Source: a virus. From it: DNA of 51,815 bases. Both the position numbers and the translations under genes were made by a program. Shown here in pieces: positions 1-51,815 of this stretch. The stretch covers positions 1 through 51,815 of the IMG/VR virus record IMGVR_UViG_3300042430_001780; one strand, given 5' to 3'. The notes under the pieces were generated by a model. It had not been told where the DNA came from. It worked only from the letters and a program-made list of their open reading frames with translations, and did not search any database. Positions within the stretch are counted from its first letter, which is position 1; each line of letters begins with the position of its first letter.

Positions 1-150
1 AAAACAAAAAAATTAAAACAATCTCATCCAACAACAGATGAAGCAAAAAACAAAGGTAATCTGTTTTGTTGCGATTGGTCTTGGAACTTGATTAATAATA
101 AAATTGTTCATCCTGAAGATGACATTGATGATTATAGGAAAGGAGAGTAG
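1..150 (+). CDS. C-terminal part of a hypothetical protein
   Basis: Frame 1 is open from the window edge to TAG at 148-150, giving 49 residues. The start lies upstream of the window. The sequence is hydrophilic with an FCCDWSW patch and matches no family I recognise. An AAAGGAG ribosome binding site for the next gene overlaps its end. Confidence 0.7.
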   Translation, partial: KTKKLKQSHPTTDEAKNKGNLFCCDWSWNLINNKIVHPEDDIDDYRKGE

Positions 151-152
151 TT

Positions 153-311
153 ATGTATGATTTTAAATCAGCTGGTCTTGATTATCTTGATGATAAATCA
201 AAGCAAGTAATCATTAGCACATTAAAAAACTTAAACGAATCAATTATCAAAGCAGAAATTGAACTGTTTAAACTTGATATTGAATTATTTGAAACAGAAA
301 GCGCTGGGTAA
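153..311 (+). CDS. Small hypothetical protein (52 aa)
   Basis: ATG at 153 follows an AAAGGAGAG ribosome binding site inside the end of the previous gene. The protein is charged, and residues 18-50 look like one amphipathic helix, so a short coiled coil is possible. No family recognised. It fits the tight spacing of the region. Confidence 0.7.
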   Translation: MYDFKSAGLDYLDDKSKQVIISTLKNLNESIIKAEIELFKLDIELFETESAG

Positions 312-314
312 TTC

Positions 315-449
315 ATGAAAATATATGAATGGATAAAACAAGAACCTGAGTTTCAGTATTACTGGACTAAGGATAAAGGTTGGATTCAAAAAGATATAGA
401 AGAAGTATGGAAAGCCATAGAGATAGGGGAAACAAAAAATGGGTATTGA
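315..449 (+). CDS. Small hypothetical protein (44 aa)
   Basis: ATG at 315 lies 3 nt after the previous stop, and the gene overlaps the next gene by 11 nt. It encodes an aromatic-rich, acidic peptide (YYWTKDKGW motif). I see no strong ribosome binding site, so it may be translationally coupled. Function unknown. Confidence 0.6.
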   Translation: MKIYEWIKQEPEFQYYWTKDKGWIQKDIEEVWKAIEIGETKNGY

Positions 450-795
450 TTATATGGAAATAGGATCATCACCAAGTGATGAAGATTGTGCTCAATTAGG
501 TTCTGACAATTACGATAAGTTATCTAGAATTGAATTGAATGCATATGTTCATCAACTGGAAAGGATGTTCCCTTATGTAAAGAATTCAGATTCATTAAAA
601 TTTGCTGCTAAAAGATTTAATCACGACTTCGGTACTTATGCCGAAGTTGTTATTTATTTTGATACAGCTAATGAATTTGAATATAATTGTGCAATTGATA
701 TTGAACACAATCTCCCAATGTATTGGGATGAAGAAGCTAAAGAAGAAATTAAAAACAAACTTAATAGCCAAACCGAAATAGGAGAAACAAAATGA
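439..795 (+). CDS. Hypothetical protein (118 aa)
   Basis: Starts at ATG 439 after an ATAGGGGAAAC ribosome binding site within the preceding gene and ends in an ATGA overlap with the next. The protein is acidic and mixed alpha/beta, with an HDFGTYAEVVIYFD stretch typical of a small soluble domain. No family recognised. It is cotranscribed with its neighbours judging by the overlaps. Confidence 0.8.
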   Translation: MGIDYMEIGSSPSDEDCAQLGSDNYDKLSRIELNAYVHQLERMFPYVKNSDSLKFAAKRFNHDFGTYAEVVIYFDTANEFEYNCAIDIEHNLPMYWDEEAKEEIKNKLNSQTEIGETK

Positions 796-1271
796 AAAAA
801 CTATCAAAGAAACAATTCGTAACAGTAGTAGAAAATATTCATAATACAGTCAATTATGCATTTGATTCAAAACATTGTGAAGCCTTTGGCGTTCTCATTG
901 ATAAAGAATTGAATGTTCAGATTGAAAAGATTGATAGCAGTTCAGACATTTACGATATGCTTGATACTGATAATGATGAACTACTAAGCCAAATTAATAA
1001 CTACGATATGATATCTTTTGCAACTAATGGTTGGGCTGCACCTGTTGCTAAAGATGATGATGAATATAGTGATTTACCACCATCGCAACATCCACAAAAA
1101 AGAAGAGTTCGTCTTCTTAGTTCAGCAAATATTCATGATCAAGTAGGTAGTTCAATTTTGTTTAGTGATGATATTGATTCACCTGTATATGATTATGGTG
1201 ATGCTCGTGGAACTATGGCTACAGCAATAATTGAACTTATGGACAAAGCAAAAGATTTGCAGGTCAAATGA
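792..1271 (+). CDS. Hypothetical protein (159 aa)
   Basis: Start and stop overlap both neighbours by 4 nt (ATGA). The protein is acidic, with a central SDLPPSQHPQKRRVRLL segment that resembles the conserved core of small actinophage proteins of unknown function. No catalytic motif is visible. Confidence 0.8.
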   Translation: MKKLSKKQFVTVVENIHNTVNYAFDSKHCEAFGVLIDKELNVQIEKIDSSSDIYDMLDTDNDELLSQINNYDMISFATNGWAAPVAKDDDEYSDLPPSQHPQKRRVRLLSSANIHDQVGSSILFSDDIDSPVYDYGDARGTMATAIIELMDKAKDLQVK

Positions 1272-1975
1272 GTAAATTTGGCGAAAGCGGTTATGTTAGC
1301 AACATAGAAAAATATGCTAAACAAGCAACTACAAGACCTGATGATTTTGGGTATTGGGGTTCTGATGATATGTTTAAAACTTGGGGCTTTACTAATATTG
1401 ATCAGAACAGAGATTCTGATGTATTAGCAAAATCAAATTTTAAATATATTACTGAAGAGTTGATGGATATCTTTCCTGATGATTATAGAATTGAAAATTA
1501 TGCTCATTGGGCTGTTGGTAATGTTGATAGATTAGTTTGTCGTGTTTATGATGATGATGATAAAAAGATCATTTCATCTTCATTCTATTTAGCAATGGAA
1601 TGGCTAGACAAATTAGATGACTATCCAGTTGCTGATGAAGATTCATATCAAACTATGATGCATATTGATAATATTGAAAGTCTTGATTTTTGGGCTGATA
1701 TTTGTCCTGGTTATGTTGATATTGAAAAGTATCCAGATTGGGCTGGCGATGTTCTTTATGAATTAGAAGTCAATATGAATATAGAATTTCATTTAGATTC
1801 AGGTTCACCTAAAGATGAAGATATTATCCAGGCTATTTATAATCTTCAATATTGGAATGCAGCAGGTTATGTAAAGTGGTTTGAATTCTGTGATCGTAAT
1901 AATTTAGAAAGACCACAGTTTTTAGTAAATGATATATCAAAAAATAATCCTAATCAATTAGAAATGGAGTTTTAA
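1268..1975 (+). CDS. Conserved phage hypothetical protein (235 aa)
   Basis: Acidic soluble protein. The WGFTNIDQNRDSDVLAKSNF block followed by YRIENYAHWAVGNVDRL and an acidic YPVADEDSY stretch is a pattern I associate with a conserved family of unknown function in actinophages and some bacteria. No catalytic residues can be assigned. It overlaps the previous gene by 4 nt and is 1 nt from the next. Confidence 0.8.
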   Translation: MSKFGESGYVSNIEKYAKQATTRPDDFGYWGSDDMFKTWGFTNIDQNRDSDVLAKSNFKYITEELMDIFPDDYRIENYAHWAVGNVDRLVCRVYDDDDKKIISSSFYLAMEWLDKLDDYPVADEDSYQTMMHIDNIESLDFWADICPGYVDIEKYPDWAGDVLYELEVNMNIEFHLDSGSPKDEDIIQAIYNLQYWNAAGYVKWFEFCDRNNLERPQFLVNDISKNNPNQLEMEF

Positions 1976-1976
1976 A

Positions 1977-2567
1977 ATGCCAAATCATTGTAATAACACA
2001 TTGGGTGTCTTAGGTAAGACATCCGATGTAGAGAAGTTTGTAGAATTTGTAACAAATAAAGGTGAAGATAAGGAACAAAATAAGTATCAGCTATTTAAAA
2101 GTTTAATGCCAATGCCAGAAGAATTGGAAGGAACTGTTTCACCATCTAAATCAAGCAATGAAGAGTTAATTAAGAAGTATGGAACTGATAATTGGTATGA
2201 TTGGTGCAATAATAATTGGGGAACTAAATGGGGTGATTATGATATCACTAAAAGTGACCTTGCTAATTTAGTTCAATACTCTTATCCATTTAAGGAAGAT
2301 GGTATTAAAGATTATGATAATGCTATTGAAGATACGAGTAATTCATATGTTCATTTTTATTATGATACTGCTTGGGCTCCAGGTAGTGATGAAATTTCTA
2401 ATGCTCTTTGTTCTCAATTCCCAGAATTAAATTTTAATTTGTATTTTGAAGAACCTGGAATGGGTTTTGCTGGTCAAGTTAAAATTCAAAAAGGTGAAGT
2501 AATTTATAATGATAGTTGGGATTTTCATCAAGAGTGTGATGATATATCCGAAATAGACTTTAGTTAA
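1977..2567 (+). CDS. YubB/Api92-type ferredoxin-like domain protein
   Basis: The N-terminus MPNHCNNTLGVLG, a central NNWGTKWGDYD, then YDTAWAPGSDEI and EPGMGFAGQVKI are the hallmarks of the YubB (DUF1281, ferredoxin-like fold) family found on plasmids and phages. Length 196 aa is typical. The family has no established biochemical role; an accessory or anti-defence function has only been guessed at. The family call is firm, the function is unknown. Confidence 0.8.
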   Translation: MPNHCNNTLGVLGKTSDVEKFVEFVTNKGEDKEQNKYQLFKSLMPMPEELEGTVSPSKSSNEELIKKYGTDNWYDWCNNNWGTKWGDYDITKSDLANLVQYSYPFKEDGIKDYDNAIEDTSNSYVHFYYDTAWAPGSDEISNALCSQFPELNFNLYFEEPGMGFAGQVKIQKGEVIYNDSWDFHQECDDISEIDFS

Positions 2568-2579
2568 CAAAGGAGCAAT

Positions 2580-2951
2580 ATGTTTAATATGGATGATATA
2601 AATGAAGTTTTAAATAAGGATTCATCAAGAGTGCCATCTGGTATTGCTGATGATAGCGAATTCTTATTGATATTGCAATCAGTAACTAACACACTGGCAA
2701 ATTCTGCATATGATACAACGGCAGATCGGGAAGCATTATCTATGAGAATACTAAACATAGCTTGTGACTTAGATGGTAACATATCTGAAGATCGTTGCGT
2801 GAGTGTAATCTTATCATTGATATCCCACTGTGTGTCTCTATTGACATCTTTTGAGCCAATAGATATTGACATTAAAAACTATTTTGTTTATTTTCAAAAT
2901 GAAATTATAGGACCAATGTTAGATACCCCAGGGAGCCCTTATTATGATTGA
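2580..2951 (+). CDS. Hypothetical protein (123 aa)
   Basis: ATG 2580 follows a clear AAAGGAGCAAT ribosome binding site. The protein looks mostly helical and acidic with no cysteine cluster or membrane segment. It overlaps the WhiB gene by 8 nt, suggesting translational coupling to it. No family recognised. Confidence 0.75.
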   Translation: MFNMDDINEVLNKDSSRVPSGIADDSEFLLILQSVTNTLANSAYDTTADREALSMRILNIACDLDGNISEDRCVSVILSLISHCVSLLTSFEPIDIDIKNYFVYFQNEIIGPMLDTPGSPYYD

Positions 2952-3285
2952 TAAGAATTTTGATGTGAGCAAAGAAGTATGGAGAGATAATGCTTCTTGC
3001 AAAGGTCAAGACTTATCTATCTTTTTCATAGAAAATGAAGAAGGCGCTATATCTAGGAAGAACATAAAAAAAGCTAAATCAATATGTTTAAAGTGTTTAG
3101 TTCAAGTTAAATGTTTAAGCTATGCTTTAAATGAAGATATAAGATATGGAATTTGGGGTGGTATTACCCCAAGAGAAAGATCATCATTAATAAAAGCAAT
3201 TAAAAATAATGATGTTATTGATATACCAATTAAGTTAGTAGATAATAAATTCATAACACCTACAGAAAATAGGAGAATACCATGA
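2944..3285 (+). CDS. WhiB-like iron-sulfur transcription regulator
   Basis: 113 aa with the WhiB signature: C19, then C48-x2-C51-x5-C57 as the four [4Fe-4S] ligands, and the G69-I-W-G-G73 turn followed by a basic-polar tail. WhiB-like proteins are confined to actinobacteria and their phages and act by binding the primary sigma factor, so this is the best host marker in the window. A phage copy probably redirects or silences host promoters. The Cys, GIWGG and length evidence is direct; the target genes are unknown. It overlaps the ParB-like gene by 4 nt. Confidence 0.93.
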   Translation: MIDKNFDVSKEVWRDNASCKGQDLSIFFIENEEGAISRKNIKKAKSICLKCLVQVKCLSYALNEDIRYGIWGGITPRERSSLIKAIKNNDVIDIPIKLVDNKFITPTENRRIP

Positions 3286-4220
3286 AGAATCAAGCGAGAG
3301 TGGAAGAAATAGTAGAAGAAGTTATAACCAGCAAAGATGTTAAATCTATGCATATTCCCATTAAAAACAGTAACCAGCAAGAAATGTTTGGGGCATCATT
3401 TAATAGTGGTCATGTTTCAAAGATATCTTCTTTGGTTAAAGTATCTGATCTGGTAATTGATTACACATACCAGCGTCAGCCGCTTATGAAGAAAGTAAAT
3501 AAGATTGCAAAGAACTTTGACTCAGATATTCTTGGAGTCATTATTTGTTCAATGCGTGAAGATGGCTCATTGGCTGTAATTGATGGTAGTCATAGAGTTC
3601 ATGCTATGCGTGAAAAAGGAATGAATGATTATTCAGTAAATGCTCTTATTTACTTTGATCTAGATATCAAAGACGAAGCAAGAATATTTGCAATGCTTAA
3701 TCAAGAACATACAAAGCCGAATACAACAGATATCTTTAAAGCTGGAATTGTTTCTGGTGATGAAGAAACAATTGCAATTAATAAAATCCTCAGTAGTTTG
3801 GGTTTGATTATTGGAGTTGGACCTGGTGATAATAAGGTTCGTGCTATTTCTACAATTAGGCGTGTTTATCGTAATGCTGGAGATAAAGTATTGCGTGATA
3901 CATTGTATACAATTAAATCAGCTTATGGTGATTCATCCAGCACAATGCGTGATGTTTTGATCTCTGCTGTTGCAATTATTTACAATCGTTATGGTGCAAA
4001 AGTTGAAGTATCTCGTATGGTTACTACATTGCAAAAGTTTGGTAATCCGAATACTCTTATCGCAAATGCAAAATCAATTGGTGTAAATGCAAGTTCTGTT
4101 ACAGCATCTGCTTTACCATTTGTTATTGTAAATGCTTACAATCAAAGATTAACAACAAATCGTCTTAGCGATTACCCAATGAATTTGCTTGCTCAGCAAG
4201 TATGGGTTTCAATTAAATAA
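3282..4220 (+). CDS. ParB-like nuclease-fold domain protein
   Basis: 312 aa. Residues about 45-125 contain YTYQRQ, a GVIICSMREDG strand and DGSHRVHAM, equivalent to the GxHR motif of the ParB/Srx fold (DUF6551-type phage proteins). The remainder is helical and basic, plausibly DNA-binding. Such stand-alone phage proteins are usually annotated only by fold; a role in DNA processing or partitioning is possible but unproven. No parA-like partner is nearby. A GC-rich hairpin follows the gene. Confidence 0.75.
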   Translation: MKNQARVEEIVEEVITSKDVKSMHIPIKNSNQQEMFGASFNSGHVSKISSLVKVSDLVIDYTYQRQPLMKKVNKIAKNFDSDILGVIICSMREDGSLAVIDGSHRVHAMREKGMNDYSVNALIYFDLDIKDEARIFAMLNQEHTKPNTTDIFKAGIVSGDEETIAINKILSSLGLIIGVGPGDNKVRAISTIRRVYRNAGDKVLRDTLYTIKSAYGDSSSTMRDVLISAVAIIYNRYGAKVEVSRMVTTLQKFGNPNTLIANAKSIGVNASSVTASALPFVIVNAYNQRLTTNRLSDYPMNLLAQQVWVSIK

Positions 4221-4227
4221 TAGATTT

Positions 4228-4261
4228 GGGGTTGGGTTAGACTGATCGCTAACTCAACCCC
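4228..4261 (+). terminator. GC-rich hairpin after the ParB-like gene
   Basis: GGGGTTGGGTTAG and CTAACTCAACCCC pair around an 8-nt loop with one internal mismatch. The following ATTTAAG is only weakly U-rich, so it may be a partial terminator or an mRNA 3' end stabiliser. Confidence 0.55.
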
Positions 4262-4293
4262 ATTTAAGTCCCTCTAAACAAAAGGAGAATGAT

Positions 4294-4668
4294 ATGAGTA
4301 ATTATCCACCTGGGGTAACTGGTAATGAATATGAAATTGCTGGTGGTGAAGAAACAGAAGAGTATTGGCAATGTGAAGGTATGGTATCAGCAATTACTGT
4401 AAGTATGCCAACTATTCAAGATATGAGTGAACAAATCTTTAATGTATTTACTAAATTAAAAGAGCATAGTTATACTTCATATCAAGAGTGGATTAATCAA
4501 AATGTAAGAAGTATAAAAAGAACATTAGAAGATCTAATTCATTCTGATGAAGTGGTTGAAGTTGATTGTGGTTTTAATGGAAATGTTTTAATGGAACGAT
4601 ACAAGAATAAAAAATGGTGGTCTTGCCCAAATTGTAGGACAGAGCATGAAATTGAACTTGATTATTAA
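4294..4668 (+). CDS. Hypothetical protein with C-terminal zinc-ribbon-like CxxC
   Basis: 124 aa; AAGGAG ribosome binding site 7 nt upstream. Residues 91-120 carry a single Cys followed by WWSCPNC, which could bind zinc with another ligand, but only three cysteines are present. The central part is helical. No family recognised. Confidence 0.75.
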   Translation: MSNYPPGVTGNEYEIAGGEETEEYWQCEGMVSAITVSMPTIQDMSEQIFNVFTKLKEHSYTSYQEWINQNVRSIKRTLEDLIHSDEVVEVDCGFNGNVLMERYKNKKWWSCPNCRTEHEIELDY

Positions 4669-4688
4669 ACAAAACAAATGGAGGAATG

Positions 4689-5207
4689 ATGGAAGATATT
4701 AAACTACATAGCGTTAAGAATTTAAGAGGAGGATATTTCATTCCTGAGTTTATAGATAAGAAATTCATAACTCAAGATGGAAACCTTGGTGTTAATGTAA
4801 AAGATTACCATACCCGTATGAGTCCTGCATTAGATGGTCAAATGTATTTCAACTATGAATTGAATGATTATGTGTACAGCGGTGTTCAATCTATGTTTTG
4901 GAATAAATGTCAATCAATAGGTCGTAGTTGGGGTTATGATCATGTTGAAAATAGTGGCAGAAGTGGTGGTTGGGCTTGTCCTATGAATATACATTCTTAT
5001 AATTCAACAACTACTTTTAATTATATCAAATGCCCAGAGAATAATTTACTGAGTGACATATCAATTGCAGATGCAATAAAGATTCAAAGATTTAATGGGT
5101 TTGCTAGATATGTGCAATCATTATTCTTTTTAGTAAAATCAGAAATAGTACACATAACAAACATAGATGAGTTCTTTGAACTCAAGAAAGAGGTTGAGTC
5201 ATTATGA
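4689..5207 (+). CDS. Hypothetical protein (172 aa)
   Basis: ATG 4686 and ATG 4689 are both in frame. I prefer 4689 because the GGAGG ribosome binding site at 4680-4684 is too close to 4686. Central aromatic-rich segments (MYFNYELNDYVYSG) suggest a compact beta-rich domain. Overlaps the next gene by 4 nt. Function unknown. Confidence 0.75.
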   Translation: MEDIKLHSVKNLRGGYFIPEFIDKKFITQDGNLGVNVKDYHTRMSPALDGQMYFNYELNDYVYSGVQSMFWNKCQSIGRSWGYDHVENSGRSGGWACPMNIHSYNSTTTFNYIKCPENNLLSDISIADAIKIQRFNGFARYVQSLFFLVKSEIVHITNIDEFFELKKEVESL

Positions 5208-5605
5208 ATACAAAAACTGATAGTTGCGAATCAAGAATTCAAGAAAGTAAAAACAATTGTGAAGAACATCTTGAGCTTATGTTTAAAGTACTTGATAACG
5301 AAAGACTAGATGAGAATGATGAAGATGATGCAAAGATACTTCAACTCATTGAAGATGAAGGATTGAATGAAGATAGCATTTATGAGTACGCATTGGGTGT
5401 TTCAATTCAGAAAGTTATGAAAATTGAATTGAGCACTGGTGGACCTGCTTCTTTTATTGAAGCTTATCTTGATGATGAAAATAATGTTGATGAAGTATTC
5501 TATCACTTTCAAGATTGGTTTGATGGTGCTAAAAGAAAAGTATCAAGCGATTCAGCAATATATAGATATGCCGAATTTATGGCGGAAGGATATGGGGTAC
5601 AGTGA
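5204..5605 (+). CDS. Acidic hypothetical protein (133 aa)
   Basis: Starts in an ATGA overlap with the previous gene. Very acidic and mostly helical, with no recognised motif. Its stop TGA overlaps a possible GTG start of the next frame. Confidence 0.75.
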   Translation: MNTKTDSCESRIQESKNNCEEHLELMFKVLDNERLDENDEDDAKILQLIEDEGLNEDSIYEYALGVSIQKVMKIELSTGGPASFIEAYLDDENNVDEVFYHFQDWFDGAKRKVSSDSAIYRYAEFMAEGYGVQ

Positions 5606-6300
5606 GGGAATTTTTAGAAAGAACAGATTCAGCAGGAAACCAAATATACACAACTAAAACAGGAGAAATAACCATGCAAAATGAAACATTAACAACCAAA
5701 GCAGTATTTCCACAAATTGAAACTATTCCATCACCAGTAAGTAATCTTATTGTTGCGGAAATGTGTTTCCCTAAAGATCAACTTATGATGATGCTGAATG
5801 AAGCATGTGTAACTAAAGATCAAGTTGAAGAAATGATTGAAGAGCACGATATGACCGATTGTGTTGAATCACTTATTGGTGATATTGATTGGACTGATAA
5901 AGTAACAGATGTCCTTAATGATATTGATGTAGAAGATTATCTTGAAATGTCTACTTTTGTTGATAGCGTTATGGAAAATCTTGATTACAGAGATATCGCT
6001 AGCAATGTAAAAGAATATATTGAAGAACCTGATGCTGAATCAATGGCTAGTTCTTTGCTAACATCTTTTAATTATGAAGCACCTTGCTATACTGGTCAAT
6101 TGTATATTAAATCAGTAGAAAGCATTATTGAGGGCTATATGAAGAAACAAACAGAAGGTGTAGTTCAACCAACTGTTATTGTTGATGATGCAGTTCGCCT
6201 TCGTGCATTTACTATTCAAGAAATTAATGAAGTTCTAGATGCTTTGCAATATACTGAATACAATAAGAGTCGTATCCTTACATCACTATCACTAAAATAG
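5602..6300 (+). CDS. Acidic helical hypothetical protein
   Basis: The frame opens with GTG 5602, overlapping the previous stop, but ATG 5674 has a much better ribosome binding site (CAGGAGAAATAACC) and may be the true start, giving 208 aa. The protein is acidic with repeated D/E-rich helices (VEEMIEEHDM, IDVEDYLEM). A scaffold or DNA-mimic role is conceivable only from charge. No family recognised. Confidence 0.7.
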   Translation: MREFLERTDSAGNQIYTTKTGEITMQNETLTTKAVFPQIETIPSPVSNLIVAEMCFPKDQLMMMLNEACVTKDQVEEMIEEHDMTDCVESLIGDIDWTDKVTDVLNDIDVEDYLEMSTFVDSVMENLDYRDIASNVKEYIEEPDAESMASSLLTSFNYEAPCYTGQLYIKSVESIIEGYMKKQTEGVVQPTVIVDDAVRLRAFTIQEINEVLDALQYTEYNKSRILTSLSLK

Positions 6301-6310
6301 AGGGGAACTA

Positions 6311-7969
6311 ATGAAAAAATACATTAAGATTGCAAATAAGTCAGGTAATGTTAGTCGGATAGCCTTAGAAAAACTAGGGCTATCTACTAAAAGAGATGAT
6401 CCAAATACAATTGGACAATTTGGCTCTGGTATTAAATATGCTCCGATTGCCGCATTGAGAATGGGATTGGAATGGATATTTACTGGTACAGACGATAAGG
6501 GTTCCTATGTGCTTAAGTATAAGGTTGAGGAAGAAGATGGAGTTGATTGTATCGTATATGATTACGGTGACTATCAGAAATCATCTTCTTTTACAATTGA
6601 TGCTGGAGTATTAAGTTGGGAAGATTGTTTTCAAATCTATAGAGAAGCTATTGCTAATGCTATGGATGAATCTAATGAAAATGATACAGAATGGTATCGT
6701 GAAATTGTTGAAGCATCTGAAGTAAAACAGAATTACGGTGAGTTTGCTGTTTACATTAGTGCATCTCCAAATATGATGGAAATCTATGATCAGCACGATA
6801 AGTATTTTCTTGAAAATCGTGAGCCTATTCATGAAGGTAAAAATGGTTACGCTAAGGTAAACTTTTTCAATCCCTATTCATCTAGCGAAGGTCATGTATA
6901 TCATAAATCAGTTATGGTTTATGAGAATACAGAGCACGCTTGTCTCTTTGATTATGAAGTTAAATCACTTCGTTTGAATGAAATGAGAACAGTATCTGAT
7001 GAATGGCAAATGAATTACTTGATTGCTCATGGTATTGCTGAATGTACAAATAGTAAAATCATTGAACGAATCCTAGATAATCTAGGAAGCAAGAAGTGGG
7101 AATATAAGTTTAGTGAGACAATTATCGGAACCGCAGACATTACTGATGAGTGGTATAAAGTGTGGGGTAAAAAGTATGGTGAAGCAACTATTATGCTCAA
7201 TTCAATTGAGGATGCAAATAATTCCATCCATATGTATTTGAAAGAAAAAGGACAGAAGTACAAGACTGTTGATTCTTCATTTATATATACGATATTGGCA
7301 AAATCTGGCGTTAATACTTTAGAAAGTATTGCTGGTGAATCAATCAATTATGACATTGATTTTGACACTGATAAGTACCCCAAACTATTGAAAGCAATTG
7401 AAATTGCTGCAAGGTATGAGCCAGGTATTTTAACAATGGAAAGACCAATTGCTTGCTTTACTCCTAAGCAAAATGATACATTTCTCGGTTTACTTATTAA
7501 TAAAGATAACGAAGAGAAGCGTATTCTGATTGAAAAGAATCATGCTAGAGATGGTGAGATATATGAAATAGTTGCTACTATTATTCATGAATATGATCAC
7601 TATACAACTGGTTATTCTGATGGAGATCATGCTGGTAGAAAGTTTAGAGATTTAGCTGATCGTAGAATTGGTAGATTGATGTGTGAAAACTACAAACCAG
7701 ATCTACTATCTGCCTGTGTTGATGGAATTAGTATTCCTCTTAGCAGTATCTCTGATCTTGGTGGTTTGAATTACAATATCCTATACTTCATGGATTCATA
7801 TATCTTGTCCATTGGGAAATGCAAATTTATTATTTCTCAAAAACAATTATCTGATTCAGAAATCAAGTATAATGGTACTGGAGTTATGAAACCATCTGTT
7901 GATGGTCAAAGCATGCTTATTCCTTTTGAGAACTGGAATCATAATAATTTCTACATTAACCAAATTTAA
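6311..7969 (+). CDS. Putative rearranged GHKL ATPase with C-terminal HExxH metallopeptidase motif
   Basis: 552 aa, the largest product of this arm. Residues 33-48 (NTIGQFGSGIKYAPIA) match the ATP-lid glycine box of Hsp90/MORC-type GHKL ATPases. Residues 110-120 (YREAIANAMDE) resemble their N-box helix, but it follows the glycine box instead of preceding it, as if circularly permuted. Residues 426-430 are HEYDH, a zincin HExxH motif, in a helix preceded by hydrophobic residues; H440 or D439 could be the third metal ligand. The motifs are seen; nucleotide binding and peptidase activity are inference. It sits in the unknown-gene operon 10 nt after its neighbour, with an AGGGGAACTA ribosome binding site. 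Confidence 0.6.
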   Translation: MKKYIKIANKSGNVSRIALEKLGLSTKRDDPNTIGQFGSGIKYAPIAALRMGLEWIFTGTDDKGSYVLKYKVEEEDGVDCIVYDYGDYQKSSSFTIDAGVLSWEDCFQIYREAIANAMDESNENDTEWYREIVEASEVKQNYGEFAVYISASPNMMEIYDQHDKYFLENREPIHEGKNGYAKVNFFNPYSSSEGHVYHKSVMVYENTEHACLFDYEVKSLRLNEMRTVSDEWQMNYLIAHGIAECTNSKIIERILDNLGSKKWEYKFSETIIGTADITDEWYKVWGKKYGEATIMLNSIEDANNSIHMYLKEKGQKYKTVDSSFIYTILAKSGVNTLESIAGESINYDIDFDTDKYPKLLKAIEIAARYEPGILTMERPIACFTPKQNDTFLGLLINKDNEEKRILIEKNHARDGEIYEIVATIIHEYDHYTTGYSDGDHAGRKFRDLADRRIGRLMCENYKPDLLSACVDGISIPLSSISDLGGLNYNILYFMDSYILSIGKCKFIISQKQLSDSEIKYNGTGVMKPSVDGQSMLIPFENWNHNNFYINQI

Positions 7970-7980
7970 GGAGTAAGTGT

Positions 7981-8112
7981 ATGTCCGAAAGAACTGGCTG
8001 GATAATTCTATTTGCAGTAGCACCATTGATTGTTATATCATTCCTTGGTCTAGCTGCATTGATTGTTATCCCAGTAGTATTAGCGCTACTAGCAATTGGG
8101 AGTAAAATATAA
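7981..8112 (+). CDS. Small membrane protein (43 aa)
   Basis: ATG 7981 after AAGGAGTAAGTGT. After MSERTGW the protein is almost wholly hydrophobic, enough for one long or two short membrane spans. The stop overlaps the next start by one base. Such peptides in phages include holin and antiholin candidates, but nothing specific is visible here. Confidence 0.7.
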   Translation: MSERTGWIILFAVAPLIVISFLGLAALIVIPVVLALLAIGSKI

Positions 8113-8450
8113 TGCCTAAATTTGATAGCTATTATATAGTTGAGTATAGATATGCAATTTCTATTGAAGATACTTCCACAGTAATGGAGGCAATGTCTAA
8201 AGCAAATAGAATTTGTGAAAGATTACATGGATTTAAACCAGACAATTGGTATGCTAGAATATTTGAATATACCGTTGGAGAGAAAACATCTGGTCATGTA
8301 AAAGAATATTTCTATAATCCCAATTCCGCTACATCTAGAGAAATCACTAAGAACATTTCTTACCATAATGATTTAGTGGCTAAAGGTGAAGCGCCAGCTA
8401 GTATAATTGATTTGAACAAAGAAATGATGGATGATGAAGACATTGAGTAA
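8112..8450 (+). CDS. Hypothetical protein (112 aa)
   Basis: Start overlaps the stop of the membrane peptide gene (TAATG). Mixed alpha/beta composition with several aromatic residues in the first half, no Cys pair, no membrane span. Function unknown. Confidence 0.75.
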   Translation: MPKFDSYYIVEYRYAISIEDTSTVMEAMSKANRICERLHGFKPDNWYARIFEYTVGEKTSGHVKEYFYNPNSATSREITKNISYHNDLVAKGEAPASIIDLNKEMMDDEDIE

Positions 8451-8471
8451 TCATGTTAATATGATGTGTGA

Positions 8472-8477
8472 TATACT
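8472..8477 (+). promoter_or_regulatory. Possible extended -10 promoter (TGTGATATACT)
   Basis: TATACT preceded by TGTGA lies 26 nt before ATG 8504 and after the stop of the preceding gene. No good -35 at standard spacing, so this is a tentative internal promoter. Confidence 0.35.
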
Positions 8478-8503
8478 ATTAGATTACTTTGGAAAGGTTT
8501 AGT

Positions 8504-8827
8504 ATGAAAACAAATGATGAAAATTTATATACAGATCATGCATTACAGTTAATCTCAGCCTTTACGGCTAAAGATATGGATGCTATCTTGCTTTTAGTTG
8601 ATGGTGGTAATGATAAAACATATGTACCAGGCATTCTATTTGGCATGATGGTGCATTTTGAATTATTGCTATCAGCAATTGCTGAGTCAAATGAGATAAC
8701 AAAAATGGAATCCCTACAGCAGTACGCATACTATTATAATTCCATAAGGGAATCATTGAATAATCTAGATATGCTAAAGCCATCAAGTTTTCAAGAAATT
8801 TTAAATAATGATGGAGGTTTGTTATAA
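8504..8827 (+). CDS. Hypothetical helical protein (107 aa)
   Basis: I choose ATG 8504 over an upstream TTG because GGAAAGG at 8491-8497 is well spaced for it. The sequence is helical (ALQLISAFTAKDMDAILLLV), with no recognised motif. Some hydrophobic stretches are too short or interrupted to be clear membrane spans. Confidence 0.7.
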   Translation: MKTNDENLYTDHALQLISAFTAKDMDAILLLVDGGNDKTYVPGILFGMMVHFELLLSAIAESNEITKMESLQQYAYYYNSIRESLNNLDMLKPSSFQEILNNDGGLL

Positions 8828-8934
8828 GATAAACCCTCTGTAAAGCGAGAGTGCAAACTTGTAGATTGCCCTCGTTTTGCATCTAAAGATATGCTAATGC
8901 GAACTAATCGCAAAACCTAACCGATGGAGGCAAA

Positions 8935-9462
8935 ATGAAGACAAAAAATTCAATAATAGGTTTAATAATAAGTTTATATATAGGAGTAATTTCAACAATT
9001 ACATATGCTGCAAATACTAATGAGGTTGAATATAAAAGACCAGTATTTGTACAGAAATCATTGTTAATCATTAATACAGAACCAGTTGTTATTCAGAAAG
9101 TAATGGATAGCAGAGTTCCTAAAGATAAAAGTAAGAGATGCCCTCAATGGGAATCTAAGTTTAAAGAATATGGATTGCCAGTAGATGTGTTTTCATATAT
9201 TGCTTGGAGAGAAAGTGGATGTAACCCCGAAGCAATAAATGCAAAATTTAATTCTAATGGCAAGGTCATATGGACTTTAAATAAAAATGGTTCTATTGAT
9301 AGAGGCTTGGTTCAGATTAATAGTTGCTGGAGATCAGTAACTAAAAAAGTCTGTGGTACTAATCTAAATGGATTGCTCGGTGTAGATTGTAATCTTAAAG
9401 TTGCAAAATATATTATGGACAATTCCGAAGGTAAGTTATTAAACTGGAGAATCCAAAACTAA
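8935..9462 (+). CDS. Secreted lytic transglycosylase / lysozyme-like protein
   Basis: 175 aa. Residues 1-26 are a classical signal peptide (Lys-rich start, hydrophobic core, TYA-A cleavage site). Residues about 83-155 match the SLT/goose-lysozyme-like fold: YIAWRESGCNPEAIN, with E93 as the catalytic acid, and DRGLVQINS, the conserved Gln-Ile-Asn-Ser motif. It would cleave peptidoglycan outside the membrane. It could be a secreted endolysin or a cell-wall enzyme aiding lysis or entry. The gene has a GGAGG ribosome binding site; the 107-nt gap before it may hold a regulatory hairpin (GCGAG...CTCG). Confidence 0.85.
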   Translation: MKTKNSIIGLIISLYIGVISTITYAANTNEVEYKRPVFVQKSLLIINTEPVVIQKVMDSRVPKDKSKRCPQWESKFKEYGLPVDVFSYIAWRESGCNPEAINAKFNSNGKVIWTLNKNGSIDRGLVQINSCWRSVTKKVCGTNLNGLLGVDCNLKVAKYIMDNSEGKLLNWRIQN

Positions 9463-9477
9463 TAGAAAGGGTATTCA

Positions 9478-9912
9478 ATGGGATACTATGTAGACACAAC
9501 AGAAGCGGTCATCTTTATAAATAAAGATAAGTTTGAGGATTGCTATAAAGCAATGTGCAAGCTTAACGAAAGAGATGATCTAAAAAGTGGTGGTAGTTGG
9601 CGTGAGGGAAAAGCTGAATCTAAATGGTTTAGTTGGATGGATGCTAATTACCCAGAGAAATGTAAAAGTATGGAAGATATTTTGCATGAACTTGGCTTTG
9701 AAGGTATTAGCTATGATGAAGAAGGTAATCTGATAGATCTTTGCTATAGCAATAAGATTGGATCTGAGGAACACTTCTTTCAATCAATTGCACCTTTTAT
9801 TAAAGAAGGTAGTTATATCAATTGGTCAGGTGAAGATAATTCTATGTGGCAGTGGTACTTTAATGGTAAAGAATTGGTAACTAAATCAGCCCATATAACT
9901 TGGTCTGAATAA
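9478..9912 (+). CDS. Conserved phage hypothetical protein (144 aa)
   Basis: MGYYVDTTEAVIFINKDKFEDCYKAMCKLNERDDLKSGGSW-type N-termini recur in many phage proteins of unknown function. Trp-rich C-terminus (WSGEDNSMWQWYFNG). No enzymatic motif. It is the last gene before the tRNA/RNA locus. Confidence 0.75.
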   Translation: MGYYVDTTEAVIFINKDKFEDCYKAMCKLNERDDLKSGGSWREGKAESKWFSWMDANYPEKCKSMEDILHELGFEGISYDEEGNLIDLCYSNKIGSEEHFFQSIAPFIKEGSYINWSGEDNSMWQWYFNGKELVTKSAHITWSE

Positions 9913-9918
9913 GTTAAT

Positions 9919-9992
9919 GTATCCGTAGCTCAATTGGATAGAGCAAAACACTTCTAATGTTTAGGTTGTAGGTTCAAGTCCTATCGGATACG
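9919..9992 (+). tRNA. tRNA-Arg (anticodon TCT)
   Basis: Seven-base acceptor stem GTATCCG/CGGATAC fully paired, D-arm AGCTC...GAGC, anticodon stem AAACA/TGTTT with loop CTTCTAA, T-arm GTAGG/CCTAT around TTCAAGT, discriminator G. CCA is not encoded. Reads AGA, a codon frequent in this AT-rich phage. Confidence 0.95.
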
Positions 9993-9996
9993 CTAA

Positions 9997-10079
9997 GTGT
10001 TAGACTAAGGCATTGTTATCCCCTTTCAAAATGCTTATGTAAATAATTGATATCCCCGTATCTTATTTATGTCTAACAC
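9997..10079 (+). ncRNA. Candidate structured RNA with three-way junction
   Basis: Closing stem GTGTTAGAC (9997-10005) with GTCTAACAC (10071-10079). Inside are two hairpins: AAGGCATT/AATGCTT with a 15-nt loop containing ATCCCC, and AAATAA-GATA/TATC-TTATTT with loop TCCCCG. It starts 5 nt after tRNA-Arg, so it may be processed from the same transcript. Strand is assumed from the tRNA. The C-rich loops could pair with G-rich ribosome binding sites. The structure is read directly; function is inferred. Confidence 0.65.
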
Positions 10080-10086
10080 GATTTTA

Positions 10087-10241
10087 AATATGGTATAAAA
10101 AAGAATCAGGCTAAAGCTAATCCTTTCTGCTTAAGAGAAATATGCGTCTGTCTATTACATGAGAATAGAAGATGTCAAAATGTCGTAGTTGTAGTTATCC
10201 GACATAATATTTCTTGCCTGGTTCTTTTTTATACCATATTT
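10087..10241 (+). ncRNA. Candidate large structured RNA with 26-bp closing stem
   Basis: Arms 10087-10112 and 10216-10241 are inverted repeats matching at 25 of 26 positions, the exception being a G-U in RNA. The 103-nt interior contains further hairpins: AAGC/GCTT with loop TAATCCTTTCT, AGAAATAT/ATATTTCT, TCTATT/AATAGA and ATGTCG/CGACAT. No open reading frame of note lies inside. It could be a regulatory RNA, a processing signal or a remnant mobile element. Both strands form the structure, so the strand is assumed. Confidence 0.6.
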
Positions 10242-10246
10242 TTATA

Positions 10247-10298
10247 TACGCCCAGAGAGCGTACTCAAGTTAGCAGATTTAAACATCTCAAAATAACT
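10247..10298 (+). other. Two small hairpins upstream of the next gene
   Basis: TACGC/GCGTA (loop CCAGAGA, 10247-10263), then AGTTA/TAACT enclosing AGAT/ATCT. These sit in the leader of the gene at 10325 and complete a 300-nt structured stretch. Confidence 0.4.
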
Positions 10299-10324
10299 GG
10301 AGTTCAGTACAAATAACAAACAAA

Positions 10325-10663
10325 ATGAAACGAGAGGAAATGAAATCAGTATTAATCAAGTCAAACAATTCAATCAACATTGTTGAAATGGATAAAAAAT
10401 ATTCACTTGAACAACTTCAAAAAGAAGTTGGTGGTTGGATTGAAGTAGTTAAGTTGAATGGCAAAATGTCAATGTATGTAAATGAAGAAGGACTAATGAG
10501 GCAATTTAAAATTAATCCAATAGCAACCTCTTTGTACTTTCAATATACAGGCATTAATACTCCCATTGTTGGAGATGTAGTTATAACTGGAAGGAGCAGT
10601 AACGGAAGTCAAATAAATCTTAAAGATGAATGTGTTGAAGAAATTATGAGTGCGCTTAAATAA
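10325..10663 (+). CDS. Hypothetical protein (112 aa)
   Basis: Two in-frame ATGs (10325, 10340); neither has an ideally spaced ribosome binding site, as GAGAGGA lies between them only 2 nt before 10340. The upstream structured RNA may influence initiation. The protein is a small alpha/beta domain (LEQLQKEVGGWIEVVKLNGKM), reminiscent of small phage proteins with a DUF3846-like VGGxIE core; that resemblance is weak. Confidence 0.65.
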   Translation: MKREEMKSVLIKSNNSINIVEMDKKYSLEQLQKEVGGWIEVVKLNGKMSMYVNEEGLMRQFKINPIATSLYFQYTGINTPIVGDVVITGRSSNGSQINLKDECVEEIMSALK

Positions 10664-10685
10664 TCACTAACAGGAAACGAGATAT

Positions 10686-10865
10686 ATGAAAAATAAAAAA
10701 TCAACCTTTGCGCTTCTTTTGATGAGAGAAGAAAATATTATACAAATAAGAACCCTACAGGGTACTCAAGAGTATGCAATAGAACAAGCAAAGATAGTTA
10801 GAGATTATGGTAAAGACAAATTTGATAATGTTATGGTATACAAAACAACACCACATAGCAAATAA
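10686..10865 (+). CDS. Small hypothetical protein (59 aa)
   Basis: ATG 10686 follows CAGGAAACGAGATAT. Basic N-terminus, then helix-like sequence with EQAKIVRDYGKDKFDNVMVY. No family recognised. Ends 17 nt before the next start. Confidence 0.65.
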   Translation: MKNKKSTFALLLMREENIIQIRTLQGTQEYAIEQAKIVRDYGKDKFDNVMVYKTTPHSK

Positions 10866-10882
10866 TTCCAAGGAGGAATAAC

Positions 10883-11332
10883 ATGCCATTAAGTTACGAT
10901 ATTACAAAAATTGCAATGTACAAAGATAATTACGATGAAGCATACCAAGAGTATAATCAATTAGGTAGTACATATACAGATGTAAAGCCTTTTCTAAAAG
11001 GTTTGATTTTCTCTGGTGGTATGGTTGCCCTTAGTTCAATTACATTTAAAAATGTAGGTGAATGGTATGCCAGATTGAAATTGTGTGAAGAAATGTATCA
11101 TACATATCTTACTTCCAAGTTTGATGAAGAAAAGAATGAATGGGTAAATGTACCTTTGGAAGCAAAAGAAATAGTTAAATACATTGGTTTGGCAACAAAC
11201 AATTCAACTGTTGTAAGAAACAAGTGGGTTCAGAATGTAAAGCGTAATCAAACTGTTGATCTTACAACAACACAAATGATTGCTCGTTTAAAGAAACTAG
11301 AAGAAAAGTTTGAGAGAGAGGTATTCCAATGA
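10883..11332 (+). CDS. Hypothetical protein (149 aa)
   Basis: Strong AAGGAGGAATAAC ribosome binding site. Soluble mixed sequence with a C-terminal helical, charged end (MIARLKKLEEKFEREV). No motif recognised. Overlaps the next gene by 4 nt. Confidence 0.75.
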   Translation: MPLSYDITKIAMYKDNYDEAYQEYNQLGSTYTDVKPFLKGLIFSGGMVALSSITFKNVGEWYARLKLCEEMYHTYLTSKFDEEKNEWVNVPLEAKEIVKYIGLATNNSTVVRNKWVQNVKRNQTVDLTTTQMIARLKKLEEKFEREVFQ

Positions 11333-11649
11333 GTATCAAACACAGTCAAGCAAATATGTATCCAAAGGTTTCAGATTGGTATGAAACAAATGTTGTTGAA
11401 TACCGAGAGAATAATGCTTTTGATAAATGGTATATAGAAATTGTTTATTTTGAAGCAGATGCAGGGTATTATTATGGGTCAGGCAAAGAACAAGTTATGA
11501 GTGGTGCATATCAGAAAGTATTGATCACTGATAAATTAACAGGTAATGTTTGGGAAGATGCATTTCTTGGTGAAACTGCTCATCATGATGTTGAAAGATG
11601 GGCTAATGACATTGTTAATAAAATCAAATATGGGAAGGTTAAGGCATGA
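11329..11649 (+). CDS. Hypothetical protein (106 aa)
   Basis: ATGA overlap with both neighbours. Aromatic-rich, with an alternating beta pattern (WYIEIVYFEADAGYYYGSGKEQ). Function unknown. Confidence 0.75.
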   Translation: MSIKHSQANMYPKVSDWYETNVVEYRENNAFDKWYIEIVYFEADAGYYYGSGKEQVMSGAYQKVLITDKLTGNVWEDAFLGETAHHDVERWANDIVNKIKYGKVKA

Positions 11650-11891
11650 CTTTGATATATAACTATATTCTAGGTTACGATAATTCAGATGGAACTTGGT
11701 TTCATAATGTTGATGCTGAGTCTGATCTTATGGGTTGTAATACAGTTTTTAATGAAAAGTATGAAGAGTATATAAATGAATACAGTAGTGATGGTATTTA
11801 TTTGAGTGACGCAGAACAATTAATAGTTAAATTCAACGAAGCTATTGAAAGGTTAAACAAAAATGAAAACATTAGACGAATTAAAAACTGA
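11646..11891 (+). CDS. Hypothetical protein (81 aa)
   Basis: ATGA overlap with the previous gene and a 29-nt overlap with the next. Acidic; helical C-terminus (LIVKFNEAIERLNKNE). Function unknown. Confidence 0.7.
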   Translation: MTLIYNYILGYDNSDGTWFHNVDAESDLMGCNTVFNEKYEEYINEYSSDGIYLSDAEQLIVKFNEAIERLNKNENIRRIKN

Positions 11892-12270
11892 TCGTGATGT
11901 ATTTGAATTCATTAAGAATCATTTACTTACACAAGGACAACGATCATTAATGGATAATGAATTGACTTGCGCATATCTAGGTGCTGAAGGTAAAAAATGC
12001 GCAGTTGGTGCGTTAATTAGAGAAGATATATACCATTCTTCAATAGAAGAAAAACCTGTTAATCATAGTCTTGTCCGTAGTGCTGTAACAAAATCAGTTC
12101 CTAATTGGATAATTAATACCGATATGTTGGGTGAATTACAATTTATCCATGATGATAGCAGTAATCATGATTGGGAATGGTCTTTAAAAGAATTTGAAAT
12201 TGATAAGCTTGAAGGAGTAAATTATGTTCCAACAAAGGAGGATGAAGATGTCAGAGATTATAGCAATTGA
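11863..12270 (+). CDS. Conserved phage hypothetical, copy 1 of a family pair
   Basis: 135 aa. The CAYLGAEGKKCAVGALI...DIYHSSIEEK...PNW layout is shared with the protein at 15080-15652, so the two are paralogues. The conserved pair of Cys (C-A-Y and K-C-A-x-G) recurs in phage proteins of unknown function. It overlaps the preceding gene by 29 nt and the next by 23 nt. Confidence 0.75.
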   Translation: MKTLDELKTDRDVFEFIKNHLLTQGQRSLMDNELTCAYLGAEGKKCAVGALIREDIYHSSIEEKPVNHSLVRSAVTKSVPNWIINTDMLGELQFIHDDSSNHDWEWSLKEFEIDKLEGVNYVPTKEDEDVRDYSN

Positions 12271-12664
12271 GTTATTGAATGGACATGACTTGAATGAAAA
12301 ACAAACATCTCCAGAATTCTTTTGTTTAGGTTTGTCTAATGCAGTATGCCATGTAAGTATAAATGGTTGTGATCCTGTAACTATTTATTGTGATGGGGAT
12401 ATGCGTCTTATTTATAATGAAGACACAATAACTGATTGCTATGAATTAGTAGATAATGGTATCACTACTGATAGTGAATTAGCAGATATTTTTGATGAAG
12501 CTGAAGATGGATCAAGAGTTATTATGAACCCTTGGTTTGATATTTACGATAGTGAAGGTGAACACTTAGATATTGTTAGTTATGATATCTATCAAGCAAT
12601 TGAAGATGCAAAAATCTACATAAGAGAAAGAGAGTTAGCTAATGACAAAAAGATTAAGGTTTAG
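12248..12664 (+). CDS. Acidic hypothetical protein (138 aa)
   Basis: An upstream ATG at 12224 exists, but AAAGGAGG at 12234-12241 fixes the start at ATG 12248. Acidic with repeated beta-like segments (VIMNPWFDIYDSEGEHLDIV). No family recognised. Confidence 0.75.
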   Translation: MSEIIAIELLNGHDLNEKQTSPEFFCLGLSNAVCHVSINGCDPVTIYCDGDMRLIYNEDTITDCYELVDNGITTDSELADIFDEAEDGSRVIMNPWFDIYDSEGEHLDIVSYDIYQAIEDAKIYIRERELANDKKIKV

Positions 12665-12890
12665 TTATAATGATGTAAATCTTTCTTGGGAAAGAAAGCT
12701 GGAGTTAGATTATGAATATAAAGATCTATCAACTATTCATGCCAATCACGCAAAAGAATTGATGGCTAGTATAGAATTTGATCCTAGATGTATTCCAACA
12801 ATTACTGATCCAGCATTAACTGAAGCATTAATTCATGCTCAATTAAGTACAACATATGCAATACTGAATGACACTCACAATGGTAAGTGA
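12642..12890 (+). CDS. Hypothetical protein (82 aa)
   Basis: Begins inside the previous gene (23-nt overlap) and overlaps the next by 11 nt. Charged N-terminus, helical middle (HANHAKELMASI). Function unknown. Confidence 0.65.
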   Translation: MTKRLRFSYNDVNLSWERKLELDYEYKDLSTIHANHAKELMASIEFDPRCIPTITDPALTEALIHAQLSTTYAILNDTHNGK

Positions 12891-13023
12891 TAATACAGAA
12901 CATAAACATGAATGGGAATGCTCAGATGTTCCTGGTATATTTAATTGTTTATCGTGTGATGATATAAGATTGTATAACTATATTGATAAACAATACAGGA
13001 TATATCCTAAAGAAAGGGTTTAA
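12880..13023 (+). CDS. Small zinc-finger-like protein (47 aa)
   Basis: ATG 12880 overlaps the previous gene. H-x-H-E-W-E-C14 followed by C23-L-S-C26 resembles the short HxWxC...CxxC zinc ribbons common in actinophages. Zinc binding is inferred from spacing. Confidence 0.6.
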   Translation: MVSDNTEHKHEWECSDVPGIFNCLSCDDIRLYNYIDKQYRIYPKERV

Positions 13024-13025
13024 CA

Positions 13026-13229
13026 ATGGCAATGTATTCAGCACATATAGTATTTGATAGACATACGGTTTATATAAACCCGTGGGTATCAAGTGCAATG
13101 GATGAGGATGAATTAGAAGATGAAGCAATTGAAATGCTTCTTGAACTTTATCCAGATTTAACAAAACAACAAGAAGAACAGTTAGTTAAGAGTATTCAAG
13201 ATATAGAAGTAGAATTACAAACCGACTAG
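13026..13229 (+). CDS. Hypothetical protein (67 aa)
   Basis: Starts 2 nt after the previous stop, with GAAAGGG upstream. Short beta segment then an acidic helical tail. Function unknown. Confidence 0.65.
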   Translation: MAMYSAHIVFDRHTVYINPWVSSAMDEDELEDEAIEMLLELYPDLTKQQEEQLVKSIQDIEVELQTD

Positions 13230-13242
13230 AGGAGAAGTAGAT

Positions 13243-13584
13243 ATGGCAACTCGTAAAGTACCTAAGAAATTTGAAGCTAAGAAAGATGCTAAGACAGAAG
13301 CACAACTTTTGATTCAAGCAACAGTTAATAGTACATATAGTTTATTAATTCCGTGTAAGAATGAGCAATTCGTCTATGTAAGAAATCCAATTACAGGTAA
13401 AATTTCTCATTTTGAAATCAACAAACCTGAGTTCTTTGAATTCATTAAAGAACTTACAACATTAGGACTAGGAGAAAAAATTGAAAAAGACTTTGAAGAT
13501 CTTGTACACAATAACAATAGTAATTGGGTTAAAGTTCTTGATCAATTGCGTGAAAGCAATGCGTTCAAACTGGAACAAGTATGA
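13243..13584 (+). CDS. Hypothetical protein with basic N-terminus (113 aa)
   Basis: Good GAGGAGAAG ribosome binding site. The first 18 residues are Lys-rich (RKVPKKFEAKKDAK), possibly nucleic-acid-binding, followed by a compact domain. Overlaps the next gene by 4 nt. Confidence 0.7.
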   Translation: MATRKVPKKFEAKKDAKTEAQLLIQATVNSTYSLLIPCKNEQFVYVRNPITGKISHFEINKPEFFEFIKELTTLGLGEKIEKDFEDLVHNNNSNWVKVLDQLRESNAFKLEQV

Positions 13585-13835
13585 CAACAGTAAAAGAAGC
13601 AATTAAAATGCTTAAGTCTTATTCAGACCAAGATGAAGAAATTTGTATTGCTTGGTGGAGTAAAGAACTATTTGAAAACCAAACTAATTCAGATGAAGAT
13701 AATAAAGTAACAGAAGAAGCTTGGAATAAGGTTGTATTAGAGTTTGATGATATGACTGAGCATTACCAAGGATTAATATACGACATAATTGTAGAAACAA
13801 TAACTGAATATAATGGATGGAGTGAGAATGAATAA
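13581..13835 (+). CDS. Acidic hypothetical protein (84 aa)
   Basis: ATGA overlap with the previous gene. VKEAIKMLKSYSDQDEEICIAWWSKELF resembles a short family of acidic phage proteins (DxDExI...W) of unknown function. Confidence 0.7.
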   Translation: MTTVKEAIKMLKSYSDQDEEICIAWWSKELFENQTNSDEDNKVTEEAWNKVVLEFDDMTEHYQGLIYDIIVETITEYNGWSENE

Positions 13836-13974
13836 AATAGATGGAAATCAGTTACGCAGTAAGTTAGAAAAACTTATGCCTCATTGTTCACTTGATGAAG
13901 ATAATGAAGGTCAAGTTATTATTTATACCAACCTAAAAGAAACAACAAACGGAAACTATAAGGAGTTAAAATGA
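13828..13974 (+). CDS. Small hypothetical protein (48 aa)
   Basis: ATG 13828 overlaps the previous gene by 8 nt and the next by 4 nt. LRSKLEKLMPHCSLDEDNEGQVIIYTNL is a pattern I have seen in small phage proteins, without known function. Confidence 0.65.
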   Translation: MNKIDGNQLRSKLEKLMPHCSLDEDNEGQVIIYTNLKETTNGNYKELK

Positions 13975-14600
13975 ACAAAGATAATATGCGGAAAGTAATT
14001 GATGCCATTAAATTTGATGGTGCAAAGAAATTTAATATGAGTGTATTTGTCGGAAAGCTTGAATATGAAGATGATCATATAAGCGTATTTGAAAATGATG
14101 AATTAGCTCATACATTCCCTGTAAGTAGAGTTAGGGTTATACATGAAGGTACTGATTTGTTTAATTGTACCTCAATGGGTTGTATTGCTGGTTTTGCTAC
14201 AGCATTGGCTAATGATTGGAAAACTCCTGACTGGATGAGAAAAGATGATCCTTCAGGTCATCTATATCAATTTGAAAATGAAGCTGCTAATTACTTAGGA
14301 TTAAGTACTGCTGAGGCTAAGAATCTTTTCTTCGGAGATGATAATAGTATTTGGAAATGGCTAATGCATCATGAAGCAGAAAGATATCCAAATCTAGAAT
14401 TGGAAGATTATGAAACAATGCAAGACGCAAATGATTGTGAGATTGAATGGGATGATAGAGATCTATACGCAAACTTTCATACCATTGATTATCTTACTGC
14501 AGTGGATGTTTTAACTAGAATCTTTAATGAAGAAATTGGTTTGGCTTGTGATGAAATGCAACAACCTTATTATATCAAGAAAGAAGCGGTAGTGTCATGA
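13971..14600 (+). CDS. Conserved hypothetical, copy 1 of a duplicated family
   Basis: 209 aa. Closely related to the protein at 15654-16280 along its length: RKVIDAIKFDGAKKFNM, GTDLFNCTSMGCIAGFATA, IDYLTAVDVLTRI and the C-terminal PYYIKKEA. The CTSMGCIAGFA core with its two cysteines is the most conserved part. No known family. The two copies arose by duplication and have diverged. Confidence 0.8.
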   Translation: MNKDNMRKVIDAIKFDGAKKFNMSVFVGKLEYEDDHISVFENDELAHTFPVSRVRVIHEGTDLFNCTSMGCIAGFATALANDWKTPDWMRKDDPSGHLYQFENEAANYLGLSTAEAKNLFFGDDNSIWKWLMHHEAERYPNLELEDYETMQDANDCEIEWDDRDLYANFHTIDYLTAVDVLTRIFNEEIGLACDEMQQPYYIKKEAVVS

Positions 14601-14791
14601 GTAATCCATATTGGAGGGGAATGGTTAAAGATGCACTCGGTTGTGATGATGATTACGCCGATATTCTTTTAAATTTCCAATATAAAGTATCTAATGGTCC
14701 AGATTTTTCTGAAGCTAGCGAAGGAGAATTGGATAAGTATTGGAGATGGATACATCTAGAATATCAAGACCACCTAAAGGAGAATAAATAA
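14597..14791 (+). CDS. Hypothetical protein (64 aa)
   Basis: ATGA overlap with the previous gene and a one-base overlap with the next (TAATG). Acidic, Trp-rich (YWRWIHLEYQ). Function unknown. Confidence 0.65.
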   Translation: MSNPYWRGMVKDALGCDDDYADILLNFQYKVSNGPDFSEASEGELDKYWRWIHLEYQDHLKENK

Positions 14792-15012
14792 TGGAAGTAA
14801 TTGGAAGAAAAATTGTTGATGTAAGATCACTTAATAAGAAAGTAATTGAGAAAGAGGGTTGGGATAATAGTCCTTATAACTCTGTTTGTTTGGTATTAGA
14901 TGATGGTTCAATTATCTATCCCTCACAAGATGAAGAAGGTAATGGTCCAGGTTGTTTCTTTGCAATGGATAAAGAAATGGACACTGCCTTTTATATTTTC
15001 CCAAATGAGTGA
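14791..15012 (+). CDS. Hypothetical protein (73 aa)
   Basis: Start overlaps the previous stop by one base; AAAGGAG upstream. Beta-rich small domain (VCLVLDDGSIIYPSQDEEGNGPGCFF). Similar short proteins occur in other phages; function unknown. The 67-nt gap after it holds a tandem TATAAACGAT repeat. Confidence 0.7.
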   Translation: MEVIGRKIVDVRSLNKKVIEKEGWDNSPYNSVCLVLDDGSIIYPSQDEEGNGPGCFFAMDKEMDTAFYIFPNE

Positions 15013-15079
15013 ACTATCTAGCATTTAACATTTATAAACGATTATAAACGATTACAGACCCAAATGGAGGGCTTTTAAT

Positions 15080-15652
15080 ATGGAAACACTAGAACAATTA
15101 AAGAAAGATTTATCTGAAATAACTAATGACGGACAAGCTTTGCGTCATATTGCAAAAAACCTTATAAAACAGAATATGAAATCAAGGTTACTTGCGTATG
15201 AATATGACGAAGATACAGGCGATGATATTGTCATAAATGATGATGATTGTGCTTATCGTGGTATGGATGTAAAAACTAAGACAGACACAAAATGTGCCAT
15301 TGGTTGGCTTATTTTGGATAATCTTTATGATCCAGATATAGAGGGTAAAACAGCAGTTGATGATGAAGTATTAGACGCTGTTAATGAATCAACTCCTAAT
15401 TGGAATAAAACAGATAAGAGTATGGCTATGCTTTCTTTTGCACAAAGAATTCATGATGCCAATGAACCTAAAGATTGGCAAAAGGTATTTGCTGTAACTG
15501 ATTATAAATTAATCTGTCCTTTAGACGATTCTTTTAGATTAGATAAAGACAGTACTGATATTGTTGTTGAAGATCTGATTAAAGCATATAAGATTTCAGA
15601 TTCGTATAATAGAGACTATCCAAACAATAAACAAGAAAAGGCAGGGAAATAA
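15080..15652 (+). CDS. Conserved phage hypothetical, copy 2 of a family pair
   Basis: 190 aa. Shares DDCAYRGMD...TKCAIGWLI...YDPDIEGK...STPNWN with the 11863 protein, plus an extended C-terminus. Directly followed by copy 2 of the other duplicated family, as if a two-family block had been duplicated. GGAGG ribosome binding site. Confidence 0.75.
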   Translation: METLEQLKKDLSEITNDGQALRHIAKNLIKQNMKSRLLAYEYDEDTGDDIVINDDDCAYRGMDVKTKTDTKCAIGWLILDNLYDPDIEGKTAVDDEVLDAVNESTPNWNKTDKSMAMLSFAQRIHDANEPKDWQKVFAVTDYKLICPLDDSFRLDKDSTDIVVEDLIKAYKISDSYNRDYPNNKQEKAGK

Positions 15653-15653
15653 C

Positions 15654-16280
15654 ATGAATAAGGAAAACTTACAAAGAGTAATTGATGCCATTAAGATTGA
15701 TGGTGCGACAAAATTTAACATGAGCACATTCATTGGTAAATTTGACGAAGAGTATAAAGTTGAAAATGTATTTGAACATGGTGAATTAGCAAGTACATAT
15801 AGGGCAGATCAAGTAAAGAATATGATTGTGGGTACTGATATTTTCAATTGTACATCTATGGGTTGTATTGCTGGGTTTGCTACAGCAATAGTTAATAACT
15901 GGAAAGCTCCTGAATGGTTAGCAGGTGACGATACTATTGACTTTGTTCGTCAGTTTGAAACAGAGTCAAATGATTTCTTAGGCTTTTCTTATGACGAAGG
16001 AAGAAACATTTATTACAATGCTGATTCATGTATTTGGAAATGGTTGATGGTTAATGAACCAGATAGGTATGAATTTAAACTTGAAGGTGATTATGAAACA
16101 ATAGATGAAGCAACTGAATACGGAGAAGAGTGGGATAGTGGTGATTTGTGTGTTGATTTCACTTCTATTGATTATCTTTCTGCAGTAAATGTATTGACCA
16201 GAATATTAAATGAAGAAATTGGTTTGTGCGATCACAATAAAGAGCCTTTCTATATTAAGAAAGAAGCCTTAGTAGACTAA
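15654..16280 (+). CDS. Conserved hypothetical, copy 2 of a duplicated family
   Basis: 208 aa; paralogue of 13971-14600 with the same length and the same conserved blocks (GTDIFNCTSMGCIAGFATA). Starts 1 nt after the previous stop with CAGGGAAATAAC upstream. Confidence 0.8.
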   Translation: MNKENLQRVIDAIKIDGATKFNMSTFIGKFDEEYKVENVFEHGELASTYRADQVKNMIVGTDIFNCTSMGCIAGFATAIVNNWKAPEWLAGDDTIDFVRQFETESNDFLGFSYDEGRNIYYNADSCIWKWLMVNEPDRYEFKLEGDYETIDEATEYGEEWDSGDLCVDFTSIDYLSAVNVLTRILNEEIGLCDHNKEPFYIKKEALVD

Positions 16281-16308
16281 TAAGTAACCTATTTGAAAGG
16301 ATTGGGGT

Positions 16309-16632
16309 ATGTCAACTTATACAGATAGACATAAGAGAGCGCATCAAAGAAAACAAGAAATGAAGAAATTAAACCCAGATTATAAAGGGAGAGTTAAAGG
16401 AGAAAGAACTCAAGCTAGAAATAGAAGAACGGAGAAGTGCTTAATTGAAATAGGTTTTGATCATACCAAAATTCATACAGGGATTTGTTGTTTTATTGGC
16501 TGCAATACGGTTAAGAGTCAGTATAACAAAGATCATTGCTGTGTGTTGCATCAAAAGCTAATTGTTTCAAGAGGGTTCTTCTTTATTATTGAAAGAGAAA
16601 ACTATTCAAAAGCAGAAGGGAGGGATATATGA
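16309..16632 (+). CDS. Basic hypothetical protein, possible zinc-binding (107 aa)
   Basis: The first 45 residues are Arg/Lys-rich (KRAHQRKQEMKK, ERTQARNRRTEK). The centre has CC, C and HCC-H residues (GICCFIGCN, KDHCCVLHQK) that could bind a metal. A nucleic-acid role is plausible from charge only. Start follows GGATTGGGGT. Confidence 0.65.
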   Translation: MSTYTDRHKRAHQRKQEMKKLNPDYKGRVKGERTQARNRRTEKCLIEIGFDHTKIHTGICCFIGCNTVKSQYNKDHCCVLHQKLIVSRGFFFIIERENYSKAEGRDI

Positions 16633-16760
16633 GAATGGTATTAGCATTGTTCCTAGGGTTATACATTGGACTTCATTGGCATACCAAGAGAAGTGTAGAT
16701 AAATATGATTACCCTGGAGAAAATAAAAGACATATTCATCGGCATTGGGAAAGGGATTAA
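16629..16760 (+). CDS. Small membrane-anchored peptide (43 aa)
   Basis: ATGA overlap with the previous gene. Residues 3-15 are hydrophobic (MVLALFLGLYIGL), too short for a secure span, then a His-rich polar tail (HWHTKR, RHIHRHW). Function unknown. Confidence 0.6.
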   Translation: MRMVLALFLGLYIGLHWHTKRSVDKYDYPGENKRHIHRHWERD

Positions 16761-16763
16761 GTT

Positions 16764-17033
16764 ATGGCTATTGATAAACATGGAGAATATATGGATCTTA
16801 CTTTAGAACAAATGGAAAGTGGTATTGTTTTAATTAAGGGATTTATTGAGGATTTACAGCATTCTGTTATGGGATATATGGTTACTTCTCACCCTGATTA
16901 TGACAGTATCAATGGCATTTTAAATAACCTTAGGTTATTGATTGCGGAGTATAAAAGGGATTTATATGAAGATTTTGTAAATACTACATATGGACATGGA
17001 CACGAAACAAATGATTGGAGCCCAACATTATGA
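16764..17033 (+). CDS. Hypothetical protein (89 aa)
   Basis: Ribosome binding site AAAGGGATTAAGTT. Helical with a short HGHGHE-type C-terminal tail. Overlaps the next gene by 4 nt. Function unknown. Confidence 0.7.
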   Translation: MAIDKHGEYMDLTLEQMESGIVLIKGFIEDLQHSVMGYMVTSHPDYDSINGILNNLRLLIAEYKRDLYEDFVNTTYGHGHETNDWSPTL

Positions 17034-17194
17034 AATACGAAGATAATAAGGATAGGATGATTCCAGTAAAATTAGATGCTGTAAGAGTAATGCAAGATCC
17101 AGAAACTGGTGAATTCTTTTATGATATCTGTTATGAATGTGACAAAATGTTAAATGAAGAGGAGGCTGCTTATGGACATGACTGTGAAGGATGA
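17030..17194 (+). CDS. Small Cys-containing hypothetical protein (54 aa)
   Basis: ATGA overlap. CYECDK (CxxC, residues 34-37) and a final HDC could form a small zinc site. Overlaps the next gene by 23 nt. Confidence 0.6.
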   Translation: MKYEDNKDRMIPVKLDAVRVMQDPETGEFFYDICYECDKMLNEEEAAYGHDCEG

Positions 17195-17375
17195 AATTGA
17201 ACAAGACATTCTTCGTCTTGAAAGAGAAATTCAAGTCATTGAGAAAAGGATAGACGAAACTGATAAGTCTAATGAAGAGAATGTATCTTTGTTAACCATT
17301 TTAAATATCCAAGCACATAATAGAACTTTGGCTTATTTGGATTGCAAAATAAAATTAGAAAGGTTGGTAGGATGA
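17172..17375 (+). CDS. Coiled-coil protein (67 aa)
   Basis: ATG 17172 is preferred over 17154 because GAGGAGG lies between them. Residues 5-35 are a heptad-like charged helix (ILRLEREIQVIEKRIDE), so an oligomeric coiled coil is likely. Function unknown. Confidence 0.7.
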   Translation: MDMTVKDEIEQDILRLEREIQVIEKRIDETDKSNEENVSLLTILNIQAHNRTLAYLDCKIKLERLVG

Positions 17376-17509
17376 TATATTATGGCGAATGTATATCGGA
17401 TGAAGAGATGATGTATGAATACAATTTTGATAAGCTTAGAGAAGAATTAAGCAAAACAATTATCCCAATACAACCCTATATTAATGGTAAGGATAAATAT
17501 GAGCAATGA
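17372..17509 (+). CDS. Small hypothetical protein (45 aa)
   Basis: ATGA overlap with the previous gene; overlaps the next by 11 nt. Short acidic, Tyr-rich peptide. Coding status rests on the overlaps. Confidence 0.55.
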   Translation: MIYYGECISDEEMMYEYNFDKLREELSKTIIPIQPYINGKDKYEQ

Positions 17510-17807
17510 TGAATATAATGATTTGAATCCAGAAGAAGTTTTTAACCTAATCTTTGGTGGTAGGTGGCTGAAAGAGTTGATTAGTAACTCTGATCTGGAG
17601 ATGGAAGATAAGATTACAGCCAATGATATTGTTAATGAATTTCTTCGTTTCATAAAAAATCGGGTTGAAGGAGTATTAAGTCATCCTAGTAATCAAGATA
17701 AGTATTCATATGAAGTAGTAAAGAGTATGTTTGACTCTGGAACAAACCCATTGGCAGATACACAGGAAGAATTGAATGCCCAGATAATAGATATGTTTAA
17801 TAGATAA
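17499..17807 (+). CDS. Hypothetical protein, last gene of the left operon (102 aa)
   Basis: ATG 17499 with AAGGATAA upstream is preferred over ATG 17484. Acidic helical protein with no recognised motif. A structured 3' region and terminator follow. Confidence 0.7.
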   Translation: MSNDEYNDLNPEEVFNLIFGGRWLKELISNSDLEMEDKITANDIVNEFLRFIKNRVEGVLSHPSNQDKYSYEVVKSMFDSGTNPLADTQEELNAQIIDMFNR

Positions 17808-17901
17808 AAATATAGATTGAAATAATTATAGAGAGAAATAGCTGAAAGATTATTAGAAGGAAATAGCTGAAAACTATTAGCATTAGTAAGTAAAGCGTTC
17901 C

Positions 17902-17943
17902 AATATCGTTCATATATTATCAATATATGTGGTGTACGATATT
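17902..17943 (+). other. Nested inverted repeat in the 3' region
   Basis: AATATCGT (17902-17909) pairs with ACGATATT (17936-17943), and ATATATT pairs with AATATAT inside. Upstream, GAAATAGCTGAAA is directly repeated. It may protect the operon's 3' end or bind a protein. Confidence 0.45.
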
Positions 17944-17975
17944 AATATTTAGCTGATATATCACAGAATAAGAGT

Positions 17976-18017
17976 CCAGGAATAGCCCTAAACATAGCTA
18001 TTCTTGGGCTTTTTTTT
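17976..18017 (+). terminator. Strong intrinsic terminator of the left operon
   Basis: CCAGGAATAGC and GCTATTCTTGG form an 11-bp stem (one G-U), followed by GC and eight T. It ends the + strand gene run. Confidence 0.9.
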
Positions 18018-18587
18018 GCCTAAAATTAGGGTAATAAATAAATAAAAATAGGCATAAATATAATAATATACGACTAAATTGGTCAACAATTGAACAAAAC
18101 GGGGCAAAAAAGCTCATAATTAGAGACCCCCTATGATTCGCTATACGAAATAACCTATATCAGTCCTTACTAGGAGGATAGATACATAGATATAACTAAT
18201 CAACCCCCTTTTAATAGGTCTTTTTACAGCCGCTAATCTCCAGCGATTTTAGTACAGATTTATCGGGGGTTAAATGGTTCTGTATACATACTGATATACG
18301 CATTGATTACACAGTTGTAATTTGCCCCGACAGATATAGAGAATCGCATCCGCTATCCCAGCCCCTATGATAACCCCGACCTCCTCATTGTTAATTGTAA
18401 ATACATTTCTGATTGTATAGGTATAAACATGTGTATGATTAGTAACATTATTAAAAACGCAGATATAAACATATAAATTTTGGCGGGTGTACAAATACAA
18501 ATACATTTCTATTTGGACCACCCGCCATTTACATGAATAGAGATTGAGAATTTGTATTAAATATCTAATCGCATTGGCATAGACAAA
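18018..18587. other. Gene-free junction between left operon and minus-strand array
   Basis: No convincing gene. It holds an AACCCCC/GGGGGTT pair about 18202-18270, a GAGGAGG on the - strand at about 18385 with no ATG, GTG or TTG behind it, a GGCGGGTG/CACCCGCC hairpin at 18482-18526 and a TTTAATACA motif (- strand) at 18553-18561. The last two resemble the regulatory parts of the array and may be a decayed tenth unit. Confidence 0.5.
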
Positions 18588-18627
18588 ACGGGTGTTCTCT
18601 GGGCGAATAGCCAGCGAGAACACCCGT
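18588..18627 (-). repeat. Post-terminator hairpin H, copy 1
   Basis: Perfect 12-bp arms ACGGGTGTTCTC/GAGAACACCCGT around a 16-nt loop TGGGCGAATAGCCAGC (+ strand). Related copies at 19201 and 19817 keep the loop while the outer arms covary. Confidence 0.8.
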
Positions 18628-18634
18628 AAAGAAA

Positions 18635-18664
18635 AACCCCATACGCCTTATGGCATATGGGGTT
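18635..18664 (-). terminator. Terminator of array unit 1
   Basis: AACCCCATACGCC/GGCATATGGGGTT stem, followed on the - strand by TTTTTC. Confidence 0.85.
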
Positions 18665-18688
18665 TGTCTCTATTACCTAACGGGGGAA

Positions 18689-18997
18689 TTACTTACGGTT
18701 GCGCTTCGCCTTTACTGGCTTGAGCGATACGACCATTTCGCCTGCTGTAGTCCACAAAATGGAGCAGTCACGGTCACACGCTTCGCCAGCCTTGGCAACA
18801 CGCCCACGCCATGAATTTTTGTGATTAACAAATTCATCGTCTGTTGGGTCGCCTTGGGCATCGGCATAAATAAAGGCATCGCCAGCAACATTAGCGTCTA
18901 ATGACATAATGTCGGCAAGTAACGCCTGATCTATGACAGCCTGCCTGCCACGCTTCACCAAATTGGTGATTTCGCTCAAATTGACTTTAAGGGTCAT
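18689..18997 (-). CDS. Array gene 1: small basic protein of a four-member paralogue family
   Basis: 102 aa. Starts at ATG 18997 after AAAGGAAATACA. Conserved blocks shared with the next two genes: LVKRGRQAxID near residues 13-23, AQGDPTDDEF, WRGRVAKAGEACDRDCSI, then GEMVVSLKPVKAKRNRK at the end. The basic KRGR block and the Lys/Arg tail suggest nucleic-acid binding; the centre is acidic. No known family. It has its own promoter, leader hairpin and terminator. Confidence 0.85.
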   Translation of the reverse strand: MTLKVNLSEITNLVKRGRQAVIDQALLADIMSLDANVAGDAFIYADAQGDPTDDEFVNHKNSWRGRVAKAGEACDRDCSILWTTAGEMVVSLKPVKAKRNRK

Positions 18998-19076
18998 TGT
19001 ATTTCCTTTATGGGATATGACTTGGCATTGTTACCCACAAATACATAGTAACAAGTAAGTGAGAATATGTATTCAA
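18998..19076 (-). promoter_or_regulatory. Unit 1 promoter and leader hairpin
   Basis: - strand TTGAATACA (19076-19068), then 20 nt from TTGAAT to -10 TACTAT (19050-19045). The leader stem TGGG/CCCA (19011-19036) carries the loop motif GCCAAGTC just before the AAAGG ribosome binding site. The stem differs from the TGTCG/CGACA of other units but still pairs. Confidence 0.8.
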
Positions 19077-19101
19077 TATATTTCTCCTCTATTTCCCAAT
19101 T

Positions 19102-19145
19102 GGCTGTTGTTCAACTTGAGCTAGGCGCACCGTTGAACCACAGCC
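19102..19145 (-). repeat. Conserved hairpin E, copy 1
   Basis: Arms GGCTGT-T-GTTCAAC and GTTGAAC-C-ACAGCC pair perfectly except the single spacer base; + strand loop TTGAGCTAGGCGCACC. Ends exactly 25 nt from the TTGAATACA motif. Confidence 0.85.
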
Positions 19146-19200
19146 GTGTATTGTGATTGGGAATTGTGTACTAAACATGAGATCAGGTGTGACTCTAAGC

Positions 19201-19242
19201 GGCGGTTGTTCTCTGGGCGTATAGCCAGCGAGAACAACCGCC
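19201..19242 (-). repeat. Post-terminator hairpin H, copy 2
   Basis: Arms GGCGGTTGTTCTC/GAGAACAACCGCC, loop TGGGCGTATAGCCAGC. The arms differ from copy 1 at paired positions, so pairing is kept. Confidence 0.8.
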
Positions 19243-19247
19243 AAGAA

Positions 19248-19277
19248 AGCCCCGTGAGCACTAAGGCTCACGGGGCT
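19248..19277 (-). terminator. Terminator of array unit 2
   Basis: AGCCCCGTGAGC/GCTCACGGGGCT stem. The - strand tail TTTCTT is a weak U-tract. Confidence 0.75.
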
Positions 19278-19307
19278 CTTGTATTCATTGGGCTTGCGGG
19301 GCACTAA

Positions 19308-19610
19308 CTACTTGCGGTTGCGCTTAGCCTTGACGGGCTTGAGCGAGACGATCATCTCGCCTTCGGTTGTCCAATTGACCGAGCAATCAACGCCGAGATA
19401 CTCGGCACTGCGGGCAACACGCCCACGCCAAGTGTTCTTGTGATTGGCAAAGTCTTCATCACTTGGATCACCTTGTGCAAGATCATAGATGATTGCATCA
19501 CCAATGATTGCTGGATCAATGGTCTGAATCTCTGCAACAAGATTCATATCAAGGATTGCCTGCCTGCCACGCTTGACCAAATTGGTCAATTCGTTTAGAT
19601 TGACTTTCAT
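19308..19610 (-). CDS. Array gene 2: paralogue of array gene 1
   Basis: 100 aa. Same family: LVKRGRQAILD, AQGDPSDEDF, WRGRVARSAEY, GEMIVSLKPVKAKRNRK. It lacks the second cysteine of the CDRDC motif (GVDCS instead). Ribosome binding site AAAGGATAAC. Independent promoter and terminator. Function unknown; a nucleic-acid-binding role is inferred from the basic blocks. Confidence 0.85.
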   Translation of the reverse strand: MKVNLNELTNLVKRGRQAILDMNLVAEIQTIDPAIIGDAIIYDLAQGDPSDEDFANHKNTWRGRVARSAEYLGVDCSVNWTTEGEMIVSLKPVKAKRNRK

Positions 19611-19692
19611 TGTAGTTATCCTTTATCGGATACGACTTGGCGTTTATACCGACATCAATAACTATACCTATGTCATCAGAATTTGTATTCAA
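19611..19692 (-). promoter_or_regulatory. Unit 2 promoter and leader hairpin
   Basis: TTGAATACA, 20 nt, -10 TATAGT (19666-19661). The leader stem TCGG/CCGA (19626-19652) has GCCAAGTC in its loop. Confidence 0.8.
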
Positions 19693-19717
19693 TATAAAGT
19701 CCCTATACTTCCCTTAC

Positions 19718-19761
19718 GGCGGTAGTGCAACTTGAGCTAATCGCACCGTTGCCCAACCGCC
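19718..19761 (-). repeat. Conserved hairpin E, copy 2
   Basis: Arms GGCGGT-A-GTGCAAC and GTTGCCC-A-ACCGCC; outer arms covary with copy 1. + strand loop TTGAGCTAATCGCACC, two changes. 25 nt from TTGAATACA. Confidence 0.85.
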
Positions 19762-19816
19762 ATGTGTCGGGATAGGAAATGTGTATTAAATTTGTGAGCA
19801 TAGGGACTCTCTGCAA

Positions 19817-19856
19817 GGTGGTGTTCTCTGGGCGACTAGCCAGCGAGAACACCACC
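19817..19856 (-). repeat. Post-terminator hairpin H, copy 3
   Basis: Arms GGTGGTGTTCTC/GAGAACACCACC, loop TGGGCGACTAGCCAGC. Confidence 0.8.
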
Positions 19857-19861
19857 CAAAA

Positions 19862-19891
19862 AAACCCCACAAGCCATAAGGCTTATGGGGT
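19862..19891 (-). terminator. Terminator of array unit 3
   Basis: AACCCCACAAGCC/GGCTTATGGGGTT, followed on the - strand by a T-run. Confidence 0.85.
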
Positions 19892-19930
19892 TAGTTTGGC
19901 AAGGTAACTCTTTACCTCACTATGGTCTCA

Positions 19931-20239
19931 CTACTTGCGCTTGCGCTTGCCCTTGACAGGCTTGAGTGATACCACCATCTCTCCCTCTGTAGTCCACAGA
20001 ATGGAGCATTCACGGTCGCAAGCCTCGCCTGCTTTTGCGACACGACCTCGCCAAGTGTTTTTCCAATTTGGAAAATCCTCATCGCTGGTGTCGCCTTGTG
20101 CGTCCTCGTAGATGAATGCGTCACCCTCAATCGCTGGGTCTAGCGCCTGGATATCGGCAACTAGAGCGAGGTCAATAATGGCTTGTCTGCCACGCTTGAC
20201 CAAGTTTGTGACTTGGCTTAGATTTATTTTCTTACTCAT
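19931..20239 (-). CDS. Array gene 3: paralogue of array gene 1
   Basis: 102 aa. Nearest relative of array gene 1 (LVKRGRQAIIDLALVADI, WRGRVAKAGEACDRECSI, GEMVVSLKPVKGKRKRK). Ribosome binding site AAGGGAAAAGCC. Its leader is longer than in the other units. Confidence 0.85.
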   Translation of the reverse strand: MSKKINLSQVTNLVKRGRQAIIDLALVADIQALDPAIEGDAFIYEDAQGDTSDEDFPNWKNTWRGRVAKAGEACDRECSILWTTEGEMVVSLKPVKGKRKRK

Positions 20240-20346
20240 TGGCTTTTCCCTTGCGATGAGTTTTTAGCCATCGCTCACGGAATGTGAGCAATTAGGCGCT
20301 CACCAACACTCATTACATTACATATGTAAAGAGAATATGTATTCAA
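20240..20346 (-). promoter_or_regulatory. Unit 3 promoter with divergent leader
   Basis: TTGAATACA, 20 nt, -10 TAATGT (20320-20315). The leader lacks the GCCAAGTC loop. It has two other hairpins instead: GTGAGC/GCTCAC and GCGAT/ATCGC. Confidence 0.75.
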
Positions 20347-20371
20347 TATAAATATGTCATCATCCCCTTAC

Positions 20372-20415
20372 TGCTGGAGTGCAACTTGAGCTAGGCGCAC
20401 CGTTGCCCACCACCC
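20372..20415 (-). repeat. Conserved hairpin E, copy 3
   Basis: Inner arms GTGCAAC/GTTGCCC, outer TGCTGG/CCACCC partly paired. Consensus loop TTGAGCTAGGCGCACC. 25 nt from TTGAATACA; a second TTGAATACA lies 21 nt on its other side. Confidence 0.85.
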
Positions 20416-20494
20416 TCATAGCATGTATGGTGAGCGTGTATTCAACATTGGGCATCGCTGTGTGCTGTGTGGTCGGTGTTCGGGCAAAAAAAAA

Positions 20495-20522
20495 TCCCCC
20501 CAAGCCTTTCGGCTTGAGGGGA
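20495..20522 (-). terminator. Terminator of array unit 4
   Basis: TCCCCCCAAGCC-TTTC-GGCTTGAGGGGA (one mismatch), then a run of eight T on the - strand. Confidence 0.85.
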
Positions 20523-20543
20523 CTGCTTGGGGAAGCGACTTGG

Positions 20544-20810
20544 TTACTTAGTGCGCTTCTTGCTTAGCACGGGGATAAGTTTGCCTTTATCCAAGTGGAA
20601 TTGGATACTTAGTTTGGTTGACCCTTGCGCCCTTGCGATACGGGCACGAATACGCCCTTTATCTACAACGGTATTAGGGATACGACACTCTGTGACCATT
20701 ACATCTGTCGCATTGGTTACAGCGTTCACACAGTCAATTAGATACTGATCGTGACGCTTAGCACGACCACGCTTGATTACATTGACTGAACCTGCCTTTA
20801 CTTTACGCAT
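20544..20810 (-). CDS. Array gene 4: divergent small basic paralogue
   Basis: 88 aa. ATG 20810 follows AAGGGAGAAGCAA; an upstream in-frame ATG at 20852 lies in the leader and is rejected. VIKRGRAKRHDQYLID, KGRIRARIARA and a Lys/Arg-rich end (VLSKKRTK) parallel array genes 1-3, but identity is low. It is the most basic member. Nucleic-acid binding is the likely property. Confidence 0.8.
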   Translation of the reverse strand: MRKVKAGSVNVIKRGRAKRHDQYLIDCVNAVTNATDVMVTECRIPNTVVDKGRIRARIARAQGSTKLSIQFHLDKGKLIPVLSKKRTK

Positions 20811-20889
20811 TTGCTTCTCCCTTGTCGTTGCGACTTGGCGCTGTACCGACACTCAATACCTTACAATATGAGCGAGAATATGTATTCAA
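20811..20889 (-). promoter_or_regulatory. Unit 4 promoter and leader hairpin
   Basis: TTGAATACA, 20 nt, -10 TAAGGT (20863-20858). Leader stem TGTCG/CGACA (20824-20851) with GCCAAGTC loop, then AAGGGAG. Confidence 0.85.
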
Positions 20890-20914
20890 TATGTTTATAT
20901 CATATTATCCTTAT

Positions 20915-20958
20915 TGCTGGAGTGCAACTTGAGCTATGCGCACCGTTGCCCACCACCC
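20915..20958 (-). repeat. Conserved hairpin E, copy 4
   Basis: GTGCAAC/GTTGCCC inner arms; loop TTGAGCTATGCGCACC. 25 nt from TTGAATACA. Confidence 0.85.
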
Positions 20959-21036
20959 TCATAGCATGTGTAGTGAGCATGTATTCAATATGGTTTACTG
21001 TTGCGTGCTGTCTGGTCGGAGTACGGGCAAAAAAAA

Positions 21037-21064
21037 CCCCCCCAAGCCTTTCGGCTCGGGAGGG
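21037..21064 (-). terminator. Terminator of array unit 5
   Basis: C-rich arm ending in AAGCC, loop TTTC, then GGCTCGGGAGGG; A-run on the + strand gives the U-tract. Confidence 0.85.
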
Positions 21065-21070
21065 AATTTT

Positions 21071-21316
21071 TCAAACTGCTTTCCGTAGAAAGCAATCACC
21101 GTGCGCTGTCCAATGGACAGATACTGGCTTGATGGCGGGGTGATTATGTATATCACGCTCCACCATGCGCTTGTAATACCTGCACCTTACACCGCCTTCC
21201 TTCAGTATCTCATCAGGCACCTTGAGAGCGTCAAGGATTACCCCGTCTACTTTAGGAATGCGTAGCGAGGCTACGGCGTGCAGGATCTCGTACAGCACCT
21301 CTTGGCTAAGCGACAT
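21071..21316 (-). CDS. Array gene 5b: hypothetical protein (81 aa)
   Basis: Its start at 21316 shares one base with the stop of the upstream gene, so it is translated from a two-gene mRNA. Mostly helical N-terminus and a basic CRYYKRMVERDIH segment. Function unknown. Confidence 0.8.
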   Translation of the reverse strand: MSLSQEVLYEILHAVASLRIPKVDGVILDALKVPDEILKEGGVRCRYYKRMVERDIHNHPAIKPVSVHWTAHGDCFLRKAV

Positions 21317-21549
21317 TATTCGCCTTCCTCTTCGGTGCCTGCAAATTCCTTATCCCAGCACTCTGAATGAATGCCTGTCATAAGTTGTTCACGCTCCCCT
21401 GCCGAGAGTGCGGGGAATGCATCTTGGATATATTCCCCTTGCGCACGCTTGACTACGCCGATCTCCCACACTCCGAGATCCATAGTGATCTCACCCATCT
21501 TGCTACAGAGTGGGCATTGCTCGGTGGGAATGCTAATTACTGTTCTCAT
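21316..21549 (-). CDS. Array gene 5a: small zinc-binding-type protein (77 aa)
   Basis: CPLC (residues 12-15) and a C-terminal GIHSECWD give a CxxC...HxxC pattern typical of a small zinc knuckle; such proteins are frequent in actinophages and of unknown function. Start at 21549 after AAGGGGTAAGC. Confidence 0.8.
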   Translation of the reverse strand: MRTVISIPTEQCPLCSKMGEITMDLGVWEIGVVKRAQGEYIQDAFPALSAGEREQLMTGIHSECWDKEFAGTEEEGE

Positions 21550-21627
21550 TGCTTACCCCTTATCGCTGTGACTTGGCACCTTGCCGACAGATAACACCTT
21601 ACCAAGTGAGTGAGAATATGTATTCAA
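21550..21627 (-). promoter_or_regulatory. Unit 5 promoter and leader hairpin
   Basis: TTGAATACA, 20 nt, -10 TAAGGT (21601-21596). Leader with GCCAAGTC loop; the stem is TATCG/CGATA-like. Confidence 0.8.
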
Positions 21628-21652
21628 TATAAAAGCATCATCATATCCTTAT

Positions 21653-21696
21653 CGCTGGAGTGCAACTTGAGCTATGCGCACCGTTGCCCACCACCG
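21653..21696 (-). repeat. Conserved hairpin E, copy 5
   Basis: GTGCAAC/GTTGCCC inner arms, outer CGCTGG/CCACCG; loop TTGAGCTATGCGCACC. 25 nt from TTGAATACA. Confidence 0.85.
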
Positions 21697-21772
21697 TATC
21701 TTGTGTGCGTTGAGTGCATATTAAACCCTGAGATCTATGCGTCCTGAGATGGTGGTGTTCGGGGCACAAAAA

Positions 21773-21798
21773 AACCCCCTGCCCGAAGGCAAGGGGTT
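21773..21798 (-). terminator. Terminator of array unit 6
   Basis: AACCCCCTGCC-CGAA-GGCAAGGGGTT with a T-run on the - strand. Confidence 0.85.
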
Positions 21799-21826
21799 GA
21801 TTTGTATTATTGGGGGTGGATAGTCG

Positions 21827-22123
21827 CTATTGAGCGATTGTGTTTGCTTTGGCTTCGGCTTTGGCTTTATCCGTTGTCTGGTTCTGGATAGTGCTTGAGT
21901 AGGAACGAACAAGGAACAAGAGCCCTTGTGTTGATGGGTGATTGCTTCCGTTCTTGCTCAATGCCTGCTCGTACTTATCGGTGAGCATTGCCAATTGCTC
22001 GCCCAGTGTCATTACGGTATCGCCATTGCGCATATCGGCATTGACAGCCTTGATACGCTTGTTGGCTTGTACCTGCTCACGGCTTTGCTTAGCCCGTGCT
22101 TGCGCCTTGCTTTGCTGTTTCAT
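21827..22123 (-). CDS. Array gene 6: hypothetical helical protein (98 aa)
   Basis: ATG 22123 after AAGGGGAATACA; the longer frame reads into the leader and is rejected. The first 30 residues are Gln/Lys/Arg-rich (KQQSKAQARAKQSREQVQ), and the tail is Ala/Lys-rich. Probably an extended helix. Function unknown. Confidence 0.8.
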   Translation of the reverse strand: MKQQSKAQARAKQSREQVQANKRIKAVNADMRNGDTVMTLGEQLAMLTDKYEQALSKNGSNHPSTQGLLFLVRSYSSTIQNQTTDKAKAEAKANTIAQ

Positions 22124-22202
22124 TGTATTCCCCTTGTCGTTGTGACTTGGCACTCTTACCGACACTCAATACCTTACAGAGTGTGAGAGAATATGTATTC
22201 AA
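22124..22202 (-). promoter_or_regulatory. Unit 6 promoter and leader hairpin
   Basis: TTGAATACA, 20 nt, -10 TAAGGT (22176-22171). Leader stem TGTCG/CGACA (22135-22164), loop GCCAAGTC, then AAGGGGA. Confidence 0.85.
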
Positions 22203-22227
22203 TATGAAATCGTGTGCATCCCCTGAT

Positions 22228-22271
22228 CGCTGGAGTGCAACTTGAGCTAGGCGCACCGTTGCCCACCACCC
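22228..22271 (-). repeat. Conserved hairpin E, copy 6
   Basis: GTGCAAC/GTTGCCC inner arms, consensus loop. 25 nt from TTGAATACA. Confidence 0.85.
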
Positions 22272-22350
22272 CACAGCATGTGTGCGTTGAGTGCATATTA
22301 AAACTCTGAGACCTATGTGTGCTGTGTGTTGGGTGTTCGGGCAACAAAAA

Positions 22351-22374
22351 AACCCCCACCCGAAGGTGAGGGTT
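22351..22374 (-). terminator. Terminator of array unit 7
   Basis: AACCCCCACC-CGAA-GGTGAGGGTT with a T-run on the - strand. Confidence 0.85.
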
Positions 22375-22386
22375 TGATTGTTCGTA

Positions 22387-22653
22387 TCAGTTGTAGATAC
22401 GATACCTGTCCTGCTGTTTCTCCAGCAAGTGAGCCTGGCGCTTCCTGTCGTACTTCCTGCACCACGCTTTCGCTGAACGCAGGCTGTCTGTCTCGTAACG
22501 CTCTACTGTACCCTCAACCACACGGTCTGAGGTTGTTGTATAGCACCACGCTACATACACGCACACACCGTCATCAGCGTATGTAGAGTAAATCTCATAC
22601 ATATGACCATTAGTGTAAGCGTAGAAGGAACCAAGTATTAGGGAAAATTCCAT
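22387..22653 (-). CDS. Array gene 7: hypothetical protein (88 aa)
   Basis: ATG 22653 with AGAGGATAACC upstream. Aromatic N-terminal half (FYAYTNGHMYEIYSTYADDG), beta-rich, and a basic C-terminus (AWCRKYDRKRQAHLLEKQQDRYR). Function unknown. Confidence 0.8.
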   Translation of the reverse strand: MEFSLILGSFYAYTNGHMYEIYSTYADDGVCVYVAWCYTTTSDRVVEGTVERYETDSLRSAKAWCRKYDRKRQAHLLEKQQDRYRIYN

Positions 22654-22731
22654 AATGGTTATCCTCTCTATCGGGGTTAGGTTTGTTCCGACATCTACTA
22701 CCTTACAGAGTAAGTAAGAATATGTATTCAA
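22654..22731 (-). promoter_or_regulatory. Unit 7 promoter and leader
   Basis: TTGAATACA, 20 nt, -10 TAAGGT (22705-22700). Leader stem TCGG/CCGA is kept, but the loop motif has changed to CCTAACC. Confidence 0.75.
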
Positions 22732-22756
22732 TGTAAATCTACCCGCATCACCTTAT

Positions 22757-22800
22757 CATTGGAGTACAACTTGAGCTAAGCGCACCGTAGTCCACCAAGC
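22757..22800 (-). repeat. Conserved hairpin E, copy 7
   Basis: Inner arms GTACAAC/GTAGTCC: one compensatory G-C to A-T change and one broken pair. Loop TTGAGCTAAGCGCACC. 25 nt from TTGAATACA. Confidence 0.8.
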
Positions 22801-22880
22801 ACAGCATGTGTAGGCTGAGTGTATGTTAAACTCTGAGACCTACCTGTGCTGTGTGCATGGTGTTCGGGGCAAAAAAAAGT

Positions 22881-22918
22881 GAGCGTGTGATGTGTCGGAG
22901 GGGACACACCACACGCTC
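22881..22918 (-). terminator. Terminator of array unit 8
   Basis: GAGCGTGTG and CACACGCTC outer stem with TGTGTC/GACACA inside, then T-run on the - strand. Confidence 0.85.
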
Positions 22919-22940
22919 GCTGGTTGGGTTTAGTTATTCG

Positions 22941-23234
22941 TTATTTACCCCTTTCCGTTGAGGTCTCAAGGTCTTTCCACATTTGATCCAGTTCCTCACG
23001 AGAACGCTTGTAACCAAGACCAGTCCAACCGCTCCAGTCTGTATATGCCTCATCATCTGCGGCACCTGTAGCAATCTCATAGGGAGTGTACTTGGTCTCA
23101 AGCCATTCATCGTAAGCACGATCACGGGCTGATTCAATCGCATTGTCTCGCTCGGCGTATCCAAACGCATACCCCGACAGACAACACAGTATTCCAAATG
23201 CCATAAGCATTAGGACTAATCCGTATTCATCCAT
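22941..23234 (-). CDS. Array gene 8: membrane-anchored protein (97 aa)
   Basis: Residues 4-25 form one membrane span (LVLMLMAFGILCCLSGYAFG), followed by an acidic, Trp/Tyr-rich soluble domain. ATG 23234 with AAGGAGCAAGGTA upstream. Topology would place the acidic domain on one side of the inner membrane. Function unknown. Confidence 0.8.
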   Translation of the reverse strand: MDEYGLVLMLMAFGILCCLSGYAFGYAERDNAIESARDRAYDEWLETKYTPYEIATGAADDEAYTDWSGWTGLGYKRSREELDQMWKDLETSTERGK

Positions 23235-23314
23235 TACCTTGCTCCTTGTCGTTGTGACTTGGCACTCTTACCGACATCCATTACCTTACATAATGAGAAG
23301 GAATGTGTATTCAA
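23235..23314 (-). promoter_or_regulatory. Unit 8 promoter and leader hairpin
   Basis: TTGAATACA, 20 nt, -10 TAAGGT (23288-23283). Leader stem TGTCG/CGACA (23247-23276) with GCCAAGTC loop. Confidence 0.85.
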
Positions 23315-23339
23315 TATGAATATGACCGCATACCCTGAT

Positions 23340-23383
23340 GATTGGAGTGCAACTTGAGCTAGGCGCACTGTCGCCCACCAAAC
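23340..23383 (-). repeat. Conserved hairpin E, copy 8
   Basis: Inner arms GTGCAAC/GTCGCCC; loop TTGAGCTAGGCGCACT. 25 nt from TTGAATACA. Confidence 0.8.
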
Positions 23384-23461
23384 ATTGTGAGCGTGTAGTG
23401 AGCGCATACTCAACAACTGTGTCCTGCCTGCCCTGGGTCTTTGGTGTTCGGGCATAAAAAA

Positions 23462-23487
23462 AGGGGAGGAGCCGAAGCCCCTCCCCT
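23462..23487 (-). terminator. Terminator of array unit 9
   Basis: AGGGGAGGAGC-CGAA-GCCCCTCCCCT (one mismatch) with T-run on the - strand. Confidence 0.85.
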
Positions 23488-23493
23488 CTCTGC

Positions 23494-23583
23494 TTACTTG
23501 CGTAGGTACTCCCTGATCATGGTGACTGCGCCCCAGATCACCATGACCATCATTGCCGTAAGCGGGTCAATGTTGATATCCAT
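23494..23583 (-). CDS. Array gene 9b: 29-aa membrane peptide
   Basis: ATG 23583 after AAAGGGGGTGAATA, stop at 23494-23496. After MDINIDPL the sequence is hydrophobic (TAMMVMVIWGAVTMI), ending REYLRK: a single membrane span with basic end. It lies 46 nt after gene 9a on the same mRNA and just before the terminator. Confidence 0.7.
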   Translation of the reverse strand: MDINIDPLTAMMVMVIWGAVTMIREYLRK

Positions 23584-23629
23584 TATTCACCCCCTTTCAT
23601 GTGTTGTAGGAATAAAGCCCTGACGGGTC

Positions 23630-23878
23630 TTACATCAAGTCCTTTGCCATCTGTTCAATCGTGCAGGCTTGAGCCTTGCAACCTTCAACAAGGTTGCTCA
23701 GTTCATCCAACAAGCCCTGTGCCTCATTGGCAAGGGAACGGATTGAAAGGATGTCAAAGTTCTCGCTCACACGGAAGTTTGTGTAAAGATTGTCTGTCTC
23801 ACCAGTCTCGTAGGACTTGGCACTCTCTAACGCTCTCGCAACCGTGATTGCGAATGACTTGCAGGCTGTCGTTGACAC
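23630..23878 (-). CDS. Array gene 9a: hypothetical protein (82 aa)
   Basis: GTG start at 23878 with AAAGGGACTGCC upstream. Helical acidic protein with two cysteines near the end (GCKAQACTIEQM). Function unknown. Confidence 0.75.
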   Translation of the reverse strand: MSTTACKSFAITVARALESAKSYETGETDNLYTNFRVSENFDILSIRSLANEAQGLLDELSNLVEGCKAQACTIEQMAKDLM

Positions 23879-23958
23879 GGCAGTCCCTTTCTGTCGCTGT
23901 GGCTGGGCACCTTGCCGACATCCATAACCTTACAGGATGAGCGCAAATGTGTATTCAA
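23879..23958 (-). promoter_or_regulatory. Unit 9 promoter and leader hairpin
   Basis: TTGAATACA, 20 nt, -10 TAAGGT (23932-23927). Leader stem TGTCG/CGACA (23892-23920); loop altered to GCCCAGCC. Confidence 0.8.
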
Positions 23959-23983
23959 TATAAATACATCACCAACCCCAACA

Positions 23984-24027
23984 ATCGGTTGTTCAACTTG
24001 AGCTAAGCGCATCGTTGAACCACCGTC
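23984..24027 (-). repeat. Conserved hairpin E, copy 9
   Basis: Inner arms GTTCAAC/GTTGAAC as in copy 1; loop TTGAGCTAAGCGCATC. 25 nt from TTGAATACA. No second TTGAATACA on its far side: this is the upstream edge of the array. Confidence 0.8.
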
Positions 24028-24160
24028 ATGTATTGACCCTACACGACACAGGATTCTCATATGGCAAAAAAAAGTAAAGTAACACTCATAAAATATGTAC
24101 TAAAATTTGGGATGGGATGGTTCGGTGCGGGTAATGTACTAGATAGAAAGTTTGGGGGAA

Positions 24161-24251
24161 TAAAAAAGACCGCTAAACATGCACATGCCCCTGGGTGATT
24201 AGTCCAGAGGCATCTGCACCTATAACGGTCCTAAGGTTAGCTTTCGCTGCC
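24161..24251 (-). ncRNA. Candidate small RNA complementary to 23S rRNA helix 69-71 region
   Basis: On the - strand, a TATACT box (24263-24258) is followed by about 90 nt ending in a long stem-loop (GACCG/CGGTC enclosing ATGCC-CTGG/CCAG-GGCAT) and TTTTTT, a typical sRNA with intrinsic terminator. Its 5' part has an AGC-GAAA-GCT hairpin. The + strand at this site reads CTATAACGGTCCTAAGGT, identical to a universally conserved 23S rRNA stretch, so the RNA is antisense to it. Promoter and terminator are seen; function is inference. Confidence 0.55.
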
Positions 24252-24257
24252 TCTCCT

Positions 24258-24287
24258 AGTATAGAGAGAGAATTATTTGTCTCATAA
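24258..24287 (-). promoter_or_regulatory. Promoter of the candidate small RNA
   Basis: TATACT at 24263-24258 (- strand) with a weak -35 TTATGA 18 nt upstream. Confidence 0.5.
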
Positions 24288-24308
24288 TAATAATGTATGG
24301 GTGTATTA

Positions 24309-24497
24309 TTATTTCTTAGAATTGCTTCGGGTGTTGCGGTAGAAGCCATGCCCGTTGAATTGAATTCCAGGCGGGGAATACGATTGTTTGAGCACAGCTC
24401 CGCATTCGGGACAATCTTTTGTTTTCTGATCTTCCAGAATAGATCTTACTTCTTCGTAGGTATGCCCATTAGGGCAGCGATAGTTGTACTGTGGCAT
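24309..24497 (-). CDS. FmdB-type small zinc ribbon protein
   Basis: 62 aa. MPQYNYRCPNGHTYEE with C8 and H12, then CPEC at C29/C32, matches the FmdB family of short zinc ribbons; the usual second Cys of the first knuckle is replaced by the CPNGH arrangement. Members are called regulatory proteins on thin evidence. Transcribed divergently from the ferredoxin; its -10 lies 6 nt before ATG, so the mRNA should be leaderless. Confidence 0.8.
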   Translation of the reverse strand: MPQYNYRCPNGHTYEEVRSILEDQKTKDCPECGAVLKQSYSPPGIQFNGHGFYRNTRSNSKK

Positions 24498-24503
24498 TTA
24501 TAC

Positions 24504-24527
24504 AGTATAGCGTAAAAATGGTATACT
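24504..24527. promoter_or_regulatory. Divergent pair of leaderless promoters
   Basis: TATACT on the - strand (24509-24504) is 6 nt before ATG 24497. TATACT on the + strand (24522-24527) is 6 nt before ATG 24534. Both would start transcription at or next to the start codon. Confidence 0.7.
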
Positions 24528-24533
24528 TCCTAT

Positions 24534-24779
24534 ATGAGAGTTTGGATTGATCAAGACTTATGCACTGGAGATGGATTGTGCGCAGAGATAGCTCCCGATG
24601 TGTTTACGATGATGCCCGATGGTTTAGCATATGTACGAGAAGGAGACAAAATTTTTGCCTCCTCTGTGGGAAACCCCGAAGGCGCAGCTGGTTTAGCATC
24701 TTTTGCCGATGATCGGTTGGAAGATGTGATTGAAGCCGCCGAGGAATGTCCTGGCGAATGCATCTTCATTGAACCTTAA
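24534..24779 (+). CDS. Ferredoxin, 3Fe-4S type
   Basis: 81 aa with C10-x5-C16 and C72-P-x2-C76; D13 stands where a fourth cluster Cys would be, which favours a [3Fe-4S] cluster as in actinobacterial P450-partner ferredoxins. The middle (residues 40-60) is longer than in the shortest family members. A phage-encoded electron carrier could feed a host reductase, an oxygenase or the phage's own redox enzymes; no reductase is visible in this window. Leaderless promoter directly upstream. Confidence 0.88.
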   Translation: MRVWIDQDLCTGDGLCAEIAPDVFTMMPDGLAYVREGDKIFASSVGNPEGAAGLASFADDRLEDVIEAAEECPGECIFIEP

Positions 24780-24821
24780 TGCCACAAACTTGTTACTACA
24801 ATCATTTTTCGCCACCTGTGA

Positions 24822-24827
24822 TATAAT
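24822..24827 (+). promoter_or_regulatory. -10 box of a leaderless promoter (TATAAT)
   Basis: TATAAT preceded by TGTGA, 6 nt before ATG 24834; there is no ribosome binding site between. Confidence 0.65.
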
Positions 24828-24833
24828 ATAAAG

Positions 24834-25235
24834 ATGTACGAGTATAACATTAAGAAAGTAACCAAGGTAGTAGATGGTGACACAATTGATGTTGATATTG
24901 ATTTAGGCTTTAACATCTCTTACGCACAACGAGTCCGACTGGCTGGAATAGATACTCCCGAGTCACGCACCAAAGACCTGCGAGAGAAGGCTCTGGGGCT
25001 TGAAGTGAAAGATAAAATCAAAAAGGCGATAGATTCCGCCAAAACAGTTGTTATAAAAACAGAGCTCCCCGATAGCACCGAAAAGTACGGGCGTATCTTG
25101 GGCTGGGTATATTTGGATGGAGCCGCCAAATCCTTGAACGAACAACTCATTGAAGAAGGCTACGCATGGGGATACATGGGCGAAACCAAAATCAAAGACT
25201 TTGATGCCCTCCTTGCCAAGCGCAACAAGAAGTAA
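24834..25235 (+). CDS. Staphylococcal nuclease (SNase/thermonuclease) homologue
   Basis: 133 aa, a complete SNase OB-fold: VVDGDTIDV (calcium-site Asp), VRLAGIDTPE with R35 and E43, and KYGRILG with R87; all three catalytic residues are present. No signal peptide, so it acts inside the cell unless otherwise exported. It could degrade host DNA or RNA during takeover. The + strand gene ends exactly where the - strand operon below ends (convergent). Confidence 0.9.
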   Translation: MYEYNIKKVTKVVDGDTIDVDIDLGFNISYAQRVRLAGIDTPESRTKDLREKALGLEVKDKIKKAIDSAKTVVIKTELPDSTEKYGRILGWVYLDGAAKSLNEQLIEEGYAWGYMGETKIKDFDALLAKRNKK

Positions 25236-25361
25236 TTAAGACTTAGCGTTCCGTCTTAGTACGATTTCCGCCACGACAAACAAAACAGCGCCAATGGCAA
25301 GATAACGGGAAACTTCCATAAAGTAAATAAAAACCAACTCGGTCATCCACCACACCCACAT
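25236..25361 (-). CDS. Small membrane protein (41 aa)
   Basis: ATG 25361 (or GTG 25364) just after the TAG of the upstream gene, with GAGGTAG as possible ribosome binding site; TAA abuts the stop of the convergent nuclease gene. Sequence MWVWWMTELVFIYFM then YLAIGAVLFVVAEIV gives one or two membrane spans and a basic end (LRRNAKS). Confidence 0.65.
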   Translation of the reverse strand: MWVWWMTELVFIYFMEVSRYLAIGAVLFVVAEIVLRRNAKS

Positions 25362-25369
25362 CACGGAAA

Positions 25370-26029
25370 CTACCTCAAATCCTTGTTAGTATCTTTTTGC
25401 GCCACTACATCATAATCATATCGGTCATCATCCGATGTAAGCCATTTCTCCCCATCTTCAACATCCCAAATCTTTTGATTAATCAACCTTTCAATAAGAG
25501 GTTTATCTTTCTTGGTTGTATATGAAGGATCCCATAATCTCACCCGATTGTTTGGCTGGATAGCAAAGTTACCATCAGCCCTTTGAATCACATGCCCGCA
25601 CTTGTGCTGACCTGGGTTAACCGAATAACCTGCATCCAAAGTGTTAATGTCGGGAGAATGCCAATCCAAAGTGAATAGATACTTGCCATTTACCTTATTG
25701 GCATGACGATCAATATAAGTCATTGCCATACCCTTCATATGTTGGAAGGTGGTAACGGTGATATGCGATGAAAAGCTATTCCACATCACAAGGTCATGTA
25801 GATCCACTTCAGGACTGTCTAGAGAGGCGCAGAAAGCATTTATAGGGGCTCTCCACCAAACACCGCCATCTTCCATTAGAAAATGAAATACGGGCGCTCT
25901 GTCGGGAATGGAAGCAACTCCAAAAATAACACAAGGAAACTTCAAGTCATGGCTATCTAATTGATTACGCAAAAAGTTACCACGGACATAACATTCAATT
26001 GGGGGAATAGAAGCATTTAACTCTGGCAT
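25370..26029 (-). CDS. Conserved phage hypothetical protein (219 aa)
   Basis: Contains VNPGQHKCGHVIQRADGNFAIQPNNRV and YLFTLDWH motifs that I recall from uncharacterised proteins of T4-like and other large marine phages; a structural or virion-associated role is possible. No enzymatic signature. Separated from the upstream oxygenase gene by 7 nt. Confidence 0.75.
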   Translation of the reverse strand: MPELNASIPPIECYVRGNFLRNQLDSHDLKFPCVIFGVASIPDRAPVFHFLMEDGGVWWRAPINAFCASLDSPEVDLHDLVMWNSFSSHITVTTFQHMKGMAMTYIDRHANKVNGKYLFTLDWHSPDINTLDAGYSVNPGQHKCGHVIQRADGNFAIQPNNRVRLWDPSYTTKKDKPLIERLINQKIWDVEDGEKWLTSDDDRYDYDVVAQKDTNKDLR

Positions 26030-26036
26030 ATTGTTT

Positions 26037-26603
26037 TTATGGGATTTGCCCCACTCCTTGTCTAAAGTCTATGTTCATTACCATTCTAAATGGATATTGT
26101 ACAGGACTGGAACCCGCATGAAGGGTGTTCCCATCAAATATAATAGCCCTACCCTTTTTAGGATACACAATGTCTTCTTCATTCCAATCTTTATCAAAAA
26201 ATATTGTTGGACCATCAGATTCATTAATGTAATATACGCAAACCATATGATCAATCTTTGTTCCATCGTCATACCCTAGATCAACATGTGGAGTGTGGGG
26301 CTCGTATGAACTGTACGGTGGGCATGGGGATGTTAAATTAGCCTTAGCCCGAAATAATGTAATATCTCCACACTCCCGAACAATTGCATCAAACAATGGA
26401 CGAATGATTTTTAAATGTGGGGAAGCGGCTTTCTCATCATGCATAAATAAATGATGGGTAAGTTGAACAGGTGCATGAGCCCACGGCTTACCACCAGAGT
26501 TGATATTCGTTGGATGTAAACGCCAAACAAATTGATTGGAGCCAACATAGTCCAACAACTCATCTTGCTGTTCTACAGAAATAAAGTTATCTATAATTTT
26601 CAT
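26037..26603 (-). CDS. Fe(II)/2-oxoglutarate oxygenase, prolyl-4-hydroxylase-like
   Basis: 188 aa double-stranded beta-helix enzyme. Iron ligands H106-x-D108 (TPHVD) and H162 (TLHAG), 2-oxoglutarate-binding R173 (PFRMVMN). Such small P4H-like enzymes in phages hydroxylate unknown protein or small-molecule substrates. ATG 26603 is used because the upstream frame runs through tRNA-Asn. The A of ATG is also the last A of an encoded CCA of that tRNA, so the mRNA start is shaped by tRNA processing. No ribosome binding site. Confidence 0.88.
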   Translation of the reverse strand: MKIIDNFISVEQQDELLDYVGSNQFVWRLHPTNINSGGKPWAHAPVQLTHHLFMHDEKAASPHLKIIRPLFDAIVRECGDITLFRAKANLTSPCPPYSSYEPHTPHVDLGYDDGTKIDHMVCVYYINESDGPTIFFDKDWNEEDIVYPKKGRAIIFDGNTLHAGSSPVQYPFRMVMNIDFRQGVGQIP

Positions 26604-26605
26604 GG

Positions 26606-26678
26606 CTGGCGAGGTAGGGTTTGAACCTACGACCCACGGATTAACAGTCCGTTGCTCTGCCAACTGAGCTACTCGCCA
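26606..26678 (-). tRNA. tRNA-Asn (anticodon GTT)
   Basis: Acceptor TGGCGAG/CTCGCCA, D-arm AGCTCAGTTGGCAGAGC, anticodon loop CTGTTAA, T-arm GTAGG/CCTAC with TTCAAAC, discriminator G followed by CCA whose A begins the oxygenase ATG. Confidence 0.97.
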
Positions 26679-26683
26679 GAGTA

Positions 26684-26764
26684 TTACTTAATTAACAGTA
26701 TAGCAATTGTAATTGCGTGAAGTGTGAAATACACTGCATGCGTAATTTTATCTTGTTTTGACAT
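26684..26764 (-). CDS. 26-aa membrane peptide between two tRNAs
   Basis: AGGAGG then TATAATG gives a strong start at 26764, 13 nt after tRNA-Thr; TAA at 26684-26686, 5 nt before tRNA-Asn. After MSKQDKITHAVY it is hydrophobic (FTLHAITIAILLI) with a final Lys. The strong ribosome binding site supports real expression. Confidence 0.6.
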   Translation of the reverse strand: MSKQDKITHAVYFTLHAITIAILLIK

Positions 26765-26777
26765 TATACCTCCTAAG

Positions 26778-26849
26778 AGCCCCCTCTCGGGATTGAACCG
26801 AGGACCACCTCATTACAAGTGAGGTGCTCTACCACTGAGCTAAAGGGGC
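26778..26849 (-). tRNA. tRNA-Thr (anticodon TGT)
   Basis: Acceptor GCCCCTT/AGGGGGC (one G-U), D-arm AGCTCAGTGGTAGAGC, anticodon loop CTTGTAA, T-arm CTCGG/CCGAG with TTCAATC, discriminator T. Two bases after the stop of the methyltransferase gene. Confidence 0.97.
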
Positions 26850-26851
26850 GT

Positions 26852-27451
26852 TTATGCATACCTTACACTGCTAGACAATGCATACTTAACAATACCATAA
26901 TTAGGGTTCTTGATGTCTGCGGATAGCAAAGTATAGTCGTGCAAGATATTATCTATTCTGCGTCTATTATAGGCTGAGTGAAATTCAATTAAATACAAAT
27001 CGGGTTTGATGATCATATTTTCTAAAATTTCAATTTCAGCGCCTTCTGTATCAATTTTTACAATGTCTGCTTTTGGAAGTAAACTTGCTGGCATTACAGA
27101 AACATCTTCGCCATCTTCAATTTGTTCAAGCCCATGCTCAAAACTGCATTCACCAATATTGTGGGCTCCGTAGTACATTCTTCTAGTTTCTTCTTTTGAT
27201 CCTATTGCAACATTTGATATTACAATATTGTCCATGTCTTTTGTATTTTCTTTTAATAGATTAAAATTATTTTTAATTGGTTCATATGCATATATTTTTG
27301 AATTAGTCCAACGCTTATTAGCCCATAAAGAAAAACCACCAATATTCCCGCCAATGTCTAAAATTATTGGATTTGAATTTTGATATGCAATATCATATTC
27401 ACCTTCAAATATTTTCTCTACATGTTTAACCATGTTATCTGGAACTTGCAT
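26852..27451 (-). CDS. FkbM-family SAM-dependent methyltransferase
   Basis: 199 aa Rossmann methyltransferase: SAM motif ILDIGGNIGGFSLWA, acidic YAYEP, later VKIDTEGAEIEILE, the pattern of FkbM enzymes that O-methylate sugars or small molecules. It could methylate a glycan on virion or cell surface, perhaps together with the glycosyltransferase at 33043. It lies between tRNA-Leu and tRNA-Thr; ribosome binding site AAAGG overlaps the DNA just after tRNA-Leu. Confidence 0.88.
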   Translation of the reverse strand: MQVPDNMVKHVEKIFEGEYDIAYQNSNPIILDIGGNIGGFSLWANKRWTNSKIYAYEPIKNNFNLLKENTKDMDNIVISNVAIGSKEETRRMYYGAHNIGECSFEHGLEQIEDGEDVSVMPASLLPKADIVKIDTEGAEIEILENMIIKPDLYLIEFHSAYNRRRIDNILHDYTLLSADIKNPNYGIVKYALSSSVRYA

Positions 27452-27465
27452 TGCTTATACCTTTG

Positions 27466-27547
27466 TGCTCTCACTGGGACTTGAACCCAGAAACCTTTCG
27501 GTCAAGGGTTTTAAGCCCTCCGTGTTTGCCGATTTCACCATAAGAGC
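27466..27547 (-). tRNA. tRNA-Leu (anticodon TAA)
   Basis: Type II tRNA: acceptor GCTCTTA/TGAGAGC, anticodon stem GAGGG/CCCTT around CTTAAAA, long variable arm ACCGAAAGGT, T-arm CTGGG/CCCAG with TTCAAGT, discriminator A. Two bases after the stop of the zincin gene. Confidence 0.95.
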
Positions 27548-27549
27548 GT

Positions 27550-28029
27550 TCATTTCTTTTTTACTACTTTCTTTTTAGCAACTTTCTTTACAACTCTTTC
27601 TTTCGGCATATCTGGTAGAGGCATCCACTTACCCAAAGATTCTGAAATAGCATCAATGATCCGCTCAATTTCATAATCCAAAACATTAACTGTTGTTTTC
27701 AAAATTGCTTTACCTTTTAGATCGTCATCTTCTACTTGTAAAATTTCTGAAACAACTTCTGATAAGTGAGCCATGTGGCAATGCAGCAACTCATGAACAA
27801 CTGTTGCACGAAAGTCTGTTGCGGTATCTTTCCTAAAATCTTTGTGAAGATACATCTTTGCTAGGTGCTGACCGTGAACAACTTCTGTTTCACCAAGAGC
27901 ATCGGGGCTAGATGGTTTAGTCTGCATAAGAATTGTCCAATGAGAAAGCCCCATCATGTTCTTTAGCTTATTAACATAACGAACCACCCATGCATCCATA
28001 GGCGCAACGACTACACTAGGCTTTGTCAT
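27550..28029 (-). CDS. SprT-like zincin (HELLH) protein
   Basis: 159 aa from ATG 28029 (GAGAGGG 5 nt upstream; the longer frame runs into the previous gene). H79-E80-L-L-H83 in a hydrophobic helix (FRATVVHELLHCHMAH) is the zinc-binding catalytic motif of metallopeptidases. The C-terminus is a Lys-rich tail (VVKKVAKKKVVKKK), probably for nucleic-acid or surface binding. Substrate unknown; a protein-processing or structural role in the virion is possible. Confidence 0.75.
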   Translation of the reverse strand: MTKPSVVVAPMDAWVVRYVNKLKNMMGLSHWTILMQTKPSSPDALGETEVVHGQHLAKMYLHKDFRKDTATDFRATVVHELLHCHMAHLSEVVSEILQVEDDDLKGKAILKTTVNVLDYEIERIIDAISESLGKWMPLPDMPKERVVKKVAKKKVVKKK

Positions 28030-28345
28030 CAAAATCCCTCTCGCCTGGGTAAACTCTCCAGTCCAAGTCTCCGTTGTTCCAAAATGGAATTTCTCCAAGA
28101 ACTTTTGCCATCTTACCAATTAGCGGATCTTCTTTTGGAGCAAAAATATCAAGATCGTACATCCAGCCTGCGGAGTACACTTCTTCGGAGAACGCCTCCA
28201 TAACAACTGGCAGGGCTTCTTGAATAAGATCCTTGAGTAACCTGTTTTCTGCCAAAAGATTATTTATCTTGTGTTCTTTAACTTCTTCCCTGAAAATTGC
28301 ATAGTTGAATTCATCATCATAGAAATTATTGTCACTCACTGTCAT
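28016..28345 (-). CDS. Hypothetical protein (109 aa)
   Basis: Overlaps both neighbours by 14 nt. Acidic and helical N-terminus with a leucine-rich stretch (INNLLAENRLLKDLI) that may form a short coiled coil. Function unknown. Confidence 0.75.
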   Translation of the reverse strand: MTVSDNNFYDDEFNYAIFREEVKEHKINNLLAENRLLKDLIQEALPVVMEAFSEEVYSAGWMYDLDIFAPKEDPLIGKMAKVLGEIPFWNNGDLDWRVYPGERDFDDKA

Positions 28346-29123
28346 CCTCCTTATATTTGGTAATTACAGTATACCCAGTTGACGGACAAGTTGTTTTGTT
28401 TTTTATAGAATTAATTTCTTTACGCACAACAACCCTTTGCACCCATCTGTCAGTCCCATCATATCTTGCTTCAAATGCAGTTCTTCCATGAACAGTAATG
28501 TTGTTATCCAAAACCAGCAAATCTCCAGCTTTTAAAAAAACAGTCTGCGTGTTTCGTTCAATAGCCTTGGTAAAAACATTTAAAGCCATTTGAGCCTCTG
28601 TAGTTATCCCAGTCATAACTGTTCTATCATATTTCATAATGTATCTATTATTAATGTCCCTGCTGATTACTGGAACGGTTGTAAAGTAGTCATCTTCTCC
28701 ATTTAATCTAAAACTATCATCAATGGATGTTTTAAATAAATTCTTTTTTAATATTTCTACAATGCCAACATGTATGTCTTTTAAAATATCCGACAGTAGG
28801 GAATATGTTGTACCAGCATTACTGTCACCACGCAAACATAGCAATAATAAGTAATCTGGAATATATGCATGAAATGCTGTTTCCGTGTGTAGTTCTAAAT
28901 TTACTTTAGACGATGAAGATATCTGATGCTCAGCCTGCCTTCTGATTGGAAAAATGTTTTGAACAATTTGTCCACGCTGTTCTTGCAGATATCCAATTGG
29001 ATGACCAAAGCTCTTAGCGTATTCCAATAACAATGAGCTTGCTTTCTTTGTATCAAAAGTCTCAAGCAAGTTTGATGGGGTAGGTGGGATATCACCAATA
29101 TCTAGATTTCTAAATAAGATCAT
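28332..29123 (-). CDS. TauD/clavaminate-synthase-like Fe(II)/2OG oxygenase
   Basis: 263 aa. Iron ligands H79-T-E81 (LELHTETAFH, then PDYLLLLCLRGD) and H212 (ITVHGRTAF), followed by RYDGTDRWVQR with the 2-oxoglutarate Arg. This pattern is that of the clavaminic acid synthase-like group (asparagine or arginine beta-hydroxylases such as AsnO/VioC), which act on free amino acids or carrier-bound ones. It is a little shorter than those enzymes. Substrate in the phage context unknown. Confidence 0.85.
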   Translation of the reverse strand: MILFRNLDIGDIPPTPSNLLETFDTKKASSLLLEYAKSFGHPIGYLQEQRGQIVQNIFPIRRQAEHQISSSSKVNLELHTETAFHAYIPDYLLLLCLRGDSNAGTTYSLLSDILKDIHVGIVEILKKNLFKTSIDDSFRLNGEDDYFTTVPVISRDINNRYIMKYDRTVMTGITTEAQMALNVFTKAIERNTQTVFLKAGDLLVLDNNITVHGRTAFEARYDGTDRWVQRVVVRKEINSIKNKTTCPSTGYTVITKYKEDDSE

Positions 29124-29141
29124 ATCCCACCCCAGCCATAA

Positions 29142-29597
29142 TTAAATACTTACTCGTTCTTCTTTTGGATTAAGAATTTCAAAATGCCCACGCTTTACTT
29201 TTTTAAAGTAACCACGATTGGCATTATAGAAATTATAGAATGTTGGGAGCGAGATTTGTACATCTGTTGCTAATTGCACAGGGGTAACAACCTTTCCAAC
29301 ATTTCCATTCAAGAAATTAACAATATTATCTTGCTTTGATTTTCTTCCAGTCATTTGTTTCACCATCCTTTCTTTAAAGTTAAACATACCAGCATATTGC
29401 TCATATTCATTTTCTGAAACATTATAATACTTCATAGTCTTAACTGGGGACCAGTTTTTATAATGACCATAGATTACCGATGAAGCCGCACGGTGATTGT
29501 CGGGATTAACCAATGAAATTAGTTTTTGATGAATCTTATGGAAATCAGGTGTCCGAGTAAAATCATTATCTTCGTCTTCTAAAAGTTCTTCTGCCAT
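29142..29597 (-). CDS. Putative DNA-binding protein with C-terminal winged-helix-like domain
   Basis: 151 aa. Residues about 85-145 (VVTPVQLATDVQISLPTFYNFYNANRGYFKKVKRGHFEIL) read as helix-turn-helix plus wing. First gene after a terminator, with a possible TAAGAT -10 at 29630-29625 upstream, so it probably heads the - strand operon that contains the oxygenases and tRNAs. Could be an operon regulator. Confidence 0.6.
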   Translation of the reverse strand: MAEELLEDEDNDFTRTPDFHKIHQKLISLVNPDNHRAASSVIYGHYKNWSPVKTMKYYNVSENEYEQYAGMFNFKERMVKQMTGRKSKQDNIVNFLNGNVGKVVTPVQLATDVQISLPTFYNFYNANRGYFKKVKRGHFEILNPKEERVSI

Positions 29598-29686
29598 AGC
29601 CCCTCTTTTGTAGGTGTTAAATAGATCTTACCATTTTTAGAAAAGAAAACTCCTCGTTTTTAGAAATTCTTTTGGAGAATATAAAA

Positions 29687-29745
29687 AGGGCGCTCCTCGT
29701 ATCTATAATAACCTTTCGGAATATCATAAATCAAGAAACGCCCTT
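29687..29745 (-). terminator. Intrinsic terminator
   Basis: AAGGGCG/CGCCCTT closing stem with a long imperfect stem capped by CC-GAAA-GG; five T follow on the - strand. It separates the holin-like operon from the oxygenase operon. Confidence 0.85.
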
Positions 29746-29749
29746 AAAA

Positions 29750-29962
29750 TTATTTTTTAACAGTTGCTGGTTTTTTTAAATCGCCATGTTGTTTAATATG
29801 ACCTTCAAGCTTACTATCCACATTCTTAACATCTGAATGCAAACCCCTGAGTAAGTCAGCAACAACGCCATGATCCGACTTATTTTCTTTTCTGCCCGCT
29901 TGTACGAGGGCAGCCAGAACAACGCCTACTGCGGCAACTACCGCTACAGCAATAGCTTCCAT
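29750..29962 (-). CDS. Holin-like small membrane protein (DUF2746-type)
   Basis: 70 aa. One N-terminal membrane span (AIAVAVVAAVGVVLAALVQ) followed by a charged helical tail (RGLHSDVKNVDSKLEGHIKQH). This single-span plus coiled-tail layout is that of DUF2746 proteins of actinophages, often encoded near lysis genes and proposed as holins. No endolysin is adjacent; the lytic transglycosylase is 20 kb away. Confidence 0.65.
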   Translation of the reverse strand: MEAIAVAVVAAVGVVLAALVQAGRKENKSDHGVVADLLRGLHSDVKNVDSKLEGHIKQHGDLKKPATVKK

Positions 29963-29966
29963 GTGT

Positions 29967-30380
29967 TTACTTTGCCATCAAAAAGCTGGCAATTACATCA
30001 ACATCAATGTCAAATGTGCCATAGGCGGCTTCGTGAGCCTTGAGTGAATTAATCAAGTCTGCTTTGCGAACAGTAACTTTTTCCTCTTTCCCGTCATCAA
30101 CAAAATTGCTTACAGGGGTGGATGAAGAACTGCCCTCACCTGTTGATCCAGTATCGCTACCTGCAAGGGATGCGGCTGGTTTGGTGTTTAACATAAATGT
30201 TACATCTTTAACTGCCTTACTTAACATGTCAATTTGACTCTGATGATACGATGCTGTTTCAACAAATTCTTTCATTTGAGCAAAAGCGGCTTTAGCCATA
30301 TCGTCATTCTTCTTCTTTAGAAAAGAATGCTGATTGATCATTGCTTCTGCATTGTCTACTGGAACTTTAATATAATTCAT
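29967..30380 (-). CDS. Hypothetical protein (137 aa)
   Basis: ATG 30380 after AAGGAGAATAC; the upstream in-frame extension is rejected. Central Ser/Thr/Gly linker (GSDTGSTGEGSSSSTP) joins an N-terminal helical and a C-terminal acidic domain. Possibly virion-associated. Confidence 0.7.
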   Translation of the reverse strand: MNYIKVPVDNAEAMINQHSFLKKKNDDMAKAAFAQMKEFVETASYHQSQIDMLSKAVKDVTFMLNTKPAASLAGSDTGSTGEGSSSSTPVSNFVDDGKEEKVTVRKADLINSLKAHEAAYGTFDIDVDVIASFLMAK

Positions 30381-30417
30381 GTATTCTCCTTGTATTTTAG
30401 ATATACCTAATAGCATA

Positions 30418-31449
30418 TCATAAAAATAATTCTATTACCTTGTTTTTTAAATAATCAATCATGGACTCTTCATCGTCCATCTCCTCTTCAGGGTCATCTT
30501 CAACAACACCGTCTGGAATGATCGCAAATCTGCATTTACCTTCATCCTCTACTTTCTGAGCAATAATCTTACAAACACCATTGCCCTCGTAAAGAACGCA
30601 ATTTGAACATTTAACCCCAATGTCTTTAACATCATTTTCTTCGGGGCTATCATAGCCAGCCCACACCCCAGTCTCATCTTCGTTAAATTTACCGTACCGA
30701 AGGGTAATTGCAATCAACATATCAGCCAACACTGCTTCCTGTTCATCAAGGTCATCCGCAATCTTGTTTACATATTCTTCTGACTTATTCACAACCCTGT
30801 AGCCGCCGCCTCGTTTTTTATATTCACGGACAAGCCATGCATTAGCATAGGCTGAAGGGTAAACATCAAATTTTGCTTTAGCCGCAGCTTTCACTCTGGC
30901 ATATAATTCTGGGTTTGTTGGAACATTACGAGATGCTTTTTTAACATCTGTTGAAACATTAATAGGCTTTTTGCCCTGCCTAGTCTGTGATGACTCTGCT
31001 GTGCGCTTACGCCTAACAGCGGATGCAATCTGTGCAGGTGTCATTCTGGCAGCACGAGCGGCTGGTACGCACTTTGGATACTTGCCTGACTCGGCATCTG
31101 CTCTACCACATGGCTCAAACCCACCGCCAGATTTTGGTCTTGAAATATCAACCCATCTTTCCCCAAACCATTGCGTTAAGCTTTTTTGAATATCATCAAC
31201 AAATTTCTTTTTCTTTTTTGAACCATAGCCCCGTTGCGGATTCTTAATACCAGAACCCATTGAGCTAGTAGTTACTTCGTTAGCCTTTTCTTCATAGCCA
31301 TTTGCCCGTGCAGCAACGCCCTGCATTTGGGCTTTCATCTTTGCGGCTTCCATAGATTTTTCATCGCCAGCGGTGTATAGATAGCACTTACCGCTATCCC
31401 CCCACTTGTATCCTGGTTTATCCCCATCGGAGCATGAACGAATTGGCAT
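30418..31449 (-). CDS. DUF5872-type multidomain phage protein
   Basis: 343 aa in three parts. N-terminal CSDGDKPGYKWGDSGKCY module; a middle WVDISRP...FEPCGRADAESGKYPKCVP and a PSAYANAWLVREYKKRGG segment, both typical of DUF5872 proteins seen in large phages; and a C-terminal CSNCVLYEGNGVCKI...GKCRF four-Cys module like those fused to phage head proteins. The cysteines may bind zinc or an Fe-S cluster. Likely virion-associated; exact role unknown. Confidence 0.7.
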   Translation of the reverse strand: MPIRSCSDGDKPGYKWGDSGKCYLYTAGDEKSMEAAKMKAQMQGVAARANGYEEKANEVTTSSMGSGIKNPQRGYGSKKKKKFVDDIQKSLTQWFGERWVDISRPKSGGGFEPCGRADAESGKYPKCVPAARAARMTPAQIASAVRRKRTAESSQTRQGKKPINVSTDVKKASRNVPTNPELYARVKAAAKAKFDVYPSAYANAWLVREYKKRGGGYRVVNKSEEYVNKIADDLDEQEAVLADMLIAITLRYGKFNEDETGVWAGYDSPEENDVKDIGVKCSNCVLYEGNGVCKIIAQKVEDEGKCRFAIIPDGVVEDDPEEEMDDEESMIDYLKNKVIELFL

Positions 31450-31468
31450 GATCTACTATTGTAGCAGA

Positions 31469-31756
31469 TTATTCATATACCGAATAGAGATCCTCTTGAG
31501 TCCATCTTTGAACTGGCATTTTTACATCTCTAAAATAGTGAAAAGCATCTTCCGATGTATAATATATCCTAGCGTAAGCAAGCCTTGCGCCTTCATCGTA
31601 AGCGCTACAATCTGGGTTGTTATCCAGGTATAAAGCTTTATACTGGTATATATCTTCTTGCCAATGGATAGCATTAACTGGTACCAGTTTCCAGTTGCAA
31701 TACGGACATAGTTTTTCGGGGTAGGGAAAGTCTTTCTTAAGACCACCAAGTAGCAT
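31469..31756 (-). CDS. Hypothetical protein with CPYC motif (95 aa)
   Basis: C17-P-Y-C20 near the N-terminus resembles a zinc-ribbon half; the rest is rich in Tyr and acidic residues. Start at 31756 shares one base with the stop of the upstream gene. Confidence 0.7.
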   Translation of the reverse strand: MLLGGLKKDFPYPEKLCPYCNWKLVPVNAIHWQEDIYQYKALYLDNNPDCSAYDEGARLAYARIYYTSEDAFHYFRDVKMPVQRWTQEDLYSVYE

Positions 31757-32025
31757 TAAAAATCTCCTTCTTCTTTCTTCCTATCTTCTTTAGTAAAGCT
31801 CTCTCTTAATAAGTAATTAATAATATGGTCTAAAGATGACCGTGCTATTTCTACGCCATCCATAAGAGCATTCATTTCATCAAGCGTCATTGGGTAATCG
31901 TCACCAGGACTTTGTATAAAAAAAGCTGGGACATAGCTGTTTTCAAAAGGAACAGTTTTAATCACAATAGACAGGCTCTCTATGTCCTCTAAATTGCTCT
32001 CACCTTCGTATGGTATAATTCTCAT
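31756..32025 (-). CDS. Hypothetical acidic protein (89 aa)
   Basis: ATG 32025 with AAAGGAATTGAC upstream, inside the end of the upstream gene. Contains a DYPMTLDEMNALMDGVE segment. Function unknown. Confidence 0.65.
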   Translation of the reverse strand: MRIIPYEGESNLEDIESLSIVIKTVPFENSYVPAFFIQSPGDDYPMTLDEMNALMDGVEIARSSLDHIINYLLRESFTKEDRKKEEGDF

Positions 32026-32407
32026 CGCAGTCAATTCCTTTATTGCTAACAATTGTAATGTCTTTATATGATATTAGCATATTTCTTAGCAGCGATTTTA
32101 GCATAATTTGTTCTGTATTTTTCACTTTGCCAAAAATAAGTACAATTTCATAGTCATCAATTTTATCTTTAAAAAATAATTTATAATGTTTGTCTTTAAT
32201 AATGTTAACTTTTTTGTTTAAAAAAAGTTTCATCCAAAGCTTAACAAATCTTGAAGTTGTTGCTGGGCATATATAAATATAAACCTGAGAGTCTTTTAAA
32301 TTATTTAAGAAGTTTACTACATAGTCATAAGGATAAGATGTATCGCTAAGAACTAATACTTTCTTGTTCTTTAGATAATCAAAGTTAATTTCATTTAATT
32401 GATACAT
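32000..32407 (-). CDS. Hypothetical protein (135 aa)
   Basis: Lys-rich, alternating beta/alpha pattern with NKKVLVLSDTSYPYDYVV at the start, like a small Rossmann-type domain. Overlaps the genes on both sides. No catalytic motif assigned. Confidence 0.65.
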   Translation of the reverse strand: MYQLNEINFDYLKNKKVLVLSDTSYPYDYVVNFLNNLKDSQVYIYICPATTSRFVKLWMKLFLNKKVNIIKDKHYKLFFKDKIDDYEIVLIFGKVKNTEQIMLKSLLRNMLISYKDITIVSNKGIDCDENYTIRR

Positions 32408-32579
32408 TGCTGCTATCTTGTGATTTACGATGAAGCACTATATACATACTAATAATTAATGTAAGCAACATTCCTGATCTTAAACCAATATCCGTATCAA
32501 ACCCCCAGAGGATAGCAAAGCGTAGCAGTATTGCGTTTAAAGATAGATATAGGAAATAAACAATGAAGTTAGTAAACAT
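32391..32579 (-). CDS. Small membrane protein (62 aa)
   Basis: Two hydrophobic spans (residues 3-25 and 36-50) with a polar C-tail. First gene of the - strand operon; a possible promoter TTGAGA / GATAAT lies just upstream in the divergent intergenic region. Confidence 0.65.
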   Translation of the reverse strand: MFTNFIVYFLYLSLNAILLRFAILWGFDTDIGLRSGMLLTLIISMYIVLHRKSQDSSNVSIK

Positions 32580-32785
32580 GATAAGTCATTATCTCATACT
32601 TTTTTTAGAAAATCTCAAGAAAATTGTTTTTTGTAGGAATTTTTTTTAAACGATGTGGTATGCTACGCATGCAAAGCGTGCTGGTGTACTTAGCAAACAC
32701 ATATACTATATAAACTATATACACTTATGTATACCAAGCATTCATAGCATACGGGGTATAATCCTGAAGGTGGTATACTAAATTT
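32580..32785. promoter_or_regulatory. Divergent promoter region
   Basis: A 206-nt AT-rich spacer between divergent operons. + strand TATACT at 32774-32779 lies 6 nt before ATG 32786 (leaderless); another TATAAT is at about 32757. Tandem TATACTATATAAACTATATA repeats and an ACGC/GCGT inverted repeat near 32660 may be operators. Confidence 0.6.
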
Positions 32786-33037
32786 ATGAAAATAGTTGGA
32801 ATTGTTGAATCTGACGAATGCAGCGGGGCAGCTATTGTTGATTGCGATTTCATCTCCATAGTTAAGATGGATAATTATTATATAGCCGCCTCAAAATGTA
32901 TGTTTACGCACACCCCAGTTACCTGTGAAATTTCTAAAGAAAATGCAGAAAAATTAATGGATAATGGTGTAGTATGTTTAGACTTCAATGATCCAATAGA
33001 AGAAGTTAAGAAAACACCTAGACGAAAGCGCAAATAA
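32786..33037 (+). CDS. Hypothetical protein (83 aa)
   Basis: Leaderless start. Beta-rich with four cysteines scattered and a basic KKTPRRKRK tail. Function unknown. Five bases before the glycosyltransferase gene. Confidence 0.7.
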   Translation: MKIVGIVESDECSGAAIVDCDFISIVKMDNYYIAASKCMFTHTPVTCEISKENAEKLMDNGVVCLDFNDPIEEVKKTPRRKRK

Positions 33038-33042
33038 CTTTT

Positions 33043-34056
33043 ATGAAAAAAATCAGTTGGTTTAGTCCAGGTAGTATGGATATTAATGGTGAGCCTTGGT
33101 ACAGTCAAGGTTACAGTAATGCTGCAATCAGCATCATTAACGCTTTAAAAGAAAAAGATGTTGGCGTATTCTACAACAGAACAGATTTCCCGTTTCATAT
33201 CAACTTCTGTCAGCCTCACTATTATCAATTAAATAATGATTACAAGATTGGCTATACCCCTTGGGAGTCAACTAAGGTACCACCTGGTTGGTTGCACAAT
33301 ATGCAACAGTGTGATGAAATCTGGGCGACATCTTCGTTCGTTAAAGAAGTCTATGTGCAAAACAATGTTCATCACAACATCCATGTAATACCTCATGGAA
33401 TTTCAGATGACTTTAAAATCATTGATCGTGAAATAACCGACACATTTAATTTTCTTCATGTTGGTGGAGATAGCAAAAGAAAAAATGCTCAGATGGCAGT
33501 AGATGCATTCTTGGAGCTTTACGAAGATGATTTGAATTTTAAGCTCGTCTTAAAATATAATAAATACTGCTATGCAGAAGTTTATATTAATGGAAGTTTA
33601 GTTCCAGCTACTCAGCATCCTCAGATCATAGGTATTCCAGAAAATCTGTCAACAGAGGATCTGGTTAGGCTATATCACAAATGCCATTGTTTGGTTTACC
33701 CAACAAGCGGTGAAGGTTTTGGAATGATTCCATTTGAAGCAATTTGCACGGGTATGCCAACTATTGTAAGTAATGCAACAGGTTGCAGGGATTTTGCAAA
33801 ATATTCAATACCGCTCAATTGCACAATGGCTAGCGCTGATTGGAATAATCATCATTACGGTGAAGATACTGGATTGTGGGCGTATCCTGACTTGAATGAC
33901 TTGATGGATCTTATGACACATGTTGTTTCTGAATATGATGAATTCAAAAAATATACAATTCAATCAGCAAAAATTTTACACGCTGAGCACTCTTGGTCCA
34001 GTGTTGCTGATAAGATACTTGATAGAATCAAGTTTTATGAAAATTCTTTAGTTTAG
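33043..34056 (+). CDS. GT4-type glycosyltransferase
   Basis: 337 aa of GT-B fold: N-terminal acceptor domain, then HVIPHGISDDF, FLHVGGDSKRKN and the nucleotide-sugar site PTSGEGFGMIPFEAICTGMPTI (E-x7-E). Phage GT4 enzymes glycosylate DNA bases, virion proteins or host surface glycans; nothing here discriminates. Its position before structural genes and the Thr-rich and fibre proteins downstream makes virion glycosylation attractive. Confidence 0.9.
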   Translation: MKKISWFSPGSMDINGEPWYSQGYSNAAISIINALKEKDVGVFYNRTDFPFHINFCQPHYYQLNNDYKIGYTPWESTKVPPGWLHNMQQCDEIWATSSFVKEVYVQNNVHHNIHVIPHGISDDFKIIDREITDTFNFLHVGGDSKRKNAQMAVDAFLELYEDDLNFKLVLKYNKYCYAEVYINGSLVPATQHPQIIGIPENLSTEDLVRLYHKCHCLVYPTSGEGFGMIPFEAICTGMPTIVSNATGCRDFAKYSIPLNCTMASADWNNHHYGEDTGLWAYPDLNDLMDLMTHVVSEYDEFKKYTIQSAKILHAEHSWSSVADKILDRIKFYENSLV

Positions 34057-34127
34057 ACCTAAGCATTTTTCATTGCGGCTAGTTCATCTAGCAGATATCA
34101 TTGTAATCTTACTTTTGGAGGTATTGA

Positions 34128-36056
34128 ATGTCTTTATTGTCACCTGAATTTATTGCTAGCTATGGATCTAAAACTCCACCTTGGGGTTTTGGCGGTCTTG
34201 GGGAGGTTGTATTCCTTAGGACATATAGCCGTAAAATTGAAGGTACAGACCAAACTGAATCGTGGGTTCAAACCATTCAGAGGATTATAGAAGGGGCTGT
34301 TGATATTGGAGTTCCTTTCTCCAAGGAAGACGCAGAGAATTTATTTGATCATATGTTCAATCTACGATGCGCAGTGTCTGGCAGAGCCCTTTGGCAACTC
34401 GGTACGCCTCTTGTAAAGCAGTTCTCAGGTACTTCATTGAATAATTGTTTTTATACAAATATTGAGAAAATTGAAGATTTTGAAATGTTGTTTGATTACC
34501 TCATGCTGGGTGGTGGAGTTGGTTTTTCTGTAGAGAGATCCAAGATCCACGAATTGCCTAAAGTTAAGTTGGTTGGTTCAATTACAGCCGAGCGTACAAA
34601 TGACGCAGACTTCATTGTTCCAGACTCAAGGCAGGGCTGGCGAGAATTGCTCCATAAAGTGCTTGAGTCATATTTCAAAAATGGCAAATCTTTTACATAC
34701 TCAACTATTTTGATTCGTGAGTTTGGAACACCACTTAAGACTTTTGGTGGGACAGCTTCTGGTTCTGGAGCTTTAGTTGATGGCATCGCAGACATTTGTA
34801 AAGTTCTAGACAACCGTGTTGGTAAAAAACTTCGTTCAATTGATGTGTTAGATATTTGTAATATTATTGGGCGTATTGTTGTTTCTGGCTCATCACGCCG
34901 TTCTGCGCAAATTGCTATTGGTGATCCTGATGATATTCTTTTCCTTAAGGCAAAGAATTGGGGATCTGGCAATGTTCCAGCATGGAGAGCAAATAGCAAC
35001 AATAGCATCTATGCAGATTCTTATGAAGAGATCCTGCCCGAACTCTGGAAGGGGTATGACGGAACAGGGGAACCTTATGGTCTTGTTAATCGCAAACTTG
35101 CAAGAACATACGGAAGATTGGGTGAAAAGTCCCTAGATTCATCTATTGAGGGATTTAACCCATGTGCAGAGATTGCTCTTGCCGATGGTGAGTCATGTAA
35201 CCTTGCAACTATCTTTTTGCCAAATGTTGAAAGTCTCGGGCAGTTGTTAGAGATATCAAAACTTCTGTACTTGATTCAAAAACAGATAACTCAGTTATCA
35301 TACCCTTATGAGAAAACAACAAACATTGTTAGAAAGAATACCCGACTTGGGCAATCAATTACTGGGATTCTGCAATGCACTGAGCAGCAAATTGGTTGGC
35401 TATCTCAAACCTATGAGTTCTTAAAAGATTTTGATGCGTTCTATAGCAAAGAGCGTGGTTGGAACCAATCTGTTCGTTTAACAACGGTTCAGCCGTCAGG
35501 TACGCTTTCACTGCTTCCAGGTGTGACTCCTGGAATCCATCCAGCCTTTGCTCCGTATTATATTCGCAGGGTTAGGTTTAGCTCTGTTGACCCACTAGTG
35601 GATGCATGCCGTAAGCGTGGTTATAAAGTTACATGGGATATGGGCTTGGATGGCAGGGAAGACCACACAAGGTATGTTGTGGAGTTTCCGTGCAAATCTC
35701 CAGACAATTCAATTCTGGTTGCAAACATGACTGCTCTTGAGCAATTAGAGTGGGTTAAGAAGATGCAAACAATCTGGGCGGATAACGCAGTATCTGTAAC
35801 GGTTTATTATCGTAAAGAAGAATTGCCAGCGGTGAAAGAGTGGTTGTCTAACAATTACGACTCATCTGTTAAGTCAGTATCTTTCTTGTTGCATGTTGAC
35901 CACAACTTTCCTCTACCTCCGTATGAAGAGATCACTAAAGATCAATACGATAAAGTGTTCTCTAAATTAGACTTTTCAACTCCAATTCATCAAAACGCTG
36001 CCAACTTGGATATTGATTTGGATGATTGTGCGACAGGCGCATGCCCTATTAAGTAA
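34128..36056 (+). CDS. nrdJ: Adenosylcobalamin-dependent ribonucleotide reductase (class II)
   Basis: 642 aa, single-chain class II enzyme of the Lactobacillus leichmannii type. C107 (SLNNCFYTN) and C357 (GESCNL) are the reducing pair, C346 with E348 (NPCAEI) the active-site thiyl Cys, and C634/C639 at the very end the shuttle pair. Makes dNTPs for phage DNA synthesis without oxygen dependence, using host B12. Somewhat shorter than cellular homologues. GGAGG ribosome binding site. Confidence 0.95.
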   Translation: MSLLSPEFIASYGSKTPPWGFGGLGEVVFLRTYSRKIEGTDQTESWVQTIQRIIEGAVDIGVPFSKEDAENLFDHMFNLRCAVSGRALWQLGTPLVKQFSGTSLNNCFYTNIEKIEDFEMLFDYLMLGGGVGFSVERSKIHELPKVKLVGSITAERTNDADFIVPDSRQGWRELLHKVLESYFKNGKSFTYSTILIREFGTPLKTFGGTASGSGALVDGIADICKVLDNRVGKKLRSIDVLDICNIIGRIVVSGSSRRSAQIAIGDPDDILFLKAKNWGSGNVPAWRANSNNSIYADSYEEILPELWKGYDGTGEPYGLVNRKLARTYGRLGEKSLDSSIEGFNPCAEIALADGESCNLATIFLPNVESLGQLLEISKLLYLIQKQITQLSYPYEKTTNIVRKNTRLGQSITGILQCTEQQIGWLSQTYEFLKDFDAFYSKERGWNQSVRLTTVQPSGTLSLLPGVTPGIHPAFAPYYIRRVRFSSVDPLVDACRKRGYKVTWDMGLDGREDHTRYVVEFPCKSPDNSILVANMTALEQLEWVKKMQTIWADNAVSVTVYYRKEELPAVKEWLSNNYDSSVKSVSFLLHVDHNFPLPPYEEITKDQYDKVFSKLDFSTPIHQNAANLDIDLDDCATGACPIK

Positions 36057-36107
36057 CTATTCAACAATTTGTGTACAACAATAATCCCTATTTCATTAAA
36101 ATTGGTG

Positions 36108-36113
36108 TATACT
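36108..36113 (+). promoter_or_regulatory. -10 box of a leaderless promoter (TATACT)
   Basis: TGTATACT ends 7 nt before ATG 36121 with no ribosome binding site between. Confidence 0.65.
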
Positions 36114-36120
36114 GAAACAT

Positions 36121-36450
36121 ATGTCCGATATTATTAAAAATAAACGCATCTGGGTTCCAGACAGAACATTTGGGGTTTGCATTTGGATAATGCCAAACGG
36201 ACAACCTTTGTCTGATGGTGATGGTTATTTATCTGCAGAAGGTTTTATTGGTGACAAGAATGTTGAATCAAGAGTTGAGGCTGCTGCAAAATACTGGACT
36301 GGCAGTGAAGAAGGTGAATTGGCTTGGGTACATGGGGCTAGAAAAATTTCTGGTTCAGAGAGAGATGATCAAGTTGCAAGATTTCATGATGGTCTGATTC
36401 CAGACCCATTGGAAGACGCTTTTGACGGATTGAGGAAAAATGGAAAATAA
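36121..36450 (+). CDS. Conserved phage hypothetical upstream of portal (109 aa)
   Basis: First gene of the head operon with a leaderless start; overlaps the portal gene by 11 nt. Trp-rich N-terminal half (RIWVPDRTFGVCIWIMPNG). Position suggests a head-assembly or packaging accessory, unproven. Confidence 0.75.
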   Translation: MSDIIKNKRIWVPDRTFGVCIWIMPNGQPLSDGDGYLSAEGFIGDKNVESRVEAAAKYWTGSEEGELAWVHGARKISGSERDDQVARFHDGLIPDPLEDAFDGLRKNGK

Positions 36451-38047
36451 AACAACACATATGATTGATCAAGCTGTTGAAGAAGAAATTGATGATTTAA
36501 CATATTTTGGATTTGATTCATCTCCAACTAATGATGACCCGTTTGCAAAAGTTTCTTATTCTAGTCTTTCACCAAAAATGAAAAGGAAAGTTTCAAAACT
36601 TGCAAAAAAATTTGAAGGCATAGACGGTGTAGCTAGTAAGTACATTGACCCTGAAATGCTGGATGGTTATAGTCTTTATGATATTGTAAACCCTCCATAC
36701 GATTTAGATACGCTTGCTGGTCTTTATGATTCTAGTGCTATCCATAATGCTTCAATTGCTGCAAGAGTAATGAACACTGTTGGTCTTGGTTTTGAGTTTG
36801 TTGAAACTATTAAAGCTAAAAGAAGATTAGAGAAAGCTGCTGGCGAGCCAGAAAGATTGGCAAGAGTAAGGAAGTCTATTCAAGATGAAAAACAAAAGCT
36901 TGAAGACATTTTTGAAAACACTAACAAAGAAGAAACTTTTAACGAAACAATGATTAAGATTTGGCAAGATGTCTTAACCATTGGTAACGGATACATGGAG
37001 ATCGGTAGAAACAATGCTGGCGAGATTGGTTATATTGGTCATATTCCTGGAACACTAATGCGTGTTCGCCGTAAAAGAGATGGTTATGTACAGATTGCTA
37101 GGAGTAATAAGATCTCTGCCGTATTCTTTAGAAACTTTCAAGATTTAGAAACAGAAGACCCAATTAATACTGATTCAAATCCAAATGAGATTATTCATTT
37201 CAAGACTTATTCCCCTAAGAATACTTACTACGGTATTCCTTCTGCAGTTTCTGCTGCCGCTGCAATTGTTGGGGATAAGTTTGCAAAGGAATATAATATT
37301 GATTACTTTGAAAACAAAGCAATTCCTCGTTATGCAATTATTCTTAAAGGCGCAAAGTTAAGCAATAAATCAAAACAGGAATTAATTAATTATTTTAGAA
37401 AAGAAGTTAAGGGTCGCAATCACGGAACTTTGGTTATTCCAATCCCAGCCTCGCTTGGCTCGGATAGTGATATTAGATTTGAAAAATTGGAAGCTGGAAT
37501 TCAGGATTCATCATTTGATAAATATCGTAAATCAAACCGAGATGAAATTCTTGTCGCAAACAGAGTTCCTGCTCCTAAAGTTGGTGTGTACGATAATGCC
37601 AACCTTGCGGTCTCTAGGGATGCTGATAAAACATTTAAAACACAAGTGATTGGTCCAGATCAATCGGTTGTTGAAAAAAGATTGAATCGTGTCATTGCTG
37701 AATTCAGCGATATGGTTGTATTACAATTCAAGCGCATTGACTTGATTGATGAAGACATTCAATCAAAAATCAATGATAGATATTTGAGAACGGAAGTTAT
37801 TGCTCCAAACGAAGTTCGTCAACAGCTTGGATTGCCAGAAAGAACAGATGGTGATGAACCATTGCCTTTCCCAACAAAGATTAAAAAAGAATCCGCTGGA
37901 CCAGGAGCGCCAGCAGGAAATTCTAATAATATTTCCTCTCAGCCAAGAAATGCAATATCAGATACTCGTCAAGGGTCTAGTGACCCAAGAGCTTCTGGGG
38001 ATCAGGCGGAGAGAGGTGAAGTACAAGATACCACAGGAGGTTCTTAA
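36440..38047 (+). CDS. Phage portal protein (PBSX family)
   Basis: 535 aa. LYDSSAIHNASIAARVMNTVGLGFEF, a WQDVLTIGNGYMEIGRN block, HFKTYSPKNTYYGIPSAVSAA, and NYFRKEVKGRNHGTLVIP form the typical portal core. A low-complexity Gly/Ser/Gln tail ends the protein. Twelve subunits form the DNA entry channel. Followed by protease and capsid genes as expected. Confidence 0.92.
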   Translation: MENKTTHMIDQAVEEEIDDLTYFGFDSSPTNDDPFAKVSYSSLSPKMKRKVSKLAKKFEGIDGVASKYIDPEMLDGYSLYDIVNPPYDLDTLAGLYDSSAIHNASIAARVMNTVGLGFEFVETIKAKRRLEKAAGEPERLARVRKSIQDEKQKLEDIFENTNKEETFNETMIKIWQDVLTIGNGYMEIGRNNAGEIGYIGHIPGTLMRVRRKRDGYVQIARSNKISAVFFRNFQDLETEDPINTDSNPNEIIHFKTYSPKNTYYGIPSAVSAAAAIVGDKFAKEYNIDYFENKAIPRYAIILKGAKLSNKSKQELINYFRKEVKGRNHGTLVIPIPASLGSDSDIRFEKLEAGIQDSSFDKYRKSNRDEILVANRVPAPKVGVYDNANLAVSRDADKTFKTQVIGPDQSVVEKRLNRVIAEFSDMVVLQFKRIDLIDEDIQSKINDRYLRTEVIAPNEVRQQLGLPERTDGDEPLPFPTKIKKESAGPGAPAGNSNNISSQPRNAISDTRQGSSDPRASGDQAERGEVQDTTGGS

Positions 38048-38322
38048 TGAGTTACGGAGCTGGAATTATTTTTTCCAATACAGCGGTGACTAGTACGAGC
38101 GGCGCATCGGGCGTTGTATCTACTAATGGTCACACTAAATGCATACATTTTTATAATACCCATGCTACAACAAATGCTACGGTTAAGTTAAATGGTGGTC
38201 CACATCAAGTGGTGATTCCAGCAATTAATAGCGGTGGCGGTTATGTTGAAGTTGAAGGTGATTTTACAAGTTTTCAAGTTATGACAGCAGCCGTTACACT
38301 TGCTGTATATGCAGTTGCATAA
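38047..38322 (+). CDS. Small beta-rich virion-type protein (91 aa)
   Basis: Start overlaps the portal stop by one base. Gly/Thr/Val-rich beta pattern with no charged core, as in head decoration or fibre-tip proteins (FYNTHATTNATVKLNGG). Position between portal and protease suggests a head accessory. Not identified further. Confidence 0.7.
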   Translation: MSYGAGIIFSNTAVTSTSGASGVVSTNGHTKCIHFYNTHATTNATVKLNGGPHQVVIPAINSGGGYVEVEGDFTSFQVMTAAVTLAVYAVA

Positions 38323-38346
38323 TTTGCTTGCATTATAATAATGTAT

Positions 38347-38352
38347 TATACT
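38347..38352 (+). promoter_or_regulatory. Promoter -10 (TATACT) upstream of the protease gene
   Basis: TATACT is 16 nt before ATG 38369, implying a leader shorter than 10 nt; no ribosome binding site at normal distance. A TATAAT lies further upstream (38335-38340). Confidence 0.5.
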
Positions 38353-38368
38353 AGGGTTCACTATCTTT

Positions 38369-39997
38369 ATGGACAATCTTAATTTTTCATTTCCAATCAC
38401 AATGATTAAGACAGAGCAGCGCATTGTATGCGGTGTTGCTACAGCTGACAATGTTGATAAGTCTAATGATATTGTTGATTTTGCAGCATCAGAGATTGCT
38501 TTTAAAAACTGGCAAGGCAACATTCGTGAAATGCATGCCCCTATTGCTGTTGGAAAAGCCATTAGTTACAAACCTTTAAAGTTAAAAGGCGAGGATGGTC
38601 AAGAGTATAACGCTATTCAAGTGGAAGCTTATATCTCCAAAGGTGCCGAGGCTACTTGGCAAAAAGTTCTTGATGGAACACTTCGTGCCTTTTCAATCGG
38701 TGGTCGGATTACAAAGAAAGAAGTCATGGAAGGCAAGATGCATAATGGCAGACCAATTTCTATTATTAAAGAATACGATCTTGGTGAGTTAAGTTTAGTA
38801 GATAACCCAGCAAATGCTATGGCAGTAATTGATTTGGTAAAAATGAACAATGTTGGGGATTTGAATTACGCTCTTGATTGCGACTTGGATTGCCAGATTG
38901 AAAAAGCAAAACAGCCATTAAAGGATCCAAAGGGTGGATTGACTGCTGCTGGTAGAAGGCACTTTAAACAAACAGAGGGCGCAAACTTAAAGCCAGGTGT
39001 TCGTGGAGCCGCCAATACCCCAGAGAAAATGCGCCGCAAAGGTTCTTTCTTAACAAGATTTTTCACCAACCCTTCTGGACCAATGAAGAAGCCAAATGGC
39101 GAGCCTAGTCGCTTAGCCCTTTCTGCCGCCGCATGGGGTGAGCCAGTTCCACAGAACTCTTCAGATGCCGCTGCTCTTGCAGCCAAAGGTCGTAGGTTGT
39201 TGGAAAGGTATGCCAACACTAAGAAGAAGAGTGTTTCGGAAAATGATTTTGATAACTCCTTACTTGATTCTCTGCTAGACATTATTGAGAGTTCGGGTTA
39301 TGCAGAATCAATTGAAGAAGATTTTACAATGGCAACTGATAATGTTGATAATGATATTATTGATATGCTCTTGGATGAATTATACGAGGAGATTGTTATG
39401 GAAGTAGAAAAATCATGTAATTGTGAAATTAATGTTGATAAGGAATTGCAAAATTTAGAAAAATATGATAGTGTAATCCCTATGGATAATTCTTTGACAG
39501 ATAACAAGATGTCATTTATTAAGAAGTTTATTAATTGGGTAGGTCCAATTGATAATTTAGGACTAGAAAAGTCCGAGCAGGATACAGAAGCTTCAACAGA
39601 AGCGGATGTGATTGTTGAACAAGTGGAGGAACAAGATATGGATATTGAAGTTCTTAAAGAAGCCCTTGGTTCAGTCATTGATCAAAAGCTTACCGACTTC
39701 GCAACTTCATTTAAACAAGAAGTAGAAGCGAATGTTGATGCTAAAATTGAGGCTGTAACAAAGAGCGTTGAGGATCAGAAAATTGAATTGGCTGAGAAGT
39801 TGGAGACAACTGAGAAAGCCTTAGAGGTTCAAACAGCAAAGGTTGAGGAATTCGCTCAAGCAGGAGCTGTTAAGAAAAGCGTTGACCCAGAAGATGATGA
39901 AGATGGTGAGGAGCTTGTTAAGTCCGCACCAAAGTCATTCTGGAGCAATATGTATTTACCACAAGAGTTAATTAGCTCTTTGGGTTATAGGTCATAA
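38369..39997 (+). CDS. Prohead protease fused to DUF6321 and a scaffold-like domain
   Basis: 542 aa in three parts. Residues 10-155 match prohead/XkdF-type proteases, with H56 (REMHAPIAVG), S109 (LRAFSIGGR) and the LSLVDNPANA end. Residues about 184-287 are a DUF6321 domain (DPKGGLTAAGRRHFK, KGSFLTRFFTNPSGPM, LSAAAWGEPVP). The rest is acidic with a coiled coil about residues 415-505, typical of a scaffold. The protein would cleave itself and the capsid after assembly. Directly precedes the capsid gene. Confidence 0.85.
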   Translation: MDNLNFSFPITMIKTEQRIVCGVATADNVDKSNDIVDFAASEIAFKNWQGNIREMHAPIAVGKAISYKPLKLKGEDGQEYNAIQVEAYISKGAEATWQKVLDGTLRAFSIGGRITKKEVMEGKMHNGRPISIIKEYDLGELSLVDNPANAMAVIDLVKMNNVGDLNYALDCDLDCQIEKAKQPLKDPKGGLTAAGRRHFKQTEGANLKPGVRGAANTPEKMRRKGSFLTRFFTNPSGPMKKPNGEPSRLALSAAAWGEPVPQNSSDAAALAAKGRRLLERYANTKKKSVSENDFDNSLLDSLLDIIESSGYAESIEEDFTMATDNVDNDIIDMLLDELYEEIVMEVEKSCNCEINVDKELQNLEKYDSVIPMDNSLTDNKMSFIKKFINWVGPIDNLGLEKSEQDTEASTEADVIVEQVEEQDMDIEVLKEALGSVIDQKLTDFATSFKQEVEANVDAKIEAVTKSVEDQKIELAEKLETTEKALEVQTAKVEEFAQAGAVKKSVDPEDDEDGEELVKSAPKSFWSNMYLPQELISSLGYRS

Positions 39998-40011
39998 GGG
40001 AGGATCATCAT

Positions 40012-41058
40012 ATGGCAACACAAAATGAAATTTTAGCAAAAGCTAATGAAGTAACAACGGCAGTGGTGAACTCGGGTAGCGGTGTAAGCTCTATCGGTGG
40101 TCTCCTTAATGCAGAACAGTCAAATCGTTTTATTGATTTCGTAGTAGATCAATCAACTTTGATGCAAAGTTCAAGAGTTGTGCGCATGCGTACACCTCAG
40201 GTTGACATTGACAAGGTGTCAGTCGGTACAAGAATTATGGCAAAAGCAACAGAAGCCAGTGACACTGGTTCAAACGCAGCGGTAACTTTTTCTAAAGTTT
40301 CGTTGAACAGCGTAAAGCTTCGTTTGGATTGGGAATTGAGCACAGAGTCGCTTGAGGATAACATTGAGGGTGCTTCGTTAGAAGATCACCTTGCACAAAT
40401 GATGGCTCGCCAAACAGCAAACGATCTTGACGATCTTTTGATTAATGGTAACACATCATCCAACAATGGTCTTTTGAAGGCTCTTGATGGTTTCAGCAAG
40501 TTAGCTCTTGCAGGTGCAACTGTTATTGATGAAGCAGGAAACAATGTTTCCCGTGCAACCTACGACAGAGTTCTTCGTAACATGCCAAGCAAGTATTTGC
40601 AACGCCGTAACGAATTGCGATTCTTCACAGGCTCGGCAGTTGTGCAAGACACATCTTTCAGCTTGCAGAATCCTAACTCGGCAACAGCCGCAACATCTGG
40701 AGCAGCAGCCCCAGCATCAACATATGGTGAGCAAGCATTCTTGAATGGTTCAATCCGTGCAAACGGTGGTCCAGGTGCTACTGGAATTTCTCCTTATGGT
40801 ATTCCATTGGTGGAAATTCCACTCATGCCAGAAACAGTTTCGGGTGACTATTCAGCCGCTGCTGGTTCACATGGTTATGTTGAATTAACATTCCCAAACA
40901 ATAGAGTTATTGGTATCCACCGTGACATCACCCTCTACCGTCAGTTCCAACCAAAGACTGACACAATTGAGTACACACAGTTTATGCGTGTTGCAAACAA
41001 CATTGAGAACCTTGAGTCTTATGTTCTTGCAAAGAATGTCAAACTGCGCACTCTTTAA
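40012..41058 (+). CDS. Major capsid protein (HK97 fold)
   Basis: 348 aa. NAEQSNRFIDFVVDQSTLMQSSRVVRM near the N-terminus, a KLRLDWELSTESLEDN segment and DDLLINGNTSSN are characteristic of HK97-type major capsid proteins. No long N-terminal delta domain is seen, which agrees with a separate scaffold in the preceding protein. GGGAGGATCATC ribosome binding site. Followed by a strong terminator. Confidence 0.9.
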   Translation: MATQNEILAKANEVTTAVVNSGSGVSSIGGLLNAEQSNRFIDFVVDQSTLMQSSRVVRMRTPQVDIDKVSVGTRIMAKATEASDTGSNAAVTFSKVSLNSVKLRLDWELSTESLEDNIEGASLEDHLAQMMARQTANDLDDLLINGNTSSNNGLLKALDGFSKLALAGATVIDEAGNNVSRATYDRVLRNMPSKYLQRRNELRFFTGSAVVQDTSFSLQNPNSATAATSGAAAPASTYGEQAFLNGSIRANGGPGATGISPYGIPLVEIPLMPETVSGDYSAAAGSHGYVELTFPNNRVIGIHRDITLYRQFQPKTDTIEYTQFMRVANNIENLESYVLAKNVKLRTL

Positions 41059-41079
41059 TATAAATAATTAATGTAGAAA

Positions 41080-41109
41080 GGGTGGAGTGTGAGTAATCAC
41101 CCTCCACCC
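41080..41109 (+). terminator. Terminator after the capsid gene
   Basis: GGGTGGAG/CTCCACCC perfect 8-bp stem with a 14-nt loop, then TCTCTC. The U-tract is weak. Confidence 0.7.
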
Positions 41110-41119
41110 TCTCTCATGT

Positions 41120-41125
41120 TATACT
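41120..41125 (+). promoter_or_regulatory. Promoter -10 (TATACT) for the tail/fibre genes
   Basis: TATACT 31 nt before ATG 41157, just after the capsid terminator; AATAGGA serves as ribosome binding site. Confidence 0.55.
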
Positions 41126-41156
41126 GGATATAAGAATCTATAGAATAGGATGGTTT

Positions 41157-41522
41157 ATGGTAAACAGAGATAATGTAGTTACAACTGAAACAGCAGCCCC
41201 TCGCAAGAAGGCTCCAGCCAAGAAGGCTGCAGTTAAAAAAGAAGTAATCCCTACTGATGGTGATAATGATGGCTTGGTTGATGACGGAAAAGAAACGGAG
41301 CGCCCTGTTGAATTGGCGAACATTTCTAGCGATACTGAATCCCTTGTAATTTATTTTGAAAGTGGAATGGGTTATACAACGGGAACAGGAATTAGGTTTA
41401 CAAGAGAATCCCCAATGAGGGAAGTCTCTTTTGCGGAAGCAAATTTACTTTTAAGACTTTCTAATTTCAGATTAGCTAATGACGAAGAAAAGGAAATGTA
41501 TTATAATAACTTGGAGGGCTAA
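41157..41522 (+). CDS. Virion-associated hypothetical protein (121 aa)
   Basis: Lys/Ala-rich N-terminus (APRKKAPAKKAAVKK), an Asp-rich DGDNDGLVDDG loop that looks like a calcium-binding repeat, and a compact C-terminal domain. Probably a head-tail or decoration protein by position. Confidence 0.65.
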   Translation: MVNRDNVVTTETAAPRKKAPAKKAAVKKEVIPTDGDNDGLVDDGKETERPVELANISSDTESLVIYFESGMGYTTGTGIRFTRESPMREVSFAEANLLLRLSNFRLANDEEKEMYYNNLEG

Positions 41523-41525
41523 TTT

Positions 41526-41909
41526 ATGGCAGGGAATCTTTCAAACTATCTAGAGAACGAATTACTTGATCACTTTCTAGGCACAACCGCATATACTATG
41601 CCAACCACTGTTTATGTTGCTTTGTACACAGTTGCTCCAGATGATACAGGCGGTGGAACACAAGTAACTGGCGGTTCGTATGCTAGACAGCCTGCAACTT
41701 TTGCTGCTGCATCTAGTGGTGCAACATCCAATAGTGCGAATATTGACTTTACGGGAATGCCTGCGGCTACAACTGTAGCTATTGGTATTTTTGATGCAAT
41801 TACATCTGGGAACTTACTATTGTGGGGAACCCTTACAACGAACAAAACAACAGATGCTGGGGATACTCTAAGAATCGCAACAGGCGATCTTGATATCAGC
41901 ATTGACTAG
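41526..41909 (+). CDS. Virion structural protein, actinophage Gp80-like
   Basis: 127 aa. SNYLENELLDHFLGTTAYTMPTTVYVALYT, then GGSYARQPATFAAA and a beta-rich end; this arrangement recurs in structural proteins of actinophages (the tail-fibre-associated Gp80 group). Function in the virion is not established. Confidence 0.75.
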   Translation: MAGNLSNYLENELLDHFLGTTAYTMPTTVYVALYTVAPDDTGGGTQVTGGSYARQPATFAAASSGATSNSANIDFTGMPAATTVAIGIFDAITSGNLLLWGTLTTNKTTDAGDTLRIATGDLDISID

Positions 41910-41918
41910 GAGATTAGT

Positions 41919-42260
41919 ATGCTGAGAAGAGAATTTAGCGGTGCGGTCTTGAGGACAACTCTTTCTGCCAACATCAGCAATAGTGCTTCTTCCATCTCAG
42001 TTGTTGACGGTTCAACATATCCAAGTGGTGCTAACCCATTTGTAATTGTTTTGGATCGTGGTAACACTTCAGAAGAAAAAGTTTTAATCTCTTCAAGAGC
42101 AAGCAATACCCTTACTGTTTCTGAAAGAGGGTATGACGGAACAGTTGCCAATGCTCACATTTCTGGTTCATTTGTAGATCATGTCCTTGATGCAGCTGTT
42201 ATTCAAGATATGAATACAACGACATATGACAATGAAGTTCTTGTCTGGATGGGGGTATAA
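41919..42260 (+). CDS. Virion structural protein (113 aa)
   Basis: All-beta pattern with SSISVVDGSTYP, EKVLISSRASNTLTVSERGYDGT; this is like domains found in phage baseplate or fibre proteins. Overlap-free, 9 nt after the previous gene. Confidence 0.7.
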   Translation: MLRREFSGAVLRTTLSANISNSASSISVVDGSTYPSGANPFVIVLDRGNTSEEKVLISSRASNTLTVSERGYDGTVANAHISGSFVDHVLDAAVIQDMNTTTYDNEVLVWMGV

Positions 42261-42261
42261 T

Positions 42262-42594
42262 ATGGCTAATTTAACGCCAAAAAGTTTCTATATTGGTAGT
42301 GGTTCTGCTACAGATGCTTATACAACAGCAAATACAGTTGGTAATTATTCAATTATTAAAAACATTAATCTTTGCAATACAACTTCTTCCAATGCTGTAT
42401 GCAGCATTCACATTCTTGTTGGTGCAGCAACAGCTGCGGCTAATAACAAGGTGGTAAGCAATGTTACTGTATTAGCAAATAATGTTGTGTATTATAATAC
42501 ATCAGTAGTTATACCTGCTAATAGTAAAATCTATGTAGATCAAGTAACAGCTAACGCTGTGACATTTACAATTAGCGGTGTAGAATATGCCTAA
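42262..42594 (+). CDS. Small beta-rich structural protein (110 aa)
   Basis: ATG 42262 chosen because GGGGG is correctly spaced and the upstream frame overlaps the previous gene. Asn/Thr/Val-rich beta sequence resembling the 38047 protein in composition. Overlaps the fibre gene by 8 nt. Confidence 0.65.
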   Translation: MANLTPKSFYIGSGSATDAYTTANTVGNYSIIKNINLCNTTSSNAVCSIHILVGAATAAANNKVVSNVTVLANNVVYYNTSVVIPANSKIYVDQVTANAVTFTISGVEYA

Positions 42595-44008
42595 TCTCAA
42601 TAAAGATTTAATTAACGATACACTTTCTGTTGATTTAGACAGTACCCAGACACTTTCTAATAAAACTCTTACTACTCCAATTATCAATGGACCAACTATT
42701 ACTGCTACTGGTCAAACACCAGTTATTCATGGCATCTATCTCCCAGAACCCCATGTGATTTATTTTGAAGGTAGTACAGCTGATGGTTTTGAAACAATCC
42801 TAACCGTTGTTGACCCAACAGCCGATAGAACCGTAAGTCTTCCTGATGCGAGCGGAACTGTTGCACTGAGTGGAACTATTGCTCTTGGAACGGACACAAC
42901 TGGCAACTATGTTGCTACGATTGCTGGAACTGCAGATCAAATAACCGTATCTGGTTCGGGTTCTGAAAGCGCAGCTGTTACGATAAGCTTGCCAGCTAAT
43001 GTTACCATTTCAAACAATCTTGTAGTAACTGGTGATCTAACTGTTAGTGGCAATACAACTACTCTTAATACCGCCAATCTTAATGTTGAAGATAGTTTTA
43101 TTCTACTTAATTCTGGTGTAACTGGTTCTCCTACATTAAACTCTGGTCTTGAAGTTGAACGAGGAACTTCTACAAATGTTTTTATTCGCTGGGATGAAAC
43201 AACAGATAAATGGCAGTTCACTAATGATGGTTCAACATATACTAATATAGGTTCTGCTGGATTAATTAGTTCTGCAACTGCTCCAGTTTCTCCGTCTGCT
43301 GGCGACCTTTGGTTTGATACATCTACTGGTGCTTCTTTTATCTACTACAACTCGGCATGGATTGAATTAGGCGGAGGCACACTGTCTCCGTACCAAGCAA
43401 CTTCTACTACCCGCCCATCATCCCCGTGGACTGGTCAACATGTCTATGAAACAGATACAAGTCTTGAGTATGTTTATGGTGGGTCGGCTTGGCAGCAGGT
43501 GTCGGGTGGTACTGCTGTCGGCAACTCAGGCTTGGTGTATGTGAAATCTCAGACGGTCGGCACAGGTGTTTCAAGCGTGACTGTTTCTAATGCGTTTTCT
43601 ACTACTTACGACAACTATCAAATCCAGTTAAGTGGCGGCGTGGGTAGTGGCGATGCCAACCTTCGGTTGACACTTGGTGCAACGGCAACGGGCTACTATG
43701 CTGGTGGCATTTATGTTGGGTACACAGCCTCAACAGTAACGGGTACAAATACAAACAATGGTGCATTTATAGACATCGGATATGGCAGTACAAATGCTTT
43801 GTCGGGCAGAGGCGAAATAGAAAGTCCGTTTCTTACTAAGCGAACAGTCTTTAGAACAAACCCTATTAGCACATCTACCAGTTATCCAATGGGTGTCTTT
43901 GGTGGCTATCTTAATGACGCTACTTCATACACAGCCTTTACAATCACGGCATCAAGCGGAACAATGACTGGTGGAACTATCACCGTGTACGGATACCGAA
44001 AGGCATAA
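42587..44008 (+). CDS. Tail fibre / baseplate appendage protein
   Basis: 473 aa. SLPDASGTVALSGT, LNTANLNVEDSFILLNSG, EVERGTSTNVFIRWDETTDKWQFTNDGS and GDLWFDTSTGASFIYYNSAW are repeated signatures of long phage fibres. The C-terminal 150 residues form a compact beta domain likely for receptor binding. Confidence 0.85.
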   Translation: MPNLNKDLINDTLSVDLDSTQTLSNKTLTTPIINGPTITATGQTPVIHGIYLPEPHVIYFEGSTADGFETILTVVDPTADRTVSLPDASGTVALSGTIALGTDTTGNYVATIAGTADQITVSGSGSESAAVTISLPANVTISNNLVVTGDLTVSGNTTTLNTANLNVEDSFILLNSGVTGSPTLNSGLEVERGTSTNVFIRWDETTDKWQFTNDGSTYTNIGSAGLISSATAPVSPSAGDLWFDTSTGASFIYYNSAWIELGGGTLSPYQATSTTRPSSPWTGQHVYETDTSLEYVYGGSAWQQVSGGTAVGNSGLVYVKSQTVGTGVSSVTVSNAFSTTYDNYQIQLSGGVGSGDANLRLTLGATATGYYAGGIYVGYTASTVTGTNTNNGAFIDIGYGSTNALSGRGEIESPFLTKRTVFRTNPISTSTSYPMGVFGGYLNDATSYTAFTITASSGTMTGGTITVYGYRKA

Positions 44009-44011
44009 CCG

Positions 44012-44143
44012 ATGACACGACCAAACATACAAATAGATGATGAAGTTCGTGAAATGACCGAAGAAGAATACGCCGACCTACTTGCATCGGGTTGGACTGA
44101 GGTTGCTGAAAATAACATCGCAGAAGAATGGACAGGTGAGTAA
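44012..44143 (+). CDS. Small acidic protein between fibre genes (43 aa)
   Basis: ATG 44012 is 3 nt after the fibre stop and its TAA overlaps the next ATG. EVREMTEEEYADLLASGWT resembles the short acidic helices of fibre-assembly proteins. Coding is supported by the overlaps. Confidence 0.65.
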   Translation: MTRPNIQIDDEVREMTEEEYADLLASGWTEVAENNIAEEWTGE

Positions 44144-44907
44144 TGACAGCGATTACTTTCCCTGCTTCTCCATACACAAACCAGATTTTCACTGTTGGCT
44201 CTAAGAGTTGGCAATGGGACGGCTCAGTATGGGTTGCTTATTACAACGAATCTGTTGACTCTGTTTATGGAACAGGCAGTGATGGCGATGCCGTACTTAA
44301 CGGCTCTTCAACTGTTCTAAGCATGGTTCCGTCTGCAAATGTTTATTCCATGACAACAGATTTGTATTTTAATGATTTGACTATTAATGCCAGTGTTCGC
44401 CTTGCGCCTAATGGTTATAGGATATTTGTTAAGGGAGCATTGAAACTCATGGGGAATAACTCTACAATTGGATACACTACAGGGTTTGCAACTGACGGTT
44501 CAATTAAACAAGGTGGAGCGGCGAATACTGCGGTCTCTCACTCTCTTGGTGGTTCCGCTACTGGCTTTGCAGCGACTGCCCCATTAGCATCCCTTGGCGG
44601 AACTAATTACTTTAAAATTCCAAGTCAGGCAATAACTGGTTATTCAGTTACTGCATCTGGTGGTCCTACATTTTTGCGTGGTGGTGCTGGAGGTTCTGGG
44701 CAAGCTGGTGGTGGGATCGTTATCGTTGCTGCTCGTTATATTTCTGGACCAGCAACAGGTACGGCTTATATTAAAGCACCAGGAACTGCTCCCGCAGGTG
44801 GAGGAGTAATTCTTGTTGTATCTTCTGCTGAAACATTGGCTGCTGGAATTACTACTGATGTAACTGGACAAAACGCAGGTACAGTCCACTACATGTCGCA
44901 GGTGTGA
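44143..44907 (+). CDS. Tail fibre-like protein with Gly-rich C-terminus
   Basis: 254 aa. Starts with a short WQWDGSVW domain. Residues about 42-105 (VYGTGSDGDAV...DLYFNDLTINA...GYRIFVKGAL) are paralogous to the start of the next protein. The remainder is Gly/Ala-rich beta-helix-like sequence (GGAGGSGQAGGGIVIV). Confidence 0.8.
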   Translation: MTAITFPASPYTNQIFTVGSKSWQWDGSVWVAYYNESVDSVYGTGSDGDAVLNGSSTVLSMVPSANVYSMTTDLYFNDLTINASVRLAPNGYRIFVKGALKLMGNNSTIGYTTGFATDGSIKQGGAANTAVSHSLGGSATGFAATAPLASLGGTNYFKIPSQAITGYSVTASGGPTFLRGGAGGSGQAGGGIVIVAARYISGPATGTAYIKAPGTAPAGGGVILVVSSAETLAAGITTDVTGQNAGTVHYMSQV

Positions 44908-44908
44908 C

Positions 44909-46507
44909 ATGCCAATTTCAAGAATAGAAAAAAGTGTTGCAAGGCTTGGCAATAATGCAGTGTACGGTGATGGGTCTGATGGCGATGTAATTATTACTGG
45001 TAATCCAATCACTCTTACTTCAGACATGTATTACAACAATTTAACAATAAACAGTGGTGCATTTTTGCTTACAAATGGATTTCGGGTGTTTGTCAAAAAT
45101 ACCCTTACCATAAATGGTGCTATAGGTCTGGGAACATTTACAGGAGGCGTTGTTGGAGAACCAAGTTCCGATATTGCTACTGGTACTATTTCGGGTGTTG
45201 AAACATCGTCATCATCAATTGTTTATTCGGTAGGCGGAACAGGTGGAGGTGGCGTTGGGACTCCAAGCGCAACACAACTTCCTGAGTCTTATCGTAAACA
45301 TATAAATTCTTTAATTGCGGGTGCGGTTGTAACTACAGGTGGGGTCGTTGCTATTAAAGGTGGTGCTAAAGGCACAACAGGAAGCCAAGGGACAACCACT
45401 CCTGCATTAACAGACTCTGATACTTGGACAGGCAAAGCAGGGACAGCAGGGACAGCAGGTTCAGGTGCTACAGCAGGCGCAGCAGGCACGGGCGCTGGTG
45501 GAGCATCACATCAATCCACTCAGTACTACACTTTGGGAATTGGCGATAATCATTCCCATGTTAGTCTGAATGCTACAGCAGGAACAAATGGTGCAGCAGG
45601 AACTCCAGGTACAAACGGTGCCGCAGGCACAACAGGAAGTCCTGGGACAGCCACGGGAGCAACTCCTGGACTTGGAGGGGCAGGTGGAACTCCAGGTTCT
45701 GGAGGTGGATTGGTTTTAATTGTTGCTCACACCGTTAAGGGAAGCGGAAGAGTAATTAGTCTTGGAAGGTCAGGCTCCACTGGTTCTGCTGGTACACCAG
45801 GCACAGCAGGTCAAGCAGGTGCTAACGGAACAGGTGCTACAGCAGGCGTAGCAGGCACAGGTGCTACAGCAGGCGCAGCAGGTACGGGCGGTCATCACCC
45901 AGCCCAAAATTCCCATCACCATTACCCGCATAGGCATGTTAGTTATAAACTTCATTCTCACACTGTTCATCCCGCTGGACCAGAAACATATCATGCAGGT
46001 CATCCACACCCACTTCACGCACATGGGCATAATGCTCATCATTACCACAATGGCAGTTACCATTCAGACGCACCTCATATGCAGGACACTACCCATCCAA
46101 ACGGTCACAGCAATGCCGCTACTAATGTTTTAGATTATTATGTGGGCACTGTTCACGGACACGGTCCTTATGCCAAATATCAGCCCCATGTCCATGTAGA
46201 GGCATCCTTTAACCCTGTCCATGCTCACTACCCACAAAAACATTCTGCTGGAGGCGCAGCAGGAACTCCAGGGACAAATGGTGCAGCAGGAACAGCAGGA
46301 ACAAACGGTGTTGGGGGGCTTGCTGCACCAGCAGCAGCCGCAGGGGGGACTGGCAAAAGAGGTGGGGCAGGCGGTGGAGGGGGTATAATTATCGTTACAG
46401 AAACTACCCCAACTGCTTTGTCTTATGATACAATGAGTGGGCTAACAGCCGACACAGACACATATGCGGCTGCTAGTGGCTATTCATATGTTGTTTTAAA
46501 CCAATAG
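44909..46507 (+). CDS. Collagen-like, His-rich tail fibre protein
   Basis: 532 aa. N-terminal domain paralogous to the previous protein (VYGDGSDGDVI...MYYNNLTINSG...GFRVFVKNTL). Then several blocks of collagen-like Gly-x-y repeats (GTAGTAGSGATAGAAGTG, GTPGTNGAAGTTGSPG). Residues about 330-450 are extremely His-rich (HHHYPHRHVSYKLHSH, HPHPLHAHGHNAHHYH). Paired His residues may bind metal ions as in T4 short fibres, and the Gly-x-y blocks probably form triple helices. Confidence 0.85.
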   Translation: MPISRIEKSVARLGNNAVYGDGSDGDVIITGNPITLTSDMYYNNLTINSGAFLLTNGFRVFVKNTLTINGAIGLGTFTGGVVGEPSSDIATGTISGVETSSSSIVYSVGGTGGGGVGTPSATQLPESYRKHINSLIAGAVVTTGGVVAIKGGAKGTTGSQGTTTPALTDSDTWTGKAGTAGTAGSGATAGAAGTGAGGASHQSTQYYTLGIGDNHSHVSLNATAGTNGAAGTPGTNGAAGTTGSPGTATGATPGLGGAGGTPGSGGGLVLIVAHTVKGSGRVISLGRSGSTGSAGTPGTAGQAGANGTGATAGVAGTGATAGAAGTGGHHPAQNSHHHYPHRHVSYKLHSHTVHPAGPETYHAGHPHPLHAHGHNAHHYHNGSYHSDAPHMQDTTHPNGHSNAATNVLDYYVGTVHGHGPYAKYQPHVHVEASFNPVHAHYPQKHSAGGAAGTPGTNGAAGTAGTNGVGGLAAPAAAAGGTGKRGGAGGGGGIIIVTETTPTALSYDTMSGLTADTDTYAAASGYSYVVLNQ

Positions 46508-46515
46508 GAGTCAAT

Positions 46516-46749
46516 ATGACAATTTTTAATGAAATTTCAGCACAAGACAAAGTTAATGCTTTAAATATGTATAAGAAAAATGCGCTATCTGACATTTTTC
46601 GTTTATGCGTCTTTCTTGGCATAGACACAGAAACTTTTGACCCGAGCACTTATCAGTCAGACGAAACTCTACCGATGGGTGATTCATATCAATTAAGTGA
46701 GCTATGCAAAAGAGTGGTAAACATCAATAATAAACTAAGCAGTCTGTAA
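46516..46749 (+). CDS. Hypothetical protein (77 aa)
   Basis: Helical, with one DIFRLCVFLGIDTETFDPS stretch; no motif. It abuts the next gene, whose ATG follows its stop. Ribosome binding site AGGAG. Confidence 0.7.
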   Translation: MTIFNEISAQDKVNALNMYKKNALSDIFRLCVFLGIDTETFDPSTYQSDETLPMGDSYQLSELCKRVVNINNKLSSL

Positions 46750-47166
46750 ATGCAAAGAGTTATTTACTGCCCTGCTAATGGAGACATGGCACAAGCAGAA
46801 AGTTTATCACTACAGACACAATTGCCAATTACGATTGGCAAAAGTAAATCAATGAATGATATAACTTTTGATGAAGAAATTGTGCAATTATTGTTTGTAC
46901 CAACAATTAATATTTGCTCTTTTGAAAAAACGGTTAAAGTAAATTTTATTCAATGCATTTACTACACAAATGATTGGATTAACTTCAACAAGGACGATTA
47001 TTGTATTATGAGCAGCGACTCAATTGATCAAGACAAAGTTTTTCCGATTATTCACGAAGAGCACCACCTTCGTTTTTTGTATAGACCACAGCTGATTGGC
47101 GAATATATTTTTAAAATCTATTCAAAAGATGAATGCGTCATAGAGAGATCTTTTCAGGTAATCTAA
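46750..47166 (+). CDS. Hypothetical beta-rich protein (138 aa)
   Basis: Begins directly after the preceding stop; its stop shares a base with the oxygenase start. Alternating beta strands (LRFLYRPQLIGEYIFKIYSKD) suggest an immunoglobulin-like fold. Possibly a cofactor or substrate carrier of the cassette, only by position. Confidence 0.7.
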   Translation: MQRVIYCPANGDMAQAESLSLQTQLPITIGKSKSMNDITFDEEIVQLLFVPTINICSFEKTVKVNFIQCIYYTNDWINFNKDDYCIMSSDSIDQDKVFPIIHEEHHLRFLYRPQLIGEYIFKIYSKDECVIERSFQVI

Positions 47167-47738
47167 TGAAACTGCAAGAAAAGTCAATAGGAATTTCTGT
47201 TTATCAAGATGTCCTTGATGGTAAGAATTTTATCCAAGAATTAGAAAAAGAATGTTTGCGAGGAGCAGAAACTTTTTGGAGGAAATCTTTGATTGGATCT
47301 GGTGGAGAGGCAACGGAATATAGAACATCAGATGGTTGTGATTTGCAATGGATTATGAATCCAAACAAGACACATCACTTATATGACATGTTTAGGAATG
47401 ATATTTATTTACCTTTGCAAGATTGCTTTCTAGATTACTCTGCGTATTTTATGGCAAAAAGCGGGTATCATGAACCTATGCAAATGCTAAGATACGAAAA
47501 TGGAGCTAGATACGGAACGCACCTTGATGCTGGTAGAGGATTCAATAGACTTTTTAGTTTAGTTGCTATTTTAGAAAACACTTCTAGCGGCGGAATGCTG
47601 GAATTTCCTTTTCATAAAGTAGAAATTGAGGCTACTCCAGGTTCAGTTGTTTTATTTCCGTCAGGGCTTACTTACGACCATCAAGCACATCCCGTAAACG
47701 ATGGTGTTAAATACTCATTAGTGACTTGGTTTGCATGA
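47166..47738 (+). CDS. Prolyl-4-hydroxylase-like Fe(II)/2OG oxygenase
   Basis: 190 aa. Iron ligands H119-L-D121 (YGTHLDAG) and H175 (DHQAHPV), and K182 in VKYSLVTWF at the place where prolyl hydroxylases bind 2-oxoglutarate through lysine. Also the usual GGMLEFP and GSVVLFPS strands. Lies two genes downstream of the collagen-like fibre; hydroxylation of that fibre is an obvious but unproven idea. Overlaps the halogenase by 4 nt. Confidence 0.88.
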   Translation: MKLQEKSIGISVYQDVLDGKNFIQELEKECLRGAETFWRKSLIGSGGEATEYRTSDGCDLQWIMNPNKTHHLYDMFRNDIYLPLQDCFLDYSAYFMAKSGYHEPMQMLRYENGARYGTHLDAGRGFNRLFSLVAILENTSSGGMLEFPFHKVEIEATPGSVVLFPSGLTYDHQAHPVNDGVKYSLVTWFA

Positions 47739-49210
47739 GTAACAACTTCTCTATAGGCATAGTTGGGTCTGGTACAGCAGGAATGATTGCTGCAATAATC
47801 ATTAGACAGGCTTTTCCGTCTTCAGATATAACTATTGTTTCTTCATCAAAGATAGGAATAATCGGGGTGGGGGAGGGCAGTACAGAGCACTGGAAGAAGT
47901 TTATGGAGTTATGTGAAATTCCATTGCATGATTTGTTAACACAAACGGATGCTACCCATAAATATGGTATTCGTTTTGAAAATTGGCACACTAAGAACTC
48001 AGACTACTTTCACAGTGTGGGTGGTGATGATTCGGGTTTCAATTGGAATAACTTTGGTTTGTACGCAGGATTTATAGAAAAAAACCAATTCTTAACAACC
48101 GCAATGACTACAGATGGTTTTCTAAAAAACAGAATTCGTAAACACAATTTGCATAACAATACAAACCAATATCATTTTGACACAATGAAACTTAATGCTT
48201 TTTTTGAGAAACTTTGTTTTGAAAGAAGGATTAAAATTATTGATGCAGAAGTAAAAGATATAACATTAAATGTAGAAAATGGAAACATAGAGTCTATTGT
48301 CCTTGAAAATACAGCAACATTAGAAGCTGACTTTTGGATTGACGCAACTGGGCTTAAAAGACTTTTAATGACAAAACTAGGTGCAGCAAAGTGGAACTCT
48401 TTTAGCAAGTATCTGCTTGTAGATTCAGCAATTGCTTTTCCAACAGAATCAGACCCAAGTGGAGAGATAAGACCATACACAAGGGCAAGAGCCGCATCTG
48501 CTGGGTGGATATGGGAAATTCCCACACAGCAAAGAAGAGGTAACGGCTATGTGTTTGCATCTGACTTTATTACAGAAGAAGAAGCAATTAATGAAGTACA
48601 GGTAGTAACTAACTACACAGTTGGTGCTCATAAGACTTTTAAATTTGATGCAGGTCATCTTGAGCAAACATGGGTAAAAAATTGTTGCGCCGTAGGTTTA
48701 GCCTCTGCTTTTGTTGAACCGCTTGAGGCAACCAGTATTGGTACTACGATCCAACAAGTTATAAACTTGGTAGGAAATCTGGCTTCATATAATGAAAATA
48801 ATCAGCACATGCAGAAGTTTTATAATAAGAGAATAAACTTAATGATGGATAATGTCTTAACAATGATTCGTTTACACTATGTCTCAGATCGTGCTGATAC
48901 TCCATTTTGGAGAGCAGTTTCAGAAATGCCTATCAACCCTACTCTTGAGGAGTTGTTAGCGCTTTGGAGCGAAAGACTCCCCATGCGTGAAGATGTTTCA
49001 TTTACTAATGGAGAACTCTTTTTGCCAGCACACCTAATACATGTTGCTCAAGGGCAGAATGTCCTAAATCGCAATTCATCTTCTACTTTGCTTGAGAGAT
49101 TAAGTATTAGAGGAAAAGTTGCTCAACATATGTCTAATGTTATGCTAGCAAGGTTTGACCACGAAACTGTTGACCATGCTCAATCATTGAAGGAGCTTTA
49201 TAATGATTAA
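47735..49210 (+). CDS. Flavin-dependent tryptophan-halogenase-like enzyme
   Basis: 491 aa. FAD-binding G11-S-G-T-A-G16 and the GVGEGST segment, a catalytic-lysine region (TDATHKYGIRFENW), and GWIWEIPTQQRRGNGYVFASDF with the WxWxIP motif of flavin-dependent halogenases. It would chlorinate or brominate Trp or an aromatic group using FADH2 from a flavin reductase, which is not in this window. ATG 47735 overlaps the oxygenase stop. Such genes occur in some marine phages; substrates are unknown. Confidence 0.9.
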   Translation: MSNNFSIGIVGSGTAGMIAAIIIRQAFPSSDITIVSSSKIGIIGVGEGSTEHWKKFMELCEIPLHDLLTQTDATHKYGIRFENWHTKNSDYFHSVGGDDSGFNWNNFGLYAGFIEKNQFLTTAMTTDGFLKNRIRKHNLHNNTNQYHFDTMKLNAFFEKLCFERRIKIIDAEVKDITLNVENGNIESIVLENTATLEADFWIDATGLKRLLMTKLGAAKWNSFSKYLLVDSAIAFPTESDPSGEIRPYTRARAASAGWIWEIPTQQRRGNGYVFASDFITEEEAINEVQVVTNYTVGAHKTFKFDAGHLEQTWVKNCCAVGLASAFVEPLEATSIGTTIQQVINLVGNLASYNENNQHMQKFYNKRINLMMDNVLTMIRLHYVSDRADTPFWRAVSEMPINPTLEELLALWSERLPMREDVSFTNGELFLPAHLIHVAQGQNVLNRNSSSTLLERLSIRGKVAQHMSNVMLARFDHETVDHAQSLKELYND

Positions 49211-50036
49211 GTTTCGCTCAATAAAAAATAAGAACTACGAGCATTTGAAAAAACCAAAAGCAGGGGAAATTCTTATAGTGCCGCAACATCCAAGTATGAT
49301 GGAAGAACAAGGAAAACCTTACGCAAATACTATTTCAAATACTCCAAAGTGGTTTCGTAATATTGGTAAGTATGCAGGCTCTATAAGAGGATGTGCGGGG
49401 ACACAGGATTTTTTAAATGTGGGGATAACGGTTCCAATGTGGACAAACGCCGTTTTTTCTCCAGACCCAAGCACTGACAGAAGGTGGAATGTTAACTTAG
49501 ACCAGATCAAAGTAGGGAACCAAGGTGAAGAAGTATTTGCTGTGCAATCTTTTGGTTTTGGTCAAACTGGAGTATGCCCAATGACTGATGTAAGAAAAAT
49601 AGAGGACTCTTGCTATCCTAAGATTGTTAACCCGTGGTCATTTATTACAGCACCAGGTTGGTCTACATTGGTGCTTCCCGTTTTGTTTGAGCCAAACTTA
49701 AACTACGATGTTATACCCGCAGTTGTTCACACGGATTTTTATCACATCATGAATCTTGTTTTAAATATTAAAACTGACAAAGAATTTACAATAAAATATG
49801 GAACACCAGTATTACATTTGATTCCATTTGAAAGAAAATATGGCACACCAACGGTAAAGTTTGAAGATTCTTCTTGGACACGATTTGTAGCAAGTAGAGG
49901 GTTTAATGCGGGTCCAGTATTCCCATCGGGTTCATCAACGGCAAAACCATATAGGCAAAATAGGCGTGTCGTAGATGGTAAAATAGAAAAAGACCTATTA
50001 AATAAAAAATGGTGGAGGAAAATATGGAACCGATAG
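49203..50036 (+). CDS. Uncharacterised cupin-like protein of the halogenase cassette
   Basis: 277 aa, overlapping the halogenase by 8 nt. TPKWFRNI, CAGTQDFLNVGITVPMW and FITAPGWSTLVLPVLFEPN, then GTPVLHLIPFERK, suggest a double-stranded beta-helix domain. I recall similar proteins next to oxygenases and halogenases, without known activity. The tight coupling suggests it supplies or shapes the substrate. Confidence 0.7.
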   Translation: MIKFRSIKNKNYEHLKKPKAGEILIVPQHPSMMEEQGKPYANTISNTPKWFRNIGKYAGSIRGCAGTQDFLNVGITVPMWTNAVFSPDPSTDRRWNVNLDQIKVGNQGEEVFAVQSFGFGQTGVCPMTDVRKIEDSCYPKIVNPWSFITAPGWSTLVLPVLFEPNLNYDVIPAVVHTDFYHIMNLVLNIKTDKEFTIKYGTPVLHLIPFERKYGTPTVKFEDSSWTRFVASRGFNAGPVFPSGSSTAKPYRQNRRVVDGKIEKDLLNKKWWRKIWNR

Positions 50037-50698
50037 ATTATTCTAATTTTTTAAAAGTAATTGGACAAAATGACCAACAAGGTTTATTTGTCTTGACTAA
50101 AGGTATGTTTGTCAATTCAACTGGTCTAGAAGATTCAATGTTTCGTTGCGACTCAGGAGGTTACGGTCCACAAGCATTGCTTTGGCAAGAGGATTCTGAG
50201 TTTCCATTCGGTGTTGATTGGATACCTACCGTTTCCCACTTACAGACTTATCAAATAGTGCTTGACTATTCTCCTCATTTTTATATCATCTATATTGAGG
50301 TTCCAGAGACGAAGGCAATTTCTTCCGCTACTAAATTTACTTATTTTGATAGTAGTTATGAAGCAACAAAAGACAAGGCTAGATTATGGTGTGCTAGAAC
50401 AATGCAGGAGCTCTTTAAGAACATGCTTGAGTGGTCGTCTGTGTACGAAGAGCCATTTAACAATAGGGAAATAATGGCTGAGTACTCAAAGTATTCACTG
50501 GAGCTTTTGGATATTCCTGAAGATATTGTAAGTGAGATCAATCAACTTCCCGACATGCACTTGTATAGATACTTGAAGGGAGATGTTTTTGCTCAAGAAA
50601 GACCGTCCAACATTCCTGATATGTCAGAACAGTTTAATTTGTGGTTAAAATCAAAGATAGATACTCAACGACCAAAAGATCTTTTTGATGTTTTCTAA
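50024..50698 (+). CDS. Hypothetical protein of the halogenase cassette (224 aa)
   Basis: ATG 50024 is preferred over an upstream in-frame ATG because GGAGG is 5 nt before it. Beta-rich N-terminal half with an aromatic HFYIIYIEVPETK strand, helical C-terminal half. Not recognised. Confidence 0.7.
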   Translation: MEPIDYSNFLKVIGQNDQQGLFVLTKGMFVNSTGLEDSMFRCDSGGYGPQALLWQEDSEFPFGVDWIPTVSHLQTYQIVLDYSPHFYIIYIEVPETKAISSATKFTYFDSSYEATKDKARLWCARTMQELFKNMLEWSSVYEEPFNNREIMAEYSKYSLELLDIPEDIVSEINQLPDMHLYRYLKGDVFAQERPSNIPDMSEQFNLWLKSKIDTQRPKDLFDVF

Positions 50699-50978
50699 TA
50701 AAATTATTTCAGCTATTAAAACAATGTCCTCCAGGGACTACTGGACAAGAGTGAATACCGTAGAGGCTTGGGGATTTTCCACAAAGATTGCAATTATCTT
50801 TCCTGGTCTTTTATTCGGCAAACAGTTTTGGTGGCTCTACATCTTTGCCATCATCTCCAGCGTTGCTTTAATCTGGACATCTACGAAAAAGACACTTCCC
50901 ACAATTATTCTTTTTAATGTTCTATGGGTAATTCTTGCTTCTTTATCTATTCTTAAACATTGGTGGTGGTTTAACTAA
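50688..50978 (+). CDS. Membrane protein (96 aa)
   Basis: Three hydrophobic segments (about residues 32-47, 50-62, 72-90) and a Trp-rich end (HWWWFN). ATG 50688 overlaps the previous gene by 11 nt. Last gene before a hairpin. Could anchor cassette products at the membrane. Confidence 0.7.
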   Translation: MFSNKIISAIKTMSSRDYWTRVNTVEAWGFSTKIAIIFPGLLFGKQFWWLYIFAIISSVALIWTSTKKTLPTIILFNVLWVILASLSILKHWWWFN

Positions 50979-50991
50979 TGTGTCCTTTCGG

Positions 50992-51012
50992 AATAACATT
51001 TATAATGTTATT
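50992..51012 (+). terminator. Hairpin after the halogenase cassette
   Basis: AATAACAT/ATGTTATT perfect 8-bp stem with TTATA loop. AT-rich and without a U-tract, so a weak terminator or 3' stabiliser. Confidence 0.5.
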
Positions 51013-51058
51013 AGTCCATAGGGTTAAAAGTATATTTTCTAATTAATCATATATAAAC

Positions 51059-51064
51059 TATAAT
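51059..51064 (+). promoter_or_regulatory. -10 box of a leaderless promoter (TATAAT)
   Basis: TATAAT followed by CTATAT and GTG 51071: 6-nt spacing, no ribosome binding site. Confidence 0.65.
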
Positions 51065-51070
51065 CTATAT

Positions 51071-51815
51071 GTGAAAAACATTAGGTTCAGAAAAGGTTCC
51101 TGGGTAATTTTGCCCGCACTTATTTTCGCTTGGTTTTTTCCAACACCGTACTCTGTTAAAGCCGATGCGCTTGGCGAGTGGGCATATAGTCAATCACAAA
51201 ACTGTGGTGGTTACATTGAAGTCGTAGACAACGCCATAACTTTACATGGTCCTGATAACCAATTAGCACCGCAAGGATCACCTTGTGGGGGAGCGCATTG
51301 GGTCAAAATTGAAACCACAATCCCTGATGATCTAGCAACCCTTGATTTTACTTGGTCATATCAAACGAATGACGGTTGGGTATATGACCCACCGCAGTAC
51401 GGTATCAACGGGGTTTACACGCTGATTACACAAGTCAACACTTCATCGGGAACCTTGTCTGTGCCTGTTGAAGAAGGCGACATCTTTACATTTCGCCAAT
51501 ACTCAATAGATACCTGCTGTCAACCTGGTCATCTTACAATTAGCAATTTATCTTTATGGAATGGTATTGTTGAATCAACTACAACAACTTCTACTACCAC
51601 TACGACTACCTCTACTACTACAACCACGACTACAACCACGACTACAACAACAAGCACCATCCCAGAAACAACAACAACCGTAGTAATCCCAGAAACAACA
51701 ACCGTAGTAATCCCAGAAACAACAGCGGTAGTTGTTATAATTACACCAGAGGCTCCAGCAACCACGGTTGAGGTTATAAGTACACCAGAAACGCTCCCAG
51801 AGGCTCCTGTGGAGG
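51071..51815 (+). CDS. Secreted Thr-rich surface protein, 5' part
   Basis: GTG start at 51071; open to the window end (248 residues seen). Residues 1-37 look like a signal peptide (KNIRFRKGSW, then VILPALIFAWFFPTPYSVKADA). Then a beta domain with paired cysteines, and from residue about 165 a long Thr-rich run followed by repeats of the IPETTTVV type. Such mucin-like Thr stretches are common in surface proteins of aquatic actinobacteria and would be good O-glycosylation targets. May be acquired from the host. Confidence 0.75.
   Translation, partial: MKNIRFRKGSWVILPALIFAWFFPTPYSVKADALGEWAYSQSQNCGGYIEVVDNAITLHGPDNQLAPQGSPCGGAHWVKIETTIPDDLATLDFTWSYQTNDGWVYDPPQYGINGVYTLITQVNTSSGTLSVPVEEGDIFTFRQYSIDTCCQPGHLTISNLSLWNGIVESTTTTSTTTTTTSTTTTTTTTTTTTTSTIPETTTTVVIPETTTVVIPETTAVVVIITPEAPATTVEVISTPETLPEAPVE

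Follow-up and report, generated by a model that had tools for sequence, protein, structure and literature searches.

Short and long forms of a conserved phage RNA family tied to tRNA-Arg(UCU)

The window analyzed here comprises positions 1-51,815 of the virus record IMGVR_UViG_3300042430_001780 in IMG/VR. Its tRNA-Arg(UCU) gene is followed by two structured RNAs, a short one (RNA A) and a long one (RNA B). The features of the locus are as follows.

9478..9912, + strand: upstream neighbour gene, conserved, without a Pfam family, GAAAGGG in its binding site (homologue search, Pfam)
9919..9992, + strand: tRNA-Arg(UCU), followed by CUAA, CCA not encoded (ARAGORN, 9919-9993; Rfam RF00005, 70.3 bits, 9919-9992)
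9997..10079, + strand: RNA A, three-way-junction RNA (fold prediction; covariance-model match at 9990-10087)
9997..10005, + strand: 5′ arm of RNA A P1, 9 bp with 10071-10079 (fold; compensatory changes among copies)
10008..10036, + strand: RNA A P2 hairpin, inner hairpin 1 (fold; CCUUUC at 10022-10027 kept in all copies)
10039..10070, + strand: RNA A P1b/tip hairpin, inner hairpin 2, CCCC loop closed by a U-G pair (fold)
10086..10241, + strand: RNA B, long-rod RNA, full-length family member (fold; 125 bits with model R1 and 120.7 bits with model R2, being in both training sets)
10086..10111, + strand: 5′ arm of RNA B P1, 26 bp with 10216-10241 (fold, covariation)
10114..10132, + strand: RNA B P2 hairpin, CCUUUC at 10122-10127 (fold, alignment)
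10135..10143, + strand: 5′ arm of RNA B P1b, GAGAAAUAU, pairs with 10207-10215 (fold, alignment, covariation)
10144..10175, + strand: RNA B P3 hairpin (fold, alignment, covariation)
10181..10204, + strand: RNA B P4 hairpin, UYAAA-like junction before it (fold, alignment)
10343..10663, + strand: downstream DUF3846 gene, in an ORF listed from 10325 (Pfam PF12957, E = 4.9e-17)

The 83 nt of RNA A (9997-10079, plus strand) were predicted to fold with a minimum free energy (MFE) of -20.8 kcal/mol, and the MFE structure was identical to the centroid. The original prediction described a three-way junction with a 9-bp closing stem and two inner hairpins. This was borne out by the fold (z = -5.7), as none of 200 dinucleotide shuffles was equally stable. 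Each inner hairpin was thought to present UCCCC in its loop. We found that the loop of inner hairpin 1 comprises 15 nt (GUUAUCCCCUUUCAA), and that of inner hairpin 2 is strictly CCCC, its adjoining U being paired with G. The predicted adjacency to tRNA-Arg was also correct, although the spacing was computed as 3-4 nt rather than 5 nt. The predicted element is thus real but only half of a pair; RNA B, which starts six nt 3′ of RNA A, had been missed. RNA B is a rod of 26 bp that carries a hairpin on its side and forks at its tip. The plan shared by the family is P1, CUAA, P2 (with a CCUUUC loop), UAAG and P1b, followed in RNA B by P3 and P4.

Homologues of the protein encoded at 9478-9912 were found at 14 loci in viral contigs, and the sequence downstream of them was inspected. 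Further copies came from a tRNA-pattern scan and RNA-pattern scans, and one (L100, an RNA B in the 83.6-kb record of L020) from a whole-record model search. That search gave a match in 18 of 22 records; those without one were L007, L008 and L042, which carry RNA A only, and L011, which carries neither RNA. From three RNA-pattern scans, only the copies in L001, L007, L008 and L042 were retained. Pattern matches in other contexts (L018, L033-L041, L043-L046, L069 and L072-L084) were left out before counting, and 16 loci from a pattern demanding a letter absent from most copies (L047-L062) had no model match. Near-identical records were counted once: L002/L021/L030 were merged with L001, L004/L005/L022/L025/L031 with L003, L019 with L009, L027 with L007, L028 with L008, L032 with L006, L063 with L010, L068 with L067, and L071 with L070. 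This gave 16 rows of RNA B (the window, L001, L003, L006, L009, L010, L023, L024, L026, L029, L064, L065, L066, L067, L070 and L100) and five copies of RNA A, four of them beyond the window (L001, L007, L008 and L042). L001 is a near-twin of the window, and two sets of loci, L023/L026/L029 and L003/L024/L070, are closely related; the rows therefore outnumber the independent lineages.

A single covariance model accommodates the 16 distinct copies of RNA B, all of which come from phage contigs. Outside its training set, R1 matched L067 (99.8 bits), L009 (62.7), L100 (57.6), L065 (50.1) and L010 (44.5). Letters invariant across the 16 rows include GCUA, CCUUUC and AAG, and the junction before P4 reads UYAAA in most of them. 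Covariation was surveyed in A3, an alignment of nine RNA B sequences made without structure, from which the structure was itself derived. Among its 39 pairs, 24 had changes on both sides yet remained paired, compared with 11.5 in shuffles. Similarly, 97.7% of the cells were paired, compared with 82.3% in shuffles, and none of 500 shuffles, which ignore relatedness, reached any of the five measures. When the partners were slid by 1-3 columns, the pairs with changes on both sides dropped to 2-6; this control is biased in favour of the structure, which came from the same alignment. We also counted 46 G-U pairs versus one A-C pair in A3, and 80 versus two in A6, an alignment fitted to the model. 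Because G-U pairs far outnumber A-C pairs, selection acts on the plus-strand RNA. RNA B works as an RNA from the plus strand.

RNA A scored modestly with these models, which were trained on RNA B only: 22.3 bits with R1, and 28.5 bits with R2 (E = 1e-4, second after RNA B in positions 1-18000 of the window). The R2 match was obtained unfiltered and is missed with default filters. The other copies of RNA A scored 31.2 (L001), 24.5 (L007), 24.4 (L008) and 15.9 bits (L042, E = 0.91) with R2; the E-values of both models are rough, according to the tool's own statement. The models set the stem, the CUAA junction, P2 and P1b of RNA A on the matching positions and omitted P3/P4. Thus, the three-way junction would be the family core and the second C-rich loop a replaceable tip. 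The window shares that tip loop with its near-twin L001 alone; L007, L008 and L042 lack it. P1, P2 and P1b, in that order and with pairing kept through compensatory change, were found in the copies of both RNAs. In the five copies of RNA A, whose arms were set by hand, changes on both sides were seen in five of the eight P1 pairs and one of the five P2 pairs. The P3/P4 domain, present in RNA B, is replaced in RNA A by a simple hairpin, which is why we call RNA A, probably, a short relative of RNA B. The original prediction would have been refuted by homologues that keep neither stems nor loops. In the homologues found (16 rows of RNA B and five copies of RNA A), the stems and the first loop were kept in all copies and the second loop was not; inner hairpin 1, rather than inner hairpin 2, is the conserved one. 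We are highly confident that this is a genuine RNA family.

The position of the family is also conserved. Fourteen of the 16 copies of RNA B lie behind tRNA-Arg(UCU), the exceptions being L010 and L100, which have no adjoining tRNA. Four of the 14 (L023, L024, L026 and L029) came from the tRNA pattern; excluding them, the count is 10 of 12. In most copies, the gap between tRNA and RNA spans anything from a few nucleotides to several tens, and in L029 it is about 110 nt. In the window and L001, RNA A stands between the tRNA and RNA B. Four of the five copies of RNA A are likewise behind tRNA-Arg(UCU), and the fifth, in L042, is behind a tRNA read as UUA by ARAGORN. L020 has a tRNA-Arg without an RNA behind it, while the same record carries the RNA elsewhere (L100). 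The next gene encodes DUF3846 in most loci and other products in L009, L010, L065 and L100, so a constant downstream gene was not found. A promoter scan, in itself weak evidence, listed no promoter-like site from the tRNA through to the 3′ end of RNA B, which fits one transcript. No terminator-like site was listed on the plus strand of the RNA region. From the distance, processing out of the tRNA precursor seems plausible. The proposal of a functional RNA tied to the tRNA is well supported by the conserved structure and loop and by the fact that nearly every copy directly follows tRNA-Arg. The family is conserved and virus-borne, occurs in a short and a long form, and is tied to tRNA-Arg(UCU).

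Other features of these loci were noted. A candidate third hairpin, ACTCAAGTTA...TAACTGGAGT, lies behind RNA B at 10262-10312 of the window. A similar one was seen in L067, and it is missing from the near-twin L001; therefore, it seems to come and go. In L003, hairpin-rich elements (5470-5815) separate tRNA-Arg from the upstream neighbour gene, and elements of this kind are alike just 5′ of the tRNA in L006, L024, L064 and L070. At L042:4960-5030 (minus strand), a tRNA with the anticodon UUA, which reads a stop codon, stands at the position that tRNA-Arg(UCU) takes in other phages. Recoding of TAA, which this tRNA might suggest, was unsupported, as TAA still closes most open frames there.

Against Rfam 15, only tRNA exceeded the gathering cut-off in the window and the 14 loci, and weak-threshold searches gave nothing convincing. 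The family is absent from Rfam 15. No description of such an RNA was found in the literature searched, whose scope left out bioRxiv and most subscription journals. One pattern scan of bacterial genome contigs returned 27 stretches; when these were scored with R1, none was convincing, the best reaching 18.5 bits (E = 0.07). The whole records of eight isolated phages (T4, MellowYellow, Rizwana, Wilde, Achelous, VCO139, PPAT and Sf-CH11) contained no copy of the RNA. Two RNA stretches were also compared by blastn with 50,697 phage records; the matches listed (2 of 2, and the best 20 of 218) covered the tRNA only or were due to chance. The closest isolated relatives of the upstream protein are in Arthrobacter phages (38-44% identity), where the RNA is absent. 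This kinship hints that the hosts may be actinobacterial. In the Vibrio phage VCO139 (L136), about 930 nt without annotated genes lie directly behind tRNA-Arg (1593-2523). They gave no match with R2 and may hold other RNAs.

Among known RNAs, the closest arrangement is that of phage T4, where rnaD (119 nt) comes right after the tRNA and rnaC (139 nt) is next. As in the window, the two T4 RNAs (the stable RNAs species 2 and 1) are a tandem pair directly behind tRNA-Arg(UCU). However, they gave no match to R1 or R2 even unfiltered (best 3.0 bits, with R2), and their predicted folds differ. Homology to rnaC/rnaD was therefore rejected, and the likeness is one of arrangement, not of membership. 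The T4 pair are reported as late RNAs of unknown function (PMC9697503); discussion of T4 RNAs of this kind was not found in the accessible part of PMC9693318. GOLLD and ROOL are structured phage or prophage RNAs of unknown function, often near tRNA islands (PMC12286853). In contrast to our family, which has no Rfam match, they are much larger (GOLLD is often >800 nt) and more elaborate. Several phage lineages keep folded RNAs near or behind tRNA genes. To these we add a compact and sharply defined family, with a short and a long form, a fixed six-letter loop and a strong tie to one tRNA, tRNA-Arg(UCU). As this family is small and its loop is fixed, simple mutants could test the role of tRNA-side RNAs.

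The loop is unchanged throughout the family. CCUUUC was found in the P2 loop of all 21 RNAs (16 of 16 rows of RNA B and five of five copies of RNA A), some of which had been found by patterns requiring it. It was likewise present in all 14 RNAs found without a loop pattern; these came from the window, from the neighbour-protein search or from the tRNA-pattern scan. C-rich-loop bacterial sRNAs pair with ribosome binding sites, and our family also offers a pyrimidine loop on a hairpin. It differs from them in its conserved word and its rigid multi-helix architecture, and its targets are candidates only. In the original prediction, it was the UCCCC loops that might block G-rich ribosome binding sites; the conserved word is CCUUUC instead. 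Its complement does precede genes: in the first 18.2 kb of the window and the 14 loci, 55 of 82 GAAAGG and 10 of 13 GAAAGGG occurrences lay before starts. Comparatively, the ordinary Shine-Dalgarno words AAGGAG (50/82) and AGGAGA (54/81) did so too, and the linkage of GAAAGG to starts was no higher.

The binding site of the upstream neighbour is of the GAAAGG type in seven of nine homologues. By eye, it could pair over 7-8 letters with RNA A of the window, L001 and L008; in L007 (RNA A) and in L003 and L006 (RNA B), the pairing would span six letters. The exceptions were L009 and L010, which have GAAAGA and carry the RNA, and L011, which has GAAAGG and no convincing RNA match. This pattern is roughly what a Shine-Dalgarno complement alone would give. 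The binding sites of the next genes are AGGAG-type in L003, L064, L070, L066 and L065 and pair poorly with the loop. Pairing in cis with the next gene's site was inconsistent among copies and was rejected.

What is observed is a conserved plus-strand RNA structure with an unchanged loop and a link to a tRNA. The most likely mechanism is that of a stable RNA freed with the tRNA and working through its CCUUUC loop. RNA A and RNA B would be co-transcribed with tRNA-Arg(UCU), and the enzymes responsible for trimming the end of the tRNA would release them; the closed stem would keep the freed RNA stable. With its P2 hairpin, it would then act at sites other than its own gene. We put the probability of such action in trans by a stable RNA at about 0.6. 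As a last step, which we suggest only tentatively, the loop may bind purine stretches of the GAAAGG type, ribosome binding sites among them.

The strongest alternative is a stable RNA that binds a protein or the ribosome, its CCUUUC hairpin docking a host or phage factor as a counterpart of T4 rnaC/rnaD or GOLLD. The loop unchanged across copies and the genome layout, which is that of rnaD/rnaC, would suit this role, and PMC12286853 mentions GOLLD pull-downs with bound ribosomes. In a variant, the loop possibly mimics the 3′ tail of 16S rRNA and titrates a factor that acts on that tail. The 16S rRNA 3′ tail is pyrimidine-rich, ACCUCCUUUC. The loops of L065, L010, L100 and RNA B of the window share 8-9 letters with it, but most copies share just CCUUUC(U), a short pyrimidine word. 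We give docking only slightly less weight than the pairing with binding sites, and likewise suggest it tentatively. A further extension is quite improbable: a phage RNA with a 16S-tail word in its hairpin loop, released with tRNA-Arg, might redirect translation starts during infection, and T4 rnaC/rnaD might be independent answers to the same need. If true, it would offer a way into the function of the long-unexplained T4 RNAs.

It is also conceivable, if unlikely, that the element is a helper of the tRNA: the stem behind the tRNA would protect the precursor's 3′ end or define where trimming stops, and the RNA itself would be a by-product. Most copies are a few to tens of nucleotides behind a tRNA, and the CCA is not encoded. 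However, L010 and L100 carry the RNA without a tRNA, the tRNA-Arg of L020 has none behind it, and a guard stem would need neither the elaborate P3/P4 domain nor a fixed loop.

A contact inside the RNA might instead fix the loop: CCUUU could form base triples along the P1b sequence GAAA, or UUUC could pair with GAAA. GAAA was present in P1b of all 13 RNA B strings checked, and three A-U pairs of P1b are invariant in nine sequences. In contrast, RNA A of the window, L007, L008 and L042 keeps the loop without GAAA. An outside partner of the loop is therefore favoured, and we regard the internal contact as having little chance of being right.

Less probable still is a riboswitch-like leader or attenuator of the next gene. 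Copies are indeed followed by a gene at a distance of about 100 nt or less, in most cases the DUF3846 gene. But the differing next genes of L009, L010, L065 and L100 count against a leader for one gene, the loop does not track the next gene's binding site, and the window has two RNAs in tandem.

A DNA element, a terminator or a chance fold, which the AT-rich genome and the U-runs after several copies might suggest, was ruled out for practical purposes by the covariation, the imbalance of G-U over A-C, the z of -5.7 and the absence of a listed plus-strand terminator-like site. By eye, we also considered an attC-like site (ends GTTAGAC...GTCTAAC). This reading was dropped because the arms vary among copies while pairing persists.

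Elsewhere in the window, a structured-looking stretch precedes the transglycosylase (SLT) gene at 8935 (8800-8935), and a similar-looking one precedes its homologue in L011. Near position 18000, strand use flips and the GC content, about 32% before, rises to 43-48%, which may mark either a module border or an assembly join. At 19900-23800 (minus strand), there are six similar modules, which look like a repeated regulatory leader. Each combines a small gene with a terminator-like hairpin and a stretch common to all six (gtattcaatat ... cgctggagtgcaacttgagctaggcgcaccgttgcccacca). Finally, the 494-aa protein encoded at 47726-49210 resembles, by eye, flavin-dependent tryptophan halogenases.

Follow-up and report, generated by a model that had tools for sequence, protein, structure and literature searches.

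Why should a hairpin that lies upstream of a predicted promoter be conserved in the form of one strand? This testable question is raised by a locus in a lake-type phage, IMG/VR record IMGVR_UViG_3300042430_001780, of which positions 1-51,815 (51,815 nt, hereafter the window) were analysed. The initial annotation had described a nine-unit array with eleven small minus-strand genes, and this description was confirmed, with unit sizes of 82+29, 97, 88, 98, 77+81, 88, 102, 100 and 102 aa (Table 1). The plan proposed for each unit was also found in all nine, and consists of a terminator, a hairpin (E), a TTGAAT-N20-TAnnnT promoter-like element, a leader, and the gene. Directly upstream of the array is an element that resembles a phage RNA, in which a seed antisense to 23S rRNA is conserved.

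Table 1. Features of the cassette array, in window coordinates.
Feature	Unit	Position	Strand	Remarks
Hairpin E	1	23984..24027	-	
Box2 to -10	1	23927..23958	-	box2 (TTGAATACACATTT) to -10 TAAGGT
Gene u1a	1	23630..23878	-	82 aa, GTG start
Gene u1b	1	23494..23583	-	29-aa peptide of membrane type, MDINIDPLTAMMVMVIWGAVTMIREYLRK; related peptides in other arrays
Terminator	1	23456..23488	-	read straight from sequence
Box1	2	23400..23413	-	
Hairpin E	2	23340..23383	-	
Box2 to -10	2	23283..23314	-	
Gene u2	2	22941..23234	-	97 aa, hydrophobic segment at N-terminus
Terminator	2	22873..22918	-	
Hairpin E	3	22757..22800	-	
Box2 to -10	3	22700..22731	-	
Gene u3	3	22387..22653	-	88 aa
Terminator	3	22344..22375	-	
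Box1	4	22289..22302	-	
Hairpin E	4	22228..22271	-	
Box2 to -10	4	22171..22202	-	
Gene u4	4	21827..22123	-	98 aa
Terminator	4	21767..21798	-	
Box1	5	21712..21725	-	
Hairpin E	5	21653..21696	-	
Box2 to -10	5	21596..21627	-	
Gene u5a	5	21316..21549	-	77 aa, CPxC motif; PHROG 20898 (unknown function)
Gene u5b	5	21071..21316	-	81 aa
Terminator	5	21029..21064	-	
Box1	6	20975..20988	-	
Hairpin E	6	20915..20958	-	
Box2 to -10	6	20858..20889	-	
Gene u6	6	20544..20810	-	88 aa, KVNL family, distant member
Terminator	6	20486..20524	-	
Box1	7	20432..20445	-	
Hairpin E	7	20372..20415	-	
Box2 to -10	7	20315..20346	-	
Gene u7	7	19931..20239	-	102 aa, KVNL family
Terminator	7	19858..19892	-	
Inverted E (E')	after terminator 7	19819..19854	+	
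Box1	8	19777..19790	-	
Hairpin E	8	19718..19761	-	
Box2 to -10	8	19661..19692	-	
Gene u8	8	19308..19610	-	100 aa, KVNL family
Terminator-like hairpin	8	19244..19277	-	weak T tract
Inverted E (E')	after terminator 8	19204..19239	+	
Box1	9	19162..19175	-	
Hairpin E	9	19102..19145	-	
Box2 to -10	9	19045..19076	-	
Gene u9	9	18689..18997	-	102 aa, KVNL family
Terminator	9	18628..18665	-	
Inverted E (E')	after terminator 9	18590..18625	+	
Terminal hairpin T	array end	18480..18526	-	distinct hairpin, closes array

The region contains 18 terminator-like hairpins, compared with 5.2 +/- 2.1 in shuffled sequences, and most units are separated by terminators of 11-16 bp that carry long U tracts. Were the whole array a single operon, its hairpins would serve processing or stability and its boxes would not be promoters; leaky terminators are possible, but the strength of these terminators and the presence of TAnnnT at a fixed spacing behind every box make this arrangement very unlikely. 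Leaders carry AAGG-type ribosome sites after varied hairpins. A stem-loop had been claimed for the leader of each unit, and seven of the nine window leaders are indeed of the GCCAAGTC/GCCcAGcC type, but units 3 and 7 differ and the leaders do not share one motif. Among the features that had been missed are three inverted copies of E (E') behind the terminators of the last three genes, and the terminal hairpin T. Inverted copies were also detected in relatives with a covariance model of E, and hairpin T was found in relatives in which the array end is present.

The promoter-like elements are tied to E by a fixed geometry. The E core, AGCTCAAGTTG, occurs nine times on the minus strand of the window and never on the plus strand; in 9/9 units it lies exactly 46 nt upstream of TTGAATAC, which is followed in every case by N20 and TAnnnT, and the combined motif is likewise found nine times on the minus strand and zero times on the plus strand. 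The box at the -35 position reads TTGAATACAyATTCTCA. The distance from the right arm of E (ACACC) to this box is 34 nt in 63 of 67 units, and in nearly all of 66 units the E apical position is -52 to -54 from the box and the spacing from box to TAnnnT is N20/21. About 25 nt separate the end of E from the box downstream of it, and the hairpin lies roughly 63-107 nt upstream of the predicted start. Most units have a second box (box1, TTKAATAC), absent from the initial annotation, which is located 98-100 nt upstream of the promoter box and has no -10 element. In the window, a short open frame lies between E and the box; it was dismissed, as relatives do not conserve it.

A generic promoter scan showed no excess, and the box-to-TAnnnT spacing of 20-21 is not the standard sigma-70 spacing. 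The strict box motif is specific to arrays in the phages examined, and the idea of a promoter used genome-wide was rejected for that reason. A search for phage sigma-70 region 4 gave no match above the cut-off, and no candidate regulator or sigma factor was found.

The alignment of E copies indicates that E is a covarying hairpin. Compensatory, double-sided changes are present in 8 of 13 pairs, and the covariation is 0.40, versus 0.17 +/- 0.01 in shuffled alignments and <=0.12 when the alignment is slid. The loop-closing pairs vary as pairs (GC/GC, GG/CC, AT/AT, GT/AC, AG/CT), while the loops (GNNYA or TTYA) are conserved and the stem has an internal bulge. The gene-sense strand gives the better fold in 97 of 104 copies (p = 1e-17), with 174 G.U pairs compared to 35 on the other strand, and a single-stranded, strand-specific form of E therefore seems to be under selection. 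Searched against Rfam 15 at the gathering score, the window yielded only tRNAs and no match for E. A resemblance of the E core in the window to dif sites and to tRNAs was set aside because it is absent from the E of relatives, as was long-range pairing between a degenerate E' arm and the E left arm, which is pronounced in certain units (L096, L099) without holding generally (24/42, p = 0.02).

These properties bear on two other ways in which E might act. E could be a conventional operator recognised as duplex DNA, in which a dimeric activator or repressor binds an inverted repeat of ACACCAGC that keeps a set distance to the box, its folding being irrelevant. The spacing of about 34 nt from right arm to box recurs at E and box2, at a degenerate site and box1, and at the terminal hairpin and a third box (box3), so that the right arm is repeated as a DNA site on its own, and the E' copies are nearly perfect palindromes that show no strand bias, both of which would suit an operator. 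Against this, the arms of E covary pair by pair, the loops are conserved though their closing pairs change, and the wobble pairs are mostly on the sense strand; we consider an operator possible but rather unlikely. Alternatively, E may act as RNA in read-through transcripts, for example as an RNase III-type processing or antitermination site, in keeping with the bias of G.U pairs toward the sense strand and with the internal bulge and the conserved loop, which are typical features of RNA hairpins bound by proteins. Since E is upstream of its promoter, an RNA role would require transcription from the preceding cassette, yet strong terminators precede E, and the constant spacing to the following promoter would go unexplained, which leaves this role doubtful.

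We think it probable that the array is a set of stand-alone cassettes for small accessory proteins, with a common control module, forming one regulon in which E is recognised in a folded, strand-specific form. Each cassette would have one composite control module, comprising the E right arm 34 nt upstream of the -35-position box, a long spacer (N20/21), and TAnnnT. From the unusual length of this spacer and the specificity of the box to arrays, we suggest that one dedicated regulator activates all cassettes, which would hence constitute a single regulon, and folded, strand-specific E might place or recruit this regulator or RNA polymerase. Tentatively, and with considerable doubt, we suggest that E is a promoter-linked hairpin active solely with the non-template (gene-sense) strand in single-stranded form, for example as a folded strand to which a phage regulator binds at a set distance from a dedicated promoter. 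If true, the reading of E as a single strand would represent a new way for phages to coordinate gene control within a self-exchanging cassette array. The 5' leader hairpin and the terminator would render the message of each cassette independent, so that genes could be added, lost or swapped without disturbing their neighbours, and the repeated modules would provide homology for exchange.

The earlier hypothesis of a modular accessory locus was supported by the relatives, which retain intergenic modules while genes are exchanged, lost, gained or moved. This pattern is the opposite of a fixed gene order with unrelated intergenic regions. Cassette maps show an additional cassette (84 aa) inserted between orthologous neighbours in L099, the relocation of one gene family (family 6), and the 29-aa peptide with different partner genes; between L103 and L102, several modules are 94-100% identical beside replaced or diverged genes (53-57%). 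The five cassette genes tested are under purifying selection (dN/dS 0.00-0.25). Homologous exchange via the flanks is a plausible route; the sequence preceding E has diverged even between genes that were not swapped, which obscures crossover points. Tandem genes with hairpins, cassette turnover, and sites in both orientations would also be expected if E and E' were folded recombination sites of the integron attC type, with cassettes moved by a site-specific recombinase. Unlike integron attC cassettes, the array has both attC box consensuses (RYYYAAC and GTTRRRY) in just 3 of 67 E copies; no tyrosine recombinases (PF00589) were found in 13 records, all of them fragments, and E is bound to promoter geometry, making this origin most improbable.

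The array is present in 18 IMG/VR records representing about 14 lineages, that is, the window phage and at least 13 related lineages, and the arrays hold rows of 6-10 tiny genes. The covariance model of E matched solely inside arrays, including in records of 108.8 and 83.6 kb, and gave zero matches in 32 further contigs from this group of phages. No array was found in cultured relatives, and DNA comparison with cultured phages returned just short terminator-like similarity. The portal has matches in PHROG 12/2662 and in Streptomyces phages, LukeCage (44%) being one example, and the carriers are probably a lineage of tailed, actinobacterial phages.

Searches of the cassette proteins with Pfam, PHROG and PADLOC assigned no function and gave zero matches to defence, toxin or anti-defence families. 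An AlphaFold model of a KVNL protein (pLDDT 83) had no PDB match below E = 0.001 and one viral match, A0A6J5QIK7, of unknown function; no KVNL family member was found in cultured phages and 85,000 genomes. The initial annotation had suggested, as a hypothesis, that these are perhaps early anti-host or anti-defence genes. If they do share such a regulon, they would be promising candidates for a part in host take-over or counter-defence. The control elements stay while genes swap between phages, and the locus therefore looks like an undescribed plug-in site for accessory genes. The E model and box spacing provide a searchable signature for this kind of locus in uncultured phages, whose small genes lack recognisable homologues, and the array is a natural experiment on the gain and swapping of tiny phage genes.

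Several known systems resemble the array in part. PeSL elements consist of a terminator stem-loop with an early promoter and belong to T4-like myoviruses. Like the array, they are repeated promoter and stem-loop elements between small exchangeable genes, and they have been proposed to mediate modular shuffling (cited in PMC4503421). Each intergenic region of the array holds both a terminator and a promoter-like box, with E and box1 between the two. In the array, by contrast with PeSL, the terminator and E are separate; the loop of E is conserved, and the hairpin is linked at a constant 34 nt to a non-standard promoter box; inverted and terminal hairpin copies are present; and the phages are not T4-like, judged by portal matches.

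In archaeal viruses, anti-defence genes are under conserved early-promoter motifs, and they share with the array one regulatory motif common to many unrelated small genes; the abstract of that study speaks of neither a hairpin element nor cassettes in tandem (PMC11065993). The SAS/ESAS elements of cluster K mycobacteriophages place an inverted repeat and a promoter in front of some of the small genes, with a consensus that varies by subcluster; ESAS are motifs of 46-47 bp, scattered over the genome, that combine the inverted repeat with a SigA-like promoter of 17-18 bp spacing, and the elements are tied to a 13-bp start-codon motif, GGGATAGGAGCCC (PMC3203893, PMC11373665). This motif was not found in the array leaders. 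The array shares with ESAS an inverted repeat and promoter-like element before small genes, but hairpin E stops about 25 nt short of the box, the spacing is N20/21 rather than 17-18 bp, and the units are contiguous with one terminator each. The parallel that had been drawn to PeSL and SAS/ESAS, the nearest known systems, is fair as an analogy: the array works like these systems and is not a member of either.

The array is built around nine minus-strand copies of a 44-nt hairpin, E, which have the core AGCTCAAGTTG in common, and in 9/9 units exactly 46 nt separate this core from the promoter-like box TTGAATAC, followed by N20 and TAnnnT. The window contains nine instances of the full pattern of core, box and TAnnnT on its minus strand and none on its plus strand, and terminator-like hairpins are clearly more numerous than in shuffled sequences (18 versus 5.2 ± 2.1). 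The nine repeated units proposed in the initial annotation are borne out by the nine E copies and their fixed spacing, and its eleven small genes are likewise confirmed. The virus record that makes up the window has 51,815 bases; a longer record, L009/G001, represents practically the same phage.

Features in and around the cassette array (window coordinates)
Feature	Position	Strand	Remarks
Array of nine E units	18480-24060	-	
Third box	18400-18480		beyond hairpin T; same place in relatives
Hairpin T	18480-18526		
Inverted E copies (E'), three			after terminators of last three genes
29-aa membrane-type peptide	23494-23583		
Conserved non-coding element	24173-24260	-	between zinc-ribbon gene and array
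FmdB-type zinc-ribbon gene	24309-24497		PF09723
TauD-type dioxygenase gene	28332-29123		PF02668; phage-encoded
Tryptophan-halogenase-like gene	47726-49210		PHROG 2928; phage-encoded

Most units also have a second box (box1, TTKAATAC), 98-100 nt upstream of the promoter box (box2). Box1 is itself preceded by a conserved GAACACC that forms the right arm of an E', intact or degenerate, and the spacing from this arm to box1 equals that from the right arm of E to box2. Hairpin T closes the array in relatives whose array end is covered, and most of these have ACACC about 34 nt before a box there too. The repeating unit at the DNA level is thus an ACACC arm, 34 nt and a box, with no more than two such units per cassette and one at the array end. 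In two variant relatives, L104 and L140, the boxes read TTGAGCATAC and most units are without box1 and E'. The loop of T holds a palindrome-like AAATGTATTT/AAATGCATTT that resembles the box in inverted orientation. The third box in L104 and L140 has TATAGT at promoter spacing, though no array gene lies downstream, and might yield non-coding RNA from the end of the array.

Across 54 sequences, 8 of the 13 pairs of E have changed on both sides, with a covariation score of 0.40 versus 0.17 for shuffled and at most 0.12 for slid versions; nearly every copy has an apical loop of GNNYA or TTYA, and the closing pairs vary as pairs. When each E and its reverse complement were folded separately, the gene-sense strand folded better in 97 of 104, with 174 G.U pairs versus 35 (p = 1e-17, which overstates independence since E copies are related). 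This bias held on average in 14/14 arrays and was absent from E' copies. It suggests selection for a single-stranded form of the sense strand, either RNA or DNA. The arm-to-box spacing is a constant 34 nt in 63 of 67 cases, which points to promoter geometry. These two signals pull in different directions; the likeliest reading is a fixed promoter platform where E would be recognised as a folded strand, followed by a plain duplex operator and then by action of E in read-through RNA.

Searches with the box, the KVNL family of small cassette proteins and a covariance model of E placed the array in 18 records from about 14 lineages, the arrays ranging from AT-rich to GC-rich (L126). Covariance-model matches were confined to arrays, with none in 32 other contigs of the phage group, which are mostly fragments and need not include the locus, and no KVNL homologue was found in cultured phages or 85,000 bacterial and archaeal genomes. 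By its portal protein the phage falls close to Streptomyces phages (44% identity), suggesting an actinobacterial host, which TAnnnT fits without proving it.

Cassette maps gave a common order for the window and its relative L099, except that L099 has one KVNL gene fewer and, flanked by orthologous neighbours, an additional 84-aa cassette. Gene family 6 precedes family 4 in L096 and L099 and follows a u6-type gene in L101 and L102, and families 19 and 32 form one joint cassette in L106 and separate cassettes in L104. Divergent phages encode nearly identical forms of the 29-aa peptide alongside differing partner genes. In L103 and L102, which are close relatives, several modules from E to the minus-10 are 94-100% identical, with adjoining genes either replaced or down to 53-57%; sequence immediately upstream of E generally diverges, so E is only a candidate crossover point. 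For five cassette genes dN/dS is 0-0.25, and these are thus under purifying selection as proteins. Apart from one PHROG of unknown function, no cassette protein family could be assigned. KVNL has a predicted fold of helix, helix, beta hairpin (pLDDT 83), whose sole match, a protein from an uncultured phage, is uncharacterised. Several products are tiny, with a single hydrophobic segment. Anti-host or anti-defence roles are plausible for the cassette genes.

The zinc-ribbon gene, which resembles RB49 gp39.2, flanks the array in relatives whose flanking sequence was read. The nearby non-coding element also occurs in 68 IMG/VR stretches, among them L140 (1590-1690), L144 and L148. It is preceded by a promoter-like TATACT, and stable hairpins, which differ between two phage groups, surround a single-stranded seed, CTTAGGACCGTTATAG, that is invariant or nearly so across both. 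The seed is reverse-complementary to a 23S rRNA segment that is almost universal, and an extended version matches the strand opposite nucleotides 1905-1935 of E. coli 23S rRNA, in the helix 69/71 region. The element looks like a small antisense RNA of the phage, complementary to 23S rRNA; it matched no Rfam family, no paper on it was found, and it merits separate study.

That the array elements lack a known description, as initially suggested, agrees with the literature searched (coverage short of all journals), where none was found. The closest known kinds are the PeSL cassettes of T4-like phages and the ESAS elements of cluster K mycobacteriophages. Defining features of each were looked for in this array: those of ESAS were absent, and as to PeSL, the phage is not T4-like, and in each intergenic region terminator and promoter-like box both occur but are set apart by E and box1. 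We therefore file it as a variant of repeated regulatory cassettes around exchangeable small phage genes, distinct from both PeSL and ESAS.
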